This document shows positions 1-64,000 of a stretch of 64,000 bases of DNA, piece after piece. Under the pieces are notes generated by a model. It had not been told where the DNA came from and searched no databases. It worked only from the letters and a program-made list of their open reading frames with translations. The DNA comes from Alkalinema sp. FACHB-956 (lineage in GTDB: Bacteria; Cyanobacteriota; Cyanobacteriia; Leptolyngbyales; Leptolyngbyaceae). The position numbers and the translations under genes are program-made. Location: contig NZ_JACJRC010000018.1 of NCBI RefSeq assembly GCF_014697025.1, positions 1 through 64,000 of the forward strand. Direction: 5' to 3'. Positions within the stretch are counted from its first letter, which is position 1, and each line of letters begins with the position of its first letter.

Positions 1-72
1 CATGGCCTCTCCGGTGACTCCGCTGTGGAAGCTAATTCCTACCTCGATTACGCTATCAATGCTCTCTCCTAA
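1..72 (+). CDS. cpcA: Phycocyanin alpha subunit, C-terminal fragment
   Basis: Frame 1 from base 1 reads the last 23 residues of a protein, with the TAA stop at 70-72. The ending, SGDSAVEANSYLDYAINALS, matches the C-terminus I know for C-phycocyanin alpha subunits, a phycobilisome rod protein. The rest of the gene, including the chromophore-binding cysteine, lies upstream of the window. A hairpin terminator follows within 25 bases, so this is probably the last gene of its transcript here; linker genes (cpcC, cpcD), often found after cpcA, do not follow. Confidence 0.9.
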   Translation, partial: HGLSGDSAVEANSYLDYAINALS

Positions 73-92
73 TTAATCTTTCTTGATTATTT

Positions 93-124
93 AAACCCGA
101 AGGTACAAAACCTTCGGGTTTTGA
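93..124 (+). terminator. Rho-independent terminator after cpcA
   Basis: An 11-bp perfect stem, AAACCCGAAGG (93-103) with CCTTCGGGTTT (111-121), closes a 7-base loop. Only a short T run follows (TTTTG). It sits just before the start of the acyltransferase gene, so that gene either has a promoter within or before the hairpin, or its real start is further downstream. Confidence 0.8.
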
Positions 125-1689
125 TGTCTTTTCTACTTTTCTGCTTCTACCCCTTATTTAATTTTGCAAAAATTCTAGAATCTCTTGCTCGGAGAATTCC
201 TTTGCCCTCGCTCCATGTTCAACCGCGACTAGAATTTATTCCTCAAACGTTTCAGCCTTGGGTATTGAGGCTACTGCACTTACTGTTACCTTTCGCATTG
301 CGCTTTAGATTGCGCCGTTGGCTGCCTGCTGGTATCAACCAGGTAGAAGTGATCTATCCAGAACGTCTGGCTACAGCCTATCACCAATTTCAGCAGGGCA
401 AAATTCGGCTTCTCATTGCCGCTCGTCATCCCGAAGTAGACGATCCCCTCAGCTATCTCTTTGTTCTTTCCCGCACCATTCCCCAAGTCGCCCAACAGCG
501 CGGCATCCCACTGCAACAGCCGATTCATGCCCACTTTCTCTACGATCGCGGCATGACGATCTGGGCAGGGAACTGGTTAGGTTGGTTCTTTGCTCGGATT
601 GGCGGTATTCCGATCCACCGAGGCAAAAGTCTGGATCTAAAAGGGTTAAAAGCCGCACGGGAAGTATTACTCAACGGGCAATTTCCCCTCGCTGTTGCCC
701 CCGAAGGAGCCACCAACGGACATAGCCACATTGTCAGCCCCCTAGAACCCGGCGTTGCACAATTAGGGTTTTGGTGCGTAGAAGACCTCGTAAAAGCCGA
801 TCGACCAGAACAGGTTTGGATTTTACCGATCGGGATTCAGTACCATTACGCCTCACCTCCGTGGCGCAAACTTGATGACGTAATCAGCCAGCTAGAACAG
901 GATACCGGGCTTTCCCAATTACCATTTTCCATCCCAGCCCTGAACAGCCCTGAACAGCAGATTTATCAACGGCTCTTGCGTTTAGGAGAACACTTGATCG
1001 CTCAGATGGAGAAATTTTATCAGCAGTTTTATCATCTGTCGATCGCACTAGAAACTAACCAAGATTGTAAATTAGATAAATCTCATCAGGTAGACGATCA
1101 TCAACATCAACAAGCCCATTTAATTACACGACTGCAAACACTTTTAGACATCGCATTAACCATTGCAGAACAACATTTTGGGCTACCGTCTGAAGGAAAC
1201 ATTATCCAACGCTGCCGCCGTCTAGAAGAAGCCGGTTGGAAAATCATCTATCGCGAAGACATTACAAACTTACAAACCCTTGATCCCTTCAGCCGAGGGC
1301 TGGCCGATTGGGCTGCCACCGAAGCCCAGCTAGCCCTTCGCCATATGCGCCTTGTGGAAAGCTTCGTGGCTGTTACCCAGCCCTACCTGCAAACCCAACT
1401 CACCGTGGAGCAACTTGCAGAACTCACCCTCATCCTCTTCGATTTCGTTGCCCGCATCAAGGGAGATAAAATTCCCCAGCGACCTCAGTTGGGCTGGCGA
1501 CAAACCCAAGTGACGATCGGTCAACCCATTTCCGTCAGCGATCGTTGGCCCTTGTACAATCGCGATCGTGCCTCCGCCAAGCAAGCCGTTCAAGATCTCA
1601 CAGCCGATCTCTATCACGCCCTCGCGCAGGGAATCCCTTCCTACACAACGCCACAGGCACAGGAAGCCCATCCCCCGAAGCCGTTGTAG
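124..1689 (+). CDS. PlsC-type glycerolipid acyltransferase-like protein with long C-terminal extension
   Basis: About 521 residues. The N-terminal half looks like the lysophosphatidate acyltransferase (PlsC) fold: an HX4D motif (HPEVDD, about residue 102), and a PEGATNGH segment (about residue 193) matching the family's P-E-G block. The family transfers acyl chains to glycerol-3-phosphate or lysophosphatidate at the membrane, but the acceptor cannot be told from sequence. The N-terminus is hydrophobic. The C-terminal 270 residues have no domain I recognise, and the protein is about twice the usual PlsC length. ATG 124 is the first ATG; the TTG at 121 lies in the terminator stem. No ribosome binding site is visible because the cpcA hairpin occupies that space, so a downstream TTG or GTG start is possible. 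Confidence 0.75.
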   Translation: MSFLLFCFYPLFNFAKILESLARRIPLPSLHVQPRLEFIPQTFQPWVLRLLHLLLPFALRFRLRRWLPAGINQVEVIYPERLATAYHQFQQGKIRLLIAARHPEVDDPLSYLFVLSRTIPQVAQQRGIPLQQPIHAHFLYDRGMTIWAGNWLGWFFARIGGIPIHRGKSLDLKGLKAAREVLLNGQFPLAVAPEGATNGHSHIVSPLEPGVAQLGFWCVEDLVKADRPEQVWILPIGIQYHYASPPWRKLDDVISQLEQDTGLSQLPFSIPALNSPEQQIYQRLLRLGEHLIAQMEKFYQQFYHLSIALETNQDCKLDKSHQVDDHQHQQAHLITRLQTLLDIALTIAEQHFGLPSEGNIIQRCRRLEEAGWKIIYREDITNLQTLDPFSRGLADWAATEAQLALRHMRLVESFVAVTQPYLQTQLTVEQLAELTLILFDFVARIKGDKIPQRPQLGWRQTQVTIGQPISVSDRWPLYNRDRASAKQAVQDLTADLYHALAQGIPSYTTPQAQEAHPPKPL

Positions 1690-1848
1690 TTTACCAAACA
1701 CCGTAGTTTACTGAACATCGCATTTTCTAAACAATTCTTAAGGAGACTGGGCAATCTAGGGTTGCCGATTGAGAATAGATCTTTGCACCAAAGAAGTGCT
1801 ACATATACATCGTTCACTGTTTACACGTACCGCTGCATTCCAGCACCC

Positions 1849-3021
1849 ATGGCAGAATCTCTTACACCTCCGACCGTTAAACCCCAACGCCCACATTTCT
1901 CCTCTGGCCCCTGCGCAAAACGCCCCGGCTGGTCAGTGAGCAACCTTCAAGATGCCTGCGTGGGTCGCTCCCACCGCTCTGCGGATGGAAAAGCCAAGCT
2001 CGCCGAAGCCATCGATCGCTCCAAACAAATCCTCGGCATTCCCGCAGACTACCGCCTTGGGATCGTTCCAGCCTCCGACACTGGAGCCGTGGAAATGGCC
2101 CTCTGGTCGGTTCTTGGTCAACGTCCCCTGGATATCCTTGCCTGGGAAAGCTTCGGGCAAGAATGGGTGAAAGATGTCGTAGACGAACTGAAACTACAAG
2201 ACGTTCGGCTCCTGAAAGCCCCCTACGGCAGCTTACCCGATTTAACGACCGTCGATTTCAGCCACGACGTTGTCTTTCTGTGGAATGGCACCACCTCCGG
2301 CGTCCGCGTGCCCAATGGCGACTGGATTCCCAACGATCGCGAAGGACTCACCATTTGCGACGCCACCTCCGCCGTCTTCGCCATGGACATCCCCTGGGAA
2401 AAAATTGATGTTCTCACCTATTCCTGGCAAAAAGTACTCGGCGGCGAAGCCCAGCACGGCGTCATCGTCCTGTCTCCCCGCGCCGTCCAGCGGTTAGAAA
2501 GCTATCAACCCAGTTGGCCCATTCCCAAAATTTTCCGGCTAGCGCAGAAAGGCAAACTGATCGAAGGCATTTTCAAAGGCGACACAATTAACACCCCCTC
2601 CATGCTCTGCGTGGAAGACGTACTAGACAGCCTCAAATGGGCAGAAAGTCTCGGGGGACTCTCCGGCTTAATCACCCGCAGCACCGCTAACCTCCAAGCG
2701 ATCGCCCAGTGGGTCGAAAAGAGCAATTGGGCTGGGTTCCTAGCGGAAAACGCCGAAGAGCGCTCCTCCACCTCCATTTGTCTGAAAATTGTCGATGAAT
2801 GGTTCACAGGGTTGAGCGCCGACGATCAAGCCTCCATCGCCAAGAAGCTGACCAAAGTGCTGGAAAAAGAAGGCGTCGCCTACGACATCGCCCCCTACCG
2901 ATCGGCCCCTCCAGGACTACGGATTTGGGGCGGAGCCACCGTCGAAACCAGTGATCTGGAAGCCTTACTGCCCTGGTTAGATTGGGCCTACGCCACCGTC
3001 AAAGCCGAAGCAACCCGCTAG
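1849..3021 (+). CDS. serC: Phosphoserine aminotransferase
   Basis: About 390 residues. A PLP-dependent class-V aminotransferase that converts 3-phosphohydroxypyruvate and glutamate to phosphoserine and 2-oxoglutarate in serine biosynthesis. Seen: an N-terminal [13 protein letters not shown] block, the [16 protein letters not shown] segment, and SWQK with the likely PLP-binding lysine, followed by GGEAQHG. The pattern fits the SerC variant of some actinobacteria, proteobacteria and cyanobacteria better than the E. coli type. The frame opens at a TTG (1762), but ATG 1849 begins MAESLTPP and removes a 29-residue non-conserved leader, so I prefer it. A strong terminator follows, so it is likely monocistronic. 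Confidence 0.88.
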
Positions 3022-3043
3022 GCATCCATTACAACATCTCCCT

Positions 3044-3087
3044 GGGGATGGGTGCATTAAGTCTAAATGCACCCATCCCCAATTTTT
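3044..3087 (+). terminator. Strong Rho-independent terminator after serC
   Basis: A 15-bp perfect stem (GGGGATGGGTGCATT 3044-3058, AATGCACCCATCCCC 3066-3080) with a 7-base loop, followed by AATTTTT. It separates serC from the helicase gene. Confidence 0.9.
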
Positions 3088-3114
3088 ATGGTTACACCAA
3101 TTTTTATGGTTACA
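3079..3114 (+). repeat. 18-bp direct repeat, two copies
   Basis: CCAATTTTTATGGTTACA occurs twice head to tail, starting inside the terminator stem, so the T-tract of the terminator is duplicated. It lies in the leader of the SNF2 gene. It has no obvious function and looks like a slippage duplication. Confidence 0.85.
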
Positions 3115-3200
3115 GAAGTATTCATTTCAGCAATCCCTTACCCAGTGATTCAGTACAATGCAAACTATCACGCACCCTTGCATCGATCGTACACACGCCC

Positions 3201-6200
3201 ATGGATATTTTGCACGGCACCTGGATTCCAGATACAGACCCAGAATTTATTCAAACCGGGCAATTTTACCTCTGGGTAGAAACAGAAGAAAACTCCCGCA
3301 GAAAACGGAGCCCTGAGACCCATCCGCGCCATTTACGCACCCCCGATCTCATCCCTTTTCTCTGCGAAACTCTAGGGATCAAGCCCTACAAAAACGCCGC
3401 CAAAGACCCTCACCAAGCCCTCGAAGCCGACATTATTCCCCGATCGTTCCTATTACCCACTGCCAAAAAACAGCCCCTCCCCTCCTGGGAAATGGCCCGG
3501 TATCTAGAAGCCGAATTGCCCGATCGCTACGAGTGGCAATACTGGGAAATTGATTGTTACGCAACCGTCATTTACCTAAATTATAAAACCAACGTCAACA
3601 ACGTCATTAAATTCCTGAACGATTTGCATTTCCTCACACAATATCGCCTGAGTGATGTGCAAATGGGAGCTGACCTCTTGTTTTGGTATCACTATACCCA
3701 ACGCTTCAAACAAGTGATTCTGCGCGATCAATACATTCCCGCCTTGAAATATCGCGAAATCACACCAGCCAGCCCCACCCCACCCCGCAAAACCACCCGA
3801 TCGAAACCCGCGATCGCCGCAGCCCCTCCAGCCTTTGAAATCCATCCCGGCTGGGAAATTATTTCCGAGCAGTATGACACCCTGATTCAGACGGCCATCA
3901 GCCAGATGCCGTTACTCTGCTGTGCCGGATTTGCCGATCCCTCCGAACAAGCGTGCTTCTACGATCGGGAAACCCTGTTGCGCCACTTTTCCGAATGCCT
4001 GTTAGATGAAATTCTGATTCACACCCCCCGACCAACCGCACTGGAGAAAAAAATTCAGGGCACCCTCCTCCATGCCTGCCTCGACCCCAGCGATCCGTGG
4101 ACAACCGCCGCCGCCCTAGGCTTGTATGAACAATGGCAACAATGGCGCGATCGCATCAACCAATCCCAAGCACCGGAAAATTTCAACCTCTGCTTTCAAC
4201 TAGACGAACCCCAAGACCCAGACGATCCCTGGGAACTCGTCTTTCAAGCCTCCCCCAAAACCGATCCCTCCCACCGCATCGACCTGGGGCTTTATTGGCG
4301 CACCCATCGCAAAGATCGCCACAAACTCGGACTTGGCCAAGACTTTGAACAAAGCCTCCTGCTCCACCTTGGGTATGCTGCTCGCATTTATCCCAAACTC
4401 TGGGCAGGGTTAGAAACCGATCGCCCCAGCGAAATCACCCTCAACCTCAGCGAAGCCTTTGACTTTTTACAGGAATCCGCCTGGGTACTGGAAGCCGCTG
4501 GGTACCAAGTGCTCGTGCCGACTTGGTGGACACCCAAAGGCAGGCAACGCGCCAAAGTACGACTGAGAGCCCATACCCAGCCCAAATCCAGCAGCGAATC
4601 CACAGGCTACTTTTCCGCAACAGCCCTCGCCTCCTACGACTACGAACTCGCCATCGGCGATCAGACCATTAGCGAACGGGAATGGCAAACCCTGGTCAAT
4701 AGCAAAATGCCCATGGTGCAATTCCGAGGGAAATGGATGGTATTAGACCAGGCCAAAATGAAACAAATGCTAGAGTTTTGGAAAAAAGAACGGGAACAGA
4801 AACCGGAACTCAGCTTGATCGACTTAATGAAATTTTCCGCTGGCAGTGACGATGATGTGGACCTAGCCGTCGATCACGATCGCACCCTGTCAGCCATGAT
4901 CGATCGATTAAACCATCCCACCCAGATGGAAGAAATTGCCGATCCCCCAACCTTTCAGGGGCAGCTCCGTCCCTACCAACGGCGCGGCGTTTCCTGGCTA
5001 GTCTATTTAGAAAGCCTCGGACTCAACGGCTGTCTGGCAGACGACATGGGCATGGGCAAATCCGCCCAAGTCATCGCCCGTTTGGTCTATGAACGCGAAC
5101 AGGGTCATCCAAAATCGCCAACCCGTCGTAGGAATGCTTCCACGATCGATCGACCGATCGACCTCGCCCCCACCCTCTTGATTGCCCCCACCTCCGTCGT
5201 TGGCAACTGGGGCAAAGAAATCGAAAAATTTGCCCCCCACCTGCGCTTCATGCTGCACCATGGGGCCGATCGCATTCGGGATGCCAAAGCCCTGAAAACC
5301 GCGATCGCCGATTGTGATGTCGTCATCACTTCCTACACCCTAGCCCGCATGGACGAAGCCCTCCTGAGTGGCCAAACCTGGCATCGCATCGTCATCGACG
5401 AAGCCCAGAACATCAAAAATCCCAAAGCCGCCCAAACCAAAGCCATCCTCAAACTGCCCAGTACCCATCGCCTCGCCCTCACTGGCACCCCCGTCGAAAA
5501 CCGGCTGATGGATCTATGGTCGATTTTTAACTTTTTAAATCCCGGTTACCTGGGCAAAGAATCGCAGTTTCGACAATCCTTCGAAATTCCCATTCAAAAA
5601 GACAACAACCTCAGTCAATCCCAAACCCTTAAGAAACTCGTTGAACCGTTCATCCTGCGCCGCGTCAAAACCGACCCCGCCATCATCCAAGACCTCCCCG
5701 ACAAAGTCGAACAGAAATGCTACTGCAACCTGACCAAAGAACAAGCCTCCCTCTACCAAGCAGTCGTTAAAGAAATCAGTGAATCGATCGACCAAATCAC
5801 TGGAATCAAGCGTAAAGGGATGATTTTAGCAACGCTGACGAAACTCAAACAAATCTGCAATCATCCCATGCAGTTCCTCCAGGATAATAGTGAATTCACT
5901 GCCACTCGATCGCACAAACTAGAGCGACTTTTGGAAATGATTGAAGAAATCAGATCAGAAGGAGAAAGCCTCCTGATATTTACGCAATTTACAGAAATCG
6001 GTGAAGCCCTAGAGAAAACCTTCAAACAACAGCATTACAACACCTACTATCTCCATGGAGGAACCCTCCGAGCCAAACGGGAAAAAATGATTGCCGAATT
6101 CCAAGATCCCAACACCGAACCCTCCATTTTCATTCTCTCCCTCAAAGCTGGAGGCGTCGGCATCACCCTCACCCGAGCCAACCACGTCTTTCACTTCGAT

Positions 6201-6449
6201 CGCTGGTGGAACCCCGCCGTAGAAGACCAAGCCACCGATCGCGCCTTCCGCATTGGCCAAACTAAAAACGTCTTCGTCCACAAATTCATCGCCCTGGGAA
6301 CACTGGAAGAGAAGATCGATCAAATGATTGAAGATAAGAAAAAACTTGCAGGGGCGATCGTGGGTAACGACGAAGCCTGGTTAAGCGAACTCGATAATCG
6401 CGCCTTCAAACAGTTGATTGCTTTAAATAAAAAAGCGATCGTAGACTAG
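3201..6449 (+). CDS. SNF2-family DEAD/DEAH-type ATPase (HepA-like)
   Basis: About 1082 residues. A superfamily-2 ATPase of the SNF2 type that moves along double-stranded nucleic acid; bacterial members remodel protein-DNA or RNA polymerase complexes. Seen: motif I DDMGMGKS (about residue 613), motif II VIDEAQNIKNP (about 733), motif III LTGTPVENRLMDLWS, and in the second lobe LKAGGVGITL and DRWWNPAVEDQATDRAFRIGQT (motifs V and VI, ending about residue 1020). The first 590 residues are the long N-terminal extension usual in cyanobacterial homologues. I chose ATG 3201 (MDILHGTW) because the upstream open frame overlaps serC and its terminator. The SWIM protein downstream is its usual genomic partner. 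Confidence 0.9.
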   Translation: MDILHGTWIPDTDPEFIQTGQFYLWVETEENSRRKRSPETHPRHLRTPDLIPFLCETLGIKPYKNAAKDPHQALEADIIPRSFLLPTAKKQPLPSWEMARYLEAELPDRYEWQYWEIDCYATVIYLNYKTNVNNVIKFLNDLHFLTQYRLSDVQMGADLLFWYHYTQRFKQVILRDQYIPALKYREITPASPTPPRKTTRSKPAIAAAPPAFEIHPGWEIISEQYDTLIQTAISQMPLLCCAGFADPSEQACFYDRETLLRHFSECLLDEILIHTPRPTALEKKIQGTLLHACLDPSDPWTTAAALGLYEQWQQWRDRINQSQAPENFNLCFQLDEPQDPDDPWELVFQASPKTDPSHRIDLGLYWRTHRKDRHKLGLGQDFEQSLLLHLGYAARIYPKLWAGLETDRPSEITLNLSEAFDFLQESAWVLEAAGYQVLVPTWWTPKGRQRAKVRLRAHTQPKSSSESTGYFSATALASYDYELAIGDQTISEREWQTLVNSKMPMVQFRGKWMVLDQAKMKQMLEFWKKEREQKPELSLIDLMKFSAGSDDDVDLAVDHDRTLSAMIDRLNHPTQMEEIADPPTFQGQLRPYQRRGVSWLVYLESLGLNGCLADDMGMGKSAQVIARLVYEREQGHPKSPTRRRNASTIDRPIDLAPTLLIAPTSVVGNWGKEIEKFAPHLRFMLHHGADRIRDAKALKTAIADCDVVITSYTLARMDEALLSGQTWHRIVIDEAQNIKNPKAAQTKAILKLPSTHRLALTGTPVENRLMDLWSIFNFLNPGYLGKESQFRQSFEIPIQKDNNLSQSQTLKKLVEPFILRRVKTDPAIIQDLPDKVEQKCYCNLTKEQASLYQAVVKEISESIDQITGIKRKGMILATLTKLKQICNHPMQFLQDNSEFTATRSHKLERLLEMIEEIRSEGESLLIFTQFTEIGEALEKTFKQQHYNTYYLHGGTLRAKREKMIAEFQDPNTEPSIFILSLKAGGVGITLTRANHVFHFDRWWNPAVEDQATDRAFRIGQTKNVFVHKFIALGTLEEKIDQMIEDKKKLAGAIVGNDEAWLSELDNRAFKQLIALNKKAIVD

Positions 6450-6554
6450 CCACCCTCCAGCAGATCCGTCATCCGCCGGTTACAGCAAACGTCCCCCGCT
6501 CAAATTCCCCAGCACTCCAGATTCACTACCCAACTCACCACCCGATTCACTACC

Positions 6555-6614
6555 GCTCAGGAAACAGCTCAGGAAACAGCTCAGGAAACAGCTCAGGAAA
6601 CAGCTCAGGAAACA
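6555..6614 (+). repeat. 12-bp tandem repeat x5 carrying Shine-Dalgarno-like AGGA
   Basis: GCTCAGGAAACA is repeated five times without error, ending two bases before the ATG of the SWIM gene. Every unit contains AGGA; the last AGGA is 7 bases from the ATG and can act as its ribosome binding site. The period keeps copies 12 bases apart. Confidence 0.95.
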
Positions 6615-6616
6615 TT

Positions 6617-7465
6617 ATGGCAAAGCAAAACGAATTCAGTCGCAACTGGTGGGGCCAACGCTTTATCGAAGCCCTAGAATCCTTCACTGAAACCAATCGC
6701 CTCAGCCGAGGCCGCTCCTATGCCCGAGGCAACAAAGTCAAAAGCTTTACCATTGCAGATGGCCACATCACAGCCAAGGTCAGAGGCTCCGTTAACCCCT
6801 ATTTTGGAGTTTATAAAGAACCCCTCTACACCACAGAAATTGAATTTCCTTTAATCAGCGAAGCCCAATGGGCCGCCATCATTGCCTTAATTGCCACCAA
6901 GGCCGGATTTCTGTCCAAATTAATGATGAATGAAATTCCAGAAAACATTGAAGAACCTTTCAAAACCCTAGGAATTCATCTCCTGCCCCAACGACGATCG
7001 GACATCATCACCCGTTGCTCCTGCCCCGACTACAGCAATCCCTGCAAACACATTGCAGGCGTTTATTACCTGATTGCCGCAGAACTCGATCGCGATCCAT
7101 TTTTACTCTTTGAACTCCGAGGCATCCCCCGCGATCGCTTTCAATCCCTCCTCGCAGAATCCCCCCTGGGCAAAGCTATGTCCCAGGGACTCAATCGCAG
7201 TGCCACACCCTTAACGACGATCGAGAGTTTTTACCCCCGTCCCCAACTAATCCCCGCCGAAAAGCCCCCCAGTCTCAAGGAATTCTGGATGGGCAGCCAA
7301 AGCCTACCCAAGGAGAGCGAACCGATCGAAGCTATTCCCATTTCCGGCATTTTGTTAAAAAAACAAGGCGACTTTCCCCCATTTTGGGAACATCAAACAT
7401 CCTTTCTTGAACTCATGGAAGAAATCTATAATCGCGTGAAAAATAATAACAAAGATATTTTCTAG
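6617..7465 (+). CDS. SWIM zinc-finger protein
   Basis: 282 residues. The SWIM signature CxCx6CxH is intact (C134, C136, C143, H145 in RCSCPDYSNPCKHIAG), predicting a zinc-bound nucleic-acid- or protein-binding module. The N-terminal NWWGQRFIEALE and RGRSYARGNKV blocks are typical of bacterial SWIM proteins encoded beside SNF2 helicases, and the SNF2 gene lies directly upstream (167 bp). They probably act together on DNA or chromatin-like complexes; the exact role is unknown. ATG 6617 follows an AGGA that is part of a five-copy 12-bp repeat. The 70-residue C-terminus is low in conservation and ends in a charged tail. Confidence 0.88.
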   Translation: MAKQNEFSRNWWGQRFIEALESFTETNRLSRGRSYARGNKVKSFTIADGHITAKVRGSVNPYFGVYKEPLYTTEIEFPLISEAQWAAIIALIATKAGFLSKLMMNEIPENIEEPFKTLGIHLLPQRRSDIITRCSCPDYSNPCKHIAGVYYLIAAELDRDPFLLFELRGIPRDRFQSLLAESPLGKAMSQGLNRSATPLTTIESFYPRPQLIPAEKPPSLKEFWMGSQSLPKESEPIEAIPISGILLKKQGDFPPFWEHQTSFLELMEEIYNRVKNNNKDIF

Positions 7466-7509
7466 CATTTAACTCATCTACTATAGTCAGTCACAGGAGT
7501 TATACGAAA

Positions 7510-7523
7510 ATTACTTAAGTAAT
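7510..7523. promoter_or_regulatory. 14-bp perfect palindrome upstream of hyp operon
   Basis: ATTACTTAAGTAAT is a perfect palindrome 119 bases before the hypC start. Such a site could bind a dimeric regulator, but it does not match the FNR or LexA consensus I know, and AT-rich palindromes of this size do arise by chance. Confidence 0.35.
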
Positions 7524-7641
7524 CACGTAAACAGTCATACGAATAGTCACAAGAGTCAAAATTTGTTCACATTAGCTAAACAAATCATCGAGTGGGTAAA
7601 ACTGCAACGTTCAATTAAGAAAATATTAGAGGGAAATATGT

Positions 7642-7908
7642 ATGTGTCTTGCAATCCCTGGAGAACTACTGCGAATCACCAATGATGACCCATTGACCCG
7701 ATCGGGATTCGTTAAATTTGGGGGCGTCACCAAAGAAGTCAATTTGGCCTATGTTCCAGAGGTCAAAATTGGGGATTATGTCATCGTTCATGTCGGCTGT
7801 GCGATTAGCATTCTCAACGCTGAGCAAGCCCAGCAAATCTTTACAGACCTCGAAGCCATGGCCCAAGCTCAGGAATCCGAGGAGGCATCGGATGAAATAT
7901 CTGGATGA
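7642..7908 (+). CDS. hypC: Hydrogenase maturation chaperone HypC
   Basis: 88 residues. HypC binds HypD and carries the Fe(CN)2CO group to the large subunit of [NiFe]-hydrogenase. The MCLAIPGE start contains the essential N-terminal Cys2, and the OB-fold block [29 protein letters not shown] is typical. AGAGGG lies 8 bases before the ATG. The 3' end overlaps the hypD start by 17 bases, a sign of translational coupling. The C-terminal 15 residues (acidic, QESEEASDE) exceed the usual length. Confidence 0.95.
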
Positions 7909-9046
7909 ATATCGCAACGCATCCGCCATTCAGCAATACGCACAAGCAATAGCAGACATCACAACCCAGCCTTGGACAATCATGGAAATCTGTGGCGGCC
8001 AAACCCACACGATCCTGAAATTCGGCTTAGAACAACTCCTGCCCACCCACCTCACCATTATCCACGGCCCCGGCTGCCCCGTGTGCGTCACCGCGATCGA
8101 AACCATCGAACAAGCCCTCTGGCTCGCCGCCCAACCCCCAGTCATTTTCTGCTCCTTTGGGGACATGTTGCGCGTCCCCGGCTACGATCGAGACTTGCTC
8201 ACCCTCAAAGCCCAGGGCGGCGATGTCAGAACCGTGTATTCGCCCTTAGATGCCGTCAAAATCGCCCAAGCTAATCCCGATCGCGAGGTCGTCTTTTTTG
8301 CCGTGGGTTTTGAAACCACCGCCCCCGCAACCGCCCTAGCCGTGCATCTAGCCCAGCAGCAGCAACTCACTAATTTTTCGATGTTGGTCGCCCATGTCCT
8401 CGTTCCCCCCGCAATGGAGCAATTGTTAGCGGCTCAAAACTGCCAAATTCAAGGCTTTTTAGCCGCAGGGCATGTTTGCACCGTCATGGGCTACGGTGAA
8501 TACGAAACGATCGCCAGCCGTTATCGCGTTCCCATCGTCGTTACAGGGTTCGAGCCGTTGGATATTATGCAGGGAATCTATCACTGTGTGCAGCAGTTGG
8601 AAGCGGGAACTGCCCAAGTAGAAAATCAGTATGCCCGATCGGTTCAGCCCCAAGGGAATCTCACAGCCCAGTCATTTATGCAACAGGTGTTTGAGGTCTG
8701 CGATCGATCGTGGCGCGGCCTAGGAACCATCCCCAACAGCGGACTACGATTAAAGCCCAGTTACGCTCAATTTGACACAGCCCAGCGCTTTGCTCTACCC
8801 ACAGGGAAGCCGCCCAGTGACACCTTAGAGAACGTCCAAGAAAACGTAAACGACAATGCCAATTCCACCTGCATCAGCGGTTTAATTCTACAAGGCTTAC
8901 GGAAGCCCTACCAATGCTCCGTCTTTGGCACAAAATGCACCCCAGAGCATCCCCTCGGAGCCCCCATGGTTTCCTCTGAGGGAGCCTGTGCCGCCTATTA
9001 CCATTATCAATCTCTGACCCATTCCCACCCGTCTACTTCGTCCTAA
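7892..9046 (+). CDS. hypD: Hydrogenase maturation protein HypD
   Basis: 384 residues. HypD is the [4Fe-4S] scaffold on which the Fe(CN)2CO cofactor of [NiFe]-hydrogenase is assembled with HypC and HypE. Seen: EICGGQTH with the conserved cysteine near residue 31, [18 protein letters not shown], and C-terminal cysteines in QCSVFGTKC and SEGACAAYY. The open frame extends upstream inside hypC, but ATG 7892 (MKYLDEYRN) gives the normal HypD start and has GAGGAGG 6 bases before it. The stretch [16 protein letters not shown] near residue 320 looks like a local insertion. Cytoplasmic. Confidence 0.96.
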
Positions 9047-9073
9047 CAGCCCAGTTACTCTTCACTTTTCACT

Positions 9074-10171
9074 ATGCAGGATAATCCAGAGTTTAACACG
9101 CCAGATTTCAACTGCCCTTTGCCCCTTCATTCCACCGACCATATTCTCATGGGTCATGGCGGCGGTGGCAAGTTAATGCAGCAATTAATCGAAGGATTAT
9201 TTTTACCCAATTTCAACAATCCCCTTCTTAATCAGCGACACGATAGCACTGTTATTAATTTAGGGGATACTAGAATCGCATTTACAACCGATTCTTATGT
9301 GATTCAACCCTTATTTTTTCCCGGTGGAGACATCGGTTCCCTAGCAGTCAACGGAACCGTCAACGATCTCGCCATGGGGGGTAGTCGTCCCAGCTATCTC
9401 AGCGTCGGGTTAATTATCGAAGAAGGGTTCCCGATCGCCACTCTAGAAAAAATTATCCAGTCAATGCAAGCCGCCGCAGATCATGCAAAAGTCCAGATTG
9501 TTACAGGAGACACAAAAGTTATTGATAAAGTTATCAATCGTAACCATGAGAAAAGTCACGGTAGTAGCCTATTTATCAATACTGCGGGAATTGGTATTGT
9601 GGAACACAAAATGACCCTTGCACCCCGATCGATTCAAATAGGCGATGTCATCCTATTAAATGGCGACTTAGGCCGACATGGCATGGCAATCATGGCCCTA
9701 CGAGAAGGACTCCAGTTTGACAGCCCGATCGTCAGTGACTGTGCCCCCCTCGCAGAACCGATTTTAGCCTTGCTCGAGCAAGGCATTCCCATCCATTGCC
9801 TCCGCGACCTGACCCGAGGCGGACTCGCTAGCGCCGCGATCGAACTCGCAGAAGCCGCTAACGTTGAAATCGAATTAACCGACGACGCTATTCCCGTCCA
9901 TGACACCGTGCGCGGAGCCTGCGAAATTCTCGGGCTTGATCCCATCTATGTTGCCAATGAAGGCCGATTTATCGCCATTGTGCCCCCCGATACCGTCGAA
10001 GCAGCCTTGAGCATACTTCATCAATTTTTTCCCCAGCAAGCCTGTGTCATCGGCCAAGTGCGATCGAAGGCTCCCAACATCGATCGGGGTTACGTTACAA
10101 TCCGCAATTCCCTAGGAGTCAAGCGCATTCTCACACTCCTCACAGGAGATCCCTTACCCAGAATTTGCTGA
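9074..10171 (+). CDS. hypE: Hydrogenase maturation protein HypE
   Basis: 365 residues, of the PurM/AIR-synthase fold. HypE dehydrates the thiocarbamoyl group that HypF puts on its C-terminal cysteine to make thiocyanate, the source of the hydrogenase CN ligands. Seen: the GHGGGGKLMQ N-terminal block, RHDSTVI, and the exact C-terminal PRIC with the modified cysteine as last residue. It begins 27 bases after hypD, completing a hypC-D-E operon. No hypA, hypB, hypF or hydrogenase structural gene is in the window, so those must be elsewhere. Confidence 0.96.
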   Translation: MQDNPEFNTPDFNCPLPLHSTDHILMGHGGGGKLMQQLIEGLFLPNFNNPLLNQRHDSTVINLGDTRIAFTTDSYVIQPLFFPGGDIGSLAVNGTVNDLAMGGSRPSYLSVGLIIEEGFPIATLEKIIQSMQAAADHAKVQIVTGDTKVIDKVINRNHEKSHGSSLFINTAGIGIVEHKMTLAPRSIQIGDVILLNGDLGRHGMAIMALREGLQFDSPIVSDCAPLAEPILALLEQGIPIHCLRDLTRGGLASAAIELAEAANVEIELTDDAIPVHDTVRGACEILGLDPIYVANEGRFIAIVPPDTVEAALSILHQFFPQQACVIGQVRSKAPNIDRGYVTIRNSLGVKRILTLLTGDPLPRIC

Positions 10172-10378
10172 TAGAGTTGCGAATATAGTTGTTAATACGG
10201 TTGTTAATACGGTTGCGGATAGAATAGTTTTTCCGTTCCTTACCAAGCATCACAAAACCCTAACTTCATCAGGAAACGCTCATAACGATTAATTTTCTCG
10301 CCATCTTCACAAGATCCTCAACTCCATGCCCTATCTTCAAAATCAAAAGTTTGAAGCAATCAGTTGAGGGTTTTCCTC

Positions 10379-13081
10379 ATGGTCACTCATTTCCACGTCA
10401 CCGATCTCCAATCCCTGGAAGCCTTGATTCAGTCCGTCAAAGCCGCCCAGGCCACCTTTGCCACCTACAGTCAAGAACAAGTCGATCACATCTTTAAGCA
10501 GGCCGCCCAAGCCGCCAACGTCGCCCGGATTCCCCTCGCTAAACTCGCCGTACAGGAAACCGGCATGGGCATCATAGAAGATAAAGTGATTAAGAATCAC
10601 TTCGCCTCGGAATTCATCTACAACAAATACAAACACGAAAAAACCTGCGGCATCCTAGAAGAAGATGAGGCCCTCGGCTACCAAACAATCGCGGAACCCG
10701 TTGGCATCCTCGCAGGCATTGTCCCCGTCACCAATCCCACCTCCACCACCATTTTTAAGGCATTGCTGGCACTGAAAACCCGCAATGCCATTATTTTTTC
10801 CCCCCATCCCAAGGCCAAACAATGCACGATCGAAGCAGCCAAAATCATTCTGCAAGCTGCTGTGGCTGCCGGAGCCCCCGAGGGGATCATTGGGTGGATT
10901 GAGGAACCCACCGTCGTCCTGTCCCAAGCCCTGATGCGCCATCCCGACATCAAACTCATCATCGCCACCGGTGGCCCCAACATGGTGAAGGCCGCCTACT
11001 CCTCCGGCCATCCCTCCCTGGGCGTGGGTGCAGGCAATACCCCGGCAGTGATTGACGAAACTGCGCACATCAAAATGGCCGTCTCCTCCATCCTGCTCAG
11101 TAAAACCTTTGACAACGGCATGATCTGCGCCAGTGAGCAAGCCGTCATTGTCATGGATGACGTTTACGAAGCTGTCAAACAGGAATTCCGCGATCGGGGA
11201 GCCCATTTCCTCAGCCCCGCAGACACGGAGCAATTGCGCCAGCACGTCCTCGAAGATGGCCATATGAATCCCGCGATCGTCGGGCAACCCGTCGCCAAAA
11301 TTGCCGACATTGCTGGACTAACGCTGGAAGGCTGGGACACTCCAGAAGGCACGCCCCCAACTATGCCCAAGGTTTTGATTGCTGAAGTTGAAACCATTGG
11401 GGAATCGGAACCCTTTTCCCATGAGAAACTGACTCCGATTCTTGCGATGTATCGAGTTCCCACATTTACGGAAGCAGTTCAAACCGCAGAAAAGTTTGTC
11501 GAATTTGGTGGTAAAGGTCACACTGCGGTGTTATACACAGCACCGAATAACCACAGTCACATTCAAGAATTTGAAACCCATCTGAAAACATCGCGGGTAT
11601 TGATTAACACACCGTCCTCCCAAGGCGCGATCGGCGATCTTTACAACTTCCACCTGGATCCCTCGTTAACGCTAGGATGCGGTAGCTGGGGCGGTAACAC
11701 CATTTCAGCCAACGTGGCCCCGCACCATTTGTTGAACGTCAAAACCGTCTCCGAACGGCGGGAAAACATGCTGTGGTTCCGTGTCCCGCCCAAGGTTTAC
11801 TTTAAGTACGGAGCCGTTTCTTTTGCACTCAAGGAAATCACCGATCGTAAACGCGCCTTCATCGTCACCGATAAACCGTTATTTGACCTCGGCGTCACGA
11901 AGCCAGTCACCGACACCTTAGACCATCTCGGCATCACCCATCAAACTTTCTACGATGTCGAACCCGATCCCTCCCTAGACACCGTCCAGCGGGGCCTGAG
12001 CCAAATTCAACTGTTTGAGCCGGATGTCATCATCGCGATCGGGGGTGGGTCGCCCATGGATGCCGCCAAGGTCATGTGGTTGATGTACGAACAACCGGAG
12101 ACGGAATTTGAGGGCTTGGCCACGCGCTTTATGGACATTCGTAAGCGGGTCTACGAGGTGCAGCCCCTCGGCCAAAAGGCGATGATGATTGCCATTCCCA
12201 CCACCTCCGGCACCGGGTCAGAGGTTACGCCCTTTGCCGTCGTCACCGACACCCGCACAGGCATTAAATATCCCCTCGCCGACTACGCCCTGACCCCCAC
12301 CATGGCGATCGTCGATCCGGAACTCGTCATGCACATGCCGAAGAAGCTGACTGCCTACGGTGGCTTGGATGCCCTCACCCACGCGATCGAAGCCTATGTC
12401 TCCGTCTTCGCTTCAGAATTTACCAACGGGTTAGCCCTGGAAGCCATTCGCCTATTGGTGAAATATCTACCCGCCGCCTACCAAGAGGGAGCCGAAAATC
12501 CCAAGGCCCGCGAGAAAGTTCATTACGCCGCCACTATGGCCGGAATGGCCTTTGCCAACGCCTTCCTGGGCATTTGTCACTCCCTAGCCCACAAATTGGG
12601 TTCAGCATTCCATGTGCCCCATGGTCTAGCGAATGCTTTACTGATCACCCAAGTGATTCGCTACAATGCGACGGATGTGCCCTTCAAACAAGCGATCTTC
12701 CCGCAGTATAAATACCCCAACGCCAAATGGCGCTATGCCCGCATCGCCGATTATCTCAACCTCGGCGGCAACGATGAAGCCGAAAAAGTAGAACGCCTCA
12801 TCGCCACGATCGAAGACCTGAAACGCAAATTAGACGTACCAGCCACCATTAAAGCCGCGATCGCAGTCGATGAGCCGCAATTCCTGGATCACTTAGAAAC
12901 CATGGCAGAACAAGCCTTTGATGACCAATGCACAGGGGCTAACCCTCGCTATCCCCTGATCCAAGATTTGCAGGATTTGTATCTCGCTGCCTATCACGGG
13001 CCATCGGCAGACACGAACTTAGTAGCCAATGAGGTGCCCACGGACTTACCCAGCGATGGGCTACAAAAGATTGGTTGCTAG
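10379..13081 (+). CDS. adhE: Bifunctional acetaldehyde-CoA/alcohol dehydrogenase
   Basis: About 900 residues. AdhE reduces acetyl-CoA to acetaldehyde and then ethanol with two NADH, a fermentative electron sink. The N-terminal aldehyde dehydrogenase half has the catalytic cysteine in DNGMICASEQ (C250). The C-terminal iron-dependent alcohol dehydrogenase half has GGGSPMDAAK, TSGTGSEVTPFAVVTD, and the metal-binding histidines in GLDALTHAIEAY, CHSLAHKLG and HVPHGLANA. The length equals the family norm. ATG 10379 (MVTHFHVTD) is preceded by TTGAGGG at 8 bases; the TTG at 10364 overlaps that site. Neighbouring acyl-CoA synthetase and hyp genes point to dark anoxic metabolism. AdhE usually forms long spiral filaments (family knowledge). 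Confidence 0.96.
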   Translation: MVTHFHVTDLQSLEALIQSVKAAQATFATYSQEQVDHIFKQAAQAANVARIPLAKLAVQETGMGIIEDKVIKNHFASEFIYNKYKHEKTCGILEEDEALGYQTIAEPVGILAGIVPVTNPTSTTIFKALLALKTRNAIIFSPHPKAKQCTIEAAKIILQAAVAAGAPEGIIGWIEEPTVVLSQALMRHPDIKLIIATGGPNMVKAAYSSGHPSLGVGAGNTPAVIDETAHIKMAVSSILLSKTFDNGMICASEQAVIVMDDVYEAVKQEFRDRGAHFLSPADTEQLRQHVLEDGHMNPAIVGQPVAKIADIAGLTLEGWDTPEGTPPTMPKVLIAEVETIGESEPFSHEKLTPILAMYRVPTFTEAVQTAEKFVEFGGKGHTAVLYTAPNNHSHIQEFETHLKTSRVLINTPSSQGAIGDLYNFHLDPSLTLGCGSWGGNTISANVAPHHLLNVKTVSERRENMLWFRVPPKVYFKYGAVSFALKEITDRKRAFIVTDKPLFDLGVTKPVTDTLDHLGITHQTFYDVEPDPSLDTVQRGLSQIQLFEPDVIIAIGGGSPMDAAKVMWLMYEQPETEFEGLATRFMDIRKRVYEVQPLGQKAMMIAIPTTSGTGSEVTPFAVVTDTRTGIKYPLADYALTPTMAIVDPELVMHMPKKLTAYGGLDALTHAIEAYVSVFASEFTNGLALEAIRLLVKYLPAAYQEGAENPKAREKVHYAATMAGMAFANAFLGICHSLAHKLGSAFHVPHGLANALLITQVIRYNATDVPFKQAIFPQYKYPNAKWRYARIADYLNLGGNDEAEKVERLIATIEDLKRKLDVPATIKAAIAVDEPQFLDHLETMAEQAFDDQCTGANPRYPLIQDLQDLYLAAYHGPSADTNLVANEVPTDLPSDGLQKIGC

Positions 13082-13312
13082 TAATTCACGAGTGACCCCA
13101 AGGTTGGACAGACCTTGGACAGCAAATTGTGGGTGTGTTGAATCAAGTAACCCACCCACAAGCTGAAATTTCTCACAGCAGCATCGGCCAGCCAACAGAA
13201 ACAAACCAACAGAAACGAACCGACACAGGCCAAATAACATACGTCAAACAACATACACATACACCAACCAACATACGCCAAACAACACAGGGCAACCTAC
13301 AAGGAGTGGGTT

Positions 13313-16057
13313 ATGCAAGTTTCAGTCAACCAATGTGCCGATCGCGCCCATGACATTCTCCGATCGGAGCACCATCCCCTTGATATCTTCTTTGAACCCA
13401 AAACCGTTGCCGTCATCGGTGCAACAGAACGATTGAATAGTGTTGGTCGAACCATTCTCTGGAATTTGATTCGCCATCCCTTTGGGGGAACTGTTTTTCC
13501 AGTCAATCCAAAGCATCATAATGTCTTGGGTATTAAAGCCTATCCAACGATCGGAAGCATTCCAGAAACCGTTGACCTAGCCATTATCGTAACCCCGGCT
13601 CAGACCGTTCCCAATATTGTCCGCGAATGTGTTGATGCAAACGTCAAGGCAGCCATTATTTTATCCGCAGGCTTCAAGGAAATTGGCGCAGATGGCATTG
13701 CCCTAGAACAACAAGTTTTAGCCGAGGCAAAGCGCGGTCAACTCAGGATCATCGGCCCCAATTGCCTCGGCGTCATGAATCCCCAGGGTGGATTTAACGC
13801 CACCTTTGCCAGCACGATCGCCCGACCTGGCAACATCGGTTTTATCAGCCAAAGTGGAGCCCTTTGTACCGCCATTCTGGACTGGAGCTTCCGGGAAAAC
13901 GTCGGGTTTAGTAAATTCATTTCGATCGGGTCCATGGCCGATGTTGGCTGGGGCGATCTGATTTACTACCTAGGCGATGATCCCTACACCAAAAGCATTG
14001 TCCTGTATATGGAATCCGTGGGCGACGTGCGATCGTTCCTGTCCGCCGCGCGGGAAGTCGCCTTGACCAAACCGATTATCGTCATTAAAGCAGGCCGTAC
14101 CCAAGCTGCCGCCCAAGCTGCTGCCTCCCATACGGGCGCATTAGTCGGCAGTGATGCCGTTTTTGATGCCGCCTTACGACGCTGCGGCGTTCTGCGAGTC
14201 AATAGCATTGCTGAATTATTCGACATCACCGAAGTCCTCGCCAAACAACCCCGTCCCAAGGGCAAACGCCTGACAATTATTACCAATGCAGGTGGCCCTG
14301 GGGTTCTCGCCACCGATGCCCTGATTAGCGACGGGGGGCAGCTTGCAGAACTTTCCGAGGAGACGATCGCAGCCCTTAACCAGGTTCTGCCCGCCCACTG
14401 GAGCCACAGCAACCCGATCGATATTTTGGGCGACGCCACCCCCGATCGCTATGCCCAAGCCATTGAAATTGCCGCGCAAGATCCCAACAGCGATGGATTA
14501 TTGGTGATTTTGACCCCCCAGGCCATGACCCATCCCACCCAAACCGCCCAGCGGTTACAGAAGTATGCCAACCTCGGGAAACCCATTCTCGCCAGTTGGA
14601 TGGGGGATACGGAAGTGGAAGCGGGGGCAGAACTGCTCAACCAAGCCAGCATTCCCACATTCCCGTTTCCCGATACAGCAGCGCGCATGTTTAACTACCT
14701 CTGGCGCTACAGCCAAAATCTGCGCAGCATCTATGAAACGCCTGTTTTATCCTCTGAAAATAACCACGCTCCCCATCGATCGACGGTTCAGAGCATTTTA
14801 CACGAAGCATTAGACCAAGGCCGGACTTTGCTAACGGAAATCGAGTCCAAATCCCTTTTAGCCGCCTATGACATCCCGATCGTACCCACCCAGGAAGCAC
14901 TGAGTGAAGATCAAGCCGTTAACATCGCTGACGAGATCGGGTATCCCGTCGTTCTTAAATTGCTATCGAAAACCATTACCCACAAAACCGATGTCGGTGG
15001 TGTACAACTGAATATTCGCAACGCAGATGCTGTCAGAACGGCCTATCGAACCATTCAGCAATCCGTCACGCAAAAAGTAGGAGACACAGCTTTTAATGGC
15101 GTCACAGTGCAACCGATGCTGAATCAGAAAGGCTATGAACTCATCATCGGCAGTAGCTACGATCCCCTCTTTGGGCCAGTTTTAGCCTTTGGAGCCGGAG
15201 GACAATGGGTCGAAGTCTTTCAAGATGTCGCGATCGCCCTACCGCCCGTAACCACAACCTTAGCCAAACGACTCATGGAACGCACCAAAATTTACCATGC
15301 GTTGCAAGGGGTACGCGGTGAACAGCCCGTGGATTGTGCCGCTCTTGAGCAGTTGATCGTCCGCTTTAGTCAACTCGTCGTCGAGCAACCGCAAATTAAG
15401 GAAATTGAAATCAATCCGCTCCTAGCCCACGGCAACACTTTAACCGCTCTCGATGGCCGAGTCGTCCTCCACGATCGCACGATCGCCCCGGCAACCATTG
15501 CCAAACCCGCCATTCGTCCCTATCCCACCCAATACTGTTCCACTTGGCAATTGCAAGACAAAACAACAGTCACCATTCGTCCTATCCGGCCAGAGGACGA
15601 ACCCTTGCTCATTCAATTCCACAAAACCTTGTCCGAACAGAGCGTATATTTGCGTTATTTCCATTTGATTAAATTAAACCAACGCATTGCCCACGAACGA
15701 CTCCTACGCCTATGTTGCATCGACTACGATCGGGAAATGGCCCTCGTCGCCGATTACCAAAATCCCGCAACAGGAGAACGGGAAATGCTAGGCATTGGTC
15801 GCCTCAGTAAACAGCATGGCGTCAACGAAGCCGAATTTTCATTACTCGTCAGCGATCGCTATCAACACCAGGGGCTAGGCAGCGAAATTTTGCGTCGGTT
15901 AATTGAGATCGGCAAAGCAGAAGGCTTAGACTGGATTCGGGCCACCATTCTCAGCGAAAATCGCGATATGCAACATGTGTGCGATAAACTCGGCTTCCAA
16001 TTGCGCAGAACCGCCGATCCTAGCGTCATTGACGCAGAAATTGCGCTCCGATCGTGA
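13313..16057 (+). CDS. ADP-forming acetate/acyl-CoA ligase fused to a GNAT acetyltransferase
   Basis: 914 residues. Order: CoA-binding Rossmann domain (about 20-150), succinyl-CoA-ligase-like domain with the likely phospho-histidine in [10 protein letters not shown] (about H273), ATP-grasp domain (about 490-720, [18 protein letters not shown]), and a C-terminal GNAT domain (about 750-914) with the acetyl-CoA loop QHQGLG. The NDP-forming half would convert acetyl-CoA, ADP and phosphate to acetate, CoA and ATP, or the reverse. The GNAT half is like the Pat lysine acetyltransferases that silence acyl-CoA synthetases. Whether both halves are active cannot be told; some fused enzymes are acetyltransferases only. 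AAGGAG lies 9 bases before ATG 13313. Position after adhE suggests ATP-yielding acetate formation in fermentation. Confidence 0.88.
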
Positions 16058-16241
16058 TCATCAATCGTGATCCGCGATCGCTGAGGAGACTTGGGAGAGC
16101 GGGCCTCTCTCTCCCGAACCGACCCAGCCCTCGTCATCAATTGTTACAGAGACTACAGTCCCCTTCACAAGTTCCTCAACTTTTTGTCTTACTCTAAAAG
16201 CATAAAAAGAAGTTACTCGACTCGACCGGAGAGAGTAGATT

Positions 16242-16568
16242 ATGCAAGTTCCGCTTCAAATCATCAGCCGTAGTTTTTCCGTTACTCCCGCGATCGAAAC
16301 TGCCATTCAAGAAAAAGTAGAGAAACTTACCCAGTTCTGCGATCGCATGACCAATTGTCGAGTCACCCTAGAAAGCACAGCAGGCCGTCATCAGCAAGGC
16401 AACCTATACCAAGTTCGCATCGACCTCTCTGTTCCCGGCAAGGAAATCATTGTTAATCGTAATTCCGATGCCGACCACTCCCACGAAGACCTTTACGTTG
16501 CACTTAGAGATTCCTTTGACGCCGCTAAACGACAACTCCAAGACTATGTAGCGTTACGTCAGGCTTAA
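16242..16568 (+). CDS. hpf: Ribosome hibernation-promoting factor / RaiA-like protein
   Basis: 108 residues. This family (once called sigma-54 modulation protein) binds the 30S decoding centre and stabilises idle ribosomes in stationary phase, dark or starvation. Seen: the PLQIISRSFSVTPAIE start, DRMTNCRVTLES, and the conserved DLYVALRDSFDAAKRQLQDY helix. It lacks the C-terminal dimerisation domain of long HPF, so it is the short form; most cyanobacteria also have a long form (LrtA), which this is not. GGAGAG precedes the ATG. It is followed by a clear terminator and stands alone. Confidence 0.85.
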   Translation: MQVPLQIISRSFSVTPAIETAIQEKVEKLTQFCDRMTNCRVTLESTAGRHQQGNLYQVRIDLSVPGKEIIVNRNSDADHSHEDLYVALRDSFDAAKRQLQDYVALRQA

Positions 16569-16635
16569 TTTTACTAGTTTCTAACACTGCATCATGCATT
16601 AGCATTTCTCCTAACAACTTGATTTAAAGGCAATC

Positions 16636-16666
16636 TGCCGATCGTGGGATGAGCGATCGGCATTTT
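16636..16666 (+). terminator. Terminator after hpf
   Basis: Stem TGCCGATCG (16636-16644) with CGATCGGCA (16654-16662), a 9-base loop, then TTTT. It serves hpf on the plus strand and could also end the glucosidase transcript arriving on the minus strand. Confidence 0.8.
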
Positions 16667-16711
16667 ATGATCTATACCAAATTTGATCATGGAGCACGAT
16701 CGCTGATCTCT

Positions 16712-19450
16712 TCAGTAAATTACATCAGCCATTAACTGATCAGAAGGCTTTTCCTGTTCTCCCAATTCCTGGATAAGCGCGGCCACCAATCCCGTCCAAC
16801 CCGTTTGATGACTCGCGCCAATCCCTGCACCATTATCCCCATGGAAGTACTCATAGAACAGAATGAAATCTTGCCAATGGCGATCGGATTGCAAGATAGC
16901 GCTGCCTCCATAGACCGGACGATGCCCCGCCTCATTGCGCAGAAAGATTTGCGTCAACCGTCGGGACAGAAGCATCGCTACTTCCTGAAGATTCATCCAC
17001 TGGCCTGACCCCGTTGGGCATTCCACCTGAAACTCATCCCCCAAATAGCGATGGAACGTTTGCAAAGATTCAATCAACAGGAAATTGACCGGAAACCAAA
17101 TCGGCCCACGCCAATTAGAATTACCACCAAATAAACCGCTACTGGATTCGGCAGGTTCATAGTCCACACGGCATTCCTGACCATTGGCATAGAAAATATA
17201 GGGATTTTCCGCATGGTAACGCGAAACGGCTCGAATCCCAAAGTCGCTTAAAAATTCGGAAGAATCCAGCATTTTTTGTAAAATACGCCGGAGCTTATCC
17301 TGAGACGCGATCGCTAGCAACCGCCGTGCTCCCACACCGCGCGTCTCCATACAAGCCACATTCCGGCGTAGATCGGGCCGATGCTGAATAAACCACTCCA
17401 AGCGTTTCTTAAAATTCGGCAACTGCTGTAGAGTCTCTGGCTCTAAGGTAGCCACTGCAAACAACGGAATTAAACCCACCATCGATCGTACTTTTAATTC
17501 AATTTGTCGATCGTCCGGTAAATGCAAAACATCATAGTAAAAACCATCTTCTTCATTCCACAGGGATACTTCCATATCACCAATTCGATTCATCGCATCC
17601 GCAATGTAGAGATAATGCTCAAAAAACTTTGTGGCAATATCCTCGTACACAGGATTAGTTTTGGCGAGTTCTAGGGCGATCGTTAGCATATTCAGGCAAT
17701 ACATCCCCATCCAGCTCGTCCCATCGGACTGGTCAATATGTCCCCCCGTCGGCAACGCCGCACTCCGATCGAACACGCCAATATTATCCAATCCCAAAAA
17801 GCCTCCTTGGAAGACGTTTCTCCCTTCCACATCCTTGCGATTGACCCACCAGGTAAAATTCAGCATCAACTTTTGAAAAACCCGCTCCAAAAATAAGCGA
17901 TCGGCTTTACCGTACAGTGTTTGCTCAATCTGGTAAACGCGCCAAGTTGCCCAGGCATGAACCGGAGGGTTGACATCCCCAAAGGCCCACTCATAGGCGG
18001 GAATTTGGCCATTCGGATGCATGTACCATTCCCGCGTCAACACATCTAACTGATACTTGGCAAAATCCGGATCGATCATTGCTAACGGAATACAGTGAAA
18101 CGCCAAATCCCAAGCCGCAAACCAAGGATATTCCCATTTATCACACATGGATAAAATATCATCCGTATGGAGATGAATCCATTCATGATTACGTCCCCGT
18201 TTACGTTCCACGGGTGGCTGATTTGCTGAGTCCCCCTTGAGCCAATCCTCCAGCACGTAGTGATAATACTGCTTACACCACAGCATTCCCGCAAAGGCTT
18301 GCCGCTGCACATTCCGCGCATCGTCACTCAGCGCAAAGGGCGTAATCCGATGGTAGAATTCATCCGCTTCCCGTTGGCGCGCTAGGAATGTGGCATCAAA
18401 CTCAGCAGTGAACATCGATCGATCCCCAGCCAGCACTTCCACCTGATCTGGAGATAGGTCACTCAGCCGTAACTGAACTGTTCGCACTTCTCCCGGAGCA
18501 AGTTCTAATACATAATGCAACGCAGCTTTCGTACCGATATGATTGGGATTAACCGCACTCTTTGCTTCTTCAATAATATACCGATGAATACTATCCTTCA
18601 CATAGGGAGAATCATTGGGCAGCGAAAATACTTGTTCGCTATTGGTTTCATTTTCCGTAAACAGGAGTTCCTCAGCCCTCTGTGAGTATAACCAGCGTTG
18701 ACCTAGAGTTGGATGACTGGCTTGAATCACTGAGTGATGATGATCTTCGAGTGCCTGTAAGATGGGTTTATCAGACTCTCCATTCCATGACCAAGTATTG
18801 CGAAACCAAAGACTAGGCAAGAGGTGTAGCGTTTTTGATTCTGGCCCTCGATTCGTTAACGTAACTCGAATTAGAATATCATCCGTCGATCGCTTGGCAT
18901 ATTCCACCATCACATCGAAGTAACGATTTTCATCGAAAATTCCTGTATCCAGCAATTCAAACTCCGGCTGATGGCGATCGCGACGCCGATTTTCCTCAAC
19001 CAATTGGCTATAGGGAAACGCTTGATGGGGATACTTGTATAACGCCTTCATGTAAGAATGCGTTGGCGTATTCTCTAAATAGAAATAGTACTCCTTGACA
19101 TCCTCACCATGATTCCCCTCATTTCCCGTCAACCCAAACAGACGTTCTTTCAAAATGGCATCTTCCCCATTCCACAGCGCGATCGCAAAGCATAGGCGTT
19201 GGTGATTATCCGAAATGCCCAGCAGGCCATCCTCACCCCAGCGGTAGGCCCGAGAACGCGCTTGGTCATGGCTAAAGTAATCCCAAGCGGAACCATAGGG
19301 GCTGTAGTCCTCCCGTACCGTTCCCCACTGCCGATCGCTTAAATACGGCCCCCAGCGTCGCCAATGGGCAGTGTGCGATCGAGCCTCTTCTAAGCGCAAT
19401 TCTTCTTGGGTTTTCACTGAAGTATCACGATTTGCATCAGGATTAGCCAT
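16712..19450 (-). CDS. GH63-like (mannosyl-oligosaccharide glucosidase-type) glycoside hydrolase
   Basis: About 912 residues. It resembles the bacterial GH63/MGH1-like glucosidases with an (alpha/alpha)6 barrel: N-terminal [22 protein letters not shown], central [18 protein letters not shown], and C-terminal [14 protein letters not shown] and [17 protein letters not shown]. Such enzymes cleave alpha-glucosidic bonds; possible substrates here are glucosylglycerol, trehalose-like or storage-derived sugars, but this is not decidable. No signal peptide is seen, so it is probably cytoplasmic. I use ATG 19450 (MANPDANRD); an upstream GTG at 19465 would add five residues. The SDR gene lies just upstream on the same strand (105 bp gap), suggesting a joint sugar-metabolism transcript. 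Confidence 0.82.
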
Positions 19451-19555
19451 TATCTTCACCAACACTTTAACAAATACATCTCAGAACTGAAAAAACACGA
19501 TTACAACAAAAGCTTCTAGAAAAATACAGAAACAGCAAAACAGTGATTAGAAAAA

Positions 19556-20353
19556 TTATTGCTCTCGGTAATTCCAAAGCAGTCCACCATCCACCACAAA
19601 CGTGCTGCCTGTGATGTAATTCGCCTCAGACGACGCTAAAAACGCCACCAGAGAGGCCACATCCTGGGGTTGCCCTAACCGTGCCAAAGGAATGTTATTC
19701 AGCAGGGCATTGAGCTTGTCGGGATCATTGAGTAACTTGGTATTGATGGGAGTTTCGATCGCGCCCGGTGCCACATTGTTAATCGTGATTCCCAGCGACC
19801 CCAGTTCCACCGCCAAATTACGAGTTAACATTTTCATGCCCCCTTTGCTAACACAGTAGGCTGCGAAGTTGGGAAACGGTAAATCTTCATGCACCGAACT
19901 GATGTTAATAATTTTACCGGGACGTTGGGTTGCTATCAGATGTTGAACAAACGCCTGGGTTGCAAAAAAGACCCCCTTCAAATTCACGTTGAGAACCGTG
20001 TCGTAATCTGCTTCTGTCACTTCCCAAAAAGGCGCATGTTTTTCAATACCCGCATTGTTCACTAGAATATCCAATTTGCCAAAGTGAGCAATGCTTTCAG
20101 AAATCAACTCACGCACCATTTCAAGATTACCTAAATCCGCTTGAATTGTGCGTCCTCGGGAATGGGGACATTCTGCCAAATAGCATTTTCCCCCGATCGC
20201 CTGAACCTTTTCCAGGGTTTCTTCAGCGCCTTCAGGATGCGATCGATAGTTAATGACCACATCGGCCCCAGCCTGCGCCAGTTTGAGCACAATTCCCTGC
20301 CCAATCCCTTGACTACTCCCCGTCACCAACGCAACTTTTCCTTCCAGTGTCAT
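19556..20353 (-). CDS. SDR-family dehydrogenase, glucose 1-dehydrogenase type
   Basis: About 265 residues of the classical short-chain dehydrogenase fold: TGSSQGIGQG cofactor loop, NNAG, catalytic serine in INISSVHE and YxxxK in YCVSKGG, and a VVDGG C-terminus. Homologues oxidise glucose or related sugars with NAD(P). A stretch CYLAECPHSRGR before QADLG makes the region between beta-3 and beta-4 about ten residues longer than in most members. ATG 20353 is chosen because AGGAGT sits 7 bases upstream; a GTG at 20362 would overlap that site. It lies before the GH63 gene on the same strand, so released sugar could be its substrate (inference). Confidence 0.85.
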   Translation of the reverse strand: MTLEGKVALVTGSSQGIGQGIVLKLAQAGADVVINYRSHPEGAEETLEKVQAIGGKCYLAECPHSRGRTIQADLGNLEMVRELISESIAHFGKLDILVNNAGIEKHAPFWEVTEADYDTVLNVNLKGVFFATQAFVQHLIATQRPGKIINISSVHEDLPFPNFAAYCVSKGGMKMLTRNLAVELGSLGITINNVAPGAIETPINTKLLNDPDKLNALLNNIPLARLGQPQDVASLVAFLASSEANYITGSTFVVDGGLLWNYREQ

Positions 20354-20740
20354 AGGAGCCACTCCTAAATAATTTCTACGTCAATCTATGGGATTAGGTA
20401 TAGAGAAAAAGTCTGAATATTAGCTGAGAACGCCCTAAATGCTCCATTGAGTCCTAGAGTTAACTCTCTCAGGCAGTCCTTAGCCACCCATCATTCACCA
20501 CCGAGTTAAAACCACAATACTAATCACAACCCAAGCAATAATCTCAATTCTCATACCAAATCAACTTGTGATTGCAACCCATAACGATCCCCCTAAATCC
20601 CCCTTAATAAGGGGGACCTTGAAAGAAATTGGCTGAATTCCCCCCTTAATAAGGGGGGTTAGGGGGGATCAGATCTGTAGCAGTGATAAATCCATTTGGT
20701 ATCAATCTCAACCTTCAAATCTATCCTGGGTAGCCTCGCT
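20354..20740. other. Intergenic region between the SDR and NDH-2 genes
   Basis: This 387-base gap between divergent genes holds the SDR ribosome binding site, a 5' leader, and the long inverted repeat at 20586-20670. I see no gene in it. Confidence 0.6.
20586..20670. repeat. Palindromic G/C-run dispersed repeat (CCCTAAATCCCCCTT type)
   Basis: GATCCCCCTAAATCCCCC at the left end is mirrored by GGGGGGTTAGGGGGGATC at the right end, and each arm also holds its own small hairpin (CCCCCTTAATAAGGGGG, present twice). This element type is common in cyanobacterial intergenic DNA and resembles a MITE or REP-like sequence. About 70 bases separate it from the NDH-2 start codon, so it forms part of that leader. 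Confidence 0.85.
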
Positions 20741-22210
20741 ATGCAGCCAACCTCAAAAGCAACCTCACAGGCCATTTCACAAGCAAACGATCCTTCAGCA
20801 GATCATCCAACCATCGTTGTAGGCGGCGGCTTTGTAGGGTTATTCACGGCTCTACATTTAAGTCACCAAAACTACTCCCACCCCATCCTGTTAATTGAAC
20901 AAAACGATCGCTTTAGCTTTAAACCCCTCCTGTATGAATTATTGAGTCATGAATTGCACAGCGAACAGGTTTATCCCAGATACCAAGACCTCCTCGCTGG
21001 CAGTCGAGTGAAATTTGTACAGGATACAGTCACCACGATCGACCTCCATCAAAAACAAATCACTGTCGCATCCGGCCAGCAGTACGACTATGGCAACTTA
21101 GTCTTAGCCTTGGGCAGCAAGACCACCTATTTCCACACCCCAGGAGCCGATCGCCACACCTTTCCCCTCACCAACGGAGCCGAAGCGATCGCCCTACGCA
21201 GGCACCTACGAACCCGTCTGCACGAGGCTTTACAACTCAAAACCTGCGCAGAACGCCGTGCCCTCTTAACCGTCGCGATCGTCGGTGCAGGGCCTGCGGG
21301 AATTGAATTAGCCTGTACACTGGCGGATTTACTCCCCATTTGGTACGACGAACTCGGCGGCGATAGTCACGAAATTCGCATTGTCTTAGTCAACCGCAGC
21401 CGCGAGTTACTCAAAGGAGACATCAACAGTCAACTCCGCTGCACCGTACAGCGGGCATTGAAACAACGACAAGTTGAGTTTCTCTTTGATGCAGCCGTCA
21501 GTGAAATCCAATCCGATCGCCTTCACTACCAACAACATAAACAAGACCACACATTAAACGCTGGAACCATCGTCTGGACAGCAGGCACCAGTCCCAATTC
21601 CTTGTTGATGACGTTACCCATCGCCGCTGAAAATCGCGATCCGCGCGGACGCTTAATCGTCACCCCCATGCTGCAACTCCCCGAATTCCCCGAAGTCTTC
21701 GCCGCTGGAGATTGCGCCATCACTCCCAGCAATCCTCAGCCACCCACCGCCCAAGTCGCCTACCAGCAAGGACAGGCGATCGCGCAAAATCTCAAATTAC
21801 AAACTGAAGGCAAAGCGCTCCTTCCCGTGCAAGTCTACCTACGGGGAACCTTAATGAAACTGGGCTTAAACGAAGGCGTCGCCAATCTTTTCAACAAAGT
21901 GCAAATCAAAGGTCAACCAGGACATCTAATGCGGCAGGCCACCTATTTACGGCTCCTACCCACTCCCGCCCACAACGCCCGCATTACCACCGAATGGCTG
22001 ACCGACGAACTGTTACAACGTCACCGACCCTTTACGCCAATGCAACTGGGACAAACCCCGTTTCTGCAAGGTATGGCCGCGATCGCCGCCAGCTTGATTC
22101 TCGCCTCCCCCTTAGCTTGGCGGGCTGCCCAACCTCAGCAATTCCAACAATCCCTCCATTGGTCAGGCATTCCCACATTACTCGATCAATGGGTCACTGC
22201 AAAACGCTGA
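20741..22210 (+). CDS. Type-II NAD(P)H dehydrogenase (NDH-2)-like flavoprotein
   Basis: About 489 residues. Two dinucleotide-binding folds are visible: VVGGGFVGLFTALHL (about residue 28) for FAD and VAIVGAGPAGIELACTL (about 180) for NAD(P)H, plus FAAGDCA. The pattern fits single-subunit, non-proton-pumping NADH:quinone oxidoreductases. A C-terminal hydrophobic segment (MAAIAASLILASPLAW) would anchor it to the membrane. I chose ATG 20741 (MQPTSKATS) over TTG 20696, which lies at the edge of the dispersed repeat leader. It is followed by DoxX-like and GMC genes on the same strand, suggesting a quinone-linked oxidation module. Confidence 0.85.
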   Translation: MQPTSKATSQAISQANDPSADHPTIVVGGGFVGLFTALHLSHQNYSHPILLIEQNDRFSFKPLLYELLSHELHSEQVYPRYQDLLAGSRVKFVQDTVTTIDLHQKQITVASGQQYDYGNLVLALGSKTTYFHTPGADRHTFPLTNGAEAIALRRHLRTRLHEALQLKTCAERRALLTVAIVGAGPAGIELACTLADLLPIWYDELGGDSHEIRIVLVNRSRELLKGDINSQLRCTVQRALKQRQVEFLFDAAVSEIQSDRLHYQQHKQDHTLNAGTIVWTAGTSPNSLLMTLPIAAENRDPRGRLIVTPMLQLPEFPEVFAAGDCAITPSNPQPPTAQVAYQQGQAIAQNLKLQTEGKALLPVQVYLRGTLMKLGLNEGVANLFNKVQIKGQPGHLMRQATYLRLLPTPAHNARITTEWLTDELLQRHRPFTPMQLGQTPFLQGMAAIAASLILASPLAWRAAQPQQFQQSLHWSGIPTLLDQWVTAKR

Positions 22211-22314
22211 AATGGATTGCTGAGATCCACTAAAGCCATCGTCAGTCAAAACGATTCTCTCACCAGTGAAGTTATCTTCATCCTACTAACTTAGAAACAT
22301 AAGGAGCATTGATC

Positions 22315-22830
22315 ATGAATTACCTATTTAACCTCCGTGCTGCCGTGATCGCAAATCGGATTACTCTCGGGGTTTTCTTCTTTTTCTCAGGGATTGCCAA
22401 TTATCTCAACTTTGGCATTCCCAATGGCTTCTACCAAACGGTACTGACCCAAAAGCTACAAATCATCGGCCCCAATATCCCACCGGGATGGGAAGGCATT
22501 GGCCCACTGCCTGCACTGATCGCAGTTCCCTATGGCTGGTTGCTACCGTTGGCAGAAATCGTCCTAGGTGCATTATTTGCCCTCAATTACTGGGTTCGTT
22601 GGACAGGCTTATTACTCATCCTGATGACCTTCAGTATCGTCCTTGCCTTTGGCATCATTCCCGCCGGTAGCCTGGTTCCCAACGCCGCAGAGAGCTTCAA
22701 TAAAAACATTCTATTCATGACGCTAATTTGGGTTTGCATCGCCTACGAAGCCCACGAACAAAAGATGAGCCGTCGCCGTACCCGCGCGATCGAAGAATCC
22801 AACCTCATGACCTCCAACCATGACATGTAA
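22315..22830 (+). CDS. DoxX-like integral membrane protein
   Basis: About 171 residues with four hydrophobic segments (near residues 15-32, 60-80, 85-115 and 125-145) and the R-x-x-x-G-x-F-F-F-F-S-G pattern of the DoxX/DoxD superfamily near the N-terminus. Members are small quinone-associated or redox-stress membrane proteins; their biochemistry is mostly unknown. AAGGAGC lies 8 bases before ATG 22315. The GMC oxidoreductase starts 32 bases after its stop, so the two are likely cotranscribed and may work together as dehydrogenase and membrane partner. Confidence 0.75.
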   Translation: MNYLFNLRAAVIANRITLGVFFFFSGIANYLNFGIPNGFYQTVLTQKLQIIGPNIPPGWEGIGPLPALIAVPYGWLLPLAEIVLGALFALNYWVRWTGLLLILMTFSIVLAFGIIPAGSLVPNAAESFNKNILFMTLIWVCIAYEAHEQKMSRRRTRAIEESNLMTSNHDM

Positions 22831-22862
22831 TTAGCAACCTAGCAATTTTTTCCGCAATTCCT

Positions 22863-24434
22863 ATGGCACCTTCTTCTCCAATCAACCACCACTACGACCT
22901 GATTATTATCGGTACTGGGGCAGGCGGCGGCACCCTGGCCTATCGGTTAGCGCCCACGGGCAAAAAAATTCTCATCCTCGAGCGAGGGCCATTCCTTCCC
23001 CGGGAGAAAGACAACTGGGACACGGTACAAGTCGTCCAAAAAGACCGCTATCATACTTCAGAAGTTTGGTACGACAACAACGGCCAAGCCATCCATCCAG
23101 GGGTCGGCTATTTCGTCGGAGGCAACACCAAAGTCTACGGCGGAGCCCTCTTTCGCTGGCGGGAACAGGATTTTCACCAAGTCATCCACAAAGGGGGAAT
23201 CTCGCCGGAATGGCCGCTGAAATATGCCGATTTTGAGCCCTATTACAGCCAAGCCGAGCAACTCTACCAAGTCCATGGAAAACGGGGCAGCGATCCTACC
23301 GAACCCCCTGCCAGCGGCGAATATCCCCACCCTGCCATCAGCCATGAACCCCGCATTCAGGAAATCCATAATTCATTGATCGATCGGGGATTACATCCCT
23401 TTTATTTACCGTTGGCAATCAAGCTCAACGAAGTCGATCGACGACTCAGTGCCTGCATTCGTTGTAACACCTGTGATGGTTTCCCGTGCCTGGTGGATGC
23501 AAAAGCCGATGCAGATATCACCTGCATCCGTCCCACAGAACAGTATCCCAACGTGACATTACTCACCGAGGCGCGAGTTCACAAGTTACACACCAGCCCC
23601 TCCGGTCGCGAAGTGACTGCTGTCGAAACGGAATGGAACGGGGAAACCTATCTTTTTTCTGGGTCGATCGTGGTGGTTGCCTGTGGCGCAATTAATTCTG
23701 CGGCACTGCTGCTCAAATCAGCTAATGACAAGCATCCCAACGGACTCGCCAATCGCTCAGACCAAGTGGGACGCAACTTTATGAAGCATCAGAACGGTGC
23801 CATTATTGGCGTTACAACGAAATCCAATTTAACAGCCTTTCAGAAAACGTTAGCAATTAATGATTTCTATTGGGGTGATGAAGATTTTGACTATCCGATG
23901 GGCCATGTGCAGCTACTCGGGAAAGTCAATGCTGATATGATTGCGCAGGAATCGCCCTCAGTCCTAGGGCTATCCCTGCGAGAACACCGAACCTTTGAAG
24001 CGATCGCGGCCCATTCCGTCGATTGGTGGCTCACCGCAGAAGACTTACCCGATCCCAACAATCGCATTACCCTTCGCAACGATTCCATTCAGTTAAACTA
24101 CACCGAAAACAACACAGAAGCCTACGATCGCTTACTAAACCGTTGGATCAAAACCTTAAAAAGTATTGGATGCGGCGAACAAGTGATTTCTGCTAGTTTC
24201 TACTTCCGTAAAAAACTCCCGTTACAAGGCGTAGCCCACCAATGCGGCACCTGTCGCTTTGGAGAAGATCCGACCACGTCTGTTCTCGATCTCCATTGCC
24301 GCACCCATGATGTAGAGAACCTCTACGTAGTAGATGGCAGCTTTTTCCGCTCCAGTGCTGCGGTGAACCCCACTCTGACCATTATTGCCAATGCCCTACG
24401 AGTGGGAGATCACCTGATTGAACAATTAAGCTAG
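22863..24434 (+). CDS. GMC-family FAD oxidoreductase
   Basis: 523 residues. FAD-binding IIIGTGAGGGTLAYRL at the N-terminus, GNTKVYGGALFRWR, and the C-terminal VDGSFFRSSAAVNPTLTIIANALR block identify the glucose-methanol-choline family. A cysteine group CIRCNTCDGFPC near residue 200 is usual in this bacterial subfamily, not an extra cluster proven here. Active-site histidine is likely in VAHQCGTCRFG. Substrate is unknown; a sugar or alcohol is reasonable given the nearby glucosidase and SDR genes. No secretion signal is seen. It ends the likely NDH-2/DoxX/GMC transcript. Confidence 0.85.
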   Translation: MAPSSPINHHYDLIIIGTGAGGGTLAYRLAPTGKKILILERGPFLPREKDNWDTVQVVQKDRYHTSEVWYDNNGQAIHPGVGYFVGGNTKVYGGALFRWREQDFHQVIHKGGISPEWPLKYADFEPYYSQAEQLYQVHGKRGSDPTEPPASGEYPHPAISHEPRIQEIHNSLIDRGLHPFYLPLAIKLNEVDRRLSACIRCNTCDGFPCLVDAKADADITCIRPTEQYPNVTLLTEARVHKLHTSPSGREVTAVETEWNGETYLFSGSIVVVACGAINSAALLLKSANDKHPNGLANRSDQVGRNFMKHQNGAIIGVTTKSNLTAFQKTLAINDFYWGDEDFDYPMGHVQLLGKVNADMIAQESPSVLGLSLREHRTFEAIAAHSVDWWLTAEDLPDPNNRITLRNDSIQLNYTENNTEAYDRLLNRWIKTLKSIGCGEQVISASFYFRKKLPLQGVAHQCGTCRFGEDPTTSVLDLHCRTHDVENLYVVDGSFFRSSAAVNPTLTIIANALRVGDHLIEQLS

Positions 24435-24478
24435 ACAGTGAGGCATGGGATTTGGCCTTTTAACGCTAGCTTTTGGGA

Positions 24479-26053
24479 TTAGTACTTTAATTTTTGGGCA
24501 GCCCGTAACTCTTTTCCGAGCAACTTCCATAGACGTTTGCGTTGCTCCGGCGTAATCGGACGACTGCCCTTGATCCAATGGGTCACCATCGATCGATCCA
24601 TCTTTAATTGCGTCGCCAAATACGCCTTACTCCAGCCCTTCAACGTCAACGCCACATCCAACGTTTGCCCAGAAATTACCGCTGGAATCCGAGCCGCCCC
24701 CAGCCCAGCCTTCGGACGAATCAGCACCGCCGCTTTTTTGCGATCGTCCCTCGACGGGCTCCCTTGCGGCCCCGCCCCCTCATCCCCAGCCATGGCTATC
24801 CCGGTATCTATCCCATCCTTAGCAATCACAATTTGCATCGGGCGAATCATCAGCCTTGCATCCAACCAAGTTTCAAACCACTGCGCAAGACTTTCTGGCA
24901 GCGGCCCCGCCTCCCCACCATTCACACTCCAACTAGGCCGTAACGATACCGGATAGGTCATCGCATCAAAGCCAATTTCCCAACCTAAATTTTTCAACGA
25001 CAACAGGGCATTATTCCACCGCACAAACAATCGCGTCCGCGTTTCCTCCGTCTTATAAAACCCAGACAGCACCTTCGGATCTTCCACCTGTTCCAATAAA
25101 TCCTGAACGCGATAATGCCCCGTCACATACAACTGCCCAATCACCGAAATAAAAATCGCCAGCCGAGCCGCCAATCGCTTACGGTTCGGGTTGATCTGCA
25201 AAATCCCCCGCGCCCAATTTCCGTACTGCTGAAGGGCTTGAATCCCTCGGGACAAGTCCGCCGCCCCCAGCATCTCCACCCAATTTCCAGGTCGCAGCCG
25301 AATCATCAACTCATCCGGAGCCCCTGGGCGATGGGTAGACCCAGCCTCCTGTCCAGGCAGCAACTTACCACTGTAACTTAATTCTTCCAGCAGCCACATG
25401 GGATAGTTCACCCAGCGGAACAAGCCTTGGCTTTCGTCCAGATAACTGACCATCACTGACAAACTGCACAACAGTTGCAGCATCTCTTCCAGCTTTTTCA
25501 GCTTTTGGAGCAGTGTCAGGTCAGCTTGCTTCTCACCAATCACAAAATCGACTAAACCCGTCCCTCGAAGGGTCAGGACACTGCGCCAGGGCCGATCGGC
25601 TTCCGAAACTTCCGCCACCAATGACAGAAACACATAGGCCGCCTCAATCCCCAAGCGCTGCAAAATCTCCCAAGCCGCCCGCCCCGGAATGAGGTGAATC
25701 TGCTGCCGATCGGGCTGCTGAACCACAATCTCCTGTTCAATCAAACTCTCTTGAAACACCGTCATCAACGGCATCGGAGTCGCTTCTGGTTGCCCACCTG
25801 TCCCGATCGGAGGTTGCCCCGGCTGAGGGCGATCGGACGCATCCAAGGGCGCTGGGGCATCGGGCAAATCGGATAGATCTTCGGATGGGGTGGGCCGTTC
25901 CATCCGCTGTTGCGTCAGCTCCACCGCCGTTTCCCGATAGCGCCGGGGATCCCCTTCCGCCAAAGGCCGCTCCGCAGATTTGCGGCTGTAGAGCTTTTGC
26001 AGAGCTTCCTGCCAGCTCGGGTTGTCATTAGAAGGGGGCAATGGCGCAGTCAC
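24479..26053 (-). CDS. Unrecognised protein with C-terminal helix-turn-helix
   Basis: 524 residues, not a family I can name. Residues 1-105 are proline-rich and charged, probably disordered. A folded core (about 105-400) has heptad-like stretches such as LTLLQKLKKLEEMLQLL. The C-terminal 55 residues (about 465-520) look like an XRE/lambda-type helix-turn-helix: LTLKGWSKAYLATQLKMDRS followed by MVTHWIKGSRPITPEQRKRLW. So it probably binds DNA, or is a regulator with a large sensing domain. GTG 26053 is the start, supported by AAGGA 7 bases upstream. It is divergent from the glycosyltransferase and convergent with the GMC gene. Confidence 0.6.
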   Translation of the reverse strand: MTAPLPPSNDNPSWQEALQKLYSRKSAERPLAEGDPRRYRETAVELTQQRMERPTPSEDLSDLPDAPAPLDASDRPQPGQPPIGTGGQPEATPMPLMTVFQESLIEQEIVVQQPDRQQIHLIPGRAAWEILQRLGIEAAYVFLSLVAEVSEADRPWRSVLTLRGTGLVDFVIGEKQADLTLLQKLKKLEEMLQLLCSLSVMVSYLDESQGLFRWVNYPMWLLEELSYSGKLLPGQEAGSTHRPGAPDELMIRLRPGNWVEMLGAADLSRGIQALQQYGNWARGILQINPNRKRLAARLAIFISVIGQLYVTGHYRVQDLLEQVEDPKVLSGFYKTEETRTRLFVRWNNALLSLKNLGWEIGFDAMTYPVSLRPSWSVNGGEAGPLPESLAQWFETWLDARLMIRPMQIVIAKDGIDTGIAMAGDEGAGPQGSPSRDDRKKAAVLIRPKAGLGAARIPAVISGQTLDVALTLKGWSKAYLATQLKMDRSMVTHWIKGSRPITPEQRKRLWKLLGKELRAAQKLKY

Positions 26054-26274
26054 AGAGAGTCCTTAGCAATCGTCAATACCGGGGTTTCCAGCGCTTTTAT
26101 TTTAACGTCCCTCGCTAAATTGTGAAAATCTATAGCCGGAGTCTGAATTCTTCCGTCGTAGGATAGATAGCTGAAGCGGTAATATGCCAGTATCGTCGGA
26201 GGGGTACAGGATTTGATCAGGGAGTAGGAAAGTGGGCGTTGAGCGATGAGTTGAGTAATTATTTGGGGATAAAA

Positions 26275-26409
26275 CTGGAGATCACTCGCTGGAGATCACT
26301 CGCTGGAGATCACTCACTGGAGATAACTGTGTCTCAGAAGATAACTGTGTCTCAGACAGCTATGACAGCTATGACAGCTATGACTGAGTTGACTAAGTTG
26401 ACTAAGTTG
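26275..26409 (+). repeat. Nested tandem repeats at the glycosyltransferase 5' end
   Basis: Four repeat sets follow each other: CTGGAGATCACTCG-type 14-bp units (26275-26316, three copies plus a partial), AGATAACTGTGTCTCAG twice with period 18 (26321-26355), ACAGCTATG three times (26356-26382), and TTGACTAAG twice (26389-26406). Only the 14-bp set would shift a reading frame; the 18- and 9-bp sets preserve it. Each ACAGCTATG supplies an in-frame ATG of the glycosyltransferase. Confidence 0.92.
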
Positions 26410-27501
26410 CGATTTGGAATTGTTGCGATCGGTCGAAATGAAGGGGATCGGCTGAAACGCTGTCTTCTCTCGGCTCAAGCTCAAATGCGTGCGATCGCAG
26501 AGATATCCGATGAGTCTTGCCAAAGTGCGCTTCCCCCGGATGCAACCCAGACTTCCGCTACGATGCAGACTTCTATTCGGTATCCGATTGTTTATGTGGA
26601 TTCTGGATCAACGGACGAGAGTGTTGCTTTTGCTCGATCGATCGGCGTTGAGGTGGTCGAATTAGACCTCTCCAAACCCTTTACGGCTGCCCGTGCCCGA
26701 AACGCTGGAGCAAATCAGTTATTTGAACAGTATCCCCAGTTAGATTTTGTGCAGTTTATTGATGGGGATTGTGAGTTTATTGAGGGGTGGTTTGACAGCG
26801 CAATCGCAACGTTTGATGGGAATCCTCAAGTCGTGGTCGTCTGTGGTCGCCTGCACGAACGCTTTCCCGATCGTTCCCGCTACAACGCCCTGTGCGATTT
26901 GGAATGGAACACACCTGTAGGCGAAACGAAAGAATGCGGCGGGATCGCCCTGATGCGCCGATCGGCCTTCCAAGCCGTCAGTGGATTTAACCCCCAGTTA
27001 ATTGCCGGAGAAGAGCCAGAACTCTGCGTGCGGCTGCGACGGCAAGGGGGCACCATTCGGCGGATTGCGGCTGATATGGCATGGCATGACGCCAATATGA
27101 CACGGTTTAGCCAGTGGTGGCGACGATCGCTGCGATCGGGCTATGCCTACGCAGAAGGAGCATGGCTGCATGGACGGTCCCCAGAACGCCATTGGGTCAA
27201 GGAAACCCGTAGCATTTGGCTCTGGGGCTTAATGTTTCCAGTCTTAGCCCTCGGTTTCGCCCCTTTCACCTTCGGGTTGAGCCTCGTGGGGTTAATCGCC
27301 CTCTACGGACTTCAAGGGTATCGGATCTACCAATATTGTCGTAGACAGCGATCGATGACACCCTCCCAAGCTCAACTCTATGCGTTTTTCTGCGTTCTAG
27401 TCAAATTTCCCCAAGCCCTCGGACAGATGCAATTCCAGCAACTACGACGACAGGGCAAACAACGCACCATCATTGAATACAAACAGCCCAGTCAAACTTG
27501 A
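26362..27501 (+). CDS. Family-2 glycosyltransferase
   Basis: About 379 residues from the first repeat ATG. A GT-A fold is indicated by FGIVAIGRNEGDRLKRCL, YVDSGSTDESV, the D-x-D-like IDGDCEF, and the acceptor-loop ECGGIALMRRSAF and GEEPELCVRLRRQG. Two or three C-terminal hydrophobic segments (around LWGLMFPVLALGFAPFTFGLSLVGLIALYG) suggest membrane attachment. It probably adds a sugar to a polysaccharide or lipid carrier, but donor and acceptor are unknown. Three in-frame ATGs (26362, 26371, 26380) lie in a 9-bp tandem repeat giving an MTAMTAMTAMTE start; the frame is open back to 26239 (TTG). No clear ribosome binding site decides between them. Confidence 0.82.
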   Translation: MTAMTAMTELTKLTKLRFGIVAIGRNEGDRLKRCLLSAQAQMRAIAEISDESCQSALPPDATQTSATMQTSIRYPIVYVDSGSTDESVAFARSIGVEVVELDLSKPFTAARARNAGANQLFEQYPQLDFVQFIDGDCEFIEGWFDSAIATFDGNPQVVVVCGRLHERFPDRSRYNALCDLEWNTPVGETKECGGIALMRRSAFQAVSGFNPQLIAGEEPELCVRLRRQGGTIRRIAADMAWHDANMTRFSQWWRRSLRSGYAYAEGAWLHGRSPERHWVKETRSIWLWGLMFPVLALGFAPFTFGLSLVGLIALYGLQGYRIYQYCRRQRSMTPSQAQLYAFFCVLVKFPQALGQMQFQQLRRQGKQRTIIEYKQPSQT

Positions 27502-27876
27502 CCCTACTTTCCTGAGGACTATCCCTGAGGACGGTTCCCAGCAATCTCTATCCATTCCCCTCTGACAAGTTACATAAATTTGCAGTCCAGCTTCCAACCA
27601 TCGGAAATATAGTGTATTATTGAGATTAAATATCAATAAGCTGTTGGTCAGTCGAAATTCCCTATTCTTTGTCCACTTTTCTCCTAGAATCTTGCTAAGG
27701 AGTCAGACATCTATCATTCCCTTTGAATCTCGATCGCCTCTGAATTTCTGCCTTCCATCCCGTCCCAGTTCCACAACCCATTCCCCACGATCCCCCCATT
27801 TCTGTTTACCTCAACGTTGATCTCAACTTCGTCGATTCTGTTATCCCTACCCTAGATTCTTACCCTACATCCTTAT
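27502..27876. other. Leader region upstream of feoA
   Basis: This 375-base gap carries the palindrome at 27617-27639 and a pyrimidine-rich stretch without open frames of interest. I see no gene in it. A long leader or a promoter near the palindrome would both fit. Confidence 0.5.
27617..27639. promoter_or_regulatory. Possible Fur-type operator upstream of feoAB
   Basis: TTATTGA (27617-27623) and TCAATAA (27633-27639) form a perfect 7-bp inverted repeat around an AT-rich 9-base spacer. AT-rich palindromes of about this size near iron-uptake genes are often Fur sites, but it is not a close match to the classic 19-bp Fur box, and it lies about 240 bases before feoA. Confidence 0.4.
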
Positions 27877-28116
27877 ATGCCTACCACCAGTCTTGCAAAC
27901 CTCAAACCCGGTCAATCCGCTGAAATTGTAGATTTTGAGGTTGATCCCAGCCTAGAACGTCGGCTCCATGCCCTAGGATTTCGTCAAGGACAGGAAATTC
28001 ATCTTCTGCGACGAGGCTGGCTGTCAGGGCCACTCCATGTACGCATTTGTATGACAGAACTCATGCTGCGTCATCGGGATGCCCATCTCGTTCGCGTCAC
28101 TGCGGTGAACGGTTAA
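27877..28116 (+). CDS. feoA: Ferrous iron transport protein FeoA
   Basis: 79 residues of the SH3-like FeoA fold: SLANLKPGQSAEIVDFE, RRLHALGFRQGQEIHLLRRG, and a terminal L-RHRDAHLVRV strand. FeoA binds the cytoplasmic part of FeoB and is needed for Fe(II) uptake. It ends 6 bases before feoB, so the two form an operon. No Shine-Dalgarno sequence is visible before the ATG. Confidence 0.93.
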   Translation: MPTTSLANLKPGQSAEIVDFEVDPSLERRLHALGFRQGQEIHLLRRGWLSGPLHVRICMTELMLRHRDAHLVRVTAVNG

Positions 28117-28122
28117 CGATCC

Positions 28123-29916
28123 ATGAAACGTATTGCTGTTCTGGGAATGCCCAATACGGGTAAGTCCACATTTTTTAACCGCTTCACTGGTTCCCATGCT
28201 CACATTGGGAACTGGCCAGGAATCACTGTTGACTTAATGCTAGCCACGGTCAAGCTGGGCCATGAGTTAGCTGAAGTGGTTGATCTACCTGGCATCTATG
28301 ATTTACGGGGACTCTCCGAGGACGAGGCCGTTGTTCAACGATTTTTGGAAACAACTCCCGTTCATCTAGTCCTGGTTGTTTTGAATGCAACTCAGATCGA
28401 TCGCCAGATCTCCCTACCGCTCCAAGTGCTTCAACTGGGCGTACCCGTTGTATTGCTGTTGAACATGGTGGATGAAGCAGCGCGATTTGGGGTACGGGTC
28501 AACCCTGAGATTTTGTCCGATCGCTTGGGGATTCCTGTGTTTCCCATCAGTGCCAAGTATGGCGCAGGTTACCCAAAGGCGATCGAGGCGATCACAGAAG
28601 TGTTAGATCAGCAGGATCACCCCATTCAGGTCAACAACATCAGCCAGCAACTCCCTGCCGAACTCCCCTCTAACCGTACCCTCCAAACGCTATTAGCCGA
28701 CGCAGTGCAAATGCCCGCTCGCCTCTCCGATCGCTGGAGCAGTCGGCTCGATCGGATTTTATTGCATCCCATCCTGGGTTTACCCATCTTTTTCAGCGCG
28801 ATGTATCTGGTATTCCAGACCATTTACGCCATGGGTACCCCCCTCCAAGCAAGCCTAGGCGACGGCTTAGAGTGGTTAAAACTGAATGCCCTGGAGCCTC
28901 TTCTAGCAAACTTTCCTGCGTTTCTCAGGGGATTTCTAATTGATGGTGTCTATGAAGGCTTAGGAACCGTTGCAGCATTTCTCCCAGTCATTTTTCTGTT
29001 TTTTCTCTGCATGGCGATCGTGGAGGATAGCGGCTACCTGTCCCGCTCTGCATTCCTGATGGATGCCCTGATGGAACGATTGGGACTGGATGGGCGATCG
29101 TTTGTTATGTCCCTGATGGGATTTGGCTGTAATGTACCGGCTCTTTTAGGCACGCGGGTCATGCGATCGCCGGGACTCCGCATGTTATCCATGCTAGTGA
29201 TTCCCTTTTCATTGTGTTCTGCGCGATTGAATGTGTTTATCTTCATCACATCGGCCATGTTTGCCGCCACCATCGCGCCAACCGTTCTTTTTAGTTTATA
29301 TCTCATGAGTTTTGCAGCGGCAATCCTGACTGCTGCACTGTTTAAGGGAAAGTTCACGACCCAAGAGCCCCTGGTTTTAGAACTGCCTCCCTACCGTCTC
29401 CCAACGTTGAAGCAAATCCTAGTGCGAGCTTGGTGCGAAGTCAAACATTTTTGGATTTGGTCACGACGGTTCATTATTGTGGGAGTTATTGCAATTTGGC
29501 TCCTCAATAACCTACCCACCAATGTCCCCTCAGCCAGCAGTCAAACCCTATCAGGGCTACTGGGACAGACCTTACAACCGCTCTTTGCTCCCCTAGGAAT
29601 CAATGCCCAATTAACGATCGCCCTCTTTTTTGGATTTATTGCGAAAGAGATTGTCCTCGGGGGGTTAGCAGTTATTTACAGCCAAGCCGCAGAATCCGAC
29701 CTAGCCGGGACGATCGCCCAGCAAATCGATTGGGTACAAGCCTACAGCTTTATGCTCTTTACGTTGCTGTATATTCCCTGTCTATCCACGATCGCCGTGT
29801 TGAAAAATGAAGCGAAAAGCCTGCGGTTTGCCCTACTATCCGTCGGATGGTCCCTCGGATTGGCTTGGATAGCCAGTTTTGTCTTCTACCAAGGAGCACG
29901 GGCATTAGGGTTCTAG
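28123..29916 (+). CDS. feoB: Ferrous iron transporter FeoB
   Basis: 597 residues. N-terminal G-protein domain with G1 GMPNTGKST (residues 8-16), G3 DLPG and G4 NMVD, followed by a helical linker and a membrane domain of about eight segments, including SGYLSRSAFLMDALM and the GFGCNVPALLGTR block with the conserved cysteine of the Fe(II) path. It imports Fe(II), which dominates under anoxia, matching the fermentation and low-oxygen genes nearby. The protein is shorter than E. coli FeoB (about 770) mainly in loops and C-terminus. Confidence 0.95.
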   Translation: MKRIAVLGMPNTGKSTFFNRFTGSHAHIGNWPGITVDLMLATVKLGHELAEVVDLPGIYDLRGLSEDEAVVQRFLETTPVHLVLVVLNATQIDRQISLPLQVLQLGVPVVLLLNMVDEAARFGVRVNPEILSDRLGIPVFPISAKYGAGYPKAIEAITEVLDQQDHPIQVNNISQQLPAELPSNRTLQTLLADAVQMPARLSDRWSSRLDRILLHPILGLPIFFSAMYLVFQTIYAMGTPLQASLGDGLEWLKLNALEPLLANFPAFLRGFLIDGVYEGLGTVAAFLPVIFLFFLCMAIVEDSGYLSRSAFLMDALMERLGLDGRSFVMSLMGFGCNVPALLGTRVMRSPGLRMLSMLVIPFSLCSARLNVFIFITSAMFAATIAPTVLFSLYLMSFAAAILTAALFKGKFTTQEPLVLELPPYRLPTLKQILVRAWCEVKHFWIWSRRFIIVGVIAIWLLNNLPTNVPSASSQTLSGLLGQTLQPLFAPLGINAQLTIALFFGFIAKEIVLGGLAVIYSQAAESDLAGTIAQQIDWVQAYSFMLFTLLYIPCLSTIAVLKNEAKSLRFALLSVGWSLGLAWIASFVFYQGARALGF

Positions 29917-29941
29917 AACAGATACAACACCGATCGGGGCC

Positions 29942-30520
29942 TTATTCTGCGATCGGAGTTTCTAGCACTACATCTTCGTAAAATACATCGACTGAAAGGG
30001 TTAGCCCGATACTGGTCAGGGTAAAGGTTTCGCCCTCACCATAGGCCGTAAACTCCCACACCCCAGCAGCATTACGACGAAAAATTTCAACCGATTTCAG
30101 TTCCGAACTCACTAATCCATATTCCTGAAGACTCTCTAAGTTCCGATAGAGACGGAATTTAGCCCCCCGATCGTAGGCTTCTGTGCTGGGTGACAGCACT
30201 TCCATAATTAAGCAGGGAAATTGGATATATTGTTTGGCGACGCGATCGCGATCGTCACAGCTAACACTAATGTCGGGATAGGTGAATGGCCCCGCTTCAC
30301 TTATTGCAACTTTGGCATCTGAGTTTCTCACTTTACAAGAACCGGTCAAATGCTGTTTGATCGCAGTCGCAATATTGAGAGCAATGTCGGCATGGGGAAG
30401 AGTTCTACCCGTCATCGCGTAAACTTCTCCATCGAAGTACTCATAGCGCTCCGGTTGTTGCTCCTCCCAGACCAAATATTCCTGAGGCGTAAAACGAGGT
30501 AGATCACGAGCTGCAACCAT
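29942..30520 (-). CDS. Uma2-family endonuclease-like protein
   Basis: About 192 residues. Typical Uma2 (DUF820) features: FTPQEYLVWEEQQPERYEYFDGEVYAM, PDISVSCDDRD, and IMEVLSPSTEAYDRGAKFRLYRN, the PD-(D/E)xK-like core. These proteins are numerous in cyanobacteria, and their function is unproven. I prefer ATG 30520 (MVAARDLPRF), which matches the usual start and has AGGAGC about 10 bases upstream; ATG 30544 would add eight residues. Convergent with feoB. Confidence 0.85.
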   Translation of the reverse strand: MVAARDLPRFTPQEYLVWEEQQPERYEYFDGEVYAMTGRTLPHADIALNIATAIKQHLTGSCKVRNSDAKVAISEAGPFTYPDISVSCDDRDRVAKQYIQFPCLIMEVLSPSTEAYDRGAKFRLYRNLESLQEYGLVSSELKSVEIFRRNAAGVWEFTAYGEGETFTLTSIGLTLSVDVFYEDVVLETPIAE

Positions 30521-30681
30521 AGACAAAGAAGCTCCTGAATTCATTTATATCGTTTATTGTAGAGGCTAACGATCGTCTTGACTACGCTACCCCCTTCGTC
30601 CAGCGATACCAGAATCCAATTCAGCAATCTTGATGCAGTAGTCCTTATCCCTTTCTCCCAAACAGTTGCCCTGAGCCAAAT

Positions 30682-31665
30682 TTAGGTCAAAGTAAAGCTG
30701 GGTGAAGGGCCAAAAATGCGATCGGTTAACTTCACATACCAAGCCGCAGCCTGAACCTGAATAATGTAAGCCATGGCAATAATTAAAGCAATTTCAGAGC
30801 CCTGCTCTTTCCCAAAGGCCGTCATCGCGATCGCAAGGGCAATGGACAAATTACGCATGACCGTGCCATACACTAAAGCAATCGCATCTCCCCGTTGAAA
30901 GAACATCTTACCTACAACTGTACTGATTAAAAAATTTGCAACATATAAAATTGCCAAAGGAATCAGAAAAGATAACAAGATACCAGGGTTGCTAACAATA
31001 CTCTTCGCTTTGAGAGCCATGGCAACAAAGACAATCCCTAAAACCCCGATCGTCGAAAAACTGGGAAACTTCTCTTTGAGATTTTTTTGATACTTATCCA
31101 TTCTCACAATGCGAATTAGGATAAGCCGCGTGGCAATCCCCAAAATCATCGGCAGAAATACAATGATAATAATTTGTCGGAAAATATCCATAAGGGGAAT
31201 TTCGATCGCGGCTCCCATCAGCCACTTCGCATAAAACGGAGTCGCCAGTGAACCTAGGATTAAACCCACCACCGTCATTTTGACCGCAGCACTCAGATTG
31301 CCCTTCGCAAAGCCTGTCCAGGAAATGGTCATTCCACTAGTGGGTAACAGCGAAGCCAACAGTAGCCCCAACAGCACCAAAGGCTGCCCATGGAAAAACA
31401 GTTGGCCAATTCCAAAAGCCATAAATGGGATAACAGCAAAATTGATCAACTGCGTCACGAATTGAAGCTTAAAATCTCCTCCCGTCAACACTTTTTGAAT
31501 TTGCAAATTGATCATCATGGGATAGACCATGAGGAACGTTAGCGGAATCACCCAAGCCTTCAGTGGATCTGGGTTCACCACTACGCCTATGACAATTCCT
31601 GCAATCATACAAATGGGAATCGACCAAACCAAATTTTTCTGAAGCAGCCCTAAAAATTTCCACAC
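30682..31665 (-). CDS. Bile-acid:sodium symporter / ACR3-type permease
   Basis: About 327 residues with about ten hydrophobic segments (for example IPICMIAGIVIGVVV, FVTQLINFAVIPFMAFG). The LLPTSGMTISWTGFAKGN and TVMRNLSIALAIAMTAFG blocks place it in the BASS/ACR3 superfamily, which includes arsenite exporters and organic-anion:sodium symporters. Substrate is not decidable. GTG 31665 is chosen since AGGAGGG lies 8 bases upstream; the open frame continues 22 residues further. It follows the DUF302 gene on the same strand (115 bp), so the two are likely cotranscribed from the operator region at 32.3 kb. Confidence 0.8.
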   Translation of the reverse strand: MWKFLGLLQKNLVWSIPICMIAGIVIGVVVNPDPLKAWVIPLTFLMVYPMMINLQIQKVLTGGDFKLQFVTQLINFAVIPFMAFGIGQLFFHGQPLVLLGLLLASLLPTSGMTISWTGFAKGNLSAAVKMTVVGLILGSLATPFYAKWLMGAAIEIPLMDIFRQIIIIVFLPMILGIATRLILIRIVRMDKYQKNLKEKFPSFSTIGVLGIVFVAMALKAKSIVSNPGILLSFLIPLAILYVANFLISTVVGKMFFQRGDAIALVYGTVMRNLSIALAIAMTAFGKEQGSEIALIIAMAYIIQVQAAAWYVKLTDRIFGPSPSFTLT

Positions 31666-31780
31666 AATAGTTGCCCTCCTGTAGCATGGGTCAACTGCTG
31701 ACCATTCAGTCAACCCAAGGTTAATGATCAATCCGTGACTTCTGTAAAGGCGCTAGTCAAGGCGCTAGTGAATTCGTCAT

Positions 31781-32191
31781 TTATGCCGGAAGCGAAGCAT
31801 TTTGCCTTAACCGCTCCATCACAGCCTGCATAATTTGACTCCCTTCGTTAGCAATCACTTGAGCATGGGGATCAGTAATCGCTAGAAACATCATCTTAGG
31901 ATCAACCGCAGACACCTCAATTTGGCCGTTTTCCTGTTCCTGAACAACAACATTACAAGGGTAAAAGACACCCGCCTTATCATCGGTCTGCAACATCCGA
32001 TAGGCGATTTTGGGATGGCAAGCGCCTAGGATTTTGTAACGGCGGAAATCAACATCCAGCTTTTTCTTAAAGGCCGCTTGGACATCAATCTCGGTCAGAA
32101 TCCCCATCCCTTCCGCCTGAAGCGCTGCGGTCACCTGCGCGATCGCGTCATCAAAGGTGCAATTCAAAGTTTGACTGAAGTGATAAGCCAT
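31781..32191 (-). CDS. DUF302-domain protein
   Basis: 136 residues. The family is recognised by FDDAIAQVTAALQAEGMGILTEIDVQAAF, ILGACHPKIAYRML and PCNVVVQEQENGQIEVSAVDP. Biochemical function is unknown; DUF302 genes are often found beside sulfur-oxidation or metal-resistance genes. No signal peptide, so cytoplasmic. It starts next to the operator-like sequences at 32297-32330 and is divergent from the haem-protein gene. Confidence 0.85.
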   Translation of the reverse strand: MAYHFSQTLNCTFDDAIAQVTAALQAEGMGILTEIDVQAAFKKKLDVDFRRYKILGACHPKIAYRMLQTDDKAGVFYPCNVVVQEQENGQIEVSAVDPKMMFLAITDPHAQVIANEGSQIMQAVMERLRQNASLPA

Positions 32192-32296
32192 CGGTTATAG
32201 CCTAATGAGCGTGAACAATTGTCAACTATATTAAGGAGCTGAGTGAAAGGTCTAAGGAATTCGCCCGGTAAGAATCAGACTTCACCAGCTAGTTGA

Positions 32297-32316
32297 TAAT
32301 ATAACTAAATAGTTGT
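32297..32316. promoter_or_regulatory. Operator-like motif, copy 1 (DUF302 / haem protein)
   Basis: TAATATAACTAAATAGTTGT lies between the divergent DUF302 and haem-protein genes. Its core ATAAC...GTTgT is an imperfect inverted repeat. The same 20-mer, 17 of 20 identical, is found at 44632-44651 upstream of the sulfide:quinone oxidoreductase. A dimeric repressor site is the natural reading. Confidence 0.6.
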
Positions 32317-32330
32317 AGAATGCAACTATT
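32308..32330. promoter_or_regulatory. Second inverted repeat overlapping the operator-like motif
   Basis: AATAGTTG (32308-32315) pairs with CAACTATT (32323-32330) across 7 bases. Together with AGTT at 32291 and AACT at 32303, the stretch 32290-32330 holds four alternating TAGTT/AACTA half-sites, as for a regulator binding more than one dimer. Confidence 0.55.
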
Positions 32331-32419
32331 GAATTCAATCTCTTCAGAAATAACCTGTGGGCAGCCATGACTTGCGGGTAATTTCCCTACTTAGCAGCAT
32401 TACATCGAGGCATCCCACC

Positions 32420-33085
32420 ATGGTCAACGAGTTTTCCCAATTTTCTTTGAGGCTACTGTTTGGGATGGTGATTATTCTCGGGATCATTTGCTGGATCATC
32501 CCAGCACCCGCTTGGGCTATAGAAGCTTCGATCGCCCAGTCCGTACCGCCGATCGTCACCAATCCAGCTGAGTTAACCAAAGCCATTCAAGCGATCGAGG
32601 ACTTAGATCAGATGCGATCGGGACTTGCTTCTACGTTGGAAGGACACACCGAAGAACCAACCCTGGAAACGATGAAAGAAGTTTGCCGTCCCGTAGGTAT
32701 GCAGGCGCAACGACTCAGCCAAGAAAACGGTTGGCAGGTCAAGCAAATAGCCGATAAATATCGCAATCCCGATCATGCGCCGGACAGTTCCCAGGCACGC
32801 CAAGCCTTAGCAACCTTTAGAAAAAATCCGGACTTAATGGGATTTTGGGAACATGCAACAATCAACGGGCAAGCAGGCACTCGTTACTATCGCCGCATTA
32901 ATGTAGAAGCCAGTTGCCTCGCCTGTCACGGACAGAAAAATCAACGGCCTCAGTTTATTCAAGAGAAGTATCTCGACGATCGCGCCTATGATTTCAACGT
33001 GGGCGACCTACGCGGCATGTATTCCGTTTTCATGCCTGATCTGAAAGCCGCCATTCAATCCGCATTACAAGACGGGATTCAGTAA
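32420..33085 (+). CDS. Secreted Tll0287-like (DUF3365) c-type haem protein
   Basis: About 221 residues. A signal peptide or membrane anchor (LRLLFGMVIILGIICWIIPAPAWA) precedes a domain ending with the haem-c motif CLACH (C166, C169, H170). The fold is like cyanobacterial Tll0287, a haem protein with a PAS-like arrangement whose role (redox sensing or electron transfer) is open. The DFNVGDLRGMYSV block after the haem site is typical of DUF3365. I chose ATG 32420 (MVNEFSQF); a GTG at 32357 would give a longer N-terminus. It starts a plus-strand series of secreted proteins and shares its control region with the DUF302 gene. Confidence 0.8.
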   Translation: MVNEFSQFSLRLLFGMVIILGIICWIIPAPAWAIEASIAQSVPPIVTNPAELTKAIQAIEDLDQMRSGLASTLEGHTEEPTLETMKEVCRPVGMQAQRLSQENGWQVKQIADKYRNPDHAPDSSQARQALATFRKNPDLMGFWEHATINGQAGTRYYRRINVEASCLACHGQKNQRPQFIQEKYLDDRAYDFNVGDLRGMYSVFMPDLKAAIQSALQDGIQ

Positions 33086-33225
33086 GCGATTCAGTAAATG
33101 ATTTAGTCAAGGTTCCAGCCAAGATTCTCGATCAATTGATACGAATTCAATCAGACTTTCCCCAGTTAGTCATCCGTAGTCATTTGTTCTTGCTGTCAAT
33201 GATTTCTTAAAACGTACTTCCATCG

Positions 33226-33771
33226 ATGTCTAAGCAATTCTCTCTCTGGTTACGCTCCATAATCGCGATCGTCATCATCACTGTAATTACATTGACCACA
33301 GTTTTAGGCTTCATCCCAACCTTACCCGCGATCGCAGCCATCCAGCAATTTGAGGAACAACCGGGTCAAACCGTCTACCAAACCAGACACCCACTCAAGG
33401 ATCAACAAGGTCGCACCTGGCAAGCGATCGCCTTTAAGCGCATTAAACCCGATGGAGCCACCGTCTTGAATTTCAGACTGGCAGGATTCCCCGGCAGCGT
33501 TCGGATCGATCGCACCCAGCCCCTACAATTCCGCAATTCCTTTGGCGAGATCCTCACCGCTGAGGACGCCTCTAGTCAAATGTTTAGCAATACCAACGCA
33601 CCGGAACCCCACATTGGACAATACAACCTACAACCGATTGTGTCTGATTTACGACTAGAGCTGCCTTGGCGCATAACCCTACCCACAGAATCCGGTAATG
33701 CCATCACATTCGCCTTACCCGCCACATTCCTAGCCGATTGGAGAACGTTGGATCAGCAAACCAAGGATTAG
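33226..33771 (+). CDS. DUF3122-like secreted protein
   Basis: 181 residues with an N-terminal hydrophobic segment (SIIAIVIITVITLTTVLGF) and cleavage-like ALA-type site (LPAIAAIQQF), then a beta-rich domain. The DUF3122 assignment, a family largely limited to cyanobacteria, rests on general pattern and context. Function is unknown. It lies between two other secreted proteins in the same orientation, in a possible operon from 32420 to 35183. Confidence 0.6.
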   Translation: MSKQFSLWLRSIIAIVIITVITLTTVLGFIPTLPAIAAIQQFEEQPGQTVYQTRHPLKDQQGRTWQAIAFKRIKPDGATVLNFRLAGFPGSVRIDRTQPLQFRNSFGEILTAEDASSQMFSNTNAPEPHIGQYNLQPIVSDLRLELPWRITLPTESGNAITFALPATFLADWRTLDQQTKD

Positions 33772-33883
33772 AGTCAGCAGCCGGTCATCACAAGTCGGTC
33801 ATCGTTGATTCACCCGCAATCCATCACTTTTACGATCGTGCATCCATCCCCTAGCAAACATTCTTCCAACCCTGGAGATCAGC

Positions 33884-34399
33884 ATGAATTCCTACCGCCT
33901 ACAGTATGGATTAACCGCTAGTTTTTCCGTTTTCGCGATCGGGTTAATGGTTTCTGCCACCTCACCCACCACCACCATGAGCGCCGCTAGTCCGCCCCTA
34001 GATGCAAAAACCCACCAGGCCATGATTGATGCCATCAACGATGAGTTTCATGCACGCGCTTTCTACACCGCAGTCATCCAGAAATTTGGGACTCTCCGTC
34101 CTTTTAGCAACATTGTCCAAGCGGAAAATCGCCATGTTCAGCACTGGGAAACGCTTTTCCAACGCTATGGAATCCCCATCCCCCAGGACACCTTTGCCGA
34201 TCGAGTAGACGCCCCGCAAACCTTGCGACAAGCCTGTCAAATGGGCATCGATGCTGAAATTGCCAACATCAAACTGTACGACAATTTTTTAAATTTTGTT
34301 CAACAGACTGATTTGCGGGATCTCTTCACACAATTACGTTCCGTTTCCGAAAACAACCATAAACCGGCGTTTGAGCGTTGTCTACAACGACAATCTTAA
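33884..34399 (+). CDS. Secreted ferritin-like (DUF2202-type) protein
   Basis: 171 residues. After a signal peptide-like segment (FSVFAIGLMVSATSP), four helices carry the acidic and histidine residues of a ferritin-like di-iron bundle: NDEFHARAFYTAV, AENRHVQHWETLF, DAEIANIKLYDNF and SENNHKPAFERC. The E-x-x-H pairs in helices 2 and 4 could bind two metal ions. Family role is unclear; metal binding or peroxide handling in the periplasm is plausible. Confidence 0.75.
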   Translation: MNSYRLQYGLTASFSVFAIGLMVSATSPTTTMSAASPPLDAKTHQAMIDAINDEFHARAFYTAVIQKFGTLRPFSNIVQAENRHVQHWETLFQRYGIPIPQDTFADRVDAPQTLRQACQMGIDAEIANIKLYDNFLNFVQQTDLRDLFTQLRSVSENNHKPAFERCLQRQS

Positions 34400-34466
34400 C
34401 AACGCCCCTCTTAACGTTGATCCTGACTTCAATCACGATTCCTTAACTACCTACGGGAGAACACCC

Positions 34467-35183
34467 ATGCCATCCACGATCGCATCCACCTCAACCCACC
34501 ACCAACCCAACCAACCGCCAGCCCTCCCAGAAATTCCCCCCGGCTATCTTAATGTCATGGGCTATGTAGATAACTCCGAAGTCAATGGCCCTGGGGTGCG
34601 GGCCGTCCTGTGGGTACAGGGCTGTGGACGGCATTGTCCGGGCTGCTTCAATTCCCATTCTTGGCCCTTTGAGATTAACCAATTGGTGAGTGTGGACGAA
34701 GTGGTGCGCCAGGTTCTGCGCGAACCTCGCAACCAAGGCATCACCTTTTCCGGTGGCGAACCCTTTAAGCAAGCAGTGGCCTTAGCCCAGGTCGCTAAAC
34801 AACTGAAGGCGCAAGGATTGACCGTAATGTCCTTTACAGGCTTTACGCTGGAACAATTGCGATCGCGCCAAGCCCCAGTGGGTAGTCAGGACTTACTCGA
34901 CCAGTTAGACATTCTCATTGATGGCCCCTACGTTGCCTCCCAGGCCATTCATTCCCCCAATTCCCCCGTCTCCTCTAGCAATCAACGGGTGCATGTGTTT
35001 AACCCAGCGCTACAACATCAAATTGACTGGGCCAGCGACGCAGTAGAAATCCATATTTTGCAAGATGGTCAGCGGATTATCACAGGCTATCGCGGCCACA
35101 TGGCTTTCTCCGAGTCGGAAGATGAATCTGGAATGGCATTCCAATCTGAGCGGGGATCTCATTCCGCCACTGCTCCAGCTTAA
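34467..35183 (+). CDS. Radical-SAM activase-like protein (NrdG/4Fe-4S single-cluster type)
   Basis: About 238 residues. The radical-SAM cluster motif CxxxCxxC is intact (CGRHCPGC) after VLWVQG, followed by the GGEPF SAM-binding block, TGFTLEQL and DILIDGPYV. This matches glycyl-radical-enzyme activases such as anaerobic ribonucleotide reductase activase NrdG. No NrdD or pyruvate-formate lyase is in the window, so the partner is elsewhere or it has another role. ATG 34467 has GGGAGA 6 bases upstream; the longer open frame would overlap the DUF2202 gene. Its stop codon overlaps the end of the convergent NUDIX gene by 4 bases. Confidence 0.8.
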   Translation: MPSTIASTSTHHQPNQPPALPEIPPGYLNVMGYVDNSEVNGPGVRAVLWVQGCGRHCPGCFNSHSWPFEINQLVSVDEVVRQVLREPRNQGITFSGGEPFKQAVALAQVAKQLKAQGLTVMSFTGFTLEQLRSRQAPVGSQDLLDQLDILIDGPYVASQAIHSPNSPVSSSNQRVHVFNPALQHQIDWASDAVEIHILQDGQRIITGYRGHMAFSESEDESGMAFQSERGSHSATAPA

Positions 35184-35764
35184 ATCCGTTGCATCAAGTA
35201 CCATTCCTGTAAGACCGATCGACATTGCAGACAGGTTAAATCCTGGAGCAGCGATCGCAGCCCCTTTGCCTCGATCGGATAACGCAGGATGGAGCCAACA
35301 GTATTTGCAGGATTTAATGCTGAAGCTGAAGCCGTTGTAATTTCTGCAACCCATCCATAGAGCCTTTGGTTAGAAAACGAGCTATTAATTGCCCAGCCTT
35401 GGGAATTCAGCGGTTCTAGGGTTGCGATCGCAGCCGCAGGAATCCCCAATTCCCGGAGCAGAATGTCGTAGGCCGTTTCCCGCAAATCAGCCCCTAGTGG
35501 CAGTCGTCCCCCCGGAAAATCTAATGTCGCTTGGCTAACACCGGGACGGTAGCTTGGTTGGGGCAACAGAAACTGCTGATCTTGAATCGGAATCACGATC
35601 AGAGAATCAGCCTTTTCGACTCGCCAATATTCCAGGTAATTCCCTTGATGATCCTGGAGATGTTCGCCAATCACCGTTAACCAACGGGACTGGATTTCAA
35701 CAAAGCGATCGTGGATTTTCCAGGGCACAGTATTAAGATTCGTTGACTGTGTTGCGTTGTTCAT
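35180..35764 (-). CDS. NUDIX-fold protein with degenerate catalytic box
   Basis: 194 residues with the ADP-ribose pyrophosphatase-like layout (WKIHDRFVEIQSRWLTVIGEHL... VIPIQDQQFLLPQPSYRPG). In the NUDIX box (GX5EX7REUXEEXGU) the segment GRLPLGADLRETAYDILLRE keeps the first glycine and the last glutamate but has A for E, D-I for R-E and R for E. Most metal-binding acids are lost, so it is probably not a normal hydrolase and may bind a nucleotide as a regulator. Its 3' end overlaps the radical-SAM gene. No ribosome binding site is visible. Confidence 0.75.
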   Translation of the reverse strand: MNNATQSTNLNTVPWKIHDRFVEIQSRWLTVIGEHLQDHQGNYLEYWRVEKADSLIVIPIQDQQFLLPQPSYRPGVSQATLDFPGGRLPLGADLRETAYDILLRELGIPAAAIATLEPLNSQGWAINSSFSNQRLYGWVAEITTASASALNPANTVGSILRYPIEAKGLRSLLQDLTCLQCRSVLQEWYLMQRI

Positions 35765-35805
35765 TGGATTTACGGTTTTCTGGTGTTAGGAAGGAGTCCT
35801 GTATT

Positions 35806-37491
35806 ATGACAAAACTTCATATCAATTTTAAGTCAATCACTGCAATCCTATTTCCCAGTTCATTATTACTATTTACCAGTGGATTTGCCAGTGGAGTAGC
35901 AGCAGAAACTACGTCCGCACCAGCAACACTCGATCGCAACTCTAACTCGATCTCGAACGATTTCCTCGACAATTCACTGACTAATCCCTCCACCGATTCC
36001 TTGGCAAATCCCTTGGCTCAAGTCACTAGCGTTTCCCAATTGAGTGATGTGCAACCTACGGATTGGGCGTTTCAAGCGCTGCAAGCCTTAGTAGAACGCT
36101 ATGGTTGCATTGCAGGATATCCCGATCGCACCTATCGTGGTAATCGAGCAGTCACCCGTTACGAGTTTGCCGCTGGATTAAATGCTTGCATTGACCAAAT
36201 GAACCAGCGGATTGCCGTCGCAGGAGCAGAACTCGCTACCCAGCAAGATTTAGCGACCCTCAAACGCCTCCAAACGGAATTTGCCCCAGAACTGGAGACT
36301 TTGCGGGGGCGAGTGGATGGCTTAGAGGCCAAAACTGCTACGCTTCAGAAACAACAGTTTTCCACCACCACTAAATTACAGGGTGAAGTCATTTTCTCGG
36401 TGACTGGTGCGATCGGGGATGAGCGGGCCGATGGCAGCGGACGCAGTGTCGATGACAATTGGGTTATGGATAACCGAGTGCGATTGAGTTTAAATACCAG
36501 TTTTACGGGCAAAGACCTGTTAAAAATTCGCCTTGACGCCTTGAATACCACGCCCTTTGGCGTCAACGTCACGGGCACCAATATGACCCGCTTGGCCTTC
36601 GACGGGTCAACGGATAACCAATTGCAAATCGGGCGATTATTCTATCGCTTTCCCCTATCACCCAAATTGCGGGTCACGATCGATGCCGCCGAGAGTCGCT
36701 ACGATACCGCTGTTGAAACGTTCAATCCCTTTTTTGCCAGCCCCTACAAAGGCGCAATTTCCAACTTTGGGCGGTTCAATCCCATTTATATCCAAGGTCG
36801 CCGAGGCGCAGGCGTCACCGTCTCCTACGATATCAGTCGATCGCTGAATTTCTCCGTCGGCTACATGGCACGCAATCCTGCGGAACCGACCGCCAACAAT
36901 GGCCTGTTGAATGGCTCCTTTGCCGCCTTAGCCCAGTTAACCGTCCGCCCGTCTGACACGCTCAGTTTTGGCGCAACCTATGTACGAGCTTACTATCCCC
37001 CTGGCAAAGCCTTCCTCACCGGGGGCACGGGCAGTCGGCTGGCTAATTCCCCCTTTGGCACGATCGCCACGTCAGCCAATCACTTTGGTTTGGAATCTAG
37101 TTGGCGCGTCAATCCTAAATTTACCCTATCGGGGTGGGTCGGCTGGACGCGGGCCGAAGCTGAAGGCGATGGCTTTGGCTTAGGTCGCGTGCCCGTCCGC
37201 CAAGGGGACCGCGCCTCGATTTTCAATTGGGCTGTCACGTTCGCCTTTCCCGACTTGGGTAAAAAAGGTAGCTTAGCTGGGTTAATTATTGGCCAGCAAC
37301 CCAAAGTCACCCAAAATGACAGTGGTGCGGAGGAGGGTACAAGTTCCTGGCACCTCGAAGGACTCTATCGCTATCCAGTGAATCAACATTTATCCCTCAA
37401 TCCTGGAGTCTTGGTAATTTTCAATCCTGAAAACAACAGCAACAACGACACGATCGTGGTTGGAACGGTACGGGCAATTTTTGAGTTTTAA
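35806..37491 (+). CDS. SLH-domain OprB-type outer-membrane porin
   Basis: About 561 residues. Signal peptide (ILFPSSLLLFTSGFASGVAA), a low-complexity linker, an SLH domain (about 75-130, DVQPTDWAFQALQALVERYG and GYPDRTYRGNRAVTRYEFA) that binds the cell wall, a short coiled coil (about 140-185), then a long beta-barrel ending in FEF. This is the layout of cyanobacterial iron- or solute-permeable porins. AGGAAGGAG lies 9 bases before ATG 35806. Substrate is not decidable; it may take up iron or other small ions. Confidence 0.88.
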   Translation: MTKLHINFKSITAILFPSSLLLFTSGFASGVAAETTSAPATLDRNSNSISNDFLDNSLTNPSTDSLANPLAQVTSVSQLSDVQPTDWAFQALQALVERYGCIAGYPDRTYRGNRAVTRYEFAAGLNACIDQMNQRIAVAGAELATQQDLATLKRLQTEFAPELETLRGRVDGLEAKTATLQKQQFSTTTKLQGEVIFSVTGAIGDERADGSGRSVDDNWVMDNRVRLSLNTSFTGKDLLKIRLDALNTTPFGVNVTGTNMTRLAFDGSTDNQLQIGRLFYRFPLSPKLRVTIDAAESRYDTAVETFNPFFASPYKGAISNFGRFNPIYIQGRRGAGVTVSYDISRSLNFSVGYMARNPAEPTANNGLLNGSFAALAQLTVRPSDTLSFGATYVRAYYPPGKAFLTGGTGSRLANSPFGTIATSANHFGLESSWRVNPKFTLSGWVGWTRAEAEGDGFGLGRVPVRQGDRASIFNWAVTFAFPDLGKKGSLAGLIIGQQPKVTQNDSGAEEGTSSWHLEGLYRYPVNQHLSLNPGVLVIFNPENNSNNDTIVVGTVRAIFEF

Positions 37492-37574
37492 GGTACGATC
37501 GAAAGCTAGTGAATCATTCATAACCAATCATTCATAACCAATAAATTATCCAATTTTCCATTGCGAGATTAACC

Positions 37575-38087
37575 ATGAATCAATTCAAAGAATGGGGCTA
37601 TTCCACCCAATGGTGGCGGGGCAAGCGGGGGGAATATTGGGTTATGGGACAGATGATTCTCTTCATCACTTTTGTGTTGCTGCCTGTCTATCCTTTCCTT
37701 TCCAGAGAACCGCTATCCCCCCTGTGGAATTATAGTGTTTGGGGCCTCACAGGACTATTGGGTTTAGTGTCCATTGTCCTGTTAGTGGGCGGCGTGCTGA
37801 AACTGGGAGGTAATTTGACCCCCTTACCCCATCCAAAAGACGATGGCGAATTAGTGACGATCGGCGTTTACAGCATCGTCCGCCATCCGATTTACAGTGG
37901 CGTGATTTTTGCCGCGATCGCCTACAGTTGCTGGCGGTGGAGTCTGAGCCACGCGATCGGAGCCGTGATTTTCTTGCTATTTTTTGATCAGAAAGCTAAG
38001 CAAGAAGAATCCTGGCTCAAGACGAAATTTTCCGATTATGAAAATTATCAATCCCGCGTTAAAAAGCTGATTCCTTGGATTTACTAA
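37575..38087 (+). CDS. Isoprenylcysteine-methyltransferase-like membrane protein
   Basis: 170 residues with three or four hydrophobic segments, and the ICMT/PEMT-family C-terminal half: GELVTIGVYSIVRHPIYSGV, then a helix and SDYENYQSRVKKLIPWIY. Family members methylate isoprenyl-cysteine or lipid amines with SAM; bacterial substrates are usually unknown. A 14-bp direct repeat (AATCATTCATAACC) lies in its leader around 37511-37540. Confidence 0.75.
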   Translation: MNQFKEWGYSTQWWRGKRGEYWVMGQMILFITFVLLPVYPFLSREPLSPLWNYSVWGLTGLLGLVSIVLLVGGVLKLGGNLTPLPHPKDDGELVTIGVYSIVRHPIYSGVIFAAIAYSCWRWSLSHAIGAVIFLLFFDQKAKQEESWLKTKFSDYENYQSRVKKLIPWIY

Positions 38088-38212
38088 AATCGCCACAATA
38101 GGAGCAACCTCAGAATTTTCTAGACGGCACAAATCGCCCTATTCATCCCTGAAAAAAGCCATCTGTGGTTAAATACCCATAGGATTCTAACGAAATCACG
38201 ATCGAGATCACT

Positions 38213-38665
38213 ATGTGGCAGAGTGCGATTACAGCCTATTTACATTACTTGGGCTTCATGCTGGCCTTTGGAGCCTTAGTTATGGAACATCACCTTCTCA
38301 AACCCGACCTCAAACTCCAAGCAGCTTGGCAACTTCTTATCGCCGATACTATTTATGGCCTCTCGGCATTAATGGTTTTGGTTACTGGGATTTTGAGAGT
38401 TCTTTATTTTGGTAAAGGCACCGATTACTATTTGAGTGATCCCGTTTTTTATACCAAGATTGGAATTTTCATCATCGTCAGCCTACTGTCCCTATATCCC
38501 ACCTTTTCCTTCCTCTCCTGGATCAAAGGATTACGGAACCAGACACCTCCCCCGTTGGCTTTACCCCAAGTGCAACGCCTATCCTGGTTCATCCGAGGAG
38601 AGCTATTAGGATTTGCGCTCATTCCCCTATTTGCTGCAATGCTTGCACGAGGCATTCATCCATAA
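38213..38665 (+). CDS. DUF2214 small membrane protein
   Basis: 150 residues, four hydrophobic segments, and ITAYLHYLGFMLAFGALVMEHHLL at the start; these fit the DUF2214 family. Conserved histidines in the first two helices could bind haem or quinone, but no function is known. Its last 47 bases overlap the convergent cysteine synthase gene. Confidence 0.7.
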   Translation: MWQSAITAYLHYLGFMLAFGALVMEHHLLKPDLKLQAAWQLLIADTIYGLSALMVLVTGILRVLYFGKGTDYYLSDPVFYTKIGIFIIVSLLSLYPTFSFLSWIKGLRNQTPPPLALPQVQRLSWFIRGELLGFALIPLFAAMLARGIHP

Positions 38666-39650
38666 CCCCAAGCTGTTCATTCTCTAAATCCCCAACATCC
38701 GGAGGGTTTAGAGAATCGATCGACTGCCAGAGGGGAGTGCTCAAGTAACGCTCGCCATCACTAGGTTGAATCCCTACAACTAAACGATCTCGATAGGTCG
38801 ATCGTTGCCCAATTTGTAGGGCTGCGAACAGAATTGCCCCAGTGGAAATTCCACCCATAATTCCTTCCTGGGTCGCAAGCTGTTTACCGATGTTGTAGGC
38901 TTGTGATTCACTAACAGTAATAATTTCATCAATCAAATCTACCCTTAGGACATCGGGAATGAAGCCTGCACCGATACCTTGAATATTATGAATACCCGCT
39001 GGCTGGTGGCTGAGAACCGCACTAGCAGCAGGCTCGACGGCAATGATTTGAACACTAGGCTTCTGCTGCTTGAGGTAGCGCCCAGCTCCGGTGAGGGTTC
39101 CTCCCGTTCCCACCCCAACCACGATCGCATCCACCTCGCCATTGGTATCCTGCCAGATTTCTGGGCCAGTTGTGCGGTAATGGATTTGTGGATTAGCAGG
39201 ATTGCTAAATTGCTGGGGAGAAAAAGCCTTAGGGATACTGGCAAGCAACTCATTGGCGCAGGCGATCGCCCCTGGCATATCAGCATAGGTCGGAGTCAAC
39301 ACCACTTCCGCACCATAGGCCCGTAATAATTGTTGGCGCTCACGGCTCATATTTTCCGGCATCGTCAAAATAAGACGATACCCCTTGGCTGCACAAACCA
39401 TCGCTAGACCAATTCCTGTATTTCCGGAGGTCGCTTCAATAATCGTGGTGTGTCCCGGTTGAATCAAACCCGCTGCTTCTGCGGCATTGATCATACTGAT
39501 AGCAATCCGATCTTTCACCGATTTAGTTGGATTCATGCTTTCCAGTTTAAGCACAATCTGCGCAAGACACTGGTATTGCTGTGGGAGCCGCTGAAGTTGC
39601 ACTAACGGAGTACGACCAATCAATTCGGTAATGTTGGTATGAATAGTCAT
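38619..39650 (-). CDS. cysK: Cysteine synthase (O-acetylserine sulfhydrylase)
   Basis: 343 residues. Makes cysteine from O-acetylserine and sulfide, so it consumes sulfide. PLP lysine in NPTKSVKDR (about K43), substrate loop EATSGNTGIGLA, and PLP-phosphate loop GVGTGGTLTG are intact, followed by GGISTGA and DGERYLSTPLW. About 35 extra residues after that motif (SLNPPDVGDLENEQLG...) form a C-terminal extension. It lies between the DUF2214 gene, which it overlaps at the 3' end, and the CNB-AAA-ferredoxin chimera on the same strand. In this context it may remove sulfide. Confidence 0.93.
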   Translation of the reverse strand: MTIHTNITELIGRTPLVQLQRLPQQYQCLAQIVLKLESMNPTKSVKDRIAISMINAAEAAGLIQPGHTTIIEATSGNTGIGLAMVCAAKGYRLILTMPENMSRERQQLLRAYGAEVVLTPTYADMPGAIACANELLASIPKAFSPQQFSNPANPQIHYRTTGPEIWQDTNGEVDAIVVGVGTGGTLTGAGRYLKQQKPSVQIIAVEPAASAVLSHQPAGIHNIQGIGAGFIPDVLRVDLIDEIITVSESQAYNIGKQLATQEGIMGGISTGAILFAALQIGQRSTYRDRLVVGIQPSDGERYLSTPLWQSIDSLNPPDVGDLENEQLGVMDECLVQALQQIGE

Positions 39651-39805
39651 GATGAAAATCAGGATTACAAAACAAGAATGACAAAATCGGTATCAGTTTT
39701 AGAAGAATGCAATGATCAATGAGTTAATTTTTATTTAATAAAGAATTTTGAAAAATATATAATTAGGATTAACCACACTTCTGATTGGAATTCATCACAA
39801 ATTCA

Positions 39806-42556
39806 TCACAGAATCAACTTGAAAAAAATCAACGTCAAACTCATCATACAGAGCAAATGGGGTAGATTATGAATCCACGATCGCTGAGTAATTCGTAACA
39901 GTGGATAAACACTAAATCCTAAACCTGATAGCAAGGTTAATCCCTGTAAAAACTGAGCAACATCTATACTCCAAGTTAAGGTTGGCCAACCTAGTCCACT
40001 GAAACCAAATGTTCTTGCCATGACCGGGAGAATTTGACCCGCTTCCGTCATGGCAGCAGGAGTGTAGTGAGCAAGATTAGCCGCAAGGGTGATGGGTAAA
40101 TAGGCATAAATTACGGTTAAATAATCTGGCATTTGCCGATCGAACAATCGAGCGAACTGATGCACTATGTAGGTCAACAGCATTGGTAAGCTCAATATCC
40201 CCAACACCCAGGGAAGTCCAGTCCACAAATGATTAGCATCAATACTCCAGTTAGCCGCACCTACCAGAGCTAAGATACGATCGCTATGGTGCATGAACAC
40301 ACCACCCAATAATAGCAACAATAGAGCAACTTCCGCCCCAAAACCACGGTGATCTTCTAATAAATCCGTGGCTGGAAAGCGTAAATTTAATTGCACCGAT
40401 CGATTCGGACAAGCTTTCAAGCACGTCATACATAACACACAATCACGATTATCCTGCAATTGCGCGGGATGGGAATAGAGTGGACACCCCCCCGTAGCTT
40501 GACCTTCGTTCGGTAATGCATCCTTGAAACTCACTGGCGTTGCATCACTCCCTTTATAGCAACCAAACGTACTACACTGAGTGCCACAGATTTGTTGGGT
40601 CGATCGTAGTTCCAGCAATGATAGTTTTGCAAACAAACCATTCATTCCACCAATGGGACAAAGATAGCGACACCAGACACGGCGTTCATAAATCACACTC
40701 CCAATGACCGCCCCCGCAGAAATCACCACTAGCAACCAGGACGACAAATAGGGGGTATGGGGCAAATCCCAAAACTTTTCCCATAGATAAATCAACAAGA
40801 ATCCCCCAAACAGTAGCCATGCCCCCCAGCGATTCAGCCACTTCGTTGGCCAGGGTAATAACGGCCTCGGCCACAACCAGAGCGAAATTTGCCGGAACCA
40901 CTCCCCCGTAATCATAAAAGGACAAATTGCACACCACAATCGTCCAACAAACAAAAATAAAAATAAATACAAAGGCCACCACCAAGCCCAAAAAAGATTC
41001 AGCGTCATGCTGGCATCCCGAGTTTGGGGACCGATATACCCCATCACGGTGACGGGTATAAACATCAGCATTACAACCATCCAGAAACCCTTAGGCCACC
41101 ATGAACTCAAGAGCAAACGCCGTAGCCAAGGTAACTGTTCCAAGAGGTCAATGCGGAAGGCATTTTTCTTCGATTGTAATGACCATAATACTTGTTCCGG
41201 AATCACCGTTTGGTCTACAGGCGTCATGATCACCGCCCGTTTCAGAATACCTGCTAATTCAGGTAAGTTGCCAGGGTAGTCATAACTAAGCAAGCGACGA
41301 AGATCAGCCTGACTGAGTTGCAAGACTGAGCGCCCCTGCGCCTGACAGAATTGGGCAATCAAACTGTCCGCAAATGCAGGAATATCACTTTTGCGCTGAG
41401 CCAGCGTATATAACTTGAGCCGATGGGCAGAAATTTCCGGCAAGGCGATCGGGTAAGGACTGGCCAAAATCAGCCTCGCCCAAGAGGCCACAGGCCCAAC
41501 TTTGAAATCATCAATTTTAGGATTCCCTTGAGCATTGACAGTAGAATCCGTCAAATTAGCCTGCGCTCTGGTTGTATTCAGCAAAGGATTTCGCAGGAAA
41601 TGCCCCGTTTTCAGATAGTGGATCAGCCGATCGTGATCCGCCGGAGACAACATCTGTACCTGATCCAACAACACCGTGCCCCGCTCCAGTAACTCGATGA
41701 CCCCCGCAGCTTCCCCGTCCCGACCAAAAATCACATCTGAACTGACAAAGCCAGTCGTATCTCGCGGCAGTTGGGTGCAGTCGATTTCCACAAAGGGTCG
41801 ATCGCGCAAACCTGACTGCTGATGCAAATAACCAGCCAAGAACGTTTTTCCGGTTCCATTGGCCGCTTGAAACACGATCGGCTTCACGTCTTGGGCCGCT
41901 AGTTCAATCTGTTGAATCAACTTCTGAGCCGCTTTACTGGCCGCGATCGGCGTTATATTGTGGGGTGTAGAACAAATCCAGTCTTGTAATCCCTGAATAC
42001 GAACTTGTTCCTGGGAGATCCGTTGAGTAAACTCAGCCAAGTCCTTGACTAAGAGTTGGCTGATCAAATTGAGAATCGCCGGAAAGGCTTGACTCAATTG
42101 GAGTAAACTCGATCGCCCCAGAAACCAGATTTCGCTAGCACTCACTGCAATCGCACTGGTTTGATAGGTCACTGCGATGGAGGCAAGATCCTCGCCCCCA
42201 TCAGTCATCAAACTAGAGACTAAGGGGACATAACCAAACACATCCCCGGCCTGATGGTAAAGAATATGGGTTTTTCCCACAGCGGAGGCGCGATAAATTT
42301 CCACACTGCCCCACTTCAGCCAATAGAGCCCGATCGCCCCTTGACCTTCCCGGTAAATTTCTGTCCCGGCAGCCACTTTCATGGACTGTAGAGACTGGGC
42401 AATCGCAGCTAAAGTCAGATCATCCAATTGCCCCCACACCCGATGAAAACTCAGCCACTCTAAAGAGTCCTCTGCCATAGCGGGATTGGTGGCAGCGCCG
42501 TCCTCTGTCACCGACCCCAATGGTAAAAGGATAACTTCACCCATTCTCTTTGACAT
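39806..42556 (-). CDS. Chimera: cyclic-nucleotide-binding domain, degenerate sigma-54-type AAA+, membrane polyferredoxin
   Basis: 916 residues. Order: Crp-like cyclic-nucleotide-binding domain (about 45-160); AAA+ domain of sigma-54-activator type (about 200-465) with Walker A NGTGKT (233-238), Walker B-like TVLLDQ (294-299) where the catalytic E is Q, no GAFTGA loop, but YDYPGNLPELAGILKRA retained; then a membrane polyferredoxin (about 485-916) with WCAICP (C542, C545), WCRYLCP (C629, C633), four cysteines CGTQC, C666 and C691, and CVLCMTCLKACP (706-716), as in NapH/NosR/CcoG. It has no Fis-type DNA-binding domain and cyanobacteria have no sigma-54, so it is unlikely to activate transcription. 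More likely it is a membrane redox sensor or electron-transfer protein. Likely cotranscribed with the small protein 28 bases upstream, and perhaps with the quinone oxidoreductase. Confidence 0.85.
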   Translation of the reverse strand: MSKRMGEVILLPLGSVTEDGAATNPAMAEDSLEWLSFHRVWGQLDDLTLAAIAQSLQSMKVAAGTEIYREGQGAIGLYWLKWGSVEIYRASAVGKTHILYHQAGDVFGYVPLVSSLMTDGGEDLASIAVTYQTSAIAVSASEIWFLGRSSLLQLSQAFPAILNLISQLLVKDLAEFTQRISQEQVRIQGLQDWICSTPHNITPIAASKAAQKLIQQIELAAQDVKPIVFQAANGTGKTFLAGYLHQQSGLRDRPFVEIDCTQLPRDTTGFVSSDVIFGRDGEAAGVIELLERGTVLLDQVQMLSPADHDRLIHYLKTGHFLRNPLLNTTRAQANLTDSTVNAQGNPKIDDFKVGPVASWARLILASPYPIALPEISAHRLKLYTLAQRKSDIPAFADSLIAQFCQAQGRSVLQLSQADLRRLLSYDYPGNLPELAGILKRAVIMTPVDQTVIPEQVLWSLQSKKNAFRIDLLEQLPWLRRLLLSSWWPKGFWMVVMLMFIPVTVMGYIGPQTRDASMTLNLFWAWWWPLYLFLFLFVGRLWCAICPFMITGEWFRQISLWLWPRPLLPWPTKWLNRWGAWLLFGGFLLIYLWEKFWDLPHTPYLSSWLLVVISAGAVIGSVIYERRVWCRYLCPIGGMNGLFAKLSLLELRSTQQICGTQCSTFGCYKGSDATPVSFKDALPNEGQATGGCPLYSHPAQLQDNRDCVLCMTCLKACPNRSVQLNLRFPATDLLEDHRGFGAEVALLLLLLGGVFMHHSDRILALVGAANWSIDANHLWTGLPWVLGILSLPMLLTYIVHQFARLFDRQMPDYLTVIYAYLPITLAANLAHYTPAAMTEAGQILPVMARTFGFSGLGWPTLTWSIDVAQFLQGLTLLSGLGFSVYPLLRITQRSWIHNLPHLLCMMSLTLIFFKLIL

Positions 42557-42584
42557 TACACACTATGATGGCTCAACTCAGCAG

Positions 42585-42935
42585 TTAAGGTTTCACTTGC
42601 AATGTCCGATCTAGTTCTGCCAGCAAATCCACCAGCCGTTGTTTCACCGAATCAAGACTGATTGCCGGATTATCCTCAATACCCATCGCCGTCAATTGCA
42701 ACCCAATCTCCACCGCATCCTGGGGACTAAAACTTAACACCAACATTTGTGATGCAGTTTTATGGGGATCCACTTCCAAATTGAGGTGAATTTCCGCTGG
42801 GTTTTGGGCTTCTTGACCCACGATCGCGCCAATCCGCGACACTTTACTCCCTCGCACCGTCATCACATCTTCCACATGGCCCATCACGGTGATGTTGCCC
42901 GTCGTCAGATCATGGGTGACATATTTGACCGTCAT
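42585..42935 (-). CDS. Small unrecognised protein between SQR and chimera genes
   Basis: 116 residues (MTVKYVTHDLTTGNITVMGH...). No signal peptide or membrane segment. A predicted beta-rich half (RGSKVSRIGAIVG, EIHLNLEVD) is followed by a helical C-terminus (SLDSVKQRLVDLLAELDRTL). I cannot assign a family. AGGAGG stands 7 bases before the ATG, so it is well translated. Gaps of 28 bp to the chimera and 120 bp to the SQR gene suggest one transcript. Confidence 0.7.
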   Translation of the reverse strand: MTVKYVTHDLTTGNITVMGHVEDVMTVRGSKVSRIGAIVGQEAQNPAEIHLNLEVDPHKTASQMLVLSFSPQDAVEIGLQLTAMGIEDNPAISLDSVKQRLVDLLAELDRTLQVKP

Positions 42936-43019
42936 AAGATTGCCTCCTCATTGTTGTAGTTGCCGTTTTCCAATTCACCTTGCCTCAAACTGATCAGTCT
43001 TTCCCAATCGATAAAGCCC

Positions 43020-43058
43020 TCATCATCATGAACTCATCATGAACTCATCATGAACTCA
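43020..43058. repeat. 11-bp tandem repeat at SQR stop codon
   Basis: TCATCATGAAC repeats three times (about 43023-43055), ending in the TGA stop of the oxidoreductase at 43056-43058. Copies lie just downstream of the gene on the minus strand. Confidence 0.85.
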
Positions 43059-44360
43059 TCCATTGGCAATGCGCTGGGAGAGGGTACTCGGCTGCGATCG
43101 CACCAGATCGACCCCAAATAACGCCTTTAACCCCGACCGCTCAAACCAAGGAACCGCCGCCCCTAAACGCATCTTGGTCATAAAGTATTGCTCAAAGGCC
43201 GCTTTGCCCCAAACCACCCATTTGCCTTGCACCGCATAGGAATAGCGACGTTTTCCAGTCTCTGAGTCAGGCAGCACAGGAGCCGCAACATAGAGAATGC
43301 CCGTCTCCCCAAACTCCGCAAAGCAAATGGCTTCTAACGTGGGGATTTGCGGATCGGCCTGAAGGGCTCCCAACGAGACTGCGATATTATGGGCCACTGC
43401 CATCCCCATAGCTTCCGTCATTTGGCCACTCTTGGGCATCCCGATCGGCACTAGAGACTTCTCCGGCTGCGCCAGAGCTACACTAACCCCCAAGGCATAA
43501 ATCTCAGGGAACTGGGAATGCTGGTGGGTCGCCGTAATGGGAATAAACCCTTTGTCATTGCCCAAACCCGGTGCATCGAGAATAAATTGCACACCTCGGA
43601 ACGCTGGCAAAATCATCGCGTAATCTTGGGCAATCTCTCGCCCATCCTCTAGCGTAATTTTATCGACCGTCACTGATGTAATTGCAGCATTGTTAATAAT
43701 ATTAATATTGTGTTTACGCAATAAGTTTTCCGTCAATCGCTGCGCATTTTTCACGCCACTCACCCCTAAATGTCCGACATAGGGTTCTGGTGTCACCAAG
43801 GTGAGGGTAGCTTGCTGGCGTAATCCTTTGCGCCGCAAAATCCAATCAGCCATCAAGATAAACTCATAGGCTGGCCCAAAGCATCCCGCTCCCGGTGCCG
43901 CCCCCACCACCAACGATCCAGGGTTTTCCAAAAACTTGAGCCAAGCAGCCCTAGCCTCCAAAGCATGTTGAGCGGAGCAAATCGAATGGGTATAACCTCC
44001 GTGGGGCCCCAACCCAGGAATGGCGTCAAAGGCAAATCCTGGCCCCGTCGCGATCGCCACATAGTCATACTCAATTACCTGCCCATTGGCTACCGTAATG
44101 CGCCGTTGATGCGGATCGAGAGCAGTTACCGGGCTATTGACAAAGTCTAACCTGTGCTTTTGCGCCAAGGGTTGCAGCTCTAACTGAAAATGATCGATCG
44201 AATCAAGATCTAACGCCACGCGAACCAGCCCCGGAATAAACATAAATTTGGGCTGCTCGGAAATTAGGACCACTTGATGTTCAGCAGGCAAAAGCTGTCT
44301 CAGTTCGTAAGCCGTGGGCAGTCCACCCAAACCAGCTCCAATCACAACAATTGTAGCCAT
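43056..44360 (-). CDS. sqr: Sulfide:quinone oxidoreductase-like flavoprotein
   Basis: 434 residues. FAD fold VVIGAGLGGLPTAYEL at the start. The three cysteines of SQR are present: C128 (HSICSAQ), C160 (GAGCFGPAYEF) and C346 (EAICFAEFG), close to the positions in Rhodobacter SQR (C127, C159, C353), with an unhindered quinone-binding region and C-terminal segment. It would oxidise sulfide to polysulfide or sulfur and reduce plastoquinone. A related NDH-2 role is possible but would not need these cysteines. GAATT-CTCCT-AATTC, an inverted repeat around the AGGAG of the leader, lies at 44368-44382. First gene of a minus-strand series; a shared operator-like motif lies 270 bases upstream. Confidence 0.82.
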   Translation of the reverse strand: MATIVVIGAGLGGLPTAYELRQLLPAEHQVVLISEQPKFMFIPGLVRVALDLDSIDHFQLELQPLAQKHRLDFVNSPVTALDPHQRRITVANGQVIEYDYVAIATGPGFAFDAIPGLGPHGGYTHSICSAQHALEARAAWLKFLENPGSLVVGAAPGAGCFGPAYEFILMADWILRRKGLRQQATLTLVTPEPYVGHLGVSGVKNAQRLTENLLRKHNINIINNAAITSVTVDKITLEDGREIAQDYAMILPAFRGVQFILDAPGLGNDKGFIPITATHQHSQFPEIYALGVSVALAQPEKSLVPIGMPKSGQMTEAMGMAVAHNIAVSLGALQADPQIPTLEAICFAEFGETGILYVAAPVLPDSETGKRRYSYAVQGKWVVWGKAAFEQYFMTKMRLGAAVPWFERSGLKALFGVDLVRSQPSTLSQRIANG

Positions 44361-44824
44361 AGGATATGAATTCTCCTAATTCATCAATTCGGGAATAGGC
44401 ATTACGGGAATGTGCATTCATCGGAAATATGCACTAATCGGTCATCCCGACAGGAATAAAAACGCAATGGAAGGAGAAGGAATTATGGAAAGGAAACGTC
44501 AACAGGACTACGCAGCCATTGACTGCCCATGCCAAATTTTGCTGCCTAAGGGAAACCGCCTTCAATCGAGGAACAGCAGAGAAACAGCAGAGAAACGGCT
44601 TTCAATGCTGAAACTACCTGACCTGATTATCTAATATAACCATATAGTTATTCAAATTAAAAGCGATCGGTTCAAGAAGTTTTACAGAGTCCTTTGATCC
44701 GGTGAACCCCAGACTGGTAAGCTGAACCCATGAACTGGTTGCAGATTTGACAAATTGCGTGTTTGAAAAACTACGGGTTTGATGAATGACGTGGCCAGTG
44801 TTCTTTTTGGAATCCGTCTTGGCC
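44361..44824. other. Intergenic region upstream of SQR
   Basis: 464 bases between the divergent SQR and Sua5-like genes. It holds the SQR leader with the inverted repeat around its ribosome binding site, a small direct repeat (AACAGCAGAGA twice, near 44574-44596) and the operator-like motif at 44632-44651. A 74-codon open frame at 44410-44634 has no family features, and I do not call it a gene. Confidence 0.55.
44632..44651. promoter_or_regulatory. Operator-like motif, copy 2 (upstream of SQR)
   Basis: TAATATAACCATATAGTTAT contains the inverted repeat ATAAC-N6-GTTAT. It matches 17 of 20 bases of the motif at 32297-32316, more than 12 kb away and at the other end of the gene group. It lies about 270 bases before the SQR start and 174 bases before the Sua5-like gene, so which gene it controls is open. 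Confidence 0.6.
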
Positions 44825-45469
44825 ATGGCTCAGATCTATTCGCTGCATCCTGAAAATCCCCAACTTCGCACCGTCGAGATGATTTGCGATGCCCTGCGCA
44901 AAGGGGCAGTGATGCTCTATCCCACCGATACCCTCTACGCGATCGGCTGCGATCTCAACTCCAAAACTGCCGTCCAGCGGGTGCGTCAGATCAAGCAAAT
45001 GTCCAACGACAAGCCCCTGACCTTTTTGTGCCCGTCCCTCTCGGACATCGCCCAGTATGCCGTCGTCAGCGACAGCGCCTATCGCCTCATGCGGCGGTTG
45101 ATTCCAGGGCCGTACACCTTTGTTTTGCCGACCACGCGCCTCGTGCCCAAACTGGTGATGCATCCCAAACGCAAAACCACCGGCATCCGCGTCCCGGATT
45201 CCCCCATTTGCCTCGCCTTAATGGAAGAACTGGGAAATCCGATTATTTCCACCAGCGCCTATGCCCTCGCCTTGGAAGAGGAATTTGAGCCACCCCAGAT
45301 GGCCGATTCTCGCTTTGACCTCTTTGATTGCTTCGATAATCTGGTGGATGTGATTATTGACAGCAACGAAGAACCCTCGGGGCAGATGTCTACCATTATC
45401 GATTTAACCGAAGAACCCGAAATTATTCGGCGCGGCAAATCCTGGGAAACTGTCGCGGCCTTAATCTAG
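44825..45469 (+). CDS. YrdC/Sua5-type threonylcarbamoyl-AMP synthase-like protein
   Basis: About 214 residues. Family motifs: GAVMLYPTDTLYAIGCDL, VRQIKQMSNDKPLTFLCPSL, and RRLIPGPYTFVLPTT, then RKTTGIRVPD and STSA. Enzymes of this family make threonylcarbamoyl-AMP for the t6A modification of tRNA; the sequence is nearer the YciO/YrdC short forms, whose members do not all have this activity. I use ATG 44825 (MAQIYSLHPENP), preceded by a non-conserved 13-residue open frame. Convergent with the urate hydroxylase gene (19 bp). Confidence 0.82.
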   Translation: MAQIYSLHPENPQLRTVEMICDALRKGAVMLYPTDTLYAIGCDLNSKTAVQRVRQIKQMSNDKPLTFLCPSLSDIAQYAVVSDSAYRLMRRLIPGPYTFVLPTTRLVPKLVMHPKRKTTGIRVPDSPICLALMEELGNPIISTSAYALALEEEFEPPQMADSRFDLFDCFDNLVDVIIDSNEEPSGQMSTIIDLTEEPEIIRRGKSWETVAALI

Positions 45470-45487
45470 CTGGATGAATAGCAACGC

Positions 45488-46648
45488 TTAATGTAACGGC
45501 CCCCCTAAAATCGTTTTTGCGATCGCCCCCGTCACCTCCAAGGGATCTTCTGTGGCCAGTTGGTCGTACCATTGCTGCGTCACCTGCGGATCTTTACCAT
45601 GGATCATTTCCGCCCGTTGCCGTGCCTTCCTCACCACCGCACTCACGCGATCGCGGCGTTGGCGTTCGTAAAGCTGTAATGCATCTTCCACACCCACATT
45701 GGTGGTCACTAAACATTGCGCCAGGACTAAGGCATCTTCCATGGCTTGGCATCCCCCTTGGCCCAAGTCCGGACAGGTCGTGTGAGCCGCATCTCCCAGC
45801 AACGCCACACGGCCTTTGACTAAGCGATCGATCGGCCCCATGTCGTGAATTGCGAGCCTTGCCGTTGCCTGCGGATCGACGCCATCGATTAACCGTTGCA
45901 CAGGTTCTGCCCAGCCTTGGAAATGGTGTTGCAGTTCCGCTTTGACCCCTGCCGGATTCGCCCCTGCCTCCAGCGGCAACGGCACATCAAAAAAGAAGTA
46001 AAAGCGATCGTTTGCCACGGGCATCATGGAAGCTCGCTGGTGCTGACCAACGTAAACCACCCAGGTTTGCGACGGCGCGAGATCGGCACTGGCTGCCACT
46101 AACCCATTGAAATTGACATAGCCAGCATAGTTGGGATGAAACGGTTGACCCAACACGTATTCCCGCAAGTTCGATCGCACCCCATTGGCCGCAATTAACA
46201 GATCGCCCGTTGCACAATGGCCATTTTCAAACCGTGCGGTGACTTGTCGATCGGTCTGCTCAATCTCTACGCAGCAATGGTTTAAATTCACGGTTCCGTC
46301 AAAGGCTTGCAGCAAGATGGCTTGTAGATCCGCCCGCGCCACAGGATAGGGACATTGGCCTACGGATTGCACCAACGGAGCCAGATCAATGTCATTCAAA
46401 ATCCGACCGTCTAACCAACGGTATTCCATCCGAGCCATCCTGCCACCAATCTGAGCAATTTCTCGCCCCAACCCCAACCAGTTCAGCACCTTCACGCCAT
46501 TCGACCAGAGGGAAATCCCAGCACCCACGGGCCTGAGCTCCTGCACCCGATCGTAGATTTCCACCTCATAGCCCGCCTTCCGTAGAGCAATTCCCGCCGT
46601 CAGTCCACCAATCCCCGCCCCAATGACGATCGCCTTTAAACCCTGCAT
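45488..46648 (-). CDS. hpxO: FAD-dependent urate hydroxylase (HpxO-type)
   Basis: 386 residues of the flavin monooxygenase group: VIGAGIGGLTAGIALRKAGY, ANGVRSNLREY and GDAAHTTCPDLGQGGCQAMEDA. HpxO oxidises urate to 5-hydroxyisourate with NADH and O2. This substrate is inferred mainly from the next genes, whose enzymes take the following two steps; other flavin hydroxylases share the fold. GGGAG lies before the ATG. Third gene of the minus-strand series HIU hydrolase, OHCU decarboxylase, HpxO. Oxygen-dependent, unlike the fermentation genes elsewhere in the window. Confidence 0.85.
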   Translation of the reverse strand: MQGLKAIVIGAGIGGLTAGIALRKAGYEVEIYDRVQELRPVGAGISLWSNGVKVLNWLGLGREIAQIGGRMARMEYRWLDGRILNDIDLAPLVQSVGQCPYPVARADLQAILLQAFDGTVNLNHCCVEIEQTDRQVTARFENGHCATGDLLIAANGVRSNLREYVLGQPFHPNYAGYVNFNGLVAASADLAPSQTWVVYVGQHQRASMMPVANDRFYFFFDVPLPLEAGANPAGVKAELQHHFQGWAEPVQRLIDGVDPQATARLAIHDMGPIDRLVKGRVALLGDAAHTTCPDLGQGGCQAMEDALVLAQCLVTTNVGVEDALQLYERQRRDRVSAVVRKARQRAEMIHGKDPQVTQQWYDQLATEDPLEVTGAIAKTILGGPLH

Positions 46649-46724
46649 ACAATTTCTCCCTAGTAATCATCGAACAATCAATCTGTTGTTGATTCCAGCC
46701 ATCATCCTAATGCAGACTATCCTG

Positions 46725-47240
46725 TCATCTCAGACTATCCTGTAATCTAAATTGAGCAATAGTCGCAATTTCTGCCAATGCCGTTTGTTGCTCCTGCTCC
46801 GGTGTATTCTGGAGCCGTTGTTCAAAGGCTTCTAGAATCGTTGTCTTGGTATGGTTGCGCACTGCGATGATGAAGGGAAAGCCAAATTTGGCTTTGTAGG
46901 TCTGATTGAGGGCCTGAAAGCGATCGTATTCACTAGCCGTGAGTTGATCGAGCCCCACCCCCGCCTGTTCCTTGACCGAGGCTTCAGCCATCTTGGCTCG
47001 ACTGCCTAAATCCGGATGGGCGCAGATCAGATCAATCTGTTGCGCTGGGGGCAATTGATCTACGATCGCGACCATTTTCTGGTGGAGATCTGTAATACTG
47101 ACAAAGGGCCGCTGTAACCAAGCCTGTTGAGCAATTCTCGGCGTTTGTTCAAAAATATGCCCCAGGGCTGCTATAAAATCCAGTTCAGACATTGCATTCA
47201 ATTCGATCAGGGAATAGGTTGGAGCCATACCTAAACTCAT
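46725..47240 (-). CDS. uraD: 2-oxo-4-hydroxy-4-carboxy-5-ureidoimidazoline (OHCU) decarboxylase
   Basis: About 171 residues, all-helical. Catalytic histidine in CAHPDLGSRAKMA, with the FGFPFIIAVRNHTK substrate block and FEQRLQNTPEQEQQTALAEIATIAQFRLQ C-terminus. It decarboxylates OHCU to S-allantoin. The ATG at 47240 (MSLGMAPTYS) has GAAG 5 bases upstream; a downstream ATG at 47228 would also serve. It lies between the genes for the preceding and upstream steps. Confidence 0.92.
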   Translation of the reverse strand: MSLGMAPTYSLIELNAMSELDFIAALGHIFEQTPRIAQQAWLQRPFVSITDLHQKMVAIVDQLPPAQQIDLICAHPDLGSRAKMAEASVKEQAGVGLDQLTASEYDRFQALNQTYKAKFGFPFIIAVRNHTKTTILEAFEQRLQNTPEQEQQTALAEIATIAQFRLQDSLR

Positions 47241-47301
47241 AGATACTTCAGACAAACTATCACGCGAGAGACCGGAAGCATAATTTCTAAACTCAGTAAG
47301 A

Positions 47302-47661
47302 TTAACTGCCCCGATAGGTCGTATACGACCACGGAGAAACTAAGAGCGGAATATGATAATTTGCATCGGGATCAGAAATTGTAAAGCGAACTGGAACTTC
47401 CATCAGAAAGGGGAGATCCGGAAGATTCAGGGGCTGTTGGTCAAAATACTCTTTCACAAAAAAGATGATTTCGTAAACGCCCGTTTTTAACTGTTCGTTG
47501 AGCCGTAATGGAACATCGGTACGACCATCTAAATTGGTCACTGCTGTGACTAACAGTTGCCGATCGCCGGATTCGCGATCGTACCGCCAAAGTTGAAGGG
47601 AGACCCCTGCCGCTGGGCAGCCTTGGGCCGTGTCTAGAACATGGGTTGTGAGTTTTCCCAT
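47302..47661 (-). CDS. uraH: 5-hydroxyisourate hydrolase (transthyretin-like)
   Basis: 119 residues. The start MGKLTTHVLDTAQGCPAAGV and the C-terminal YRGS are signatures of HIU hydrolases; conserved catalytic histidine (TTHVLD), arginine (DGRTDVPL) and terminal tyrosine are present. It hydrolyses 5-hydroxyisourate to OHCU. It is the first gene of the minus-strand series and is divergent from the allophanate-related gene, sharing a 147-bp promoter region. Confidence 0.95.
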   Translation of the reverse strand: MGKLTTHVLDTAQGCPAAGVSLQLWRYDRESGDRQLLVTAVTNLDGRTDVPLRLNEQLKTGVYEIIFFVKEYFDQQPLNLPDLPFLMEVPVRFTISDPDANYHIPLLVSPWSYTTYRGS

Positions 47662-47808
47662 TGGTGTTTACCAGGAAAGTGGGTCGATCAAAATTGGAGA
47701 GTTGGGAATATTTTATTTTCGTTATAGCATAGGCGTAGTGGCGCATTTGTGCTGGACTGATCAGATTGCAAGAAAACTCAGATCAGGAGAAGACACTTGG
47801 GAGAAGAC

Positions 47809-48216
47809 ATGATGACTCAGCCCTCCGTTGAATATAAGCGAATTTTCATCTGTGGATCAGCCCTACGGGGACAACCCGACCATGCCAACTTAGGCGATGC
47901 GGTATTCATTCGATCTGCGCAGACACAGCCCTTGTACCGTCTCCACGCGGCTGGGGATGGGTGGCATCCCGCCATCTATGCCGTGGACTCTGGCGGAATT
48001 TCAATTCCGGGGGAGGTCTACGATTTAACTCTGGCAGACTTTGACCACCTAGCCGCCAATGAGCCGCCCCATATGTATCCCAGCGACGTTGTCTTGGAGG
48101 ATGGGGAAGTTCTAACCGCATTTTTATATCCCCAGGAATTGATCGAGCAGTTTAACTGGCCCGATATTTCCCACCACGGCGGTTGGGCCGCCTACAAAGC
48201 CGCCGCCAGCCAGTAG
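47809..48216 (+). CDS. Allophanate hydrolase-related / gamma-glutamylcyclotransferase-fold protein
   Basis: About 135 residues. FICGSALRGQPDHANL resembles the C-terminal domain of allophanate hydrolase (AtzF), which has the gamma-glutamylcyclotransferase fold; GEVYDLTLADFDHLAANEPPHMYPSDVVLEDGE continues it. As a stand-alone protein it is often next to purine-degradation genes, as here. Its reaction is unknown. GGGAGAAG lies just before ATG 47809 (or 47812). Confidence 0.7.
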   Translation: MMTQPSVEYKRIFICGSALRGQPDHANLGDAVFIRSAQTQPLYRLHAAGDGWHPAIYAVDSGGISIPGEVYDLTLADFDHLAANEPPHMYPSDVVLEDGEVLTAFLYPQELIEQFNWPDISHHGGWAAYKAAASQ

Positions 48217-48235
48217 TCTCGGCTCTTCGGTGCAT

Positions 48236-49156
48236 TTAGAATGCCGTTGGTGGATGGTGTTGGTGCCAATGGTGCGCAATATCCATCCGCCGACACAGCC
48301 ATACCCGATCGTGGCCCTGCACATAGTCTAAAAATCGTGCTAAAGCCGCCGATCGGCCCGGTCGTCCCACCAAGCGACAATGTAGCCCCACACTCATCAT
48401 TTTCGGGGCAGTTTCTCCTTCGGCATACAGCACATCAAAGGCATCCCGCAGGTAGGCAAAAAACTGATCGCCGGAATTAAAGCCCTGACTGGTGGCAAAA
48501 CGCATATCGTTATTATCCAGTGTGTAGGGGATCACCAAATGGGGCGTGCCGTAGTCGTAGACCCAGTAGGGCAAGTCATCGGCGTAACTATCGGCATCGT
48601 AGAGGAATCCCCCGGCTTCCACCACCAGTTTGCGCGTGTGGGGACTGTTGCGGCCCGTGTACCAACCCAGGGGACGACTGCCCGTGACGCGGGTGTGAAT
48701 CTCGATCGCCCGTTGTAAATGATCCCGTTCCGCCGCTTCATCAAAATCTTTGTAATCAATCCAGCGATACCCATGGCTGGCAATTTCCCAATCCGCTTGC
48801 AGCATTGCCGCCACCGCCTCTGGATGCCGTTCTAAGGCCATGGCAATCCCATAAACTGTCACCGGAATCTGCCGTTGGGTAAACAGCCGATGCAGCCGCC
48901 AAAAGCCCGCTCGACTGCCATATTCATAGCAGGATTCCATATTCATATGCCGCAGACCCACAAAAGGTTGGGCCCCCGGAATCTCCGATAGAAACGCTTC
49001 CGATGCCCGATCGCCATGCAAAATACAGTTTTCGCCACCTTCTTCATAGTTGATCACAAATTGCACCGCAATCCGAGCTTGGTGAGGCCACTGGGGATGG
49101 GGAGGCATCGCACCATAGCCAATCAGATCACGGGGATAAACCGAAGAATTTACCAT
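48236..49156 (-). CDS. puuE: Allantoinase, PuuE type
   Basis: About 306 residues of the polysaccharide-deacetylase (NodB) fold rather than the amidohydrolase fold: RIAVQFVINYEEGGENCILHGD, EIASHGYRWIDY (metal ligands), and SVGLHCRLVGRPGR. PuuE hydrolyses allantoin to allantoate, the step after OHCU decarboxylation. ATG 49156 (MVNSSVYPRD) has AGGA about 6 bases upstream. It is convergent with the allophanate-related gene (19 bp). Confidence 0.93.
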   Translation of the reverse strand: MVNSSVYPRDLIGYGAMPPHPQWPHQARIAVQFVINYEEGGENCILHGDRASEAFLSEIPGAQPFVGLRHMNMESCYEYGSRAGFWRLHRLFTQRQIPVTVYGIAMALERHPEAVAAMLQADWEIASHGYRWIDYKDFDEAAERDHLQRAIEIHTRVTGSRPLGWYTGRNSPHTRKLVVEAGGFLYDADSYADDLPYWVYDYGTPHLVIPYTLDNNDMRFATSQGFNSGDQFFAYLRDAFDVLYAEGETAPKMMSVGLHCRLVGRPGRSAALARFLDYVQGHDRVWLCRRMDIAHHWHQHHPPTAF

Positions 49157-49433
49157 TGATGTTCCTAACCAGTGCAAGAAATAGTTCCAGTGTAGGCGGT
49201 AGCCCGAGTCAAATTCAGTTACCCAGCCATCTGTTTTATACGTTTTTATTCAAATAGCAGCGCGGCCCCACCTCCCACTATAGGCGGACTCCATCCACTC
49301 CCTTCTGATAGAGCCGACTCAAGAGTAACCCTTCTATTCTGATGATTGAGGGGCCAACAGTTTCAGTAACTCACCCGCTGTTCCATCCCCTCACCGAACC
49401 CAATGCAATTTCTATTCCATCTAGGAGAAAATT

Positions 49434-49631
49434 ATGGATACCTACGTTTGTAAAGTATGTGGATATGTATATGACCCTGCAAATGGGGATCCTGAAGCCA
49501 ATATTGAACCCGGTCTACCGTTTGCAGTCCTCCCCGAAGATTGGACTTGCCCGCAATGTCATGCAGATAAGTCGGAATTTGATCCAGAAACCGGGCCTAT
49601 GCCGGGAATGGTCGCACCGATCGGGGAATAG
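49434..49631 (+). CDS. Rubredoxin-like iron protein
   Basis: 65 residues. Two C-x2-C pairs ([10 protein letters not shown] and [11 protein letters not shown]) bind one iron, as in rubredoxin; [15 protein letters not shown] is typical. It is a little longer than classic rubredoxin and lacks the membrane tail of the RubA of photosystem biogenesis. A soluble one-electron carrier, likely in detoxifying O2, peroxide or NO. AGGAG precedes the ATG. Confidence 0.92.
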
Positions 49632-49701
49632 GGTTGTAGAAAATTAACAAACAAGCGTCATAGTTACTCACTCTCTAGTATTCTGTCAATCTAAGTTAAG
49701 G

Positions 49702-49728
49702 GCTAGTGAATCCACTAGCTCTTTTTTA
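49702..49728 (+). terminator. Rubredoxin terminator
   Basis: Stem GCTAGTG / CACTAGC with an AATC loop (49702-49719), then CTTTTTT. It closes the rubredoxin transcript 70 bases after its stop. Confidence 0.8.
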
Positions 49729-49901
49729 TCAGCGATCGAGCAATTTTTGCAGGCTAAATACAGTTTAACTATGGTATTTACCAAACCCATCTTTTAGGAG
49801 ATTTTTTAAATTAGCTAAACCCTTCTATATAGTGATTGGATGCAGTGACATTTCCGTCACCATAGAAGAGTCAACCATTCGAATCTTTCCAGGTCTTCTC
49901 T

Positions 49902-50048
49902 ATGAAAAAGTCTTCTTCCCACGCTTCTGAACTCAATCCTCCTGACAACATTACGCCATCGTTCAAATCAACGATGACTGGAATCCTGACGCTGTTGCCC
50001 CTAATAGTTTTATTAGTCGGTCTTTACAGTGGAGCTATCAATCCGTAA
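49902..50048 (+). CDS. Small 48-residue single-span membrane peptide
   Basis: ATG AAA AAG at 49902, stop TAA at 50046-50048. The peptide has a hydrophilic N-terminus (MKKSSSHASELNPPDN) and one membrane segment, GILTLLPLIVLLVGLYSGAI, ending INP. Layout resembles small photosynthetic or respiratory subunits, but I do not recognise it. It lies alone, with weak AGG only as ribosome binding signal. The hydrophobic pattern and codon use look coding. Confidence 0.5.
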   Translation: MKKSSSHASELNPPDNITPSFKSTMTGILTLLPLIVLLVGLYSGAINP

Positions 50049-50232
50049 TGACTAGTCAATAAATTCTTACACCTGAAAATTAAGCATCTTGATGATTCAT
50101 GATCAAGATGCTTTGTTTCAAGTTAGTTATTGGCGAACATTCAGACAACAATTCAATTTACAGAATCCCCTCATCAAGGTACCCACTGAAAAAAGACTGC
50201 CAACTGATCGATTCAGGGTGCAATCGGGTGAT

Positions 50233-50958
50233 CTATTTTTTACCAGTGCTGTCAGTCTGGACTGTCTCTTCCCGCTTATCACAGGTTTCATAGACGATAC
50301 CCGCCTGAATCTCTCGCCATTCAGGCGTGATCTCCTCTGTACTGGTCAAAATCTCCTGGGCCAAATCCAACCATAGCCCCTGCTGCGTCAGAAAGCTAAC
50401 CTGCTCTTGCACCATCGCTAAGCCCCGTTTCCCCGATCGCCAAGCCGATTCCCGCACTTGCTTTTGCTGAAAACTTAACTGTGACTTCGCTTTTGGTGTA
50501 ACGGTTTGGAAATTCGCATACATTTCCGTCGAGTTCTGATGCAGGATCAAACGATACTTTTGTCCTGCCTCCAGATCTGGCCCGGAATACACCATGCGCG
50601 TTAGGCCATCCGCATCCGGCAAGAGGCTGACTGGTTGCTCCCAAATCATTTGCCCGGATTCTTTTATTAACTGTACAAATTTCACTTGACCACGCCACAC
50701 CCAAGTCGGTCGAGATCGGAGCATCAAGGGCTTTTCTGTACCCCATCGCCCAGGCACTACCGAGCATAATAATTGATCTCCACGACTGCCACCAGTTCCT
50801 GATGGGACGGGAGGTTTGCCCCCAAATAAACTGTTATAAATTCGGCTCCATGGACTTTCCTGCTGAGCATGAGCGATCGAGGATAGATCACCCAGAACCA
50901 GCATCAGACATGTTGTACTGATTAACGCTGTAAGTCGAAACTTAAACCCGCTTTCCAT
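50233..50958 (-). CDS. DUF928 secreted protein
   Basis: About 241 residues. Signal peptide (LTALISTTCLMLVLGDLSSIAHA), then a domain with RSRPTWVWRGQ, MVYSGPDLEAGQKYRLIL and LAQEILTSTEEITPEWREIQAGI, characteristic of the mainly cyanobacterial DUF928 family. Function unknown; commonly next to CHAT-CHASE2 genes. ATG 50958 is supported by AAGGA 8 bases upstream, which excludes ATG 50967. The start overlaps the CHAT-CHASE2 3' end, so the two are translationally coupled. Confidence 0.82.
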   Translation of the reverse strand: MESGFKFRLTALISTTCLMLVLGDLSSIAHAQQESPWSRIYNSLFGGKPPVPSGTGGSRGDQLLCSVVPGRWGTEKPLMLRSRPTWVWRGQVKFVQLIKESGQMIWEQPVSLLPDADGLTRMVYSGPDLEAGQKYRLILHQNSTEMYANFQTVTPKAKSQLSFQQKQVRESAWRSGKRGLAMVQEQVSFLTQQGLWLDLAQEILTSTEEITPEWREIQAGIVYETCDKREETVQTDSTGKK

Positions 50959-53293
50959 AGACTGCATCCTTCACTACTGCTAATAAGATATACATGGAAA
51001 TCGTCGTCGTTGGCAACAAAACTGGCAACAAAATTTGAAACGAGATATAGACTTGAAAACTGAATAAAGTGATAATACTAAAGCTAAGAATTAATCCACT
51101 CCAGATATAGAGGTTCATCCCTTTTTGGGAACGATAGATGACCAGTCCCTTAGCTATAAATGCCGCTAGTAGAACCAACCAGAGATCTGGAATCGGACGA
51201 ATAAATAATTGATTCCGCCATTGGTAGGCTAAATAGGCATGGATATTTCCTCCTGGCATTTGATCCATACTGGATTGCCAATAGCGAAAAGCCTGGGGTG
51301 TTCCATAGCGATCGGCATTTTTATGCTCCACTCCCGCCTCGTCATACAGACCTGGTGCAATTAGTAAGATCTGCTGTGCTAAATCTTGTAAGTCCGGTGA
51401 TGTTTTTAAAGTTTCCAGAAATTGATGGGCAGGTAATGTTTTATAAACGCTTTCCGGATCGATCGAATAGTCAATCAGCGGATGGAACCACATTTGTCCA
51501 AAACCGTAGGATAGCCGCGTGATTGGACTGGGCGTGAGCCAATCCGGTGAACCCTGCGATCTCTGACAAGAGGCGGAGGGTTGGGCGGCACTTCTTGGCC
51601 CTAAACAGGCTAATTGGTAAGCCAAGGGCAACACAGACTGGGATGAATCCTGCAAGGGCACATAAATCGACGATCGATTCATGCCTTCAGCGGCCAGCAA
51701 TAGCCCCATAGAGCCATAGTGCACCCCTGAACTCGGAAATAGGTCGGGTAAGGGTTTTTGGCAAGTTTCGCCCCGACAATCCACCCCAACCACCAAGGGC
51801 AATCCTTGGGCTACTAACTTTTTCGTTGTTTGACTAAAGGACTGATCAACCTCTTTCTGCGGACGATCGAGCAAATAATCCAGACCCACGATCGGCGCTT
51901 GCATCTTGGCTGCCTGAGTCAACAGCTTACCAAGATAGCCTTTATTAATCGGCCAGACGGGTTCAATGCGATTGTTCTTGATCGAATCAGAATCTATCTG
52001 AACCAGTAAAACCAAAGGCTTTGGCGCAGGTGTTTGCCCTGTTGCATCCCGATAGACCGCCTGAACCCACTGCCGGCGATCGATGAGTGCCTGTTGCACA
52101 TTCAGCAAGCTACTCAGCACGACTAACCCCGTCAACCCGATCGCTTCCCAAACAGTCGGTTTCCATTGACGTAACTTGGCACGGGTCCCCACTGGACGGG
52201 CCTGAAATAGCGGGGCATCAGGATGGCAGTAGAGCGATGGCACCAGATGGGTCGAGGGAAACTTTAAGCGTCCCTGGAGGTACTGACAGGCCGATCGGAG
52301 CGAGGCATGAATCGTTTGCTCACTGGCTAATCCTTTGACAAACTGAAGAAAAAACTCCTGCGCTACCTGATTGTGAATCGGTTCCCGCATCACGACCACC
52401 TGACTCAACCCCAAATCCACCAAGCCCTCAGCAATATTTAAACCACTACAGGAATTGAAAATGGCGACTTTGAGGCCCCGCTGCTGCGCTTGCTTTAAAA
52501 ACGGTCGCAGTTCACTGATCAGCAGCGACTGACCAGGCGCAATAAAAATTCTGCCCTGACTTAATTCAGTTTCATTGCTGTGTCCTGCAAAAAAGAGGAT
52601 ATCCCAACCCACAACATCACTGAGCGCTTGGGTAATTCGATCTTTCAGATCATTCTCAGCCAATCCCTCCTGCCAGCCCACAAATTGCACATCTGCCACT
52701 TTATTTGTTTTTAGGGCTTTCAGTGCCTCGTATTCATTTTGGAAATCTAAGCCAGTGTCATCGCCCATAATGGCCAGAATGCGCAGCCGTCCCTGCCGTT
52801 GCAGTGTTTTAGCGGAATAGCGAATGTTGATGGGCGATCGAATAATTTGAATGGACTGAGCCGCTCCAAACTGCTGCCCCACGTCCCAAGCTTCCCAGGG
52901 CAACCGCTCCAAGTCGATATTGTCACAGCTTAGAAATAGGGCGATCGGTTCTCCACCATTGGCCTTCGCCAGTTCAGCCAGTTGCGTCCGCAGCGGTAAC
53001 AGTTCTGCATGGCTAAGCCAAGTATCAAATTCATTCAGCAATAACACCTCAGCTTGCGCAAGCTGCACCCGCAAATCCTCCGGCGGAACGTCCCCCGTCC
53101 CACTGGGGCCGGGTCGCCCCCGCAAATCGCGATAGAATCGGCCATAGAGAGCACGCCAGTTATCATACAGATTCTTTAAGCTAGCAGGGTAGTGAATAGA
53201 CCGCTGGATTGAACGACCTTGGCCTGCATCCAAAAAGAAGATGCAAGTTTGATCGGCTTGGCTAATGCGGAGAAAAACACGTTTAGCAGACAT
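50942..53293 (-). CDS. CHAT-CHASE2 membrane protein (caspase-like protease domain plus sensor)
   Basis: 783 residues. N-terminal CHAT domain (about 115-370) with the caspase-like dyad H238 (FFAGHSNE) and C282 (FNSCSG); a transmembrane segment (about 380-400); a CHASE2 extracytoplasmic sensor domain (about 400-690); and C-terminal transmembrane helices (about 695-775). This order places a cytoplasmic protease domain before an external sensor, so a signal outside could switch on proteolysis. Family members have no established substrate. The stop overlaps DUF928 by 17 bases, and the DUF1822 gene is 50 bases upstream. Confidence 0.87.
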   Translation of the reverse strand: MSAKRVFLRISQADQTCIFFLDAGQGRSIQRSIHYPASLKNLYDNWRALYGRFYRDLRGRPGPSGTGDVPPEDLRVQLAQAEVLLLNEFDTWLSHAELLPLRTQLAELAKANGGEPIALFLSCDNIDLERLPWEAWDVGQQFGAAQSIQIIRSPINIRYSAKTLQRQGRLRILAIMGDDTGLDFQNEYEALKALKTNKVADVQFVGWQEGLAENDLKDRITQALSDVVGWDILFFAGHSNETELSQGRIFIAPGQSLLISELRPFLKQAQQRGLKVAIFNSCSGLNIAEGLVDLGLSQVVVMREPIHNQVAQEFFLQFVKGLASEQTIHASLRSACQYLQGRLKFPSTHLVPSLYCHPDAPLFQARPVGTRAKLRQWKPTVWEAIGLTGLVVLSSLLNVQQALIDRRQWVQAVYRDATGQTPAPKPLVLLVQIDSDSIKNNRIEPVWPINKGYLGKLLTQAAKMQAPIVGLDYLLDRPQKEVDQSFSQTTKKLVAQGLPLVVGVDCRGETCQKPLPDLFPSSGVHYGSMGLLLAAEGMNRSSIYVPLQDSSQSVLPLAYQLACLGPRSAAQPSASCQRSQGSPDWLTPSPITRLSYGFGQMWFHPLIDYSIDPESVYKTLPAHQFLETLKTSPDLQDLAQQILLIAPGLYDEAGVEHKNADRYGTPQAFRYWQSSMDQMPGGNIHAYLAYQWRNQLFIRPIPDLWLVLLAAFIAKGLVIYRSQKGMNLYIWSGLILSFSIITLFSFQVYISFQILLPVLLPTTTISMYILLAVVKDAVYGKRV

Positions 53294-53343
53294 CGGGGAT
53301 TGTTGGATGAAACGATTTGCAGAACATGAGAAGCATGAATTTT

Positions 53344-54654
53344 TTATGTAAAGGCAAAGTTCGGGAGGGTGATGGTTTGATTTTGATACTGCAAGGTGAC
53401 TGTAAATTGTTCATCCAGTTCCCCCGTCACGCTGCCATAGAGAAAGTCAGATTGGGTTGTTTCCGTTTGCCGATCGATTAAGACCGCGCTAGCATCTGCA
53501 ATCTGCAACCCTAAGCCCCGAGGTAAATCGGCGCGATCCTGCTGGCGCAAGATCACGAGTAAGGACCATTCGGCTACACCGGACTCCGGCGATGGTGTTA
53601 CAGGCGCAATCACCGCATACAGGCGCAGTGCCAAGTCACCTAATTGCACATCTTGGTAGGCGGTTGCTTTTTCTAGGGGGATTGCGATTCCCTTGCGCAT
53701 CAAGCTCATCAGAATGGCAGACAAATCACCCATGGGAGAATCTGCTTCCACATCCCGTAACTCACGGGTTGCCGGGGCGAGATCGATCGCGGGAAGTACC
53801 TGCCATGCCGCCAACTCTGTTGCGATCGCATCTCCTAGATGATTAGCGGCTTGATTGGCTCGATCGACTTGCTGATGCAGCCATTGTCCGGTTCTCACCA
53901 CAGGTTGCACCAGTAGTTGGCGCAGTCGCTGGGAAAGGTCGGGAGTCGGTCTACCTTGGGGTAAGGCAATCGCTACGGGATCTAGGCAAGTCAGATAGAG
54001 TAAGAACTCGTCTAAGTCTGGGTTGGCTTGCTCGATCGCGAGACGACAATAGCGGTCTGTTTCCTGGAGTTGCGGCAGTTGGTCATGGCGTAGGAACCCG
54101 AGGATTTCCGCTTGACCGGATTCCTCATGGAGGACGATCGGGAGATAAAAGTGGGAGGCAAACTGAGGATTATGAATAGAAGAAGCGGGAATACACCAAT
54201 CATCAGCACTGCCATCGGTAACAATTAGGCAAAGGTTAAAGGTTGCAACTTTAATTCGACAAACTGCAATATGACCTTTGATGGTTGGGGGAGTGGTATT
54301 GGAGCGAATACTAGGCTGGGAAGACTCAGCTGTCTCTGGCAACAGGATGATTGCTTGGGAGAGATCGAGTGATGCGGAGGTCGTTCGTTGTTTGAACCAA
54401 TGCTGAAAGGCTTGGATTGCCAATGCATGGAGATAAATTGCCCAACTAGACTGAACAGACTCGGAGGCTTTTCCCCAGCGTTGGCTAATCTCTTGGGCTT
54501 GCGAAAAGTCTGCATCTTCTAGGGGAACAATCTCACCTTGCAACGGTTCATAGTCTAGGAGAAGATCAGCGTCTAGTAGAAAATCGGTCGAGCGTAGATA
54601 ACTGTCCATAATAGTGATGGTGGGTGAGGAAGAGGTCGGTGATTGAGAATTCAT
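53344..54654 (-). CDS. DUF1822-family protein
   Basis: 436 residues. A cyanobacterial family without known function, recognised by LPLE-like IVPLEDADFSQAQEISQRWG, AIYLHALAIQAFQHWF and the C-terminal segment (LLVILRQQDRADLPRGLGLQIAD...FLYGSVTGELDEQFTVTL). Cytoplasmic and helical at the N-terminus, beta-rich at the C-terminus. The gene is in the typical order with the 454-residue gene before and CHAT-CHASE2 after. The start could be ATG 54654 or 54609; neither has a clear ribosome binding site. Confidence 0.8.
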   Translation of the reverse strand: MNSQSPTSSSPTITIMDSYLRSTDFLLDADLLLDYEPLQGEIVPLEDADFSQAQEISQRWGKASESVQSSWAIYLHALAIQAFQHWFKQRTTSASLDLSQAIILLPETAESSQPSIRSNTTPPTIKGHIAVCRIKVATFNLCLIVTDGSADDWCIPASSIHNPQFASHFYLPIVLHEESGQAEILGFLRHDQLPQLQETDRYCRLAIEQANPDLDEFLLYLTCLDPVAIALPQGRPTPDLSQRLRQLLVQPVVRTGQWLHQQVDRANQAANHLGDAIATELAAWQVLPAIDLAPATRELRDVEADSPMGDLSAILMSLMRKGIAIPLEKATAYQDVQLGDLALRLYAVIAPVTPSPESGVAEWSLLVILRQQDRADLPRGLGLQIADASAVLIDRQTETTQSDFLYGSVTGELDEQFTVTLQYQNQTITLPNFAFT

Positions 54655-54692
54655 GGTGGGTTCGACGGGTAATTGCCTAATCAGCGGGTGAT

Positions 54693-54762
54693 GTACTGTG
54701 TTTTGGTGTACTGCTTGGCGTACTGTATTTTGGTGTACTGCTTAGCGTACTGTTTGGTGTAC
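54693..54762. repeat. 27-bp tandem repeat, two and a half copies
   Basis: GTACTGTGTTTTGGTGTACTG begins the first unit; units start at 54693, 54720 and 54747 with few differences (TG/TA and G/A). It lies in the leader before the DUF1822 gene on the minus strand. No function is apparent. Confidence 0.85.
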
Positions 54763-54817
54763 ATTACTGTCTCAATCTGGAAGCCGCAACCCTATGAATA
54801 TCAAGCTTTCCGAGAAA

Positions 54818-56182
54818 TTACGGAACTGTCATAATCAGATGGAGATAGGTACAGAGTTTCTGCGTAAAAAGGCTGGGGGTGATGCTGTAGCCTTTGGCGG
54901 TGCTAATTTCTGCCTGGACGGCTGCGATCATCTCATCGACTTGCGTTTCTAAAGCGCGATCGATCTGTTGGGCGACCTGCACCAACCGATCGGGATCCAC
55001 AAAAAATGGCCCTTTTTCCTGAATGAAGCTTTTGAGTTGATGCAGGATGAGGTTGCGCACATCGGCACGGAACGCTTTGAGCTTGAGGAGACGGGTGACT
55101 TCATCCTGGCGTTGTAGCCCGATCGTGGGGGCAATGGCGCGCATGGAACAGCGTTGGCAGTGGAGTTGTTCGAGGGCTTGGAGAAATTGAGTTGCTTTTT
55201 GTGGTATTTGCTGGAGGCGATCCTGGATAACTTGCTGGAGGGCTTGTTCTAGGGCGTTGGTAAATTCTTGGCGAAAGGCGTGGAGAAAGTCTGCGATCGC
55301 ATCGTCATCCTCTGGTGTGGGTTGATTTTGGGAAATTTGGTATTCTAATTGTTCAGCGGTTTCGGGCACATCTAAGGATTGGCTCAAGTTCCTTTGTCTG
55401 ACTAGTCCACCCCGACGATAGATCCGATATTGGCGCAGTTGTTCTGCTAGTTTTTTAAGTCGATCGGAAATGTTATCGGGTTTTAATTGTTCATGGATAC
55501 TTTGTTCGATAAATGTAGCCATACGTTCCAGTTGGGCTGGGGTGGGATCTTCACACCGTCTACGTCCCTTTTGGTGTTGCCGATCGTGTAAATAAACGTT
55601 GTGGTAACTGTTGAGCAAAACGATGGCAAAACTAATTTCGGATACGGATAATTGATAGAACTCCCGTAGCATTTTTTCTAGGCTATCGGGGGAGGTGTCG
55701 TTGAGGATGGCCCAGGGGGTGATGAGGTGTAACCCTTGGCTGAGTAGGAATTGCTGGAGGGCGGGATGCTGCCGAACGAAGCGGATAATCCAGTTCTGTA
55801 GGCTGCCTGACTCTGCCCGGAAGCGCTGCAAAATTACGATCGCGAGGGGCTTATAGGAACTAGTTTCTGGGTCATAGGCAAATCGCCCATCATCATCGAG
55901 GACGAAGGGCAGAAGGTCGGAGAGTTGAAATTGGTAGTTGTCGCCAAATTGTCGAACTAGTTTGAGGCAGGCTTGCACAATGACATGGGAGATGTAGCAA
56001 CGGAGGCACAGTTGCGCCTGGGAATCGGCATGGGTCAGGAGGCGATCGAGGATTTTGGCAGGGTCGATCGGTTCAGGAAATTGTTGAAGGAAGAATGCTT
56101 TGGCGGGGGGCAGCTCTTTGGGTTGGTAGGTGCCGTCAGCTTGGAGCCGGAGGATTGTCCAGTATTGACTCAGGTTGTCCAT
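54818..56182 (-). CDS. Unrecognised protein, possible divergent sigma-factor-like HTH
   Basis: 454 residues, mostly helical. Features: a 60-residue segment HNVYLHDRQHQKGRRRCEDPTPAQLERM, and near residue 345 a candidate helix-turn-helix with LHCQRCSMRAIAPTIGLQRQ and DEVTRLLKLKAFRADVRNLI. That region resembles sigma-70 region 4 or a similar DNA-binding HTH, but I cannot confirm a family. It comes first in the likely operon with DUF1822, CHAT-CHASE2 and DUF928, suggesting a regulatory role. Length and context recur in cyanobacteria, as far as I recall. Confidence 0.55.
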   Translation of the reverse strand: MDNLSQYWTILRLQADGTYQPKELPPAKAFFLQQFPEPIDPAKILDRLLTHADSQAQLCLRCYISHVIVQACLKLVRQFGDNYQFQLSDLLPFVLDDDGRFAYDPETSSYKPLAIVILQRFRAESGSLQNWIIRFVRQHPALQQFLLSQGLHLITPWAILNDTSPDSLEKMLREFYQLSVSEISFAIVLLNSYHNVYLHDRQHQKGRRRCEDPTPAQLERMATFIEQSIHEQLKPDNISDRLKKLAEQLRQYRIYRRGGLVRQRNLSQSLDVPETAEQLEYQISQNQPTPEDDDAIADFLHAFRQEFTNALEQALQQVIQDRLQQIPQKATQFLQALEQLHCQRCSMRAIAPTIGLQRQDEVTRLLKLKAFRADVRNLILHQLKSFIQEKGPFFVDPDRLVQVAQQIDRALETQVDEMIAAVQAEISTAKGYSITPSLFTQKLCTYLHLIMTVP

Positions 56183-56270
56183 GGTGGGTTGTATTCCCTC
56201 GATCGGGGGAGATTGGGCAATGGGAAAGCTGGGACTGAATTAGTCTATCAAGGTTGTCGAAATCAAGGGG

Positions 56271-59200
56271 TTACAAGCTGTTACCGACGAGGGTAAAGGG
56301 TGCCCAGTAGTAGGGATGGGCGAGGGAGTTGGGGGCGGGTTGCCCTGGCACATCGGGGCGGGCATTGGCACGGGGTAAGGCGCGGGCATCGGTGAGGGAG
56401 AATTGTTCCGTGATGAAGGCTTGTTGGACTTGTTGTAGGGCTTGGGCTTTGGTTTGGCCGTTGGCGAGGTGTTGGTAGAACTGTTGCATGAGCAATGCGG
56501 TGCTGGCATCGTTCACGGCCCAGAGGGAGGCGAGAACGGATTTTGCGCCACGCCGTAGGAAGTAGTTGCTGATGCCGGAGATTTCGGTGCCGTCGGAACT
56601 GGCGCTACTGATGCCCGTTTCGCAGGCGGAGAGGACAACGAGGTGTTTGGTGCTGAGGTTGGTGAGGTTGGCGATGTCTGTGATGGGGAGTTTGTCGCCG
56701 TTGCCTAGTAATAAAAAAGAGGCGGTGATGGTTTTTGGGTTGAAGCTGCCGTGGGTGGCGATGTGGAGGACGCGGGAGGGGGCTGGGTTGCGGAGGCTGT
56801 TGGCGGTGAAGGCTGCGTTGAGTTGGATGATGCCGGGATAGATGCCCCGATCGTTACCCCGATTACCCCGATCGTTATTCTGGCGGACGATCGCGTGGAG
56901 TTCGGCTTCGACGTTGGGGAGTGGGTTGAAACCGGGGAAGCCGTGGGAGGTGCCGAGGGCGAGGATGGTGGGAGTCTGACCGGGGGGGGCAAAGCGATCG
57001 CCCATGTCGGTGTCGGTGGTGATGAGGTTGGAGAGGGTGTGTTTTTGAATCAGGTATTGTTGGCCGTCGTAGAGGGTGGCGATCGGGATGTAGCGGGTGA
57101 CGTGGTCGAGGGAGAAGAGGAGTTGCAGGTTGGGGTTTTGGCTGAGTTCGGTTTGCAGGGGGGGTGGGATGAGCCAGTTGTAGAGGGTGTGGCTGGTGGC
57201 TTTGAGGCTGTCGAGGTTGCTGTAGGGGGAGCCGAGGGCTTTGCGCAGCCGATCGACGGTTTGGGTCAGTTCTTTTTGCGGGACATCGAGGGCGATAGTT
57301 TTGACGGTACCTTTCGCGTTTGTCCAGATGACCCAGAGTTTATCACCGACGACTAGGTTTTGAATCAGAATGGTGTTGGGTTGGGCGTTGAGGATTGTGT
57401 TGGGGTTCCCGATCGCGAGGTTGGATTGATTCATGTCTTGGGTGATGCGATCGGTCTGTTGTTTGAGGGTTTTACCCAGGGGTTCTAGGGTGGCGAGGGA
57501 GAAGGTTTTCTGTTGTTCGATCTGTTGCCAGGTTTGGGTTTCTAGGGGATGGAGGGGGAATTGGATCGGGGATGTTTGTTGTTGTTCATCGTAGTTAGAG
57601 GATTCTTGGACTTTGAGCAGTTCCAGAATGGCTTGGGCTTCGCGGGTACGCCCTTGGGTGAGGAGGAGATCGGCAAGGCGACGATAGGTGCTAGAGACGG
57701 TGCTGGTATAGATTTCCTGGGTTTCACGGGGCAGTTTACGCAAGTCTTTCCGAATGGATTCAGCAACATTGACCGATTGCTTGTAGAAGACGATAGCCAG
57801 TTCTGGATCTTGTTTGGCAAGAGCAACACCTAAGTTATTGAGTGCTTTATATTCACCATCTCGGTTTTTGATTCCACGGGCAATAACTAAACTTTGTTGA
57901 TGATATTCAGTTGCTTTAGGATAATTGCCGAGAGAATTGTATATATTTCCTAGATTACCAATAGATTGTCCTTCTCCCAATCGATCTTTAATTTCCCGAG
58001 CAATTGCTAGATGTTGTTCCTGATACTCAATCGCTTTCGCATAGTTGCCCAGAGAATGGTATGCAAGTCCTAGGTTGCCGAGTGCTCCGCTTTCCCCCCA
58101 TCGGTTTTTGATTTCACGAGCGATCGCTAAAGTTTGTTCAAGATATTCGATCGCTTTTGGATAGTTACCGAGCGATTGGTATGCATTTCCCAGATTGCCG
58201 AGTGCTACGCCTTCCCCTGGTCGGTTCTTGATTTCACGGGCGATCGCTAAATATTGTTCGTGATACTCAATCGCTTTGGGAGAGTTACCGAGCGATTGGT
58301 ATGCAATTCCCAAATTGCTAAGCGCACTGCCTTCTCCCTGGCGATCTTTAATTTCCTGGGTAATGGCCAAACTTTGTTCCTGATACTCGATCGCTTTGGT
58401 ATAATTCCCGAGAATATTATATGCAATTCCCAGATTCCCGAGTGATGCACCTTCTCCCTGGCGATCTTTAATTTCCCGCGCAATCGCTAAACTTTGTTCC
58501 TGATACTTGATTGCTTGAGGATAATGCCCGAGATGTAAGTGTGTATTTCCCAAATTTCTGAGTGATGCACCTTCTCCTTGGCGATCTTTAATTTCATGAG
58601 CAATAGCTAAGCGTTGTTTATGATACTCGATTGCTTTGGCATAGTTGCCGAGGTCATTGTATACATTTCCCAGATTCCCAAGTGATGCACCTTCTCCCCG
58701 GCGATCTTTAATTTCCCGCGCAACTACCAAACTTTGTTCATGATACTCGATCGCCTTGGCATAGTTGCCCAGAGCATCGTATGCAAGTCCCAGATTCCCC
58801 AGCGCATGTCCTTCTCCCCGTCGGTCTTTGATTTCCCGCGCAACTACCAAACTTTGTTCGTGATACTCGATCGCTTTGGGATAGTTGCCTAGAGCATCGT
58901 ATGCAAGTCCTAGGTTGCCGAGTGCTCCGCCTTCCCCCTGTCGGTTTTTGATTGCTCGTGCAATCGCTAAACTTTGTTCATAATACTTGATCGCTTTGGT
59001 ATAGTTGCTGAGAGAATAATATGAATTTCCTAGATTTCTCAACACACCTCCCTCTTGCCACCGATTTTTCAGTTCACGAATGATCGCTAAACTTTGTTCG
59101 TGATACTTGATCGCTTTGGGATAGTTGCCGAGAGCATTGTATACATTTCCCAAATTTCCCAGCGTAGCTCCCTCCCCCTGTCGGTCTTTGATGTCTCGCG

Positions 59201-60137
59201 CAATCACTAAACTTTGTTCGTGATACTCAATCGCTTTAGCATAGTTGCCGAGATTATTGTATGCACTTCCCAGTTTCCCCAGCGATTGTCCTTCTCCCCG
59301 TCGGTCTTTGATGTCTCGCGCAATCGCTAACCGTTGTTCCTGATACTCGATCGCCTTGGCATAGTTGCCCAGAGCATCGTATGCAAGTCCCAGATTCTCC
59401 AGCGCATTGCCTTCTCCCCGTCGGTCTTTGATGTCTCGCGCAATCGCTAAATGTTGTTCGTGATACTCGATCGCTTTAACATAGTTACCCAGAGCCTGGT
59501 ATACATTTCCCACATTCCCCAGTGCAGATCCTTCCCCCTGACGATCTTTAATTTCCCGCAAAACCACCAAACTTTGTTCGTGATACTCGATCGCTTTGGC
59601 ATAGTTGCCCAGAGCATCGTAGGCATTTCCCAGATTCCCCAGCGCAGCTCCTTCCCCCCATCGGTTTTTGATGTCTCGCGCAATCACTAAACTTTGTTCG
59701 TGATACTCGATCGCTTTGGCATAGTTGCCCAGAGCATCGTATGCAATTCCCAGATTCCCCAGCGATTGTCCTTCCCCCGGTCGGTCTTTGAGTTCTCGCG
59801 CAATCGCTAAACTTTGTTCCTGATACTCGATCGCTTTGGCATAGTTGCCCAGAGCATCGTATGCAATTCCCAGATTTCCCAGGGCATTTCCTTCCCCCCT
59901 TCGGTCTTTAATTTCACGATACAACTTAAGGGCTTGTTGCCAAGACTGGAGAGCTGCTTCAAACTGGCTGATTTGGGCTTGCTGAATGCCTTGCAGCAGC
60001 AGTTGGTCGGCGGTTGCCTTCTTTTGTGCAACCGTCGGTGCAGCGGTCTGCGCCACTCCCGGCAGCTCACCCACCGCCACCACTGCCGTCATCCCAATCA
60101 CCAACCCCGTCACCCAACCCGCCACCTGATTCCGCAT
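56271..60137 (-). CDS. Secreted TPR-CHAT protein with 17 near-identical 40-residue repeats
   Basis: 1288 residues. Signal peptide (MRNQVAGWVTGLVIGMTAVVAVGELPGVAQ), a degenerate TPR, then 17 kinesin-light-chain-like 40-residue TPRs (about 84-763, consensus NLGxAYxxLGNYxKAIEYxEQ, ending KDRxGEG), a degenerate 18th, and a C-terminal CHAT domain (about 985-1288). CHAT dyad: H1129 (HIATHGSF) and C1172 (SACETG), 43 residues apart. TPRs should bind a protein partner and CHAT should cleave one. Outside the cytoplasm the partner is unknown. The next gene downstream starts 88 bases after its stop; the next upstream one ends 112 bases before. Confidence 0.9.
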   Translation of the reverse strand: MRNQVAGWVTGLVIGMTAVVAVGELPGVAQTAAPTVAQKKATADQLLLQGIQQAQISQFEAALQSWQQALKLYREIKDRRGEGNALGNLGIAYDALGNYAKAIEYQEQSLAIARELKDRPGEGQSLGNLGIAYDALGNYAKAIEYHEQSLVIARDIKNRWGEGAALGNLGNAYDALGNYAKAIEYHEQSLVVLREIKDRQGEGSALGNVGNVYQALGNYVKAIEYHEQHLAIARDIKDRRGEGNALENLGLAYDALGNYAKAIEYQEQRLAIARDIKDRRGEGQSLGKLGSAYNNLGNYAKAIEYHEQSLVIARDIKDRQGEGATLGNLGNVYNALGNYPKAIKYHEQSLAIIRELKNRWQEGGVLRNLGNSYYSLSNYTKAIKYYEQSLAIARAIKNRQGEGGALGNLGLAYDALGNYPKAIEYHEQSLVVAREIKDRRGEGHALGNLGLAYDALGNYAKAIEYHEQSLVVAREIKDRRGEGASLGNLGNVYNDLGNYAKAIEYHKQRLAIAHEIKDRQGEGASLRNLGNTHLHLGHYPQAIKYQEQSLAIAREIKDRQGEGASLGNLGIAYNILGNYTKAIEYQEQSLAITQEIKDRQGEGSALSNLGIAYQSLGNSPKAIEYHEQYLAIAREIKNRPGEGVALGNLGNAYQSLGNYPKAIEYLEQTLAIAREIKNRWGESGALGNLGLAYHSLGNYAKAIEYQEQHLAIAREIKDRLGEGQSIGNLGNIYNSLGNYPKATEYHQQSLVIARGIKNRDGEYKALNNLGVALAKQDPELAIVFYKQSVNVAESIRKDLRKLPRETQEIYTSTVSSTYRRLADLLLTQGRTREAQAILELLKVQESSNYDEQQQTSPIQFPLHPLETQTWQQIEQQKTFSLATLEPLGKTLKQQTDRITQDMNQSNLAIGNPNTILNAQPNTILIQNLVVGDKLWVIWTNAKGTVKTIALDVPQKELTQTVDRLRKALGSPYSNLDSLKATSHTLYNWLIPPPLQTELSQNPNLQLLFSLDHVTRYIPIATLYDGQQYLIQKHTLSNLITTDTDMGDRFAPPGQTPTILALGTSHGFPGFNPLPNVEAELHAIVRQNNDRGNRGNDRGIYPGIIQLNAAFTANSLRNPAPSRVLHIATHGSFNPKTITASFLLLGNGDKLPITDIANLTNLSTKHLVVLSACETGISSASSDGTEISGISNYFLRRGAKSVLASLWAVNDASTALLMQQFYQHLANGQTKAQALQQVQQAFITEQFSLTDARALPRANARPDVPGQPAPNSLAHPYYWAPFTLVGNSL
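57849..59888 (-). repeat. 17 x 120-bp tandem repeat inside the TPR-CHAT gene
   Basis: Each 40-residue TPR is encoded by 120 bases, and the DNA units are very alike in places, for example those at 59581, 59701 and 59821. This shows recent gene-internal expansion rather than old repeats conserved only in protein. Confidence 0.92.
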
Positions 60138-60249
60138 CTTGCCCCCACAGTTTGTAAAACCAGCACATGGCTAAACCCTCAACTTAAATTACCAGATCTA
60201 ACCATGTACATTGTTATATGGATTGCTAAATGTAACGATCCCACAATCC

Positions 60250-60759
60250 CTAAAAATCATCCTTTCCAGTGAGCTGCTTCTCCATCGCATCTGCACTATA
60301 CAACGTCACCATCAATGCCACTTCCAAATCCTCCGGCTTCAGATTCGCATCGACCTTGGCTGCAAAAAGGGCTACACTGCGCTTCTCACCCTGCACCACC
60401 TGCCACGCCCCAACTTTAGTTTTATTAGACGCCTTCAATAACTGATTCGCCACATCAGCACTGAGTTCCCCTTGGGCCACATATCCTGGCGATACAATCT
60501 GACGAACTTCTAAACCTTTCAGACTGTCTGTTTTAGAACGGATAAAAGCCCGTTGTGTTCGTTCATCCTTCATTTTGAGGACAACTTTAAAATCACCATC
60601 TTGATCAATCTCATATTTCCAGCCCATCTTATCCAGCGCCGCTTTGACCCGCTGATCGCCATTGGCTGATGCCTGGGTAGGGTTGGCAGGAATCAATTGA
60701 CTCAGAATTGCCACAAATGTTGCAGCCGTTAAAACAGTAGTACCAATCCAGCGTTTCAT
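60250..60759 (-). CDS. Small secreted YbjN-like protein
   Basis: About 169 residues. Signal peptide (IGTTVLTAATFVAILSQLIPANPTQA), then an alpha/beta domain with KAALDKMGWKYEIDQDGDFKVVLKMKDERTQ. The order helix, then a strand with Y-x-x-D-x-D-G-D, resembles YbjN / type-III chaperone-like folds, but I treat this as a weak match. Start ATG 60759 has AGGAG about 8 bases upstream; the open frame would extend to 60777. It sits between the two TPR-CHAT genes in the same orientation, so it may be a partner or substrate of one. Confidence 0.65.
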   Translation of the reverse strand: MKRWIGTTVLTAATFVAILSQLIPANPTQASANGDQRVKAALDKMGWKYEIDQDGDFKVVLKMKDERTQRAFIRSKTDSLKGLEVRQIVSPGYVAQGELSADVANQLLKASNKTKVGAWQVVQGEKRSVALFAAKVDANLKPEDLEVALMVTLYSADAMEKQLTGKDDF

Positions 60760-60898
60760 TATGATGGCTCCTTCCACGATCGAGGAATTTTTTGCTTGTA
60801 TGCATTCATCATTCCAGCCATACAGAGGTTATGGAAAAATTGCTGAAGCATCAATGTAGCAAGACTTTGCAAGAGGCATCCAGTACAAATAACCCTGC

Positions 60899-63800
60899 CT
60901 ACAAGTTATTCCCCATCAGAATAAACGGTGCCCAATAGTAGGGATGGGAAAGATGGTTGGGGCGTTTTTGGTTGGGGATGTAGCGGCGGGCTCCGGCTCG
61001 ATCGGCGGCATCTTGGAGCGTAAGTTGGCTGTTGATGAACTTGAGTTGGACTTGGCGCAGGGCTTGGGTTTTGCTCTTGCCGGGGGTGAGATTCTGGTAA
61101 AACTCTGACATCAGCAGACTGGTGGCGGGGTCATTCACTTTCCAGAGGGAGGCGAGAACAGCTTTGGCTTTGGCGTTGCTGCTGAGGAAATAGGCGGCAA
61201 TTCCCGCAACTTCTGAGCCATTACGATCGCTGCCTCCCAGGGCAGTTTCGCAGGCAGAGAGGACGACGAGATGGACATTTTGCAGATCTTCTAGATATTG
61301 AATTTGGGAGATTTCGTAGGGGGTACTATCACCGAGAACCAGGTAGGAGGTACGAGGGGCTGTGGGAACAAATTCACCATGGGTTGCAATATGGAGAATG
61401 TTGGGCTTGTACTGGGCAAGTTGGGCTTCCAGCGTTTTGCGAGAGAAGTCACGATCGAGCCAAGTGATACCATTAAGAACGCCACGGGAATCGGTTTTAG
61501 CATCACTTTTGACAATGTTATCGAGTTCGTAGGTGACGTAGGGAAGGCTACTAAATTCACGGGTGGGATTGGTTAGGGTGACGGGTTGGGAAAGGCCAAA
61601 ACCCAAGACGGAGGGGCGATCGGGGAGTGTGGCTTGGGTGTCGGTGAGGCTGACGGAGAGAATATTGGAAACGCTGTATTGTTCGATCAAATATTGTTTG
61701 CCGTCGTAGAGGGCGGCCATGGGGATGTAGTTGGTGACGCGATCGGGTACGAAGATGAGGTTGGTGATCTTGTTTTGGGTGAGTTCGTTACGGAGTTTTT
61801 GGGGCAGGAGGCATTGGTAGAGTTGCTGGCCTGTGGTTTGAACGGGGGTCAGGTCGGTACTATTTTGGAGGTCGGTGCGGAATTGTTCGACCAGTTTGGA
61901 GAGTTGGGCTTCACCGAGGGGACATTCGGTTTGACTGAGGACGCCGCCTTTAGAGGCCCAGAGGATACGGGTTTTATCTTTGAGGACGAGGGGATAAATC
62001 AGGACGGTGTTGGGTTGGGTATCGACGATTTTTCGGGCTCCGCCGCTGAAGTCGTCGGTGCTCGCGGCGATCGCTGTGTCCCGTTCTTTTATAAGTTGGG
62101 TTTTAACGCCTTCAATAAATTGGTCGTAGGCGGCGGTGAGGTTGCGGTAGGTTTGGTTGTATTCTTCCAGTTTGGGGCAGTTGGTTTGTTTACAGGTATC
62201 GCGTTGTTGGCCGAAGGCGATTAGGGAGTTGTATTTTTTGATGATTTCCTGTTCGATTTGGGTGAGGGGAACTTGGGTGAGGGGGGTAGCGGAACGGGTG
62301 CCTTCAGTAACTGCGTTGATTTCTTGAATTTTTAGGAGTTCTAGGACTTTCTGAGCTTCACCGATACGGCCTTGGGAAAGGAGTAAATCGGCAAGTTGTC
62401 GATAGGTATCGGCAATGGTTTGGGTGTAGGATTCCTGCTGTTCTTTGGATAGGCTACGATTGCTAGTTCGAATACCTTCGTAGGTATTCACAGATTGTTT
62501 ATAAAACGCGATCGCCAGTTCGGGTTGGGTTTGAAAGAGTTTGCCTAGCGTTGCTAAGGCTTCTGCTTGGGTCGTACGATCGTTCACAGTCTGAGCGATG
62601 TTCAATGCTTGCTGTAACGCCTCCTGCGCTGCTTGCACCTGACCTTGCGCCAGATAAACTTGTCCCAAGGTATTCAGCGTCGATGCTTCCCGTGGGCGCA
62701 ATCCAATTTTGCGTTGCAGGGCCAAAGCGTCCTGTAAAAATCTTTCAGCTTGAGCCCAATTTCCCTGTTTTTCGTAAGTCTCGGCTATTCTCTGAAAGAT
62801 CACGCTCTGCATGGAGAGATTACCAGTTTCCCGAAACAGCGTTAGCGATTGCTGGTATACCTGAAGCGCCTGCGGGTAGTTTTTTTGCTTGCGATATACG
62901 TTGGCAATGTGGATAAGGGTAGACGCTTCACTATTTTTTTCCCCTAGTTCACGACTGAGTAACAAAGATCGCTGCAATCGTTCCAAGCCTTGAGAGTACT
63001 GACCTAAATTGACATAAACACGCCCCTGCGCTAGTAAGCCTACAAATTCACTAGAACGGCTTCCCATCTTTTGGGACAATGCCTGTGCTTGCTGATAAAA
63101 CTCCAGTGCTTTCGCGTAGCTCGATTGGGCATGATAAACTTCTCCGATGTTCCGCAGTATAATTACCTCATTAGGGAGATCACCTGTCTTGCGGGCCATT
63201 TCTAGTGACTGCTGCAACTGCTCCACAGCCAGATCATATTTACCCTGATCTATATAAAGCACTGCAATATTATTTAAAGCAGTCACAATCTCAAAGCCAT
63301 ATTGACGTTTGATGGAGATCGATCGCTGATGAAATTCCAAGGCCCGCTCGAAATCTCCTTGCGTGCTGTAGATGCCTGCGAGGTTATTCAACGCGGTTGC
63401 TTCCGCCGCAGGAGACTGTATAGCTTGTGCTACTTCTAGGCTTTGCTGAAGGTAACTGAGAGCTTTAGTCGTTTGTCCCTGCTCATCATAGACTCGTCCG
63501 ATATTATTGAGAATTCTGCCTTGCATGGAACGAGCACCAGATGCAAGAGCAATTTTCATCGCTTGCTGTAAAACATCTAATGCTTTGGGGTAGTCACCTA
63601 TGGCAAGGTAAACATTACCAATATTATTGAGGAAGGTGGTTTGGCGATCTAAATCCTTATATTGCTGGGCGATCGCTAACCCTTGCTCGTGAGTTTTCAG
63701 TGCTTCAGGATAACGCCCCAAGCCATCATAGACAAATGCCAGGTTATTCAACAATGAACTAAGACTAAGCTGAAAAATTTTCAGACACAACTGTGGATCA

Positions 63801-64000
63801 TTAATTTCTTTTATCCCGCACAGTTGATCCTCCGCCTTAGTATTTCCAGATTGCAGTTGCTGAATTGCTGTTTGTAATTGGTTTAGTGCTTTCTGTTGTA
63901 GGTTCAGTGCTTGCAAATAGTCCCCTCTGTTAGAGTAATTATTACTGATGTTATTGAGTAAAGCGACTTCACTTGAAATATTTTTTTGACTACGGGCAAT
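60899..64000 (-). CDS. TPR-CHAT protein, second copy (5' end beyond window)
   Basis: At least 1033 residues; the frame is open to base 64000 and reads TPR-like sequence (EVALLNNISNNYSNRGDYLQAL), so the start lies outside the window. Diverse kinesin-light-chain-like TPRs (LNNIGNVYLAIGDYPKALDVL and so on) are followed by a C-terminal CHAT domain with H (HIATHGEF) and C (SACETA) 43 residues apart, exactly as in the other copy. The CHAT domains are clearly related, but the TPRs are far less uniform, so this copy has not undergone the same recent expansion. Confidence 0.9.
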   Translation of the reverse strand: MARSQKNISSEVALLNNISNNYSNRGDYLQALNLQQKALNQLQTAIQQLQSGNTKAEDQLCGIKEINDPQLCLKIFQLSLSSLLNNLAFVYDGLGRYPEALKTHEQGLAIAQQYKDLDRQTTFLNNIGNVYLAIGDYPKALDVLQQAMKIALASGARSMQGRILNNIGRVYDEQGQTTKALSYLQQSLEVAQAIQSPAAEATALNNLAGIYSTQGDFERALEFHQRSISIKRQYGFEIVTALNNIAVLYIDQGKYDLAVEQLQQSLEMARKTGDLPNEVIILRNIGEVYHAQSSYAKALEFYQQAQALSQKMGSRSSEFVGLLAQGRVYVNLGQYSQGLERLQRSLLLSRELGEKNSEASTLIHIANVYRKQKNYPQALQVYQQSLTLFRETGNLSMQSVIFQRIAETYEKQGNWAQAERFLQDALALQRKIGLRPREASTLNTLGQVYLAQGQVQAAQEALQQALNIAQTVNDRTTQAEALATLGKLFQTQPELAIAFYKQSVNTYEGIRTSNRSLSKEQQESYTQTIADTYRQLADLLLSQGRIGEAQKVLELLKIQEINAVTEGTRSATPLTQVPLTQIEQEIIKKYNSLIAFGQQRDTCKQTNCPKLEEYNQTYRNLTAAYDQFIEGVKTQLIKERDTAIAASTDDFSGGARKIVDTQPNTVLIYPLVLKDKTRILWASKGGVLSQTECPLGEAQLSKLVEQFRTDLQNSTDLTPVQTTGQQLYQCLLPQKLRNELTQNKITNLIFVPDRVTNYIPMAALYDGKQYLIEQYSVSNILSVSLTDTQATLPDRPSVLGFGLSQPVTLTNPTREFSSLPYVTYELDNIVKSDAKTDSRGVLNGITWLDRDFSRKTLEAQLAQYKPNILHIATHGEFVPTAPRTSYLVLGDSTPYEISQIQYLEDLQNVHLVVLSACETALGGSDRNGSEVAGIAAYFLSSNAKAKAVLASLWKVNDPATSLLMSEFYQNLTPGKSKTQALRQVQLKFINSQLTLQDAADRAGARRYIPNQKRPNHLSHPYYWAPFILMGNNL

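Follow-up and report, generated by a model that had tools for sequence, protein, structure and literature searches.

Two palindromic sites at a cyanobacterial sulfide gene island as very likely operators of one ArsR-type (per)sulfide-sensing regulon

Cyanobacteria alternate between oxygenic and sulfide-driven anoxygenic photosynthesis. The best point of comparison for the locus described here is the suo locus of Synechocystis PCC 6803, in which SuoR is reported to bind the promoter region common to suoSR and suoCT and to repress both (review, PMC4307280). On pSYSM, the genes are arranged in the order chrA, DUF302, operator, SQR (sulfide:quinone oxidoreductase; suoS), ArsR (suoR), Tll0287-domain, DUF3122. 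The suo promoter contains the palindrome GAATATAACTACATAGTTGTATTC located 32 to 55 bp before suoS (pSYSM L172:5946-5969). Grim and Dick (PMC5061849) noted that SQR genes lie close to alternative psbA genes and to arsR on the chromosome, and described the link between modified photosystem II and sulfide as intriguing and as yet untested. Neither SuoR nor sulfide appears in a 2026 review of redox regulators in cyanobacteria. An operator linking modified photosystem II and SQR was named in none of the literature that we searched, which did not cover the original description of SuoR.

Here we analyse two sites in a 64-kb stretch of cyanobacterial DNA (the window). We regard it as very likely (probability of about 0.8) that both are operators of one SuoR/SqrR-like ArsR (per)sulfide-sensing regulon, because the suo promoter, which SuoR is reported to bind, has a site that agrees with operator 1 at 18 of 20 bases and because further sites occur at an ArsR operon on contig C23 of the same genome. 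Binding, inducer and expression are inferred.

The two sites, their rarity and the neighbouring genes

The original prediction had placed a 20-bp motif at each end of a putative sulfide island, with 17 of 20 bases shared, an inverted repeat in each copy and a divergent promoter region around each. The coordinates and the identity held exactly. Both sites are near-perfect palindromes of the form ATAACTA-WW-TAGTTAT. Operator 1 separates the divergent DUF302 (ATG 32191, minus) and Tll0287-domain (ATG 32420, plus) genes, and operator 2 separates SQR (ATG 44360, minus) from a Sua5/YrdC gene (plus). The features are collected in Table 1. The similarity of the two sites is not significant on its own, since the window holds 431 distinct 20-mer pairs with three or fewer mismatches. 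The question therefore needed data from outside the window.

Table 1. Features of the sulfide gene island in the window, and the candidate repressor gene on contig C23
Feature	Position	Strand	Remarks
SBF-family (ACR3-like) transporter, downstream of DUF302	30682..31731	-	PF01758
DUF302 protein, SuoC-like	31781..32191	-	PF03625, E 3.5e-25
Promoter-like -35 TTGATA (32293-32298), 17-nt spacer, -10 TAGAAT (32316-32321)	32293..32321	+	10/12 consensus
Operator 1, palindrome TAATATAACTAAATAGTTGT	32297..32316	+	Divergent DUF302 / Tll0287-domain promoter; whole-genome rank 2
Tll0287-domain (DUF3365) protein, first gene downstream of operator 1	32420..33085	+	PF11845
DUF3122 protein, second gene downstream of operator 1	33226..33771	+	PF11320
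DUF2202-like protein, probable further group member	33884..34399	+	Weak PF09968
CRP-like + sigma-54-type AAA+ + NapH/NosR-like membrane Fe-S fusion protein, island neighbour	39806..42556	-	
Type I sulfide:quinone oxidoreductase (SQR), SuoS-like	43056..44360	-	3hyv, E 5.9e-89
Promoter-like -35 TTGAAT, 18-nt spacer, -10 GATAAT	44626..44655	-	9/12 consensus; about 1 expected by chance
Operator 2, palindrome TAATATAACCATATAGTTAT	44632..44651	-	Upstream of SQR; whole-genome rank 1
ArsR-family regulator, 150 aa	Contig C23, about 48048-48500	-	

Unseeded expectation-maximisation was applied to the 320-bp upstream stretches of 25 SQR genes, none of them from the window genome. This analysis returned the palindrome ATATAACTATATAGTTATAT, which was present in 88% of the promoters and reached a log-likelihood of 190 (35–37 for shuffled sequences). 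The palindrome also emerged without imposed symmetry. Scanning of the window with the discovered motif gave 22.5 bits at 44634 and 20.0 bits at 32299; the next score was 6.6, and the two predicted sites were the only matches of at least 8 bits in the 64 kb. The motif occurred in SQR promoters of 26 out of 33 genomes, compared with 2.9% of random 450-bp stretches; in an earlier test it was present in 17/32, while column-permuted motifs averaged 0.4 and never exceeded 7. Conservation of the sites across families is shown by sequence.

The consensus with up to three mismatches has three matches in the 6.16-Mb genome, the third of which lies ≈145 bp upstream of the C23 ArsR operon and is unlinked to the window sites. 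A reversed control pattern likewise had three matches, so the consensus count alone proves little. Similarly, plain-consensus counts in 386 genomes yielded about as many forward matches as the reversed-pattern control, and we therefore used only position-specific tests. A profile built from 26 sites of other genomes ranked the two window sites highest in the whole genome, followed by C23:48578, C20:47314, C23:49943 and C23:49928. A site at C6:203648 (11.2 bits) had no sulfur gene nearby and was taken as noise. The original prediction would have been refuted if the motif were frequent at random AT-rich sites in the genome. The motif is rare, and the reading stands on the independent motif discovery, the rarity in the genome and the profile ranks of 1 and 2.

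The SQR of the window is 56% identical to Synechocystis SuoS, and its active-site cysteine regions align with those of Aquifex SQR, which meets the type I criterion. The SBF transporter scores far below the NCBIfam ACR3 cut-off. DUF302 and SQR are divergent across an operator in Synechocystis pSYSM and in two further genomes, G109 and G213. In the latter two, the DUF302–SBF order is also conserved and the two ends of the window island adjoin, in the order SQR, operator, DUF302, SBF transporter. In Leptolyngbya sp. Heron Island J, DUF302, SQR, a YeeE/YedE pair and an 82%-identical ArsR lie within 4 kb, with operators between them. The designation of the region as a sulfide island held insofar as other genomes also combine the operator with SQR, DUF302 (SuoC), the SBF transporter, the Tll0287-domain gene and DUF3122. 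Homologues of the DUF2202-like protein adjoin SQR in G019 and G042, and ArsR in Nodosilinea LEGE 07088. In the Nodosilinea genome, the CRP-like/AAA+/Fe-S fusion gene neighbours a C23-type ArsR gene, near which the window's radical-SAM, DUF2202, 116-aa and cysteine synthase genes are also found. Other genes between the two window sites (cysteine synthase, porin, NUDIX-like) lack their own operators.

Operator 1 fills the spacer of the TTGATA/TAGAAT pair, which reads into the Tll0287/DUF3122 genes; chance alone would give 0.8 such sites here, so the pair is weak evidence by itself. Operator 2 lies inside the spacer of the TTGAAT/GATAAT pair, which reads towards SQR and, as a single consensus match, is likewise weak. 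Among 90 sites of mixed targets, promoter-like hexamers were found at 24, a modest excess over the 10.7 obtained with shuffled flanks.

A candidate repressor encoded outside the window

The C23 operon encodes two YeeE/YedE-type membrane proteins, an ArsR, a persulfide-dioxygenase-like metallo-hydrolase and a SulP transporter, which is the gene content of a bigR/sqrR-type operon. The dioxygenase-like MBL protein scores 106 bits against the Blh model, below the Blh cut-off, and one of the membrane proteins has a below-cut-off match to the thiosulfate transporter TsuA. Two overlapping sites precede the first gene and one more lies 77 bp before arsR. The presence of this operon and of its sites is shown by the sequence data. 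The original prediction had also invoked a common ArsR/SmtB-family repressor not encoded in the window. This proposal is supported, because the C23 ArsR operon has operators and because the homologous suo promoter, with the same site, is reported to be bound and repressed by SuoR. That prediction could not see the wider putative regulon, to which the ArsR operon on C23 and the D1′ psbA gene described below would also belong.

The C23 protein is an ArsR/SmtB winged helix (HTH_5, 51.2 bits; NF033788, 82.3 bits with a cut-off of 55), and it remains below the cut-off of the NCBIfam BigR equivalog (40.5 bits; cut-off 155). The genome has six ArsR-like genes. Two of their products, the C23 and C3b proteins, share the recognition helix QANVSKHLK, and of these two genes only that on C23 has operators. 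The C23 ArsR is also the closest match to SuoR in its genome (40%). In a phylogenetic tree, the SuoR, C23-type and C3b-type groups were separate, the C23 type being the sister group of SuoR; the C23/C3b boundary was poorly resolved. Three cysteines are conserved in the C23 ArsR clade: Cys64 (81%), Cys122 (98%) and Cys126 (92%). In the alignment with SqrR, Cys64 falls in the column of the first sensing cysteine, and Cys122 and Cys126 fall outside the column of the second.

A strong site directly upstream was found in only 11 of 80 C23-type arsR genes from named genomes. Co-occurrence of regulator and operator across genomes was not significant (p = 0.19), with too few negatives for a verdict either way. 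A structure prediction of the C23 ArsR from one sequence had a mean pLDDT of 44.6 and was not used. We consider it likely that the C23 ArsR is the repressor of the window sites; there are no binding data, and binding is inferred.

The probable operator at micro-oxic D1′ psbA genes

The site at C20:47314 is located ≈274 bp before a psbA gene. In its product, the residues P144, L158, M173 and A286 match the signature that marks the D1′ (PsbA2) form of micro-oxic conditions. The changes C144P and P173M have been described for PsbA2 (PMC9709244). Changes at D1 positions 158 and 286 belong to the D1′ signature as well.

In the main comparison of psbA promoters, we included only psbA genes retrieved by D1 similarity. 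D1′ loci found through motif or ArsR searches were excluded because they are biased towards success. An operator of at least 13 bits was present in 9 of 11 D1′-type promoters and in none of 20 standard psbA promoters (Fisher p = 2.7e-6). At 10 bits or more, all 11 D1′-type promoters were positive; the highest-scoring standard psbA promoter reached 8.3 bits. The same 10-bit threshold gave 6/6 at the level of genera (p = 4e-6). In several genomes, D1′ genes adjoin SQR and C23-like arsR genes. Of 22 D1′ promoters, 14 have a TTGAC element no more than 16 nt 5′ of the operator, and a bound repressor would therefore cover the core promoter there.

In the profile search, the psbA site of the window genome itself scored lower than most, at 12.8 bits (genome-wide E 1.4), and this C20 promoter lacks the TTGAC element. 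The claim for this genome therefore rests on the comparative pattern. Membership of D1′ psbA in the regulon is thus strongly supported across genomes and moderately in this genome, without expression data. A bolder reading, towards which the evidence leans slightly, is that D1′ is a direct operator target of a (per)sulfide-sensing ArsR in many cyanobacterial families. If this is true, low-oxygen induction of D1′ would largely be sulfide or persulfide sensing, and sulfide oxidation and photosystem II remodelling would form one regulon.

Proposed mechanism, alternatives and relation to known systems

In the mechanism that we propose, a dimer of the ArsR/SmtB repressor would bind the 20–24 bp palindrome TAATATAACTA-WW-TAGTTATATTA. 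This palindrome would overlap the core promoter, lying on or between the -35 and -10 hexamers, and the bound dimer would keep the genes off. Oxidation of sulfide to persulfides would then lead to modification or cross-linking of Cys64 with Cys122 or Cys126 of the repressor. Release of the modified repressor would turn on SQR, the DUF302/transporter pair and the Tll0287/DUF3122 genes together. Two loci outside the window would respond to the same release: the YeeE/YedE – ArsR – persulfide dioxygenase – SulP operon and the psbA gene for D1′ would be turned on as well. Persulfide chemistry as the release step is modelled by analogy on SqrR, BigR and YgaV (PMC9774250). The sites and the conserved cysteines are observed. 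That the C23 ArsR binds and represses, that its cysteines react as described and that sulfide induces the genes are inferences, there being no binding or expression data for the organism.

Could the C3b-type paralogue, encoded on contig C3 beside accB/efp, be the main binder, with the C23 ArsR serving its own operon only or with the sites shared between the two? In favour of this, C3b has a recognition helix identical to that of the C23 ArsR and its type is widespread in cyanobacteria. In G213 and G215, moreover, SQR has the operator, yet no SuoR- or C23-type protein was found and only a C3b-type ArsR turned up, so C3b cannot be excluded. Against it, the C3b gene has no site nearby, either in its own genome (best 8.4 bits) or in relatives, whereas the C23 operon has three, and genomes that lack this SQR can have C3b-type genes too. 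We regard this explanation as unlikely.

It is also conceivable that a group of ArsR proteins shares one box for different inducers and that the window sites answer arsenite or metals rather than sulfide. SuoR is reported to respond to both arsenite and sulfide (Nagy 2014), and the SBF transporter downstream of DUF302 is ACR3-like. However, the transporter falls well short of the ACR3 cut-off, and the set of shared targets consists of SQR, persulfide dioxygenase, YeeE/YedE, SulP and D1′ psbA, without any arsenate reductase or arsenite methylase. This makes an arsenite or metal response improbable. Chance likeness of two AT-rich intergenic stretches might be argued from the 431 equally similar pairs in the window, but it is ruled out by the motif discovery in other genomes and the whole-genome rarity and is all but excluded.

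Under the preferred reading of a common (per)sulfide-sensing ArsR regulon, an operator shared by SQR and D1′ psbA and absent from standard psbA provides a concrete molecular link. With a named DNA element and a candidate repressor, the proposed connection between sulfide and modified photosystem II is now directly testable. The operator also offers a way to flag sulfide-responsive genes in the genomes and mats of cyanobacteria.

The window locus resembles the suo locus (suoR, suoS, suoC, suoT) in having SQR, DUF302, Tll0287-domain and DUF3122 genes around the operator. It differs in that no SuoR or other ArsR lies beside SQR in the window genome, that two promoters separated by 12 kb serve the island, that the candidate repressor is unlinked and comes from a sister clade, and that the transporter is of the SBF rather than the ChrA type. 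With SqrR, BigR and YgaV of proteobacteria, the C23 protein has in common the ArsR fold and a cysteine at the first sensing position of SqrR, and its operon likewise includes a persulfide dioxygenase and YeeE/YedE-type proteins. Unlike these regulators, the C23 ArsR falls below the BigR cut-off, has its partner cysteines in shifted columns, and counts a photosystem II subunit among its proposed targets. RexT of Nostoc PCC 7120 is similarly a cysteine-based ArsR-family repressor of cyanobacteria, but its ATTCG-N15-CGAAT site and its vicinal Cys40-Cys41 pair (PMC13421787) are both absent here.

Genes flanking the island and D1' psbA

The features are listed below; those of the second row resemble a urate degradation cluster. 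In G172, a FeoAB pair is preceded by an operator-like site (L115:6208-6231). At the own-genome psbA for D1', the micro-oxic photosystem II D1, the hemN-like gene is a second low-oxygen gene.

Features in and near the island and at D1' psbA
Feature	Position	Strand	Remarks
FeoA-FeoB pair	window 27877-29916		just upstream of island
FAD monooxygenase, OHCU decarboxylase, transthyretin-like ORF (119 aa), polysaccharide-deacetylase-like ORF	window 45488-49177		
Fusion protein, 916 aa	window 39806-42556	(-)	CRP-like cNMP, sigma-54-type AAA+ with lid, NapH/NosR-like membrane 4Fe-4S domains
hemN-like oxygen-independent coproporphyrinogen oxidase	L251:10-1407 (own genome)		directly upstream of D1' psbA and its operator

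The CRP/AAA+/Fe-S fusion protein

The sigma-54-type AAA+ domain is odd here, since sigma-54 is generally held to be absent from cyanobacteria. An ArsR gene lies near a homologue in L361, and a 36% relative adjoins the C3b ArsR (paralogue of the candidate repressor) in L213.

A variant palindrome and further psbA genes

A variant palindrome, TTATACTACCATATAGTAATATGA, with ATTAC/GTAAT-like arms, was found between genes for persulfide dioxygenase and a C23-type ArsR, the type of our favoured repressor, or before arsR, in several genomes (e.g. L122:5912-5935, L132:5686-5709 and similar MBL-ArsR intergenic regions). It may be an autoregulatory form of the operator.

A strong operator match (19/22) on a Pseudanabaena galeata plasmid (L174:1237-1260) precedes a DUF2892-petC (cytochrome b6f Rieske)-psbA cluster, whose psbA is about 67% to D1'; G282 carries a near-identical site (L234:2523-2546). 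Conceivably, this more divergent psbA and an alternative Rieske protein belong to the same operator regulon.

Follow-up and report, generated by a model that had tools for sequence, protein, structure and literature searches.

NapH, NosR and RdhC share a module of four helices and two cysteine motifs that has been assigned to quinol-linked electron transfer, and two of these proteins, NosR and RdhC, were originally named transcriptional regulators (PMC5928378). The window, our term for the whole 64,000-nucleotide stretch of Alkalinema sp. FACHB-956 DNA analyzed here, encodes a protein in which a membrane module of this kind follows a CRP-fold domain and a degenerate AAA+ domain. On balance, we think that it is a membrane-bound Fe-S redox protein of the NapH/NosR kind carrying a pseudo-AAA+/CRP-fold scaffold, and that it represents a sulfide/low-oxygen paralogue working together with a cysteine synthase, CysK.

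The initial annotation had described three modules in one protein, and this was borne out: the gene (39806..42556, minus strand, as are all of its parts below) is a single intact open reading frame of 916 amino acids without internal stops, and its Pfam domains score over cut-off. A CRP-fold/cNMP_binding domain at residues 60-156 (42089..42379; Pfam E 4.5e-10, over the gathering cut-off) is followed by a Sigma54_activat AAA+ core at residues 205-322 (41591..41944; Pfam 6.5e-13, over cut-off), from which the GAFTGA loop region is deleted. Within the core, the Walker A motif FQAANGTGKTFL (residues 229-240, 41837..41872) has its first Gly substituted and retains GKT, and the Walker B motif GTVLLDQV (residues 293-300, 41657..41680) has Gln at the position of the catalytic Glu. 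The AAA lid (AAA_lid_14, residues 387-456, 41189..41398; Pfam 4.5e-12, over cut-off) contains YPGNLPEL. In an AlphaFold model the AAA+ part folds like NtrC1/PspF (Foldseek match to 1ny5, E 1.5e-11). Transmembrane helices begin at about residue 487, directly after the lid, and a search for a DNA-binding domain beyond the lid found none in Pfam or in the membrane-module model. Each motif that the initial annotation had reported as lost or kept (no GAFTGA, LLDQ at Walker B, YPGNLPEL retained, no C-terminal DNA-binding domain) was thus seen in the sequence. NCBIfam matches were to NtrC-family regulators, NapH and NosR, all far under cut-off.

The domain order CRP-fold, AAA+, polyferredoxin recurs as a single open reading frame in dozens of genera and hundreds of cyanobacteria; the survey of homologues proposed earlier found the same order across the Cyanobacteriota, with sqr in the neighborhood in some islands. 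Matches to the family turned up in 31 of 39 relatives and, across the phylum, in 103 of 386 genomes, and a scan of GTDB genomes returned 544 genome matches (more than 500 relatives), the best 80 of which are all cyanobacterial. Outside the cyanobacteria, the plasmid matches listed were to the AAA+ domain alone or to a Deinococcus membrane module, with no complete fusion among them. Relatives are overwhelmingly single open reading frames, which speaks against the idea that frameshift errors hide separate proteins; the few split copies lie in draft genomes (G018, G030, G004 and G150). These copies are also all that favors a chimera or assembly artefact, a reading with negligible probability that we rejected, as the identical single-frame layout is found in many independent genomes, closed plasmids included. 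Given this recurrence and a cysteine set that is invariant in 86 of 86 members, the shared architecture and cysteines far exceed chance. Separately, four contigs (L129, L135, L136 and L139) carry at least two adjacent pieces of the family gene, sometimes also of cysK, which could be tandem copies or frameshifts.

The family splits into two subfamilies, and conservation was counted over 86 non-redundant members, 51 of subfamily A and 35 of subfamily B. Subfamily A, to which the window protein belongs, is about 55-66% identical to it and patchily distributed. Subfamily B is 37-42% identical to the window protein, near-universal among relatives, and may be ancestral; the host genome also encodes a B member (C3:421366-423900). 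Some members, picocyanobacterial and other, are missing the CNB domain and retain the AAA+ and polyferredoxin parts.

Loss of the activator motifs extends across the family. A GAFTGA-like motif occurs in none of the 86 members, and the relatives examined yielded neither an intact GAFTGA nor a DNA-binding domain, the two features that the initial annotation had named as evidence against its own reading. The Walker B Glu position holds Asn in 81 of 86 members and Gln, His or Lys in the rest, never Glu. The absence of sigma-54 that had been claimed for cyanobacteria also held: a PF00309 search of the host genome gave no match and PF04552 exceeded cut-off in 0 of 117 genomes of the phylum, with positive controls in E. 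coli, B. subtilis and others. The gene would be a working enhancer-binding activator, as annotated (NtrX or sigma-54-interacting regulator), only in the face of all these losses and a C-terminus embedded in the membrane. Pfam and Foldseek do group its AAA+ part with NtrC-type activators, but we regard that reading as extremely improbable and rejected it; judged by its motifs, the fusion protein is not a transcription activator. The lost motifs and the domain order together support the earlier proposal that a dead sigma-54-activator scaffold has been reused in a membrane Fe-S protein.

The suggestion that the protein responds to a nucleotide fared less well. The phosphate-binding cassette of the CNB domain is without its Glu and Arg in both subfamilies (GE is replaced by GY in A and by HL in B), and because this cassette is lost we rejected a reading as a cAMP receptor. 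Nucleotide gating is further weakened by the members that have no CNB domain; what stands is the P-loop of subfamily A, where GKT is retained in all but one member (Ile there). In subfamily B, by contrast, Walker A has the form GEPGL[E/G/N]KD and the P-loop Gly is gone in many members. This difference suggests that A may bind ATP without hydrolyzing it and that B probably does not bind ATP.

The membrane and Fe-S module (residues 487-916, 39809..41098) consists of four transmembrane helices, a ferredoxin-like insert and about five further helices. AlphaFold modeled residues 456-916 in this layout at pLDDT 85.5 and pTM 0.85. Two Cys-Pro motifs, C542-X2-C545-P (40919..40933) and C629-X3-C633-P (40655..40672), belong to the four-helix module, and Fer4_5 matches residues 608-645 (E 1.2e-6, over the Pfam gathering cut-off). 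The ferredoxin-like part (40406..40588) reads C657-X3-C661-X4-C666, C691-P and C706-X2-C709-X2-C712-X3-C716-P, and its Fer4 motif CVLCMTCLKACP at residues 703-718 lies below the Pfam cut-off. Since an even number of helices precedes the ferredoxin part, all cysteines are predicted by the model to lie on the side of the AAA+ domain, facing the cytoplasm. A C-terminal membrane domain (residues 740-916, 39809..40339) carries an invariant H756 and a mostly conserved H830. We rejected a two-His heme site at this pair because Tyr replaces H830 in 10 of the 51 A members, although H756 is invariant. A fold search of the PDB with the membrane module gave no match, and its profile found only weak ferredoxin-type matches among PDB sequences (E 0.06 or worse).

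Conservation is concentrated in this half of the protein. Twelve cysteines, H756 and Lys237 are invariant in all 86 members, as are the CX2CP and CX3CP motifs of the four-helix module; the ferredoxin-like part contributes eight of these cysteines, with the first spacing altered, and they are putative ligands for two 4Fe-4S clusters. Identity is highest in the Fe-S/membrane region (79-81% within A, 59-65% between A and B) and, among folded domains, lowest in the CNB part (53% within A, 25% between A and B). Subfamily A also has its own insertion (ATPVSFKDALP-like, at about residues 671-683), which lies between the third and fourth ferredoxin cysteines and is missing in B.

On the minus strand of the window, sqr comes first, followed by a 116-aa orphan, the fusion gene and cysK. 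The sulfide oxidoreductase neighbor named in the initial annotation is a sulfide:quinone reductase (SQR) homologue upstream (43056..44360; 5.9e-89 to Aquifex SQR, 3hyv), and alignment to solved SQRs shows that it keeps all three active-site Cys positions. The orphan (42585..42935) was assigned to no family; it has weak relatives, 32-41% identical, in the L094, L118, L139 and L141 islands. Downstream lies a dedicated cysteine synthase, a cysK paralogue that passes TIGR01139 (38619..39650). It begins 155 bp beyond the fusion gene and may have its own promoter; a promoter and terminator scan found no more sites than in shuffled sequence.

Where neighborhood data exist, 31 of the 50 A members have a same-strand cysK directly downstream, often within 50 bp, and none of the 32 B members does (Fisher 9e-10). 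The linkage occurs in deep A branches (the window, Acaryochloris, Nodosilinea, Roseofilum, Pseudanabaena and Synechococcus), and the linked gene is a distinct paralogue: its copies in other islands are 70-78% identical to the window copy, and the remaining CysKs encoded in those genomes reach 57-63%. Most A copies of the Nostocales have no adjacent cysK, so the coupling is not obligatory. SQR is within reach in only some A islands. Its co-occurrence with subfamily A at the genome level is modest (SQR is present in 7 of the 11 genomes with A and in 20 of the 92 family genomes without it; p 0.007, a value not corrected for phylogeny). Thus cysK is a stronger partner than sqr, and the link to sulfide metabolism proposed earlier is better shown by the dedicated cysK and the sulfide/low-oxygen islands than by SQR alone. 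Subfamily A probably partners with the sulfur metabolism that centers on its own cysteine synthase.

Besides SQR, the subfamily A islands contain ArsR, rhodanese, Tll0287-like, DUF3122, DUF4079, DUF302-like and DUF2202-like proteins and RND pumps, and further Rieske PetC, D1, heme oxygenase, HemN, rubrerythrin-type and B12/radical-SAM proteins; their tetrapyrrole genes are micro-oxic and their PetC and D1 are alternative forms. Two A islands are plasmid-borne, one of them on a plasmid typed as conjugative. In the plasmid islands L187:9055-21319 and L188:18346-26320, cysK and the fusion gene are accompanied by alternative PetC and D1, and L188 additionally holds SQR-like, ArsR, rhodanese, KatG and DsrE genes. 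In the window itself, 30682-34399 encodes an ACR3/SBF-type transporter and DUF302-like, Tll0287-like, DUF3122 and weak DUF2202 proteins, and its small proteins recur in other A islands. Farther away, 7718-16057, 27877-29916 and 34296-35183 encode HypD, HypE, AdhE, an acetate-CoA ligase-like protein, FeoA/FeoB and an NrdG-like radical SAM activase; the set of HypD, HypE, AdhE, the acetate-CoA ligase-like protein, FeoB and the NrdG-like activase is a fermentative, low-oxygen setting.

The ArsR genes found in several of these islands bear on a different possibility, that the protein is a redox or sulfide sensor, not an enzyme, whose Fe-S/quinone part reads plastoquinone or sulfide and whose CRP-fold and pseudo-AAA+ domains relay the signal to a separate transcription factor such as the island ArsR. 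Most members do retain regulatory-type N-terminal domains, and the GKT P-loop of nearly all A members fits such a relay. However, ArsR is no constant neighbor, the conservation described above is concentrated in the Fe-S/membrane part and not in the would-be output part, and picocyanobacterial and some other forms dispense with the CNB domain entirely, so that we consider a sensor possible but rather unlikely.

Family members have probably been mis-annotated as transcriptional regulators, as their motif losses suggest, and public product names are probably misleading. Aulosira laxa NIES50_69290, a full-length orthologue (61%) with a cysteine synthase directly downstream, is named 'nitrogen assimilation regulatory protein'; Pseudanabaena galeata OA858_RS24855 (59%), also full-length and also with a cysteine synthase directly downstream, is named 'cyclic nucleotide-binding domain-containing protein'. 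Synechocystis slr1529 bears the same product name as the Aulosira member and is, by that name, a candidate member and a lead. It has been treated as a transcription regulator (PMC5318462, PMC4182526, PMC3516471); the mutant of this name-linked gene was not among the 4 of 32 with altered growth, and its metabolome was shifted at 72 h (PMC5318462). Our search of the open-access literature found no functional study of the family under its present description, and a literature search for the domain combination gave no match.

Expression of this candidate member, slr1529, was repressed ~3.4-fold by high copper (PMC4182526), which is of interest for the view that the protein is a NosR- or CcoG-like factor for assembly or maturation, supplying electrons for a maturing metal centre, for example in low-oxygen alternative photosynthetic complexes. 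The alternative PetC and D1 genes of A islands and the activation of NosZ attributed to NosR (PMC5928378) point the same way. Linkage to PetC/D1 is nevertheless rarer than linkage to cysK, and no conserved metalloenzyme target was found in subfamily B neighborhoods; a maturation role therefore appears improbable to us.

For the redox protein that we favor, we infer electron transfer and its direction, the clusters bound, the contact with quinone, the partner and the gating. Electrons would move between the membrane part and the plastoquinone pool, and two [4Fe-4S] clusters on the cytoplasmic side would connect this flow, in one direction or the other, to a partner in the cytoplasm. The pseudo-AAA+ domain would at most bind nucleotide, performing neither hydrolysis nor sigma-54 contact, and could form with the CRP-fold a cytoplasmic scaffold for oligomerization, docking or gating. 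The window paralogue would act alongside its linked cysteine synthase, joined by SQR in some genomes, most likely balancing quinone-linked sulfide or sulfane-sulfur chemistry against sulfur assimilation into cysteine. A bolder version, which we offer as speculation, is that the family is an ancient and widespread redox class in which a dead AAA+ ring, no longer tied to sigma-54, acts as the gate of an Fe-S relay linked to quinone, and that in its mobile sulfide branch the redox state of plastoquinone is coupled to a cysteine synthase of the branch's own, which would be a new sulfide-to-assimilation route in anoxygenic or micro-oxic photosynthesis. If members are redox proteins, they would be an overlooked component of cyanobacterial electron transport, and experiments that handled them as transcription factors would have been misread. 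The sulfide paralogue would offer a testable handle on cyanobacterial sulfide handling, a question in anoxygenic photosynthesis.

Compared with known systems, the family resembles the enhancer-binding proteins NtrC1, PspF and NifA in its AAA+ core/lid fold and in YPGNLxEL, but differs from them in being membrane-bound and in having no GAFTGA, Walker B Glu, DNA-binding domain or sigma-54 partner. The membrane module is encoded alone on a Deinococcus plasmid: Deinococcus ficus DFI_RS15945, a 4Fe-4S membrane protein, matches the entire membrane/Fe-S module (29%, E 3e-51) with a similar Cys pattern, but has no AAA+ or CRP-fold, no adjacent cysK, and CX3CF as its second motif. This stand-alone form suggests that the fusion plausibly arose by joining such a module to an activator scaffold. 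Against NapH (TIGR02163) the window protein scores 28.2 bits versus a cut-off of 213, and against NosR (NF046105) 22.6 versus 1000. Unlike NapH, NosR and RdhC, the family has CX2CP instead of CX3CP as its first motif, CX3CX4C as its first ferredoxin motif, an extra C-terminal membrane domain of ~180 aa, the N-terminal CRP-fold and AAA+ domains, and no FMN domain. What it shares with all three is the set of four N-terminal helices with two Cys-Pro motifs on one side, and with NapH and NosR also the C-P ligands of ferredoxin-type clusters.

Follow-up and report, generated by a model that had tools for sequence, protein, structure and literature searches.

A conserved gene order in Alkalinema sp. 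FACHB-956 is proposed to encode a transmembrane signal transduction operon, in which a sensor would trigger the cleavage of a DUF1822 protein by a CHAT protease and thereby release a sigma factor for the expression of surface proteins, a reading given a probability of about 0.5. The analysis itself shows the gene order, the protein families, the conserved catalytic dyad, the predicted compartments, the pairing of sigma and DUF1822 genes, the exchangeable sensor, and the link between CHASE2 and DUF928. The order sigma-DUF1822-CHAT/CHASE2 is present in six copies in this genome and in dozens of cyanobacterial genomes, and all 80 of the 80 loci returned are cyanobacterial, consistent with the suggestion in a preliminary description that the system is specific to cyanobacteria. 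Within the window (the whole 64,000-nucleotide stretch analysed), every gene named in that description is present and, as it had stated, they lie in series on one strand, the minus strand, forming a single run with gaps of no more than 163 bp:

60899 to 64000 in the window (contig 60899 to 66121), minus strand: TPR-CHAT protein 2, 1740 aa (Pfam CHAT, E 5e-60)
60250 to 60777, minus strand: small exported 175-aa protein, family not recognised
56271 to 60137, minus strand: TPR-CHAT protein 1, 1288 aa (Pfam CHAT, E 7e-60, and TPR)
54818 to 56182, minus strand: putative divergent sigma-70-family protein of class C, 454 aa (profile, PDB, and AF2 evidence)
53344 to 54654, minus strand: DUF1822 protein, constantly paired with the sigma gene (Pfam E 2e-26)
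50942 to 53293, minus strand: CHAT-CHASE2 protein, 783 aa (CHAT E 1e-11, CHASE2 E 4e-18)
52580 to 52582, minus strand: codon of the predicted catalytic His238 of CHAT-CHASE2, kept in 103/104 relatives
52448 to 52450, minus strand: codon of the predicted catalytic Cys282 of CHAT-CHASE2, kept in 103/104 relatives
50233 to 50967, minus strand: predicted exported, divergent DUF928-like protein, 244 aa (hhalign 97.8%)

The operon structure is read solely from strand and spacing, since a promoter and terminator scan gave signal at or below shuffle level. Pfam recovers the three CHAT proteins, one with CHASE2 and two with TPR, and the DUF1822 protein as previously described. Pfam matches the small 175-aa protein to YbjN at an E value of only 0.02, and its membership of the system is unsupported because none of the other examined loci holds a relative.

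The putative sigma factor and its DUF1822 partner

The 454-aa protein had been described as an unknown HTH protein; the gene is real, and its product can now be placed in the sigma-70 family. Pfam, NCBIfam, and PADLOC identified neither this protein nor the 244-aa protein, and the window sequence of the 454-aa protein alone gives no significant Pfam match, the identities of both having come from iterative and profile-profile searches. Class C, to which the 454-aa protein belongs, aligns with class A sigma proteins at hhalign 100% over 408 columns, and class A proteins match Pfam Sigma70_r2/r4. When the 454-aa profile is compared with the PDB, sigma factors are matched in order, with regions 2 and 4 at residues 79-150 and 306-360. 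The AlphaFold2 (AF2) model has a pLDDT of 86.9, and in a fold comparison by VIA-align the top 41 rows are all sigma factors, covering residues 14-385 with Z up to 7.5. By profile and model, the 454-aa protein is a divergent member of the sigma-70 superfamily, putative in its activity. Weak Pfam matches to DUF1376 and KinB_sensor fell below the cut-off and were rejected. For the short class B proteins the name 'sigma-like' derives partly from position, as their link with sigma is weak, at 54% in hhalign and with a single HTH.

The sigma gene lies directly upstream of DUF1822 in 79/89 loci of one set and in 69/75 of another. On the DUF1822 tree, sigma class (A, B, or C) requires 2 changes, the possible minimum, against a shuffled mean of 33, and the presence of CHAT changes 13 times. 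The sigma and DUF1822 genes are near-inseparable, whereas the sensor is swapped. A search for a sigma-DUF1822 fusion protein found none. In 37 of the 89 DUF1822 loci there is no EACC-CHAT downstream, which weighs against the proposed route and suggests that the pair can work without EACC-CHAT or with a protease encoded elsewhere; such pairs stand next to genes for two-partner-secretion exoproteins, secreted trypsin-TPR, or TPR-CHAT.

The AF2 model of the window DUF1822 protein comprises an alpha/beta part and a C-terminal beta-sandwich, for which a fold search returned generic Ig-like beta-sandwich matches alone (residues 287-436). Neither a known anti-sigma factor nor Csx30 appears among its matches in the PDB sequence and fold lists, which weighs against the proposed route, although a remote relation may exist. 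HLA chains, matched by PDB sequence at E 0.009 over 43 residues, were rejected as chance matches. DUF1822 is proposed to be both the sigma inhibitor and the protease substrate.

The sensor-protease and the predicted exported proteins

The CHAT-CHASE2 protein consists of an EACC2-like N-terminus, a CHAT domain at residues 98-339, and a CHASE2 domain at residues 390-711, with 4 TM segments predicted; CHAT thus comes first and CHASE2 second, which corrects the preliminary description. Its dyad, His238/Cys282, is intact, and 104 homologues have residues 1-370 in common, the dyad being kept in 103 of them. From the predicted topology, the CHAT domain is probably cytosolic and the CHASE2 sensor outside. 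The N-terminus of EACC-CHAT proteins is constant and the C-terminal sensor variable, with CHASE2 in 84/104 and nSTAND1-WD40, PBP-like, Peripla_BP_6, pentapeptide, or TPR in the remainder. The intact CHAT dyad, the interchangeable sensor domains, and the dedicated sigma/partner pair favour sensory proteolysis, as had been suggested from the window. The two outcomes named beforehand as refuting that suggestion, a lack of co-occurrence elsewhere and non-catalytic dyads, were not observed: the genes occur together widely, and the dyads are intact by sequence.

The 244-aa protein, earlier listed as DUF928, has no match to Pfam PF06051, but its family is a remote relative of DUF928 by profile-profile comparison (hhalign 97.8% over 150 columns), and it is therefore named 'DUF928-like'. 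The DUF928-like gene directly follows EACC-CHAT in 58/70 CHASE2 versions and in only 1/18 non-CHASE2 versions (p 1e-9). Outside the module, CHASE2 lies near 10 of 20 DUF928 genes within 6 kb flanks. The DUF928-like protein is probably a partner of the CHASE2 ectodomain.

Both TPR-CHAT proteins have signal-peptide-like N-termini. Protein 1 contains about 17 TPR units and the dyad His1129/Cys1172, and protein 2 contains the dyad His1581/Cys1624 with the motifs HIATHG and LSACET, so that by sequence the CHAT dyads of the operon are intact. Signal-peptide-like N-termini occur in 45/49 DUF928-like and 56/63 TPR-CHAT proteins and are rare in sigma (2/80), DUF1822 (1/76), and EACC-CHAT (2/104) proteins; TPR-CHAT and DUF928-like proteins are accordingly predicted to be exported. 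Several CHATs carry a fused TPS secretion domain, and one locus (C25) carries sigma-like, DUF1822, CHAT-CHASE2, DUF928, TPS-CHAT, and ShlB genes on one strand.

Proposed signalling route and competing readings

In the proposed route, something outside the cytoplasmic membrane would be sensed by the CHASE2 ectodomain, probably in concert with the exported DUF928-like protein. Sensing would switch on the CHAT domain, a caspase-like cysteine protease in the N-terminal, cytosolic part of the CHAT-CHASE2 protein, and this protease would then cleave or otherwise inactivate the DUF1822 protein. Until that point, DUF1822 would hold the adjacent divergent sigma factor inactive. Once freed, sigma would transcribe its own operon together with surface or export genes, such as those of the exported TPR-CHAT proteases. 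The binding or inhibition of sigma by DUF1822, the cleavage of DUF1822 by CHAT, the ligand, and the regulon are the elements that we infer. The system reads as signal-to-transcription, not as killing.

Sigma and DUF1822 may instead form a transcription-control pair while the CHATs cut other targets, such as envelope proteins or themselves, in which case the shared operon would reflect one surface programme and DUF1822 would be no substrate. The 37 pairs without EACC-CHAT, with the neighbours described above, and the joining of several CHATs to TPS secretion domains fit this account. However, by predicted topology the CHAT domain of CHAT-CHASE2 shares the cytosol with sigma and DUF1822, and two systems of protease, anti-sigma, and sigma, of CHAT type or Lon type, are known (PMC10028731, PMC12751052), so that it is considered unlikely.

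Regulated cell death or anti-phage defence, also raised in the preliminary description, would make the CHATs caspase-like executioners triggered via CHASE2. Kaur et al. 2021 (PMC8195603) class EACC2-caspase/ECF-sigma/DUF1822 with apoptosis and immunity systems; in addition, a C14 caspase gene lies beside the closest paralogue and nSTAND-WD40 sensor variants occur. PADLOC, however, returned generic TPR, weak CHAT-domain (BovA, SAVED_CHAT), and marginal other matches, with system-specific models unmatched, and the window genes nearest to the operon are metabolic, belonging to urate catabolism. The predicted export of TPR-CHAT and DUF928 also speaks against this reading, and the presence of six copies in this genome, with a linked sigma, is easier to reconcile with transcriptional signalling than with killing. 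These comparisons gave no evidence of a defence or cell-death function, and such a role is improbable.

That abundant CHAT, CHASE2, and TPR paralogues (this genome has 38 CHAT and 18 CHASE2 genes, and five other cyanobacteria have 19-80 CHAT genes each) came together by chance, with no functional unit, is scarcely credible given the recurrent order and wide co-occurrence of these genes in cyanobacteria and the presence of TPR-CHAT near 37/80 class-C sigma genes (1.26 Mb in total), where about 7 are expected from the genome-wide CHAT density of 256 in about 43 Mb, and chance grouping is already refuted for the four-gene core.

Relation to known protease and sigma systems

A neighbourhood of EACC2-caspase, ECF-sigma, and DUF1822, with a route from sensing through protease activation to transcription, has already been proposed (Kaur, Iyer, Burroughs, and Aravind, eLife 2021; PMC8195603). 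Those systems share with the operon a constant N-terminal alpha+beta domain, a caspase-like domain, a variable C-terminal sensor that includes CHASE2, and linked sigma and DUF1822 genes. The present system differs in that sigma is here large (454 aa), divergent, and missed by Pfam, the window DUF1822 is modelled as alpha/beta plus beta-sandwich rather than TPR, and the CHASE2-specific DUF928 partner and exported TPR-CHAT/TPS arm do not appear in the available passages of that paper.

In Craspase of type III-E CRISPR (Csx29-Csx30-CASP-sigma; PMC10028731), a CHAT protease, a sigma factor, and a partner that is not a protease are likewise neighbours, and cleavage relieves sigma inhibition. The input there is RNA via Cas7-11, in contrast to the membrane sensor here, and reading of the nearby genes showed neither Cas7-11 nor another CRISPR component. 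Csx29 is a CRISPR-associated TPR-CHAT that works in the cytosol with an RNA-guided complex, whereas the TPR-CHATs here carry signal-peptide-like N-termini. In CalpL-CalpT-CalpS of type III CRISPR (PMC12751052), a sensor fused to a protease similarly releases sigma from an anti-sigma factor, but the Lon protease and the SAVED sensor of cyclic oligoadenylate are unrelated to the protease and sensor here.

Somewhat more tentatively than the route itself, these proteins may represent transmembrane one-protein sensor-proteases, with CHASE2 outside and CHAT inside, each ruling its own sigma/DUF1822 pair. Present in multiple copies and with swappable sensors, they would be the equivalent of Craspase for outside signals; they would use a sigma class that is divergent and DUF928 as a co-receptor, and would control the exported CHAT proteases as well as surface proteins of two-partner secretion. 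Cyanobacteria hold tens of CHAT proteases without known purpose (19-80 in the six genomes counted), and a chain from sensor through CHAT, DUF1822, and sigma to exported proteins, if true, would explain what many of them do. It would also link caspase-like proteases to transcription beyond CRISPR and give DUF1822 a role as partner of sigma and DUF928 a role as partner of CHASE2; on both families the literature is near nil.

Systems of the RseA/DegS/RpoE type, which PMC10028731 cites as well, also lead from an envelope signal through proteolysis to sigma release, the chain proposed here. In those systems the substrate is a membrane-spanning anti-sigma factor cut stepwise by separate proteases, whereas here a single membrane protein is both sensor and protease, and the inhibitor proposed would be cytosolic.

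Gene Run and Recurrence of the Module

Seven genes follow one another on the reverse strand, listed here in transcription order.

60899 to contig position 66121, reverse strand: TPR-CHAT 2, a TPR/CHAT protein
60250-60777, reverse strand: small exported protein
56271-60137, reverse strand: TPR-CHAT 1, a second TPR/CHAT protein
54818-56182, reverse strand: 454-residue protein
53344-54654, reverse strand: DUF1822 protein
50942-53293, reverse strand: CHAT-CHASE2 protein
50233-50967, reverse strand: 244-residue exported protein

Successive genes are separated by 121, 112, 88, 163, and 50 bp and finally overlap by 26 bp; a promoter and terminator scan of the run was uninformative. The gap before DUF1822 holds a short tandem repeat (54692-54762; 27 bp, 2.3 copies, 94% matches), a possible regulatory site, and in TPR-CHAT 1 the TPR array is encoded by a 120-bp unit repeated 17 times in tandem (57861-59918; 78% matches), suggesting repeat expansion. 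Adjoining the run is a urate/purine catabolism cluster (45488-49177) encoding an FAD mono-oxygenase, OHCU decarboxylase, HIU hydrolase, an AIG2/allophanate-hydrolase-C-like protein, and a polysaccharide-deacetylase-family (PuuE allantoinase-like) protein. A 916-residue protein at 39806-42556 combines cyclic-nucleotide-binding, sigma-54-activator AAA, and membrane 4Fe-4S (Fer4_5) domains, which is odd since sigma-54 is generally considered absent from cyanobacteria.

The 6.16-Mb genome contains 38 CHAT, 7 DUF1822, 12 DUF928, and 18 CHASE2 profile matches, and six of its seven DUF1822 genes are directly preceded by a sigma-like gene and directly followed by CHAT-CHASE2, the module order being sigma, DUF1822, CHAT-CHASE2, and usually DUF928. 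In the copy on contig C25, the same strand runs on into a 2122-residue TPS and CHAT protein and a ShlB transporter; the closest paralogous module (contig C36; L064:1464-3641) is followed by a C14 caspase with DUF4384 in place of TPR-CHAT genes.

Most of the families grouped in the preliminary description recur together across cyanobacteria. Among 98 genomes sampled from the phylum, with the copies of this genome counted in, a sigma-like gene lies directly upstream of DUF1822 in 79/89 cases, and an EACC-CHAT gene (EACC2-like N-terminus, CHAT protease, and variable C-terminal sensor, as in CHAT-CHASE2) lies downstream in 52/89. A second, independent survey was anchored on class C sigma, comprising the 454-residue protein and its relatives. 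All 80 loci were cyanobacterial, with DUF1822 adjacent in 69/75, EACC-CHAT within 3.5 kb in 38/63, a DUF928-like gene within 6 kb in 34/58, and TPR-CHAT at 37/80; the expectation for CHAT in the scanned 1.26 Mb is about 7 (genome density, 256 CHAT in ~43 Mb). At another locus (L158:12597-14249), the DUF1822 gene is broken up into a number of fragments and seems to be a copy in decay.

Sigma Relatedness and the Constant Pair

By profile comparison, the 454-residue protein is a sigma factor relative, though it has no significant match in Pfam. Other cluster copies carry proteins matching Sigma70_r2 and Sigma70_r4 (class A) in the same slot, and class C aligns with class A at 100% probability over 408 columns, against <1% for the DUF1822 and DUF928 controls. 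Searched against the PDB, the joint profile retrieved sigma factors (best E 6e-10) with region 2 (79-150) and region 4 (306-360) in the correct order. The AlphaFold2 model (mean pLDDT 86.9) gave no Foldseek match with E <0.34, the top row being sigma-32. In VIA-align, rows 1-41 were sigma factors (about two being integrative models titled after other chains), with Z ≤7.5 across residues 14-385; since helical proteins may reach such values by chance, the structural match backs up the sequence-based assignment and does not stand by itself. In the class C alignment (n=11), Cys72, 210, 342, and 444 are invariant and Cys62 nearly so, which could reflect metal or redox control.

Sigma and DUF1822 are a constant pair, while the sensor is swapped. 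On the DUF1822 tree (84 rows), the three sigma classes (A, C, and the short class B proteins) require 2 changes, the minimum possible, against 33 in shuffles, and EACC-CHAT presence requires 13. Where EACC-CHAT is missing, the next gene may encode a TPR-CHAT, TPS exoprotein, trypsin-TPR protein, or C14 caspase. The His238/Cys282 dyad is retained in 103/104 EACC-CHAT proteins, and the C-terminus is CHASE2 in 84/104, the rest being nSTAND1-WD40, periplasmic-binding-like, pentapeptide, or TPR. At four loci (L104, L105, L110, and L113), class A pairs stand alone with no CHAT gene. The next genes often include a short one (155-169 residues) and/or one for an oxidoreductase-like protein starting near IGVAIVGTGFG; this arrangement is a conserved unit in its own right.

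Proposed Relay and Prior Descriptions

The gene arrangement matches a protease, inhibitor, and sigma relay, in which a membrane sensor would provide the input and DUF1822, given its constant pairing and position, may be both sigma inhibitor and protease substrate. The same logic operates where TPR-CHAT Csx29 cuts Csx30, the inhibitor of CASP-sigma (PMC10028731), and where CalpS is released when CalpL cuts CalpT (PMC12751052); the present module would differ in its membrane sensor. The DUF1822 model (mean pLDDT 77.8), alpha/beta with a C-terminal beta-sandwich, had no anti-sigma match in fold comparison and is unlike the TPR protein that published work reports for DUF1822. Defence, also raised in the preliminary description, is unsupported: the PADLOC matches were confined to generic TPR hits, weak hits to CHAT domains (BovA, SAVED_CHAT), and further marginal ones, and the adjoining genes are metabolic (urate catabolism).

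The module core is of a type already described, since Kaur et al. (2021; PMC8195603) link EACC2-caspase proteins, whose C-termini vary and can be CHASE2, to ECF sigma and DUF1822, and propose sensing, autopeptidase activation, and transcriptional output. DUF928 and DUF1822 are seldom mentioned in the literature searched. As far as that literature shows, the new elements are a large and divergent class of sigma protein, the strict tree-based sigma-DUF1822 pairing, the CHASE2-specific DUF928 partner, the TPR-CHAT/TPS arm of predicted export, and sixfold repetition within a single genome.

Predicted Compartments and the DUF928 Partner

By a simple hydrophobicity test, a heuristic rather than a trained predictor, signal-peptide-like starts occur in 45/49 DUF928-like and 56/63 TPR-CHAT proteins and are rare in sigma (2/80), DUF1822 (1/76), and EACC-CHAT (2/104), whose first transmembrane segment is placed near residue 397. 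TPS secretion domains are fused to some CHATs. From these features, the CHAT domain of the sensor most likely lies on the inner side of the membrane and its CHASE2 domain on the outer side; the TPR-CHATs most likely act outside the cytoplasm.

The 244-residue class is related to DUF928 by profile-profile comparison (97.8%), a relationship missed by the Pfam search. The next gene after EACC-CHAT is DUF928-like in 58/70 CHASE2 versions but in 1/18 others (Fisher p 1e-9), and CHASE2 lies within ~6 kb of DUF928 in 10/20 of a sample taking one DUF928 gene per genome; thus, the association is strong within the module and partial elsewhere. Other DUF928 neighbours in this genome are CHASE2 histidine kinases, cyclases, and one TIR-CHASE2 protein. 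At locus L069 (10272-12251 with 4754-9352), a TIR-CHASE2 membrane protein stands beside DUF928 and a protein joining a TPS secretion domain to CHAT.
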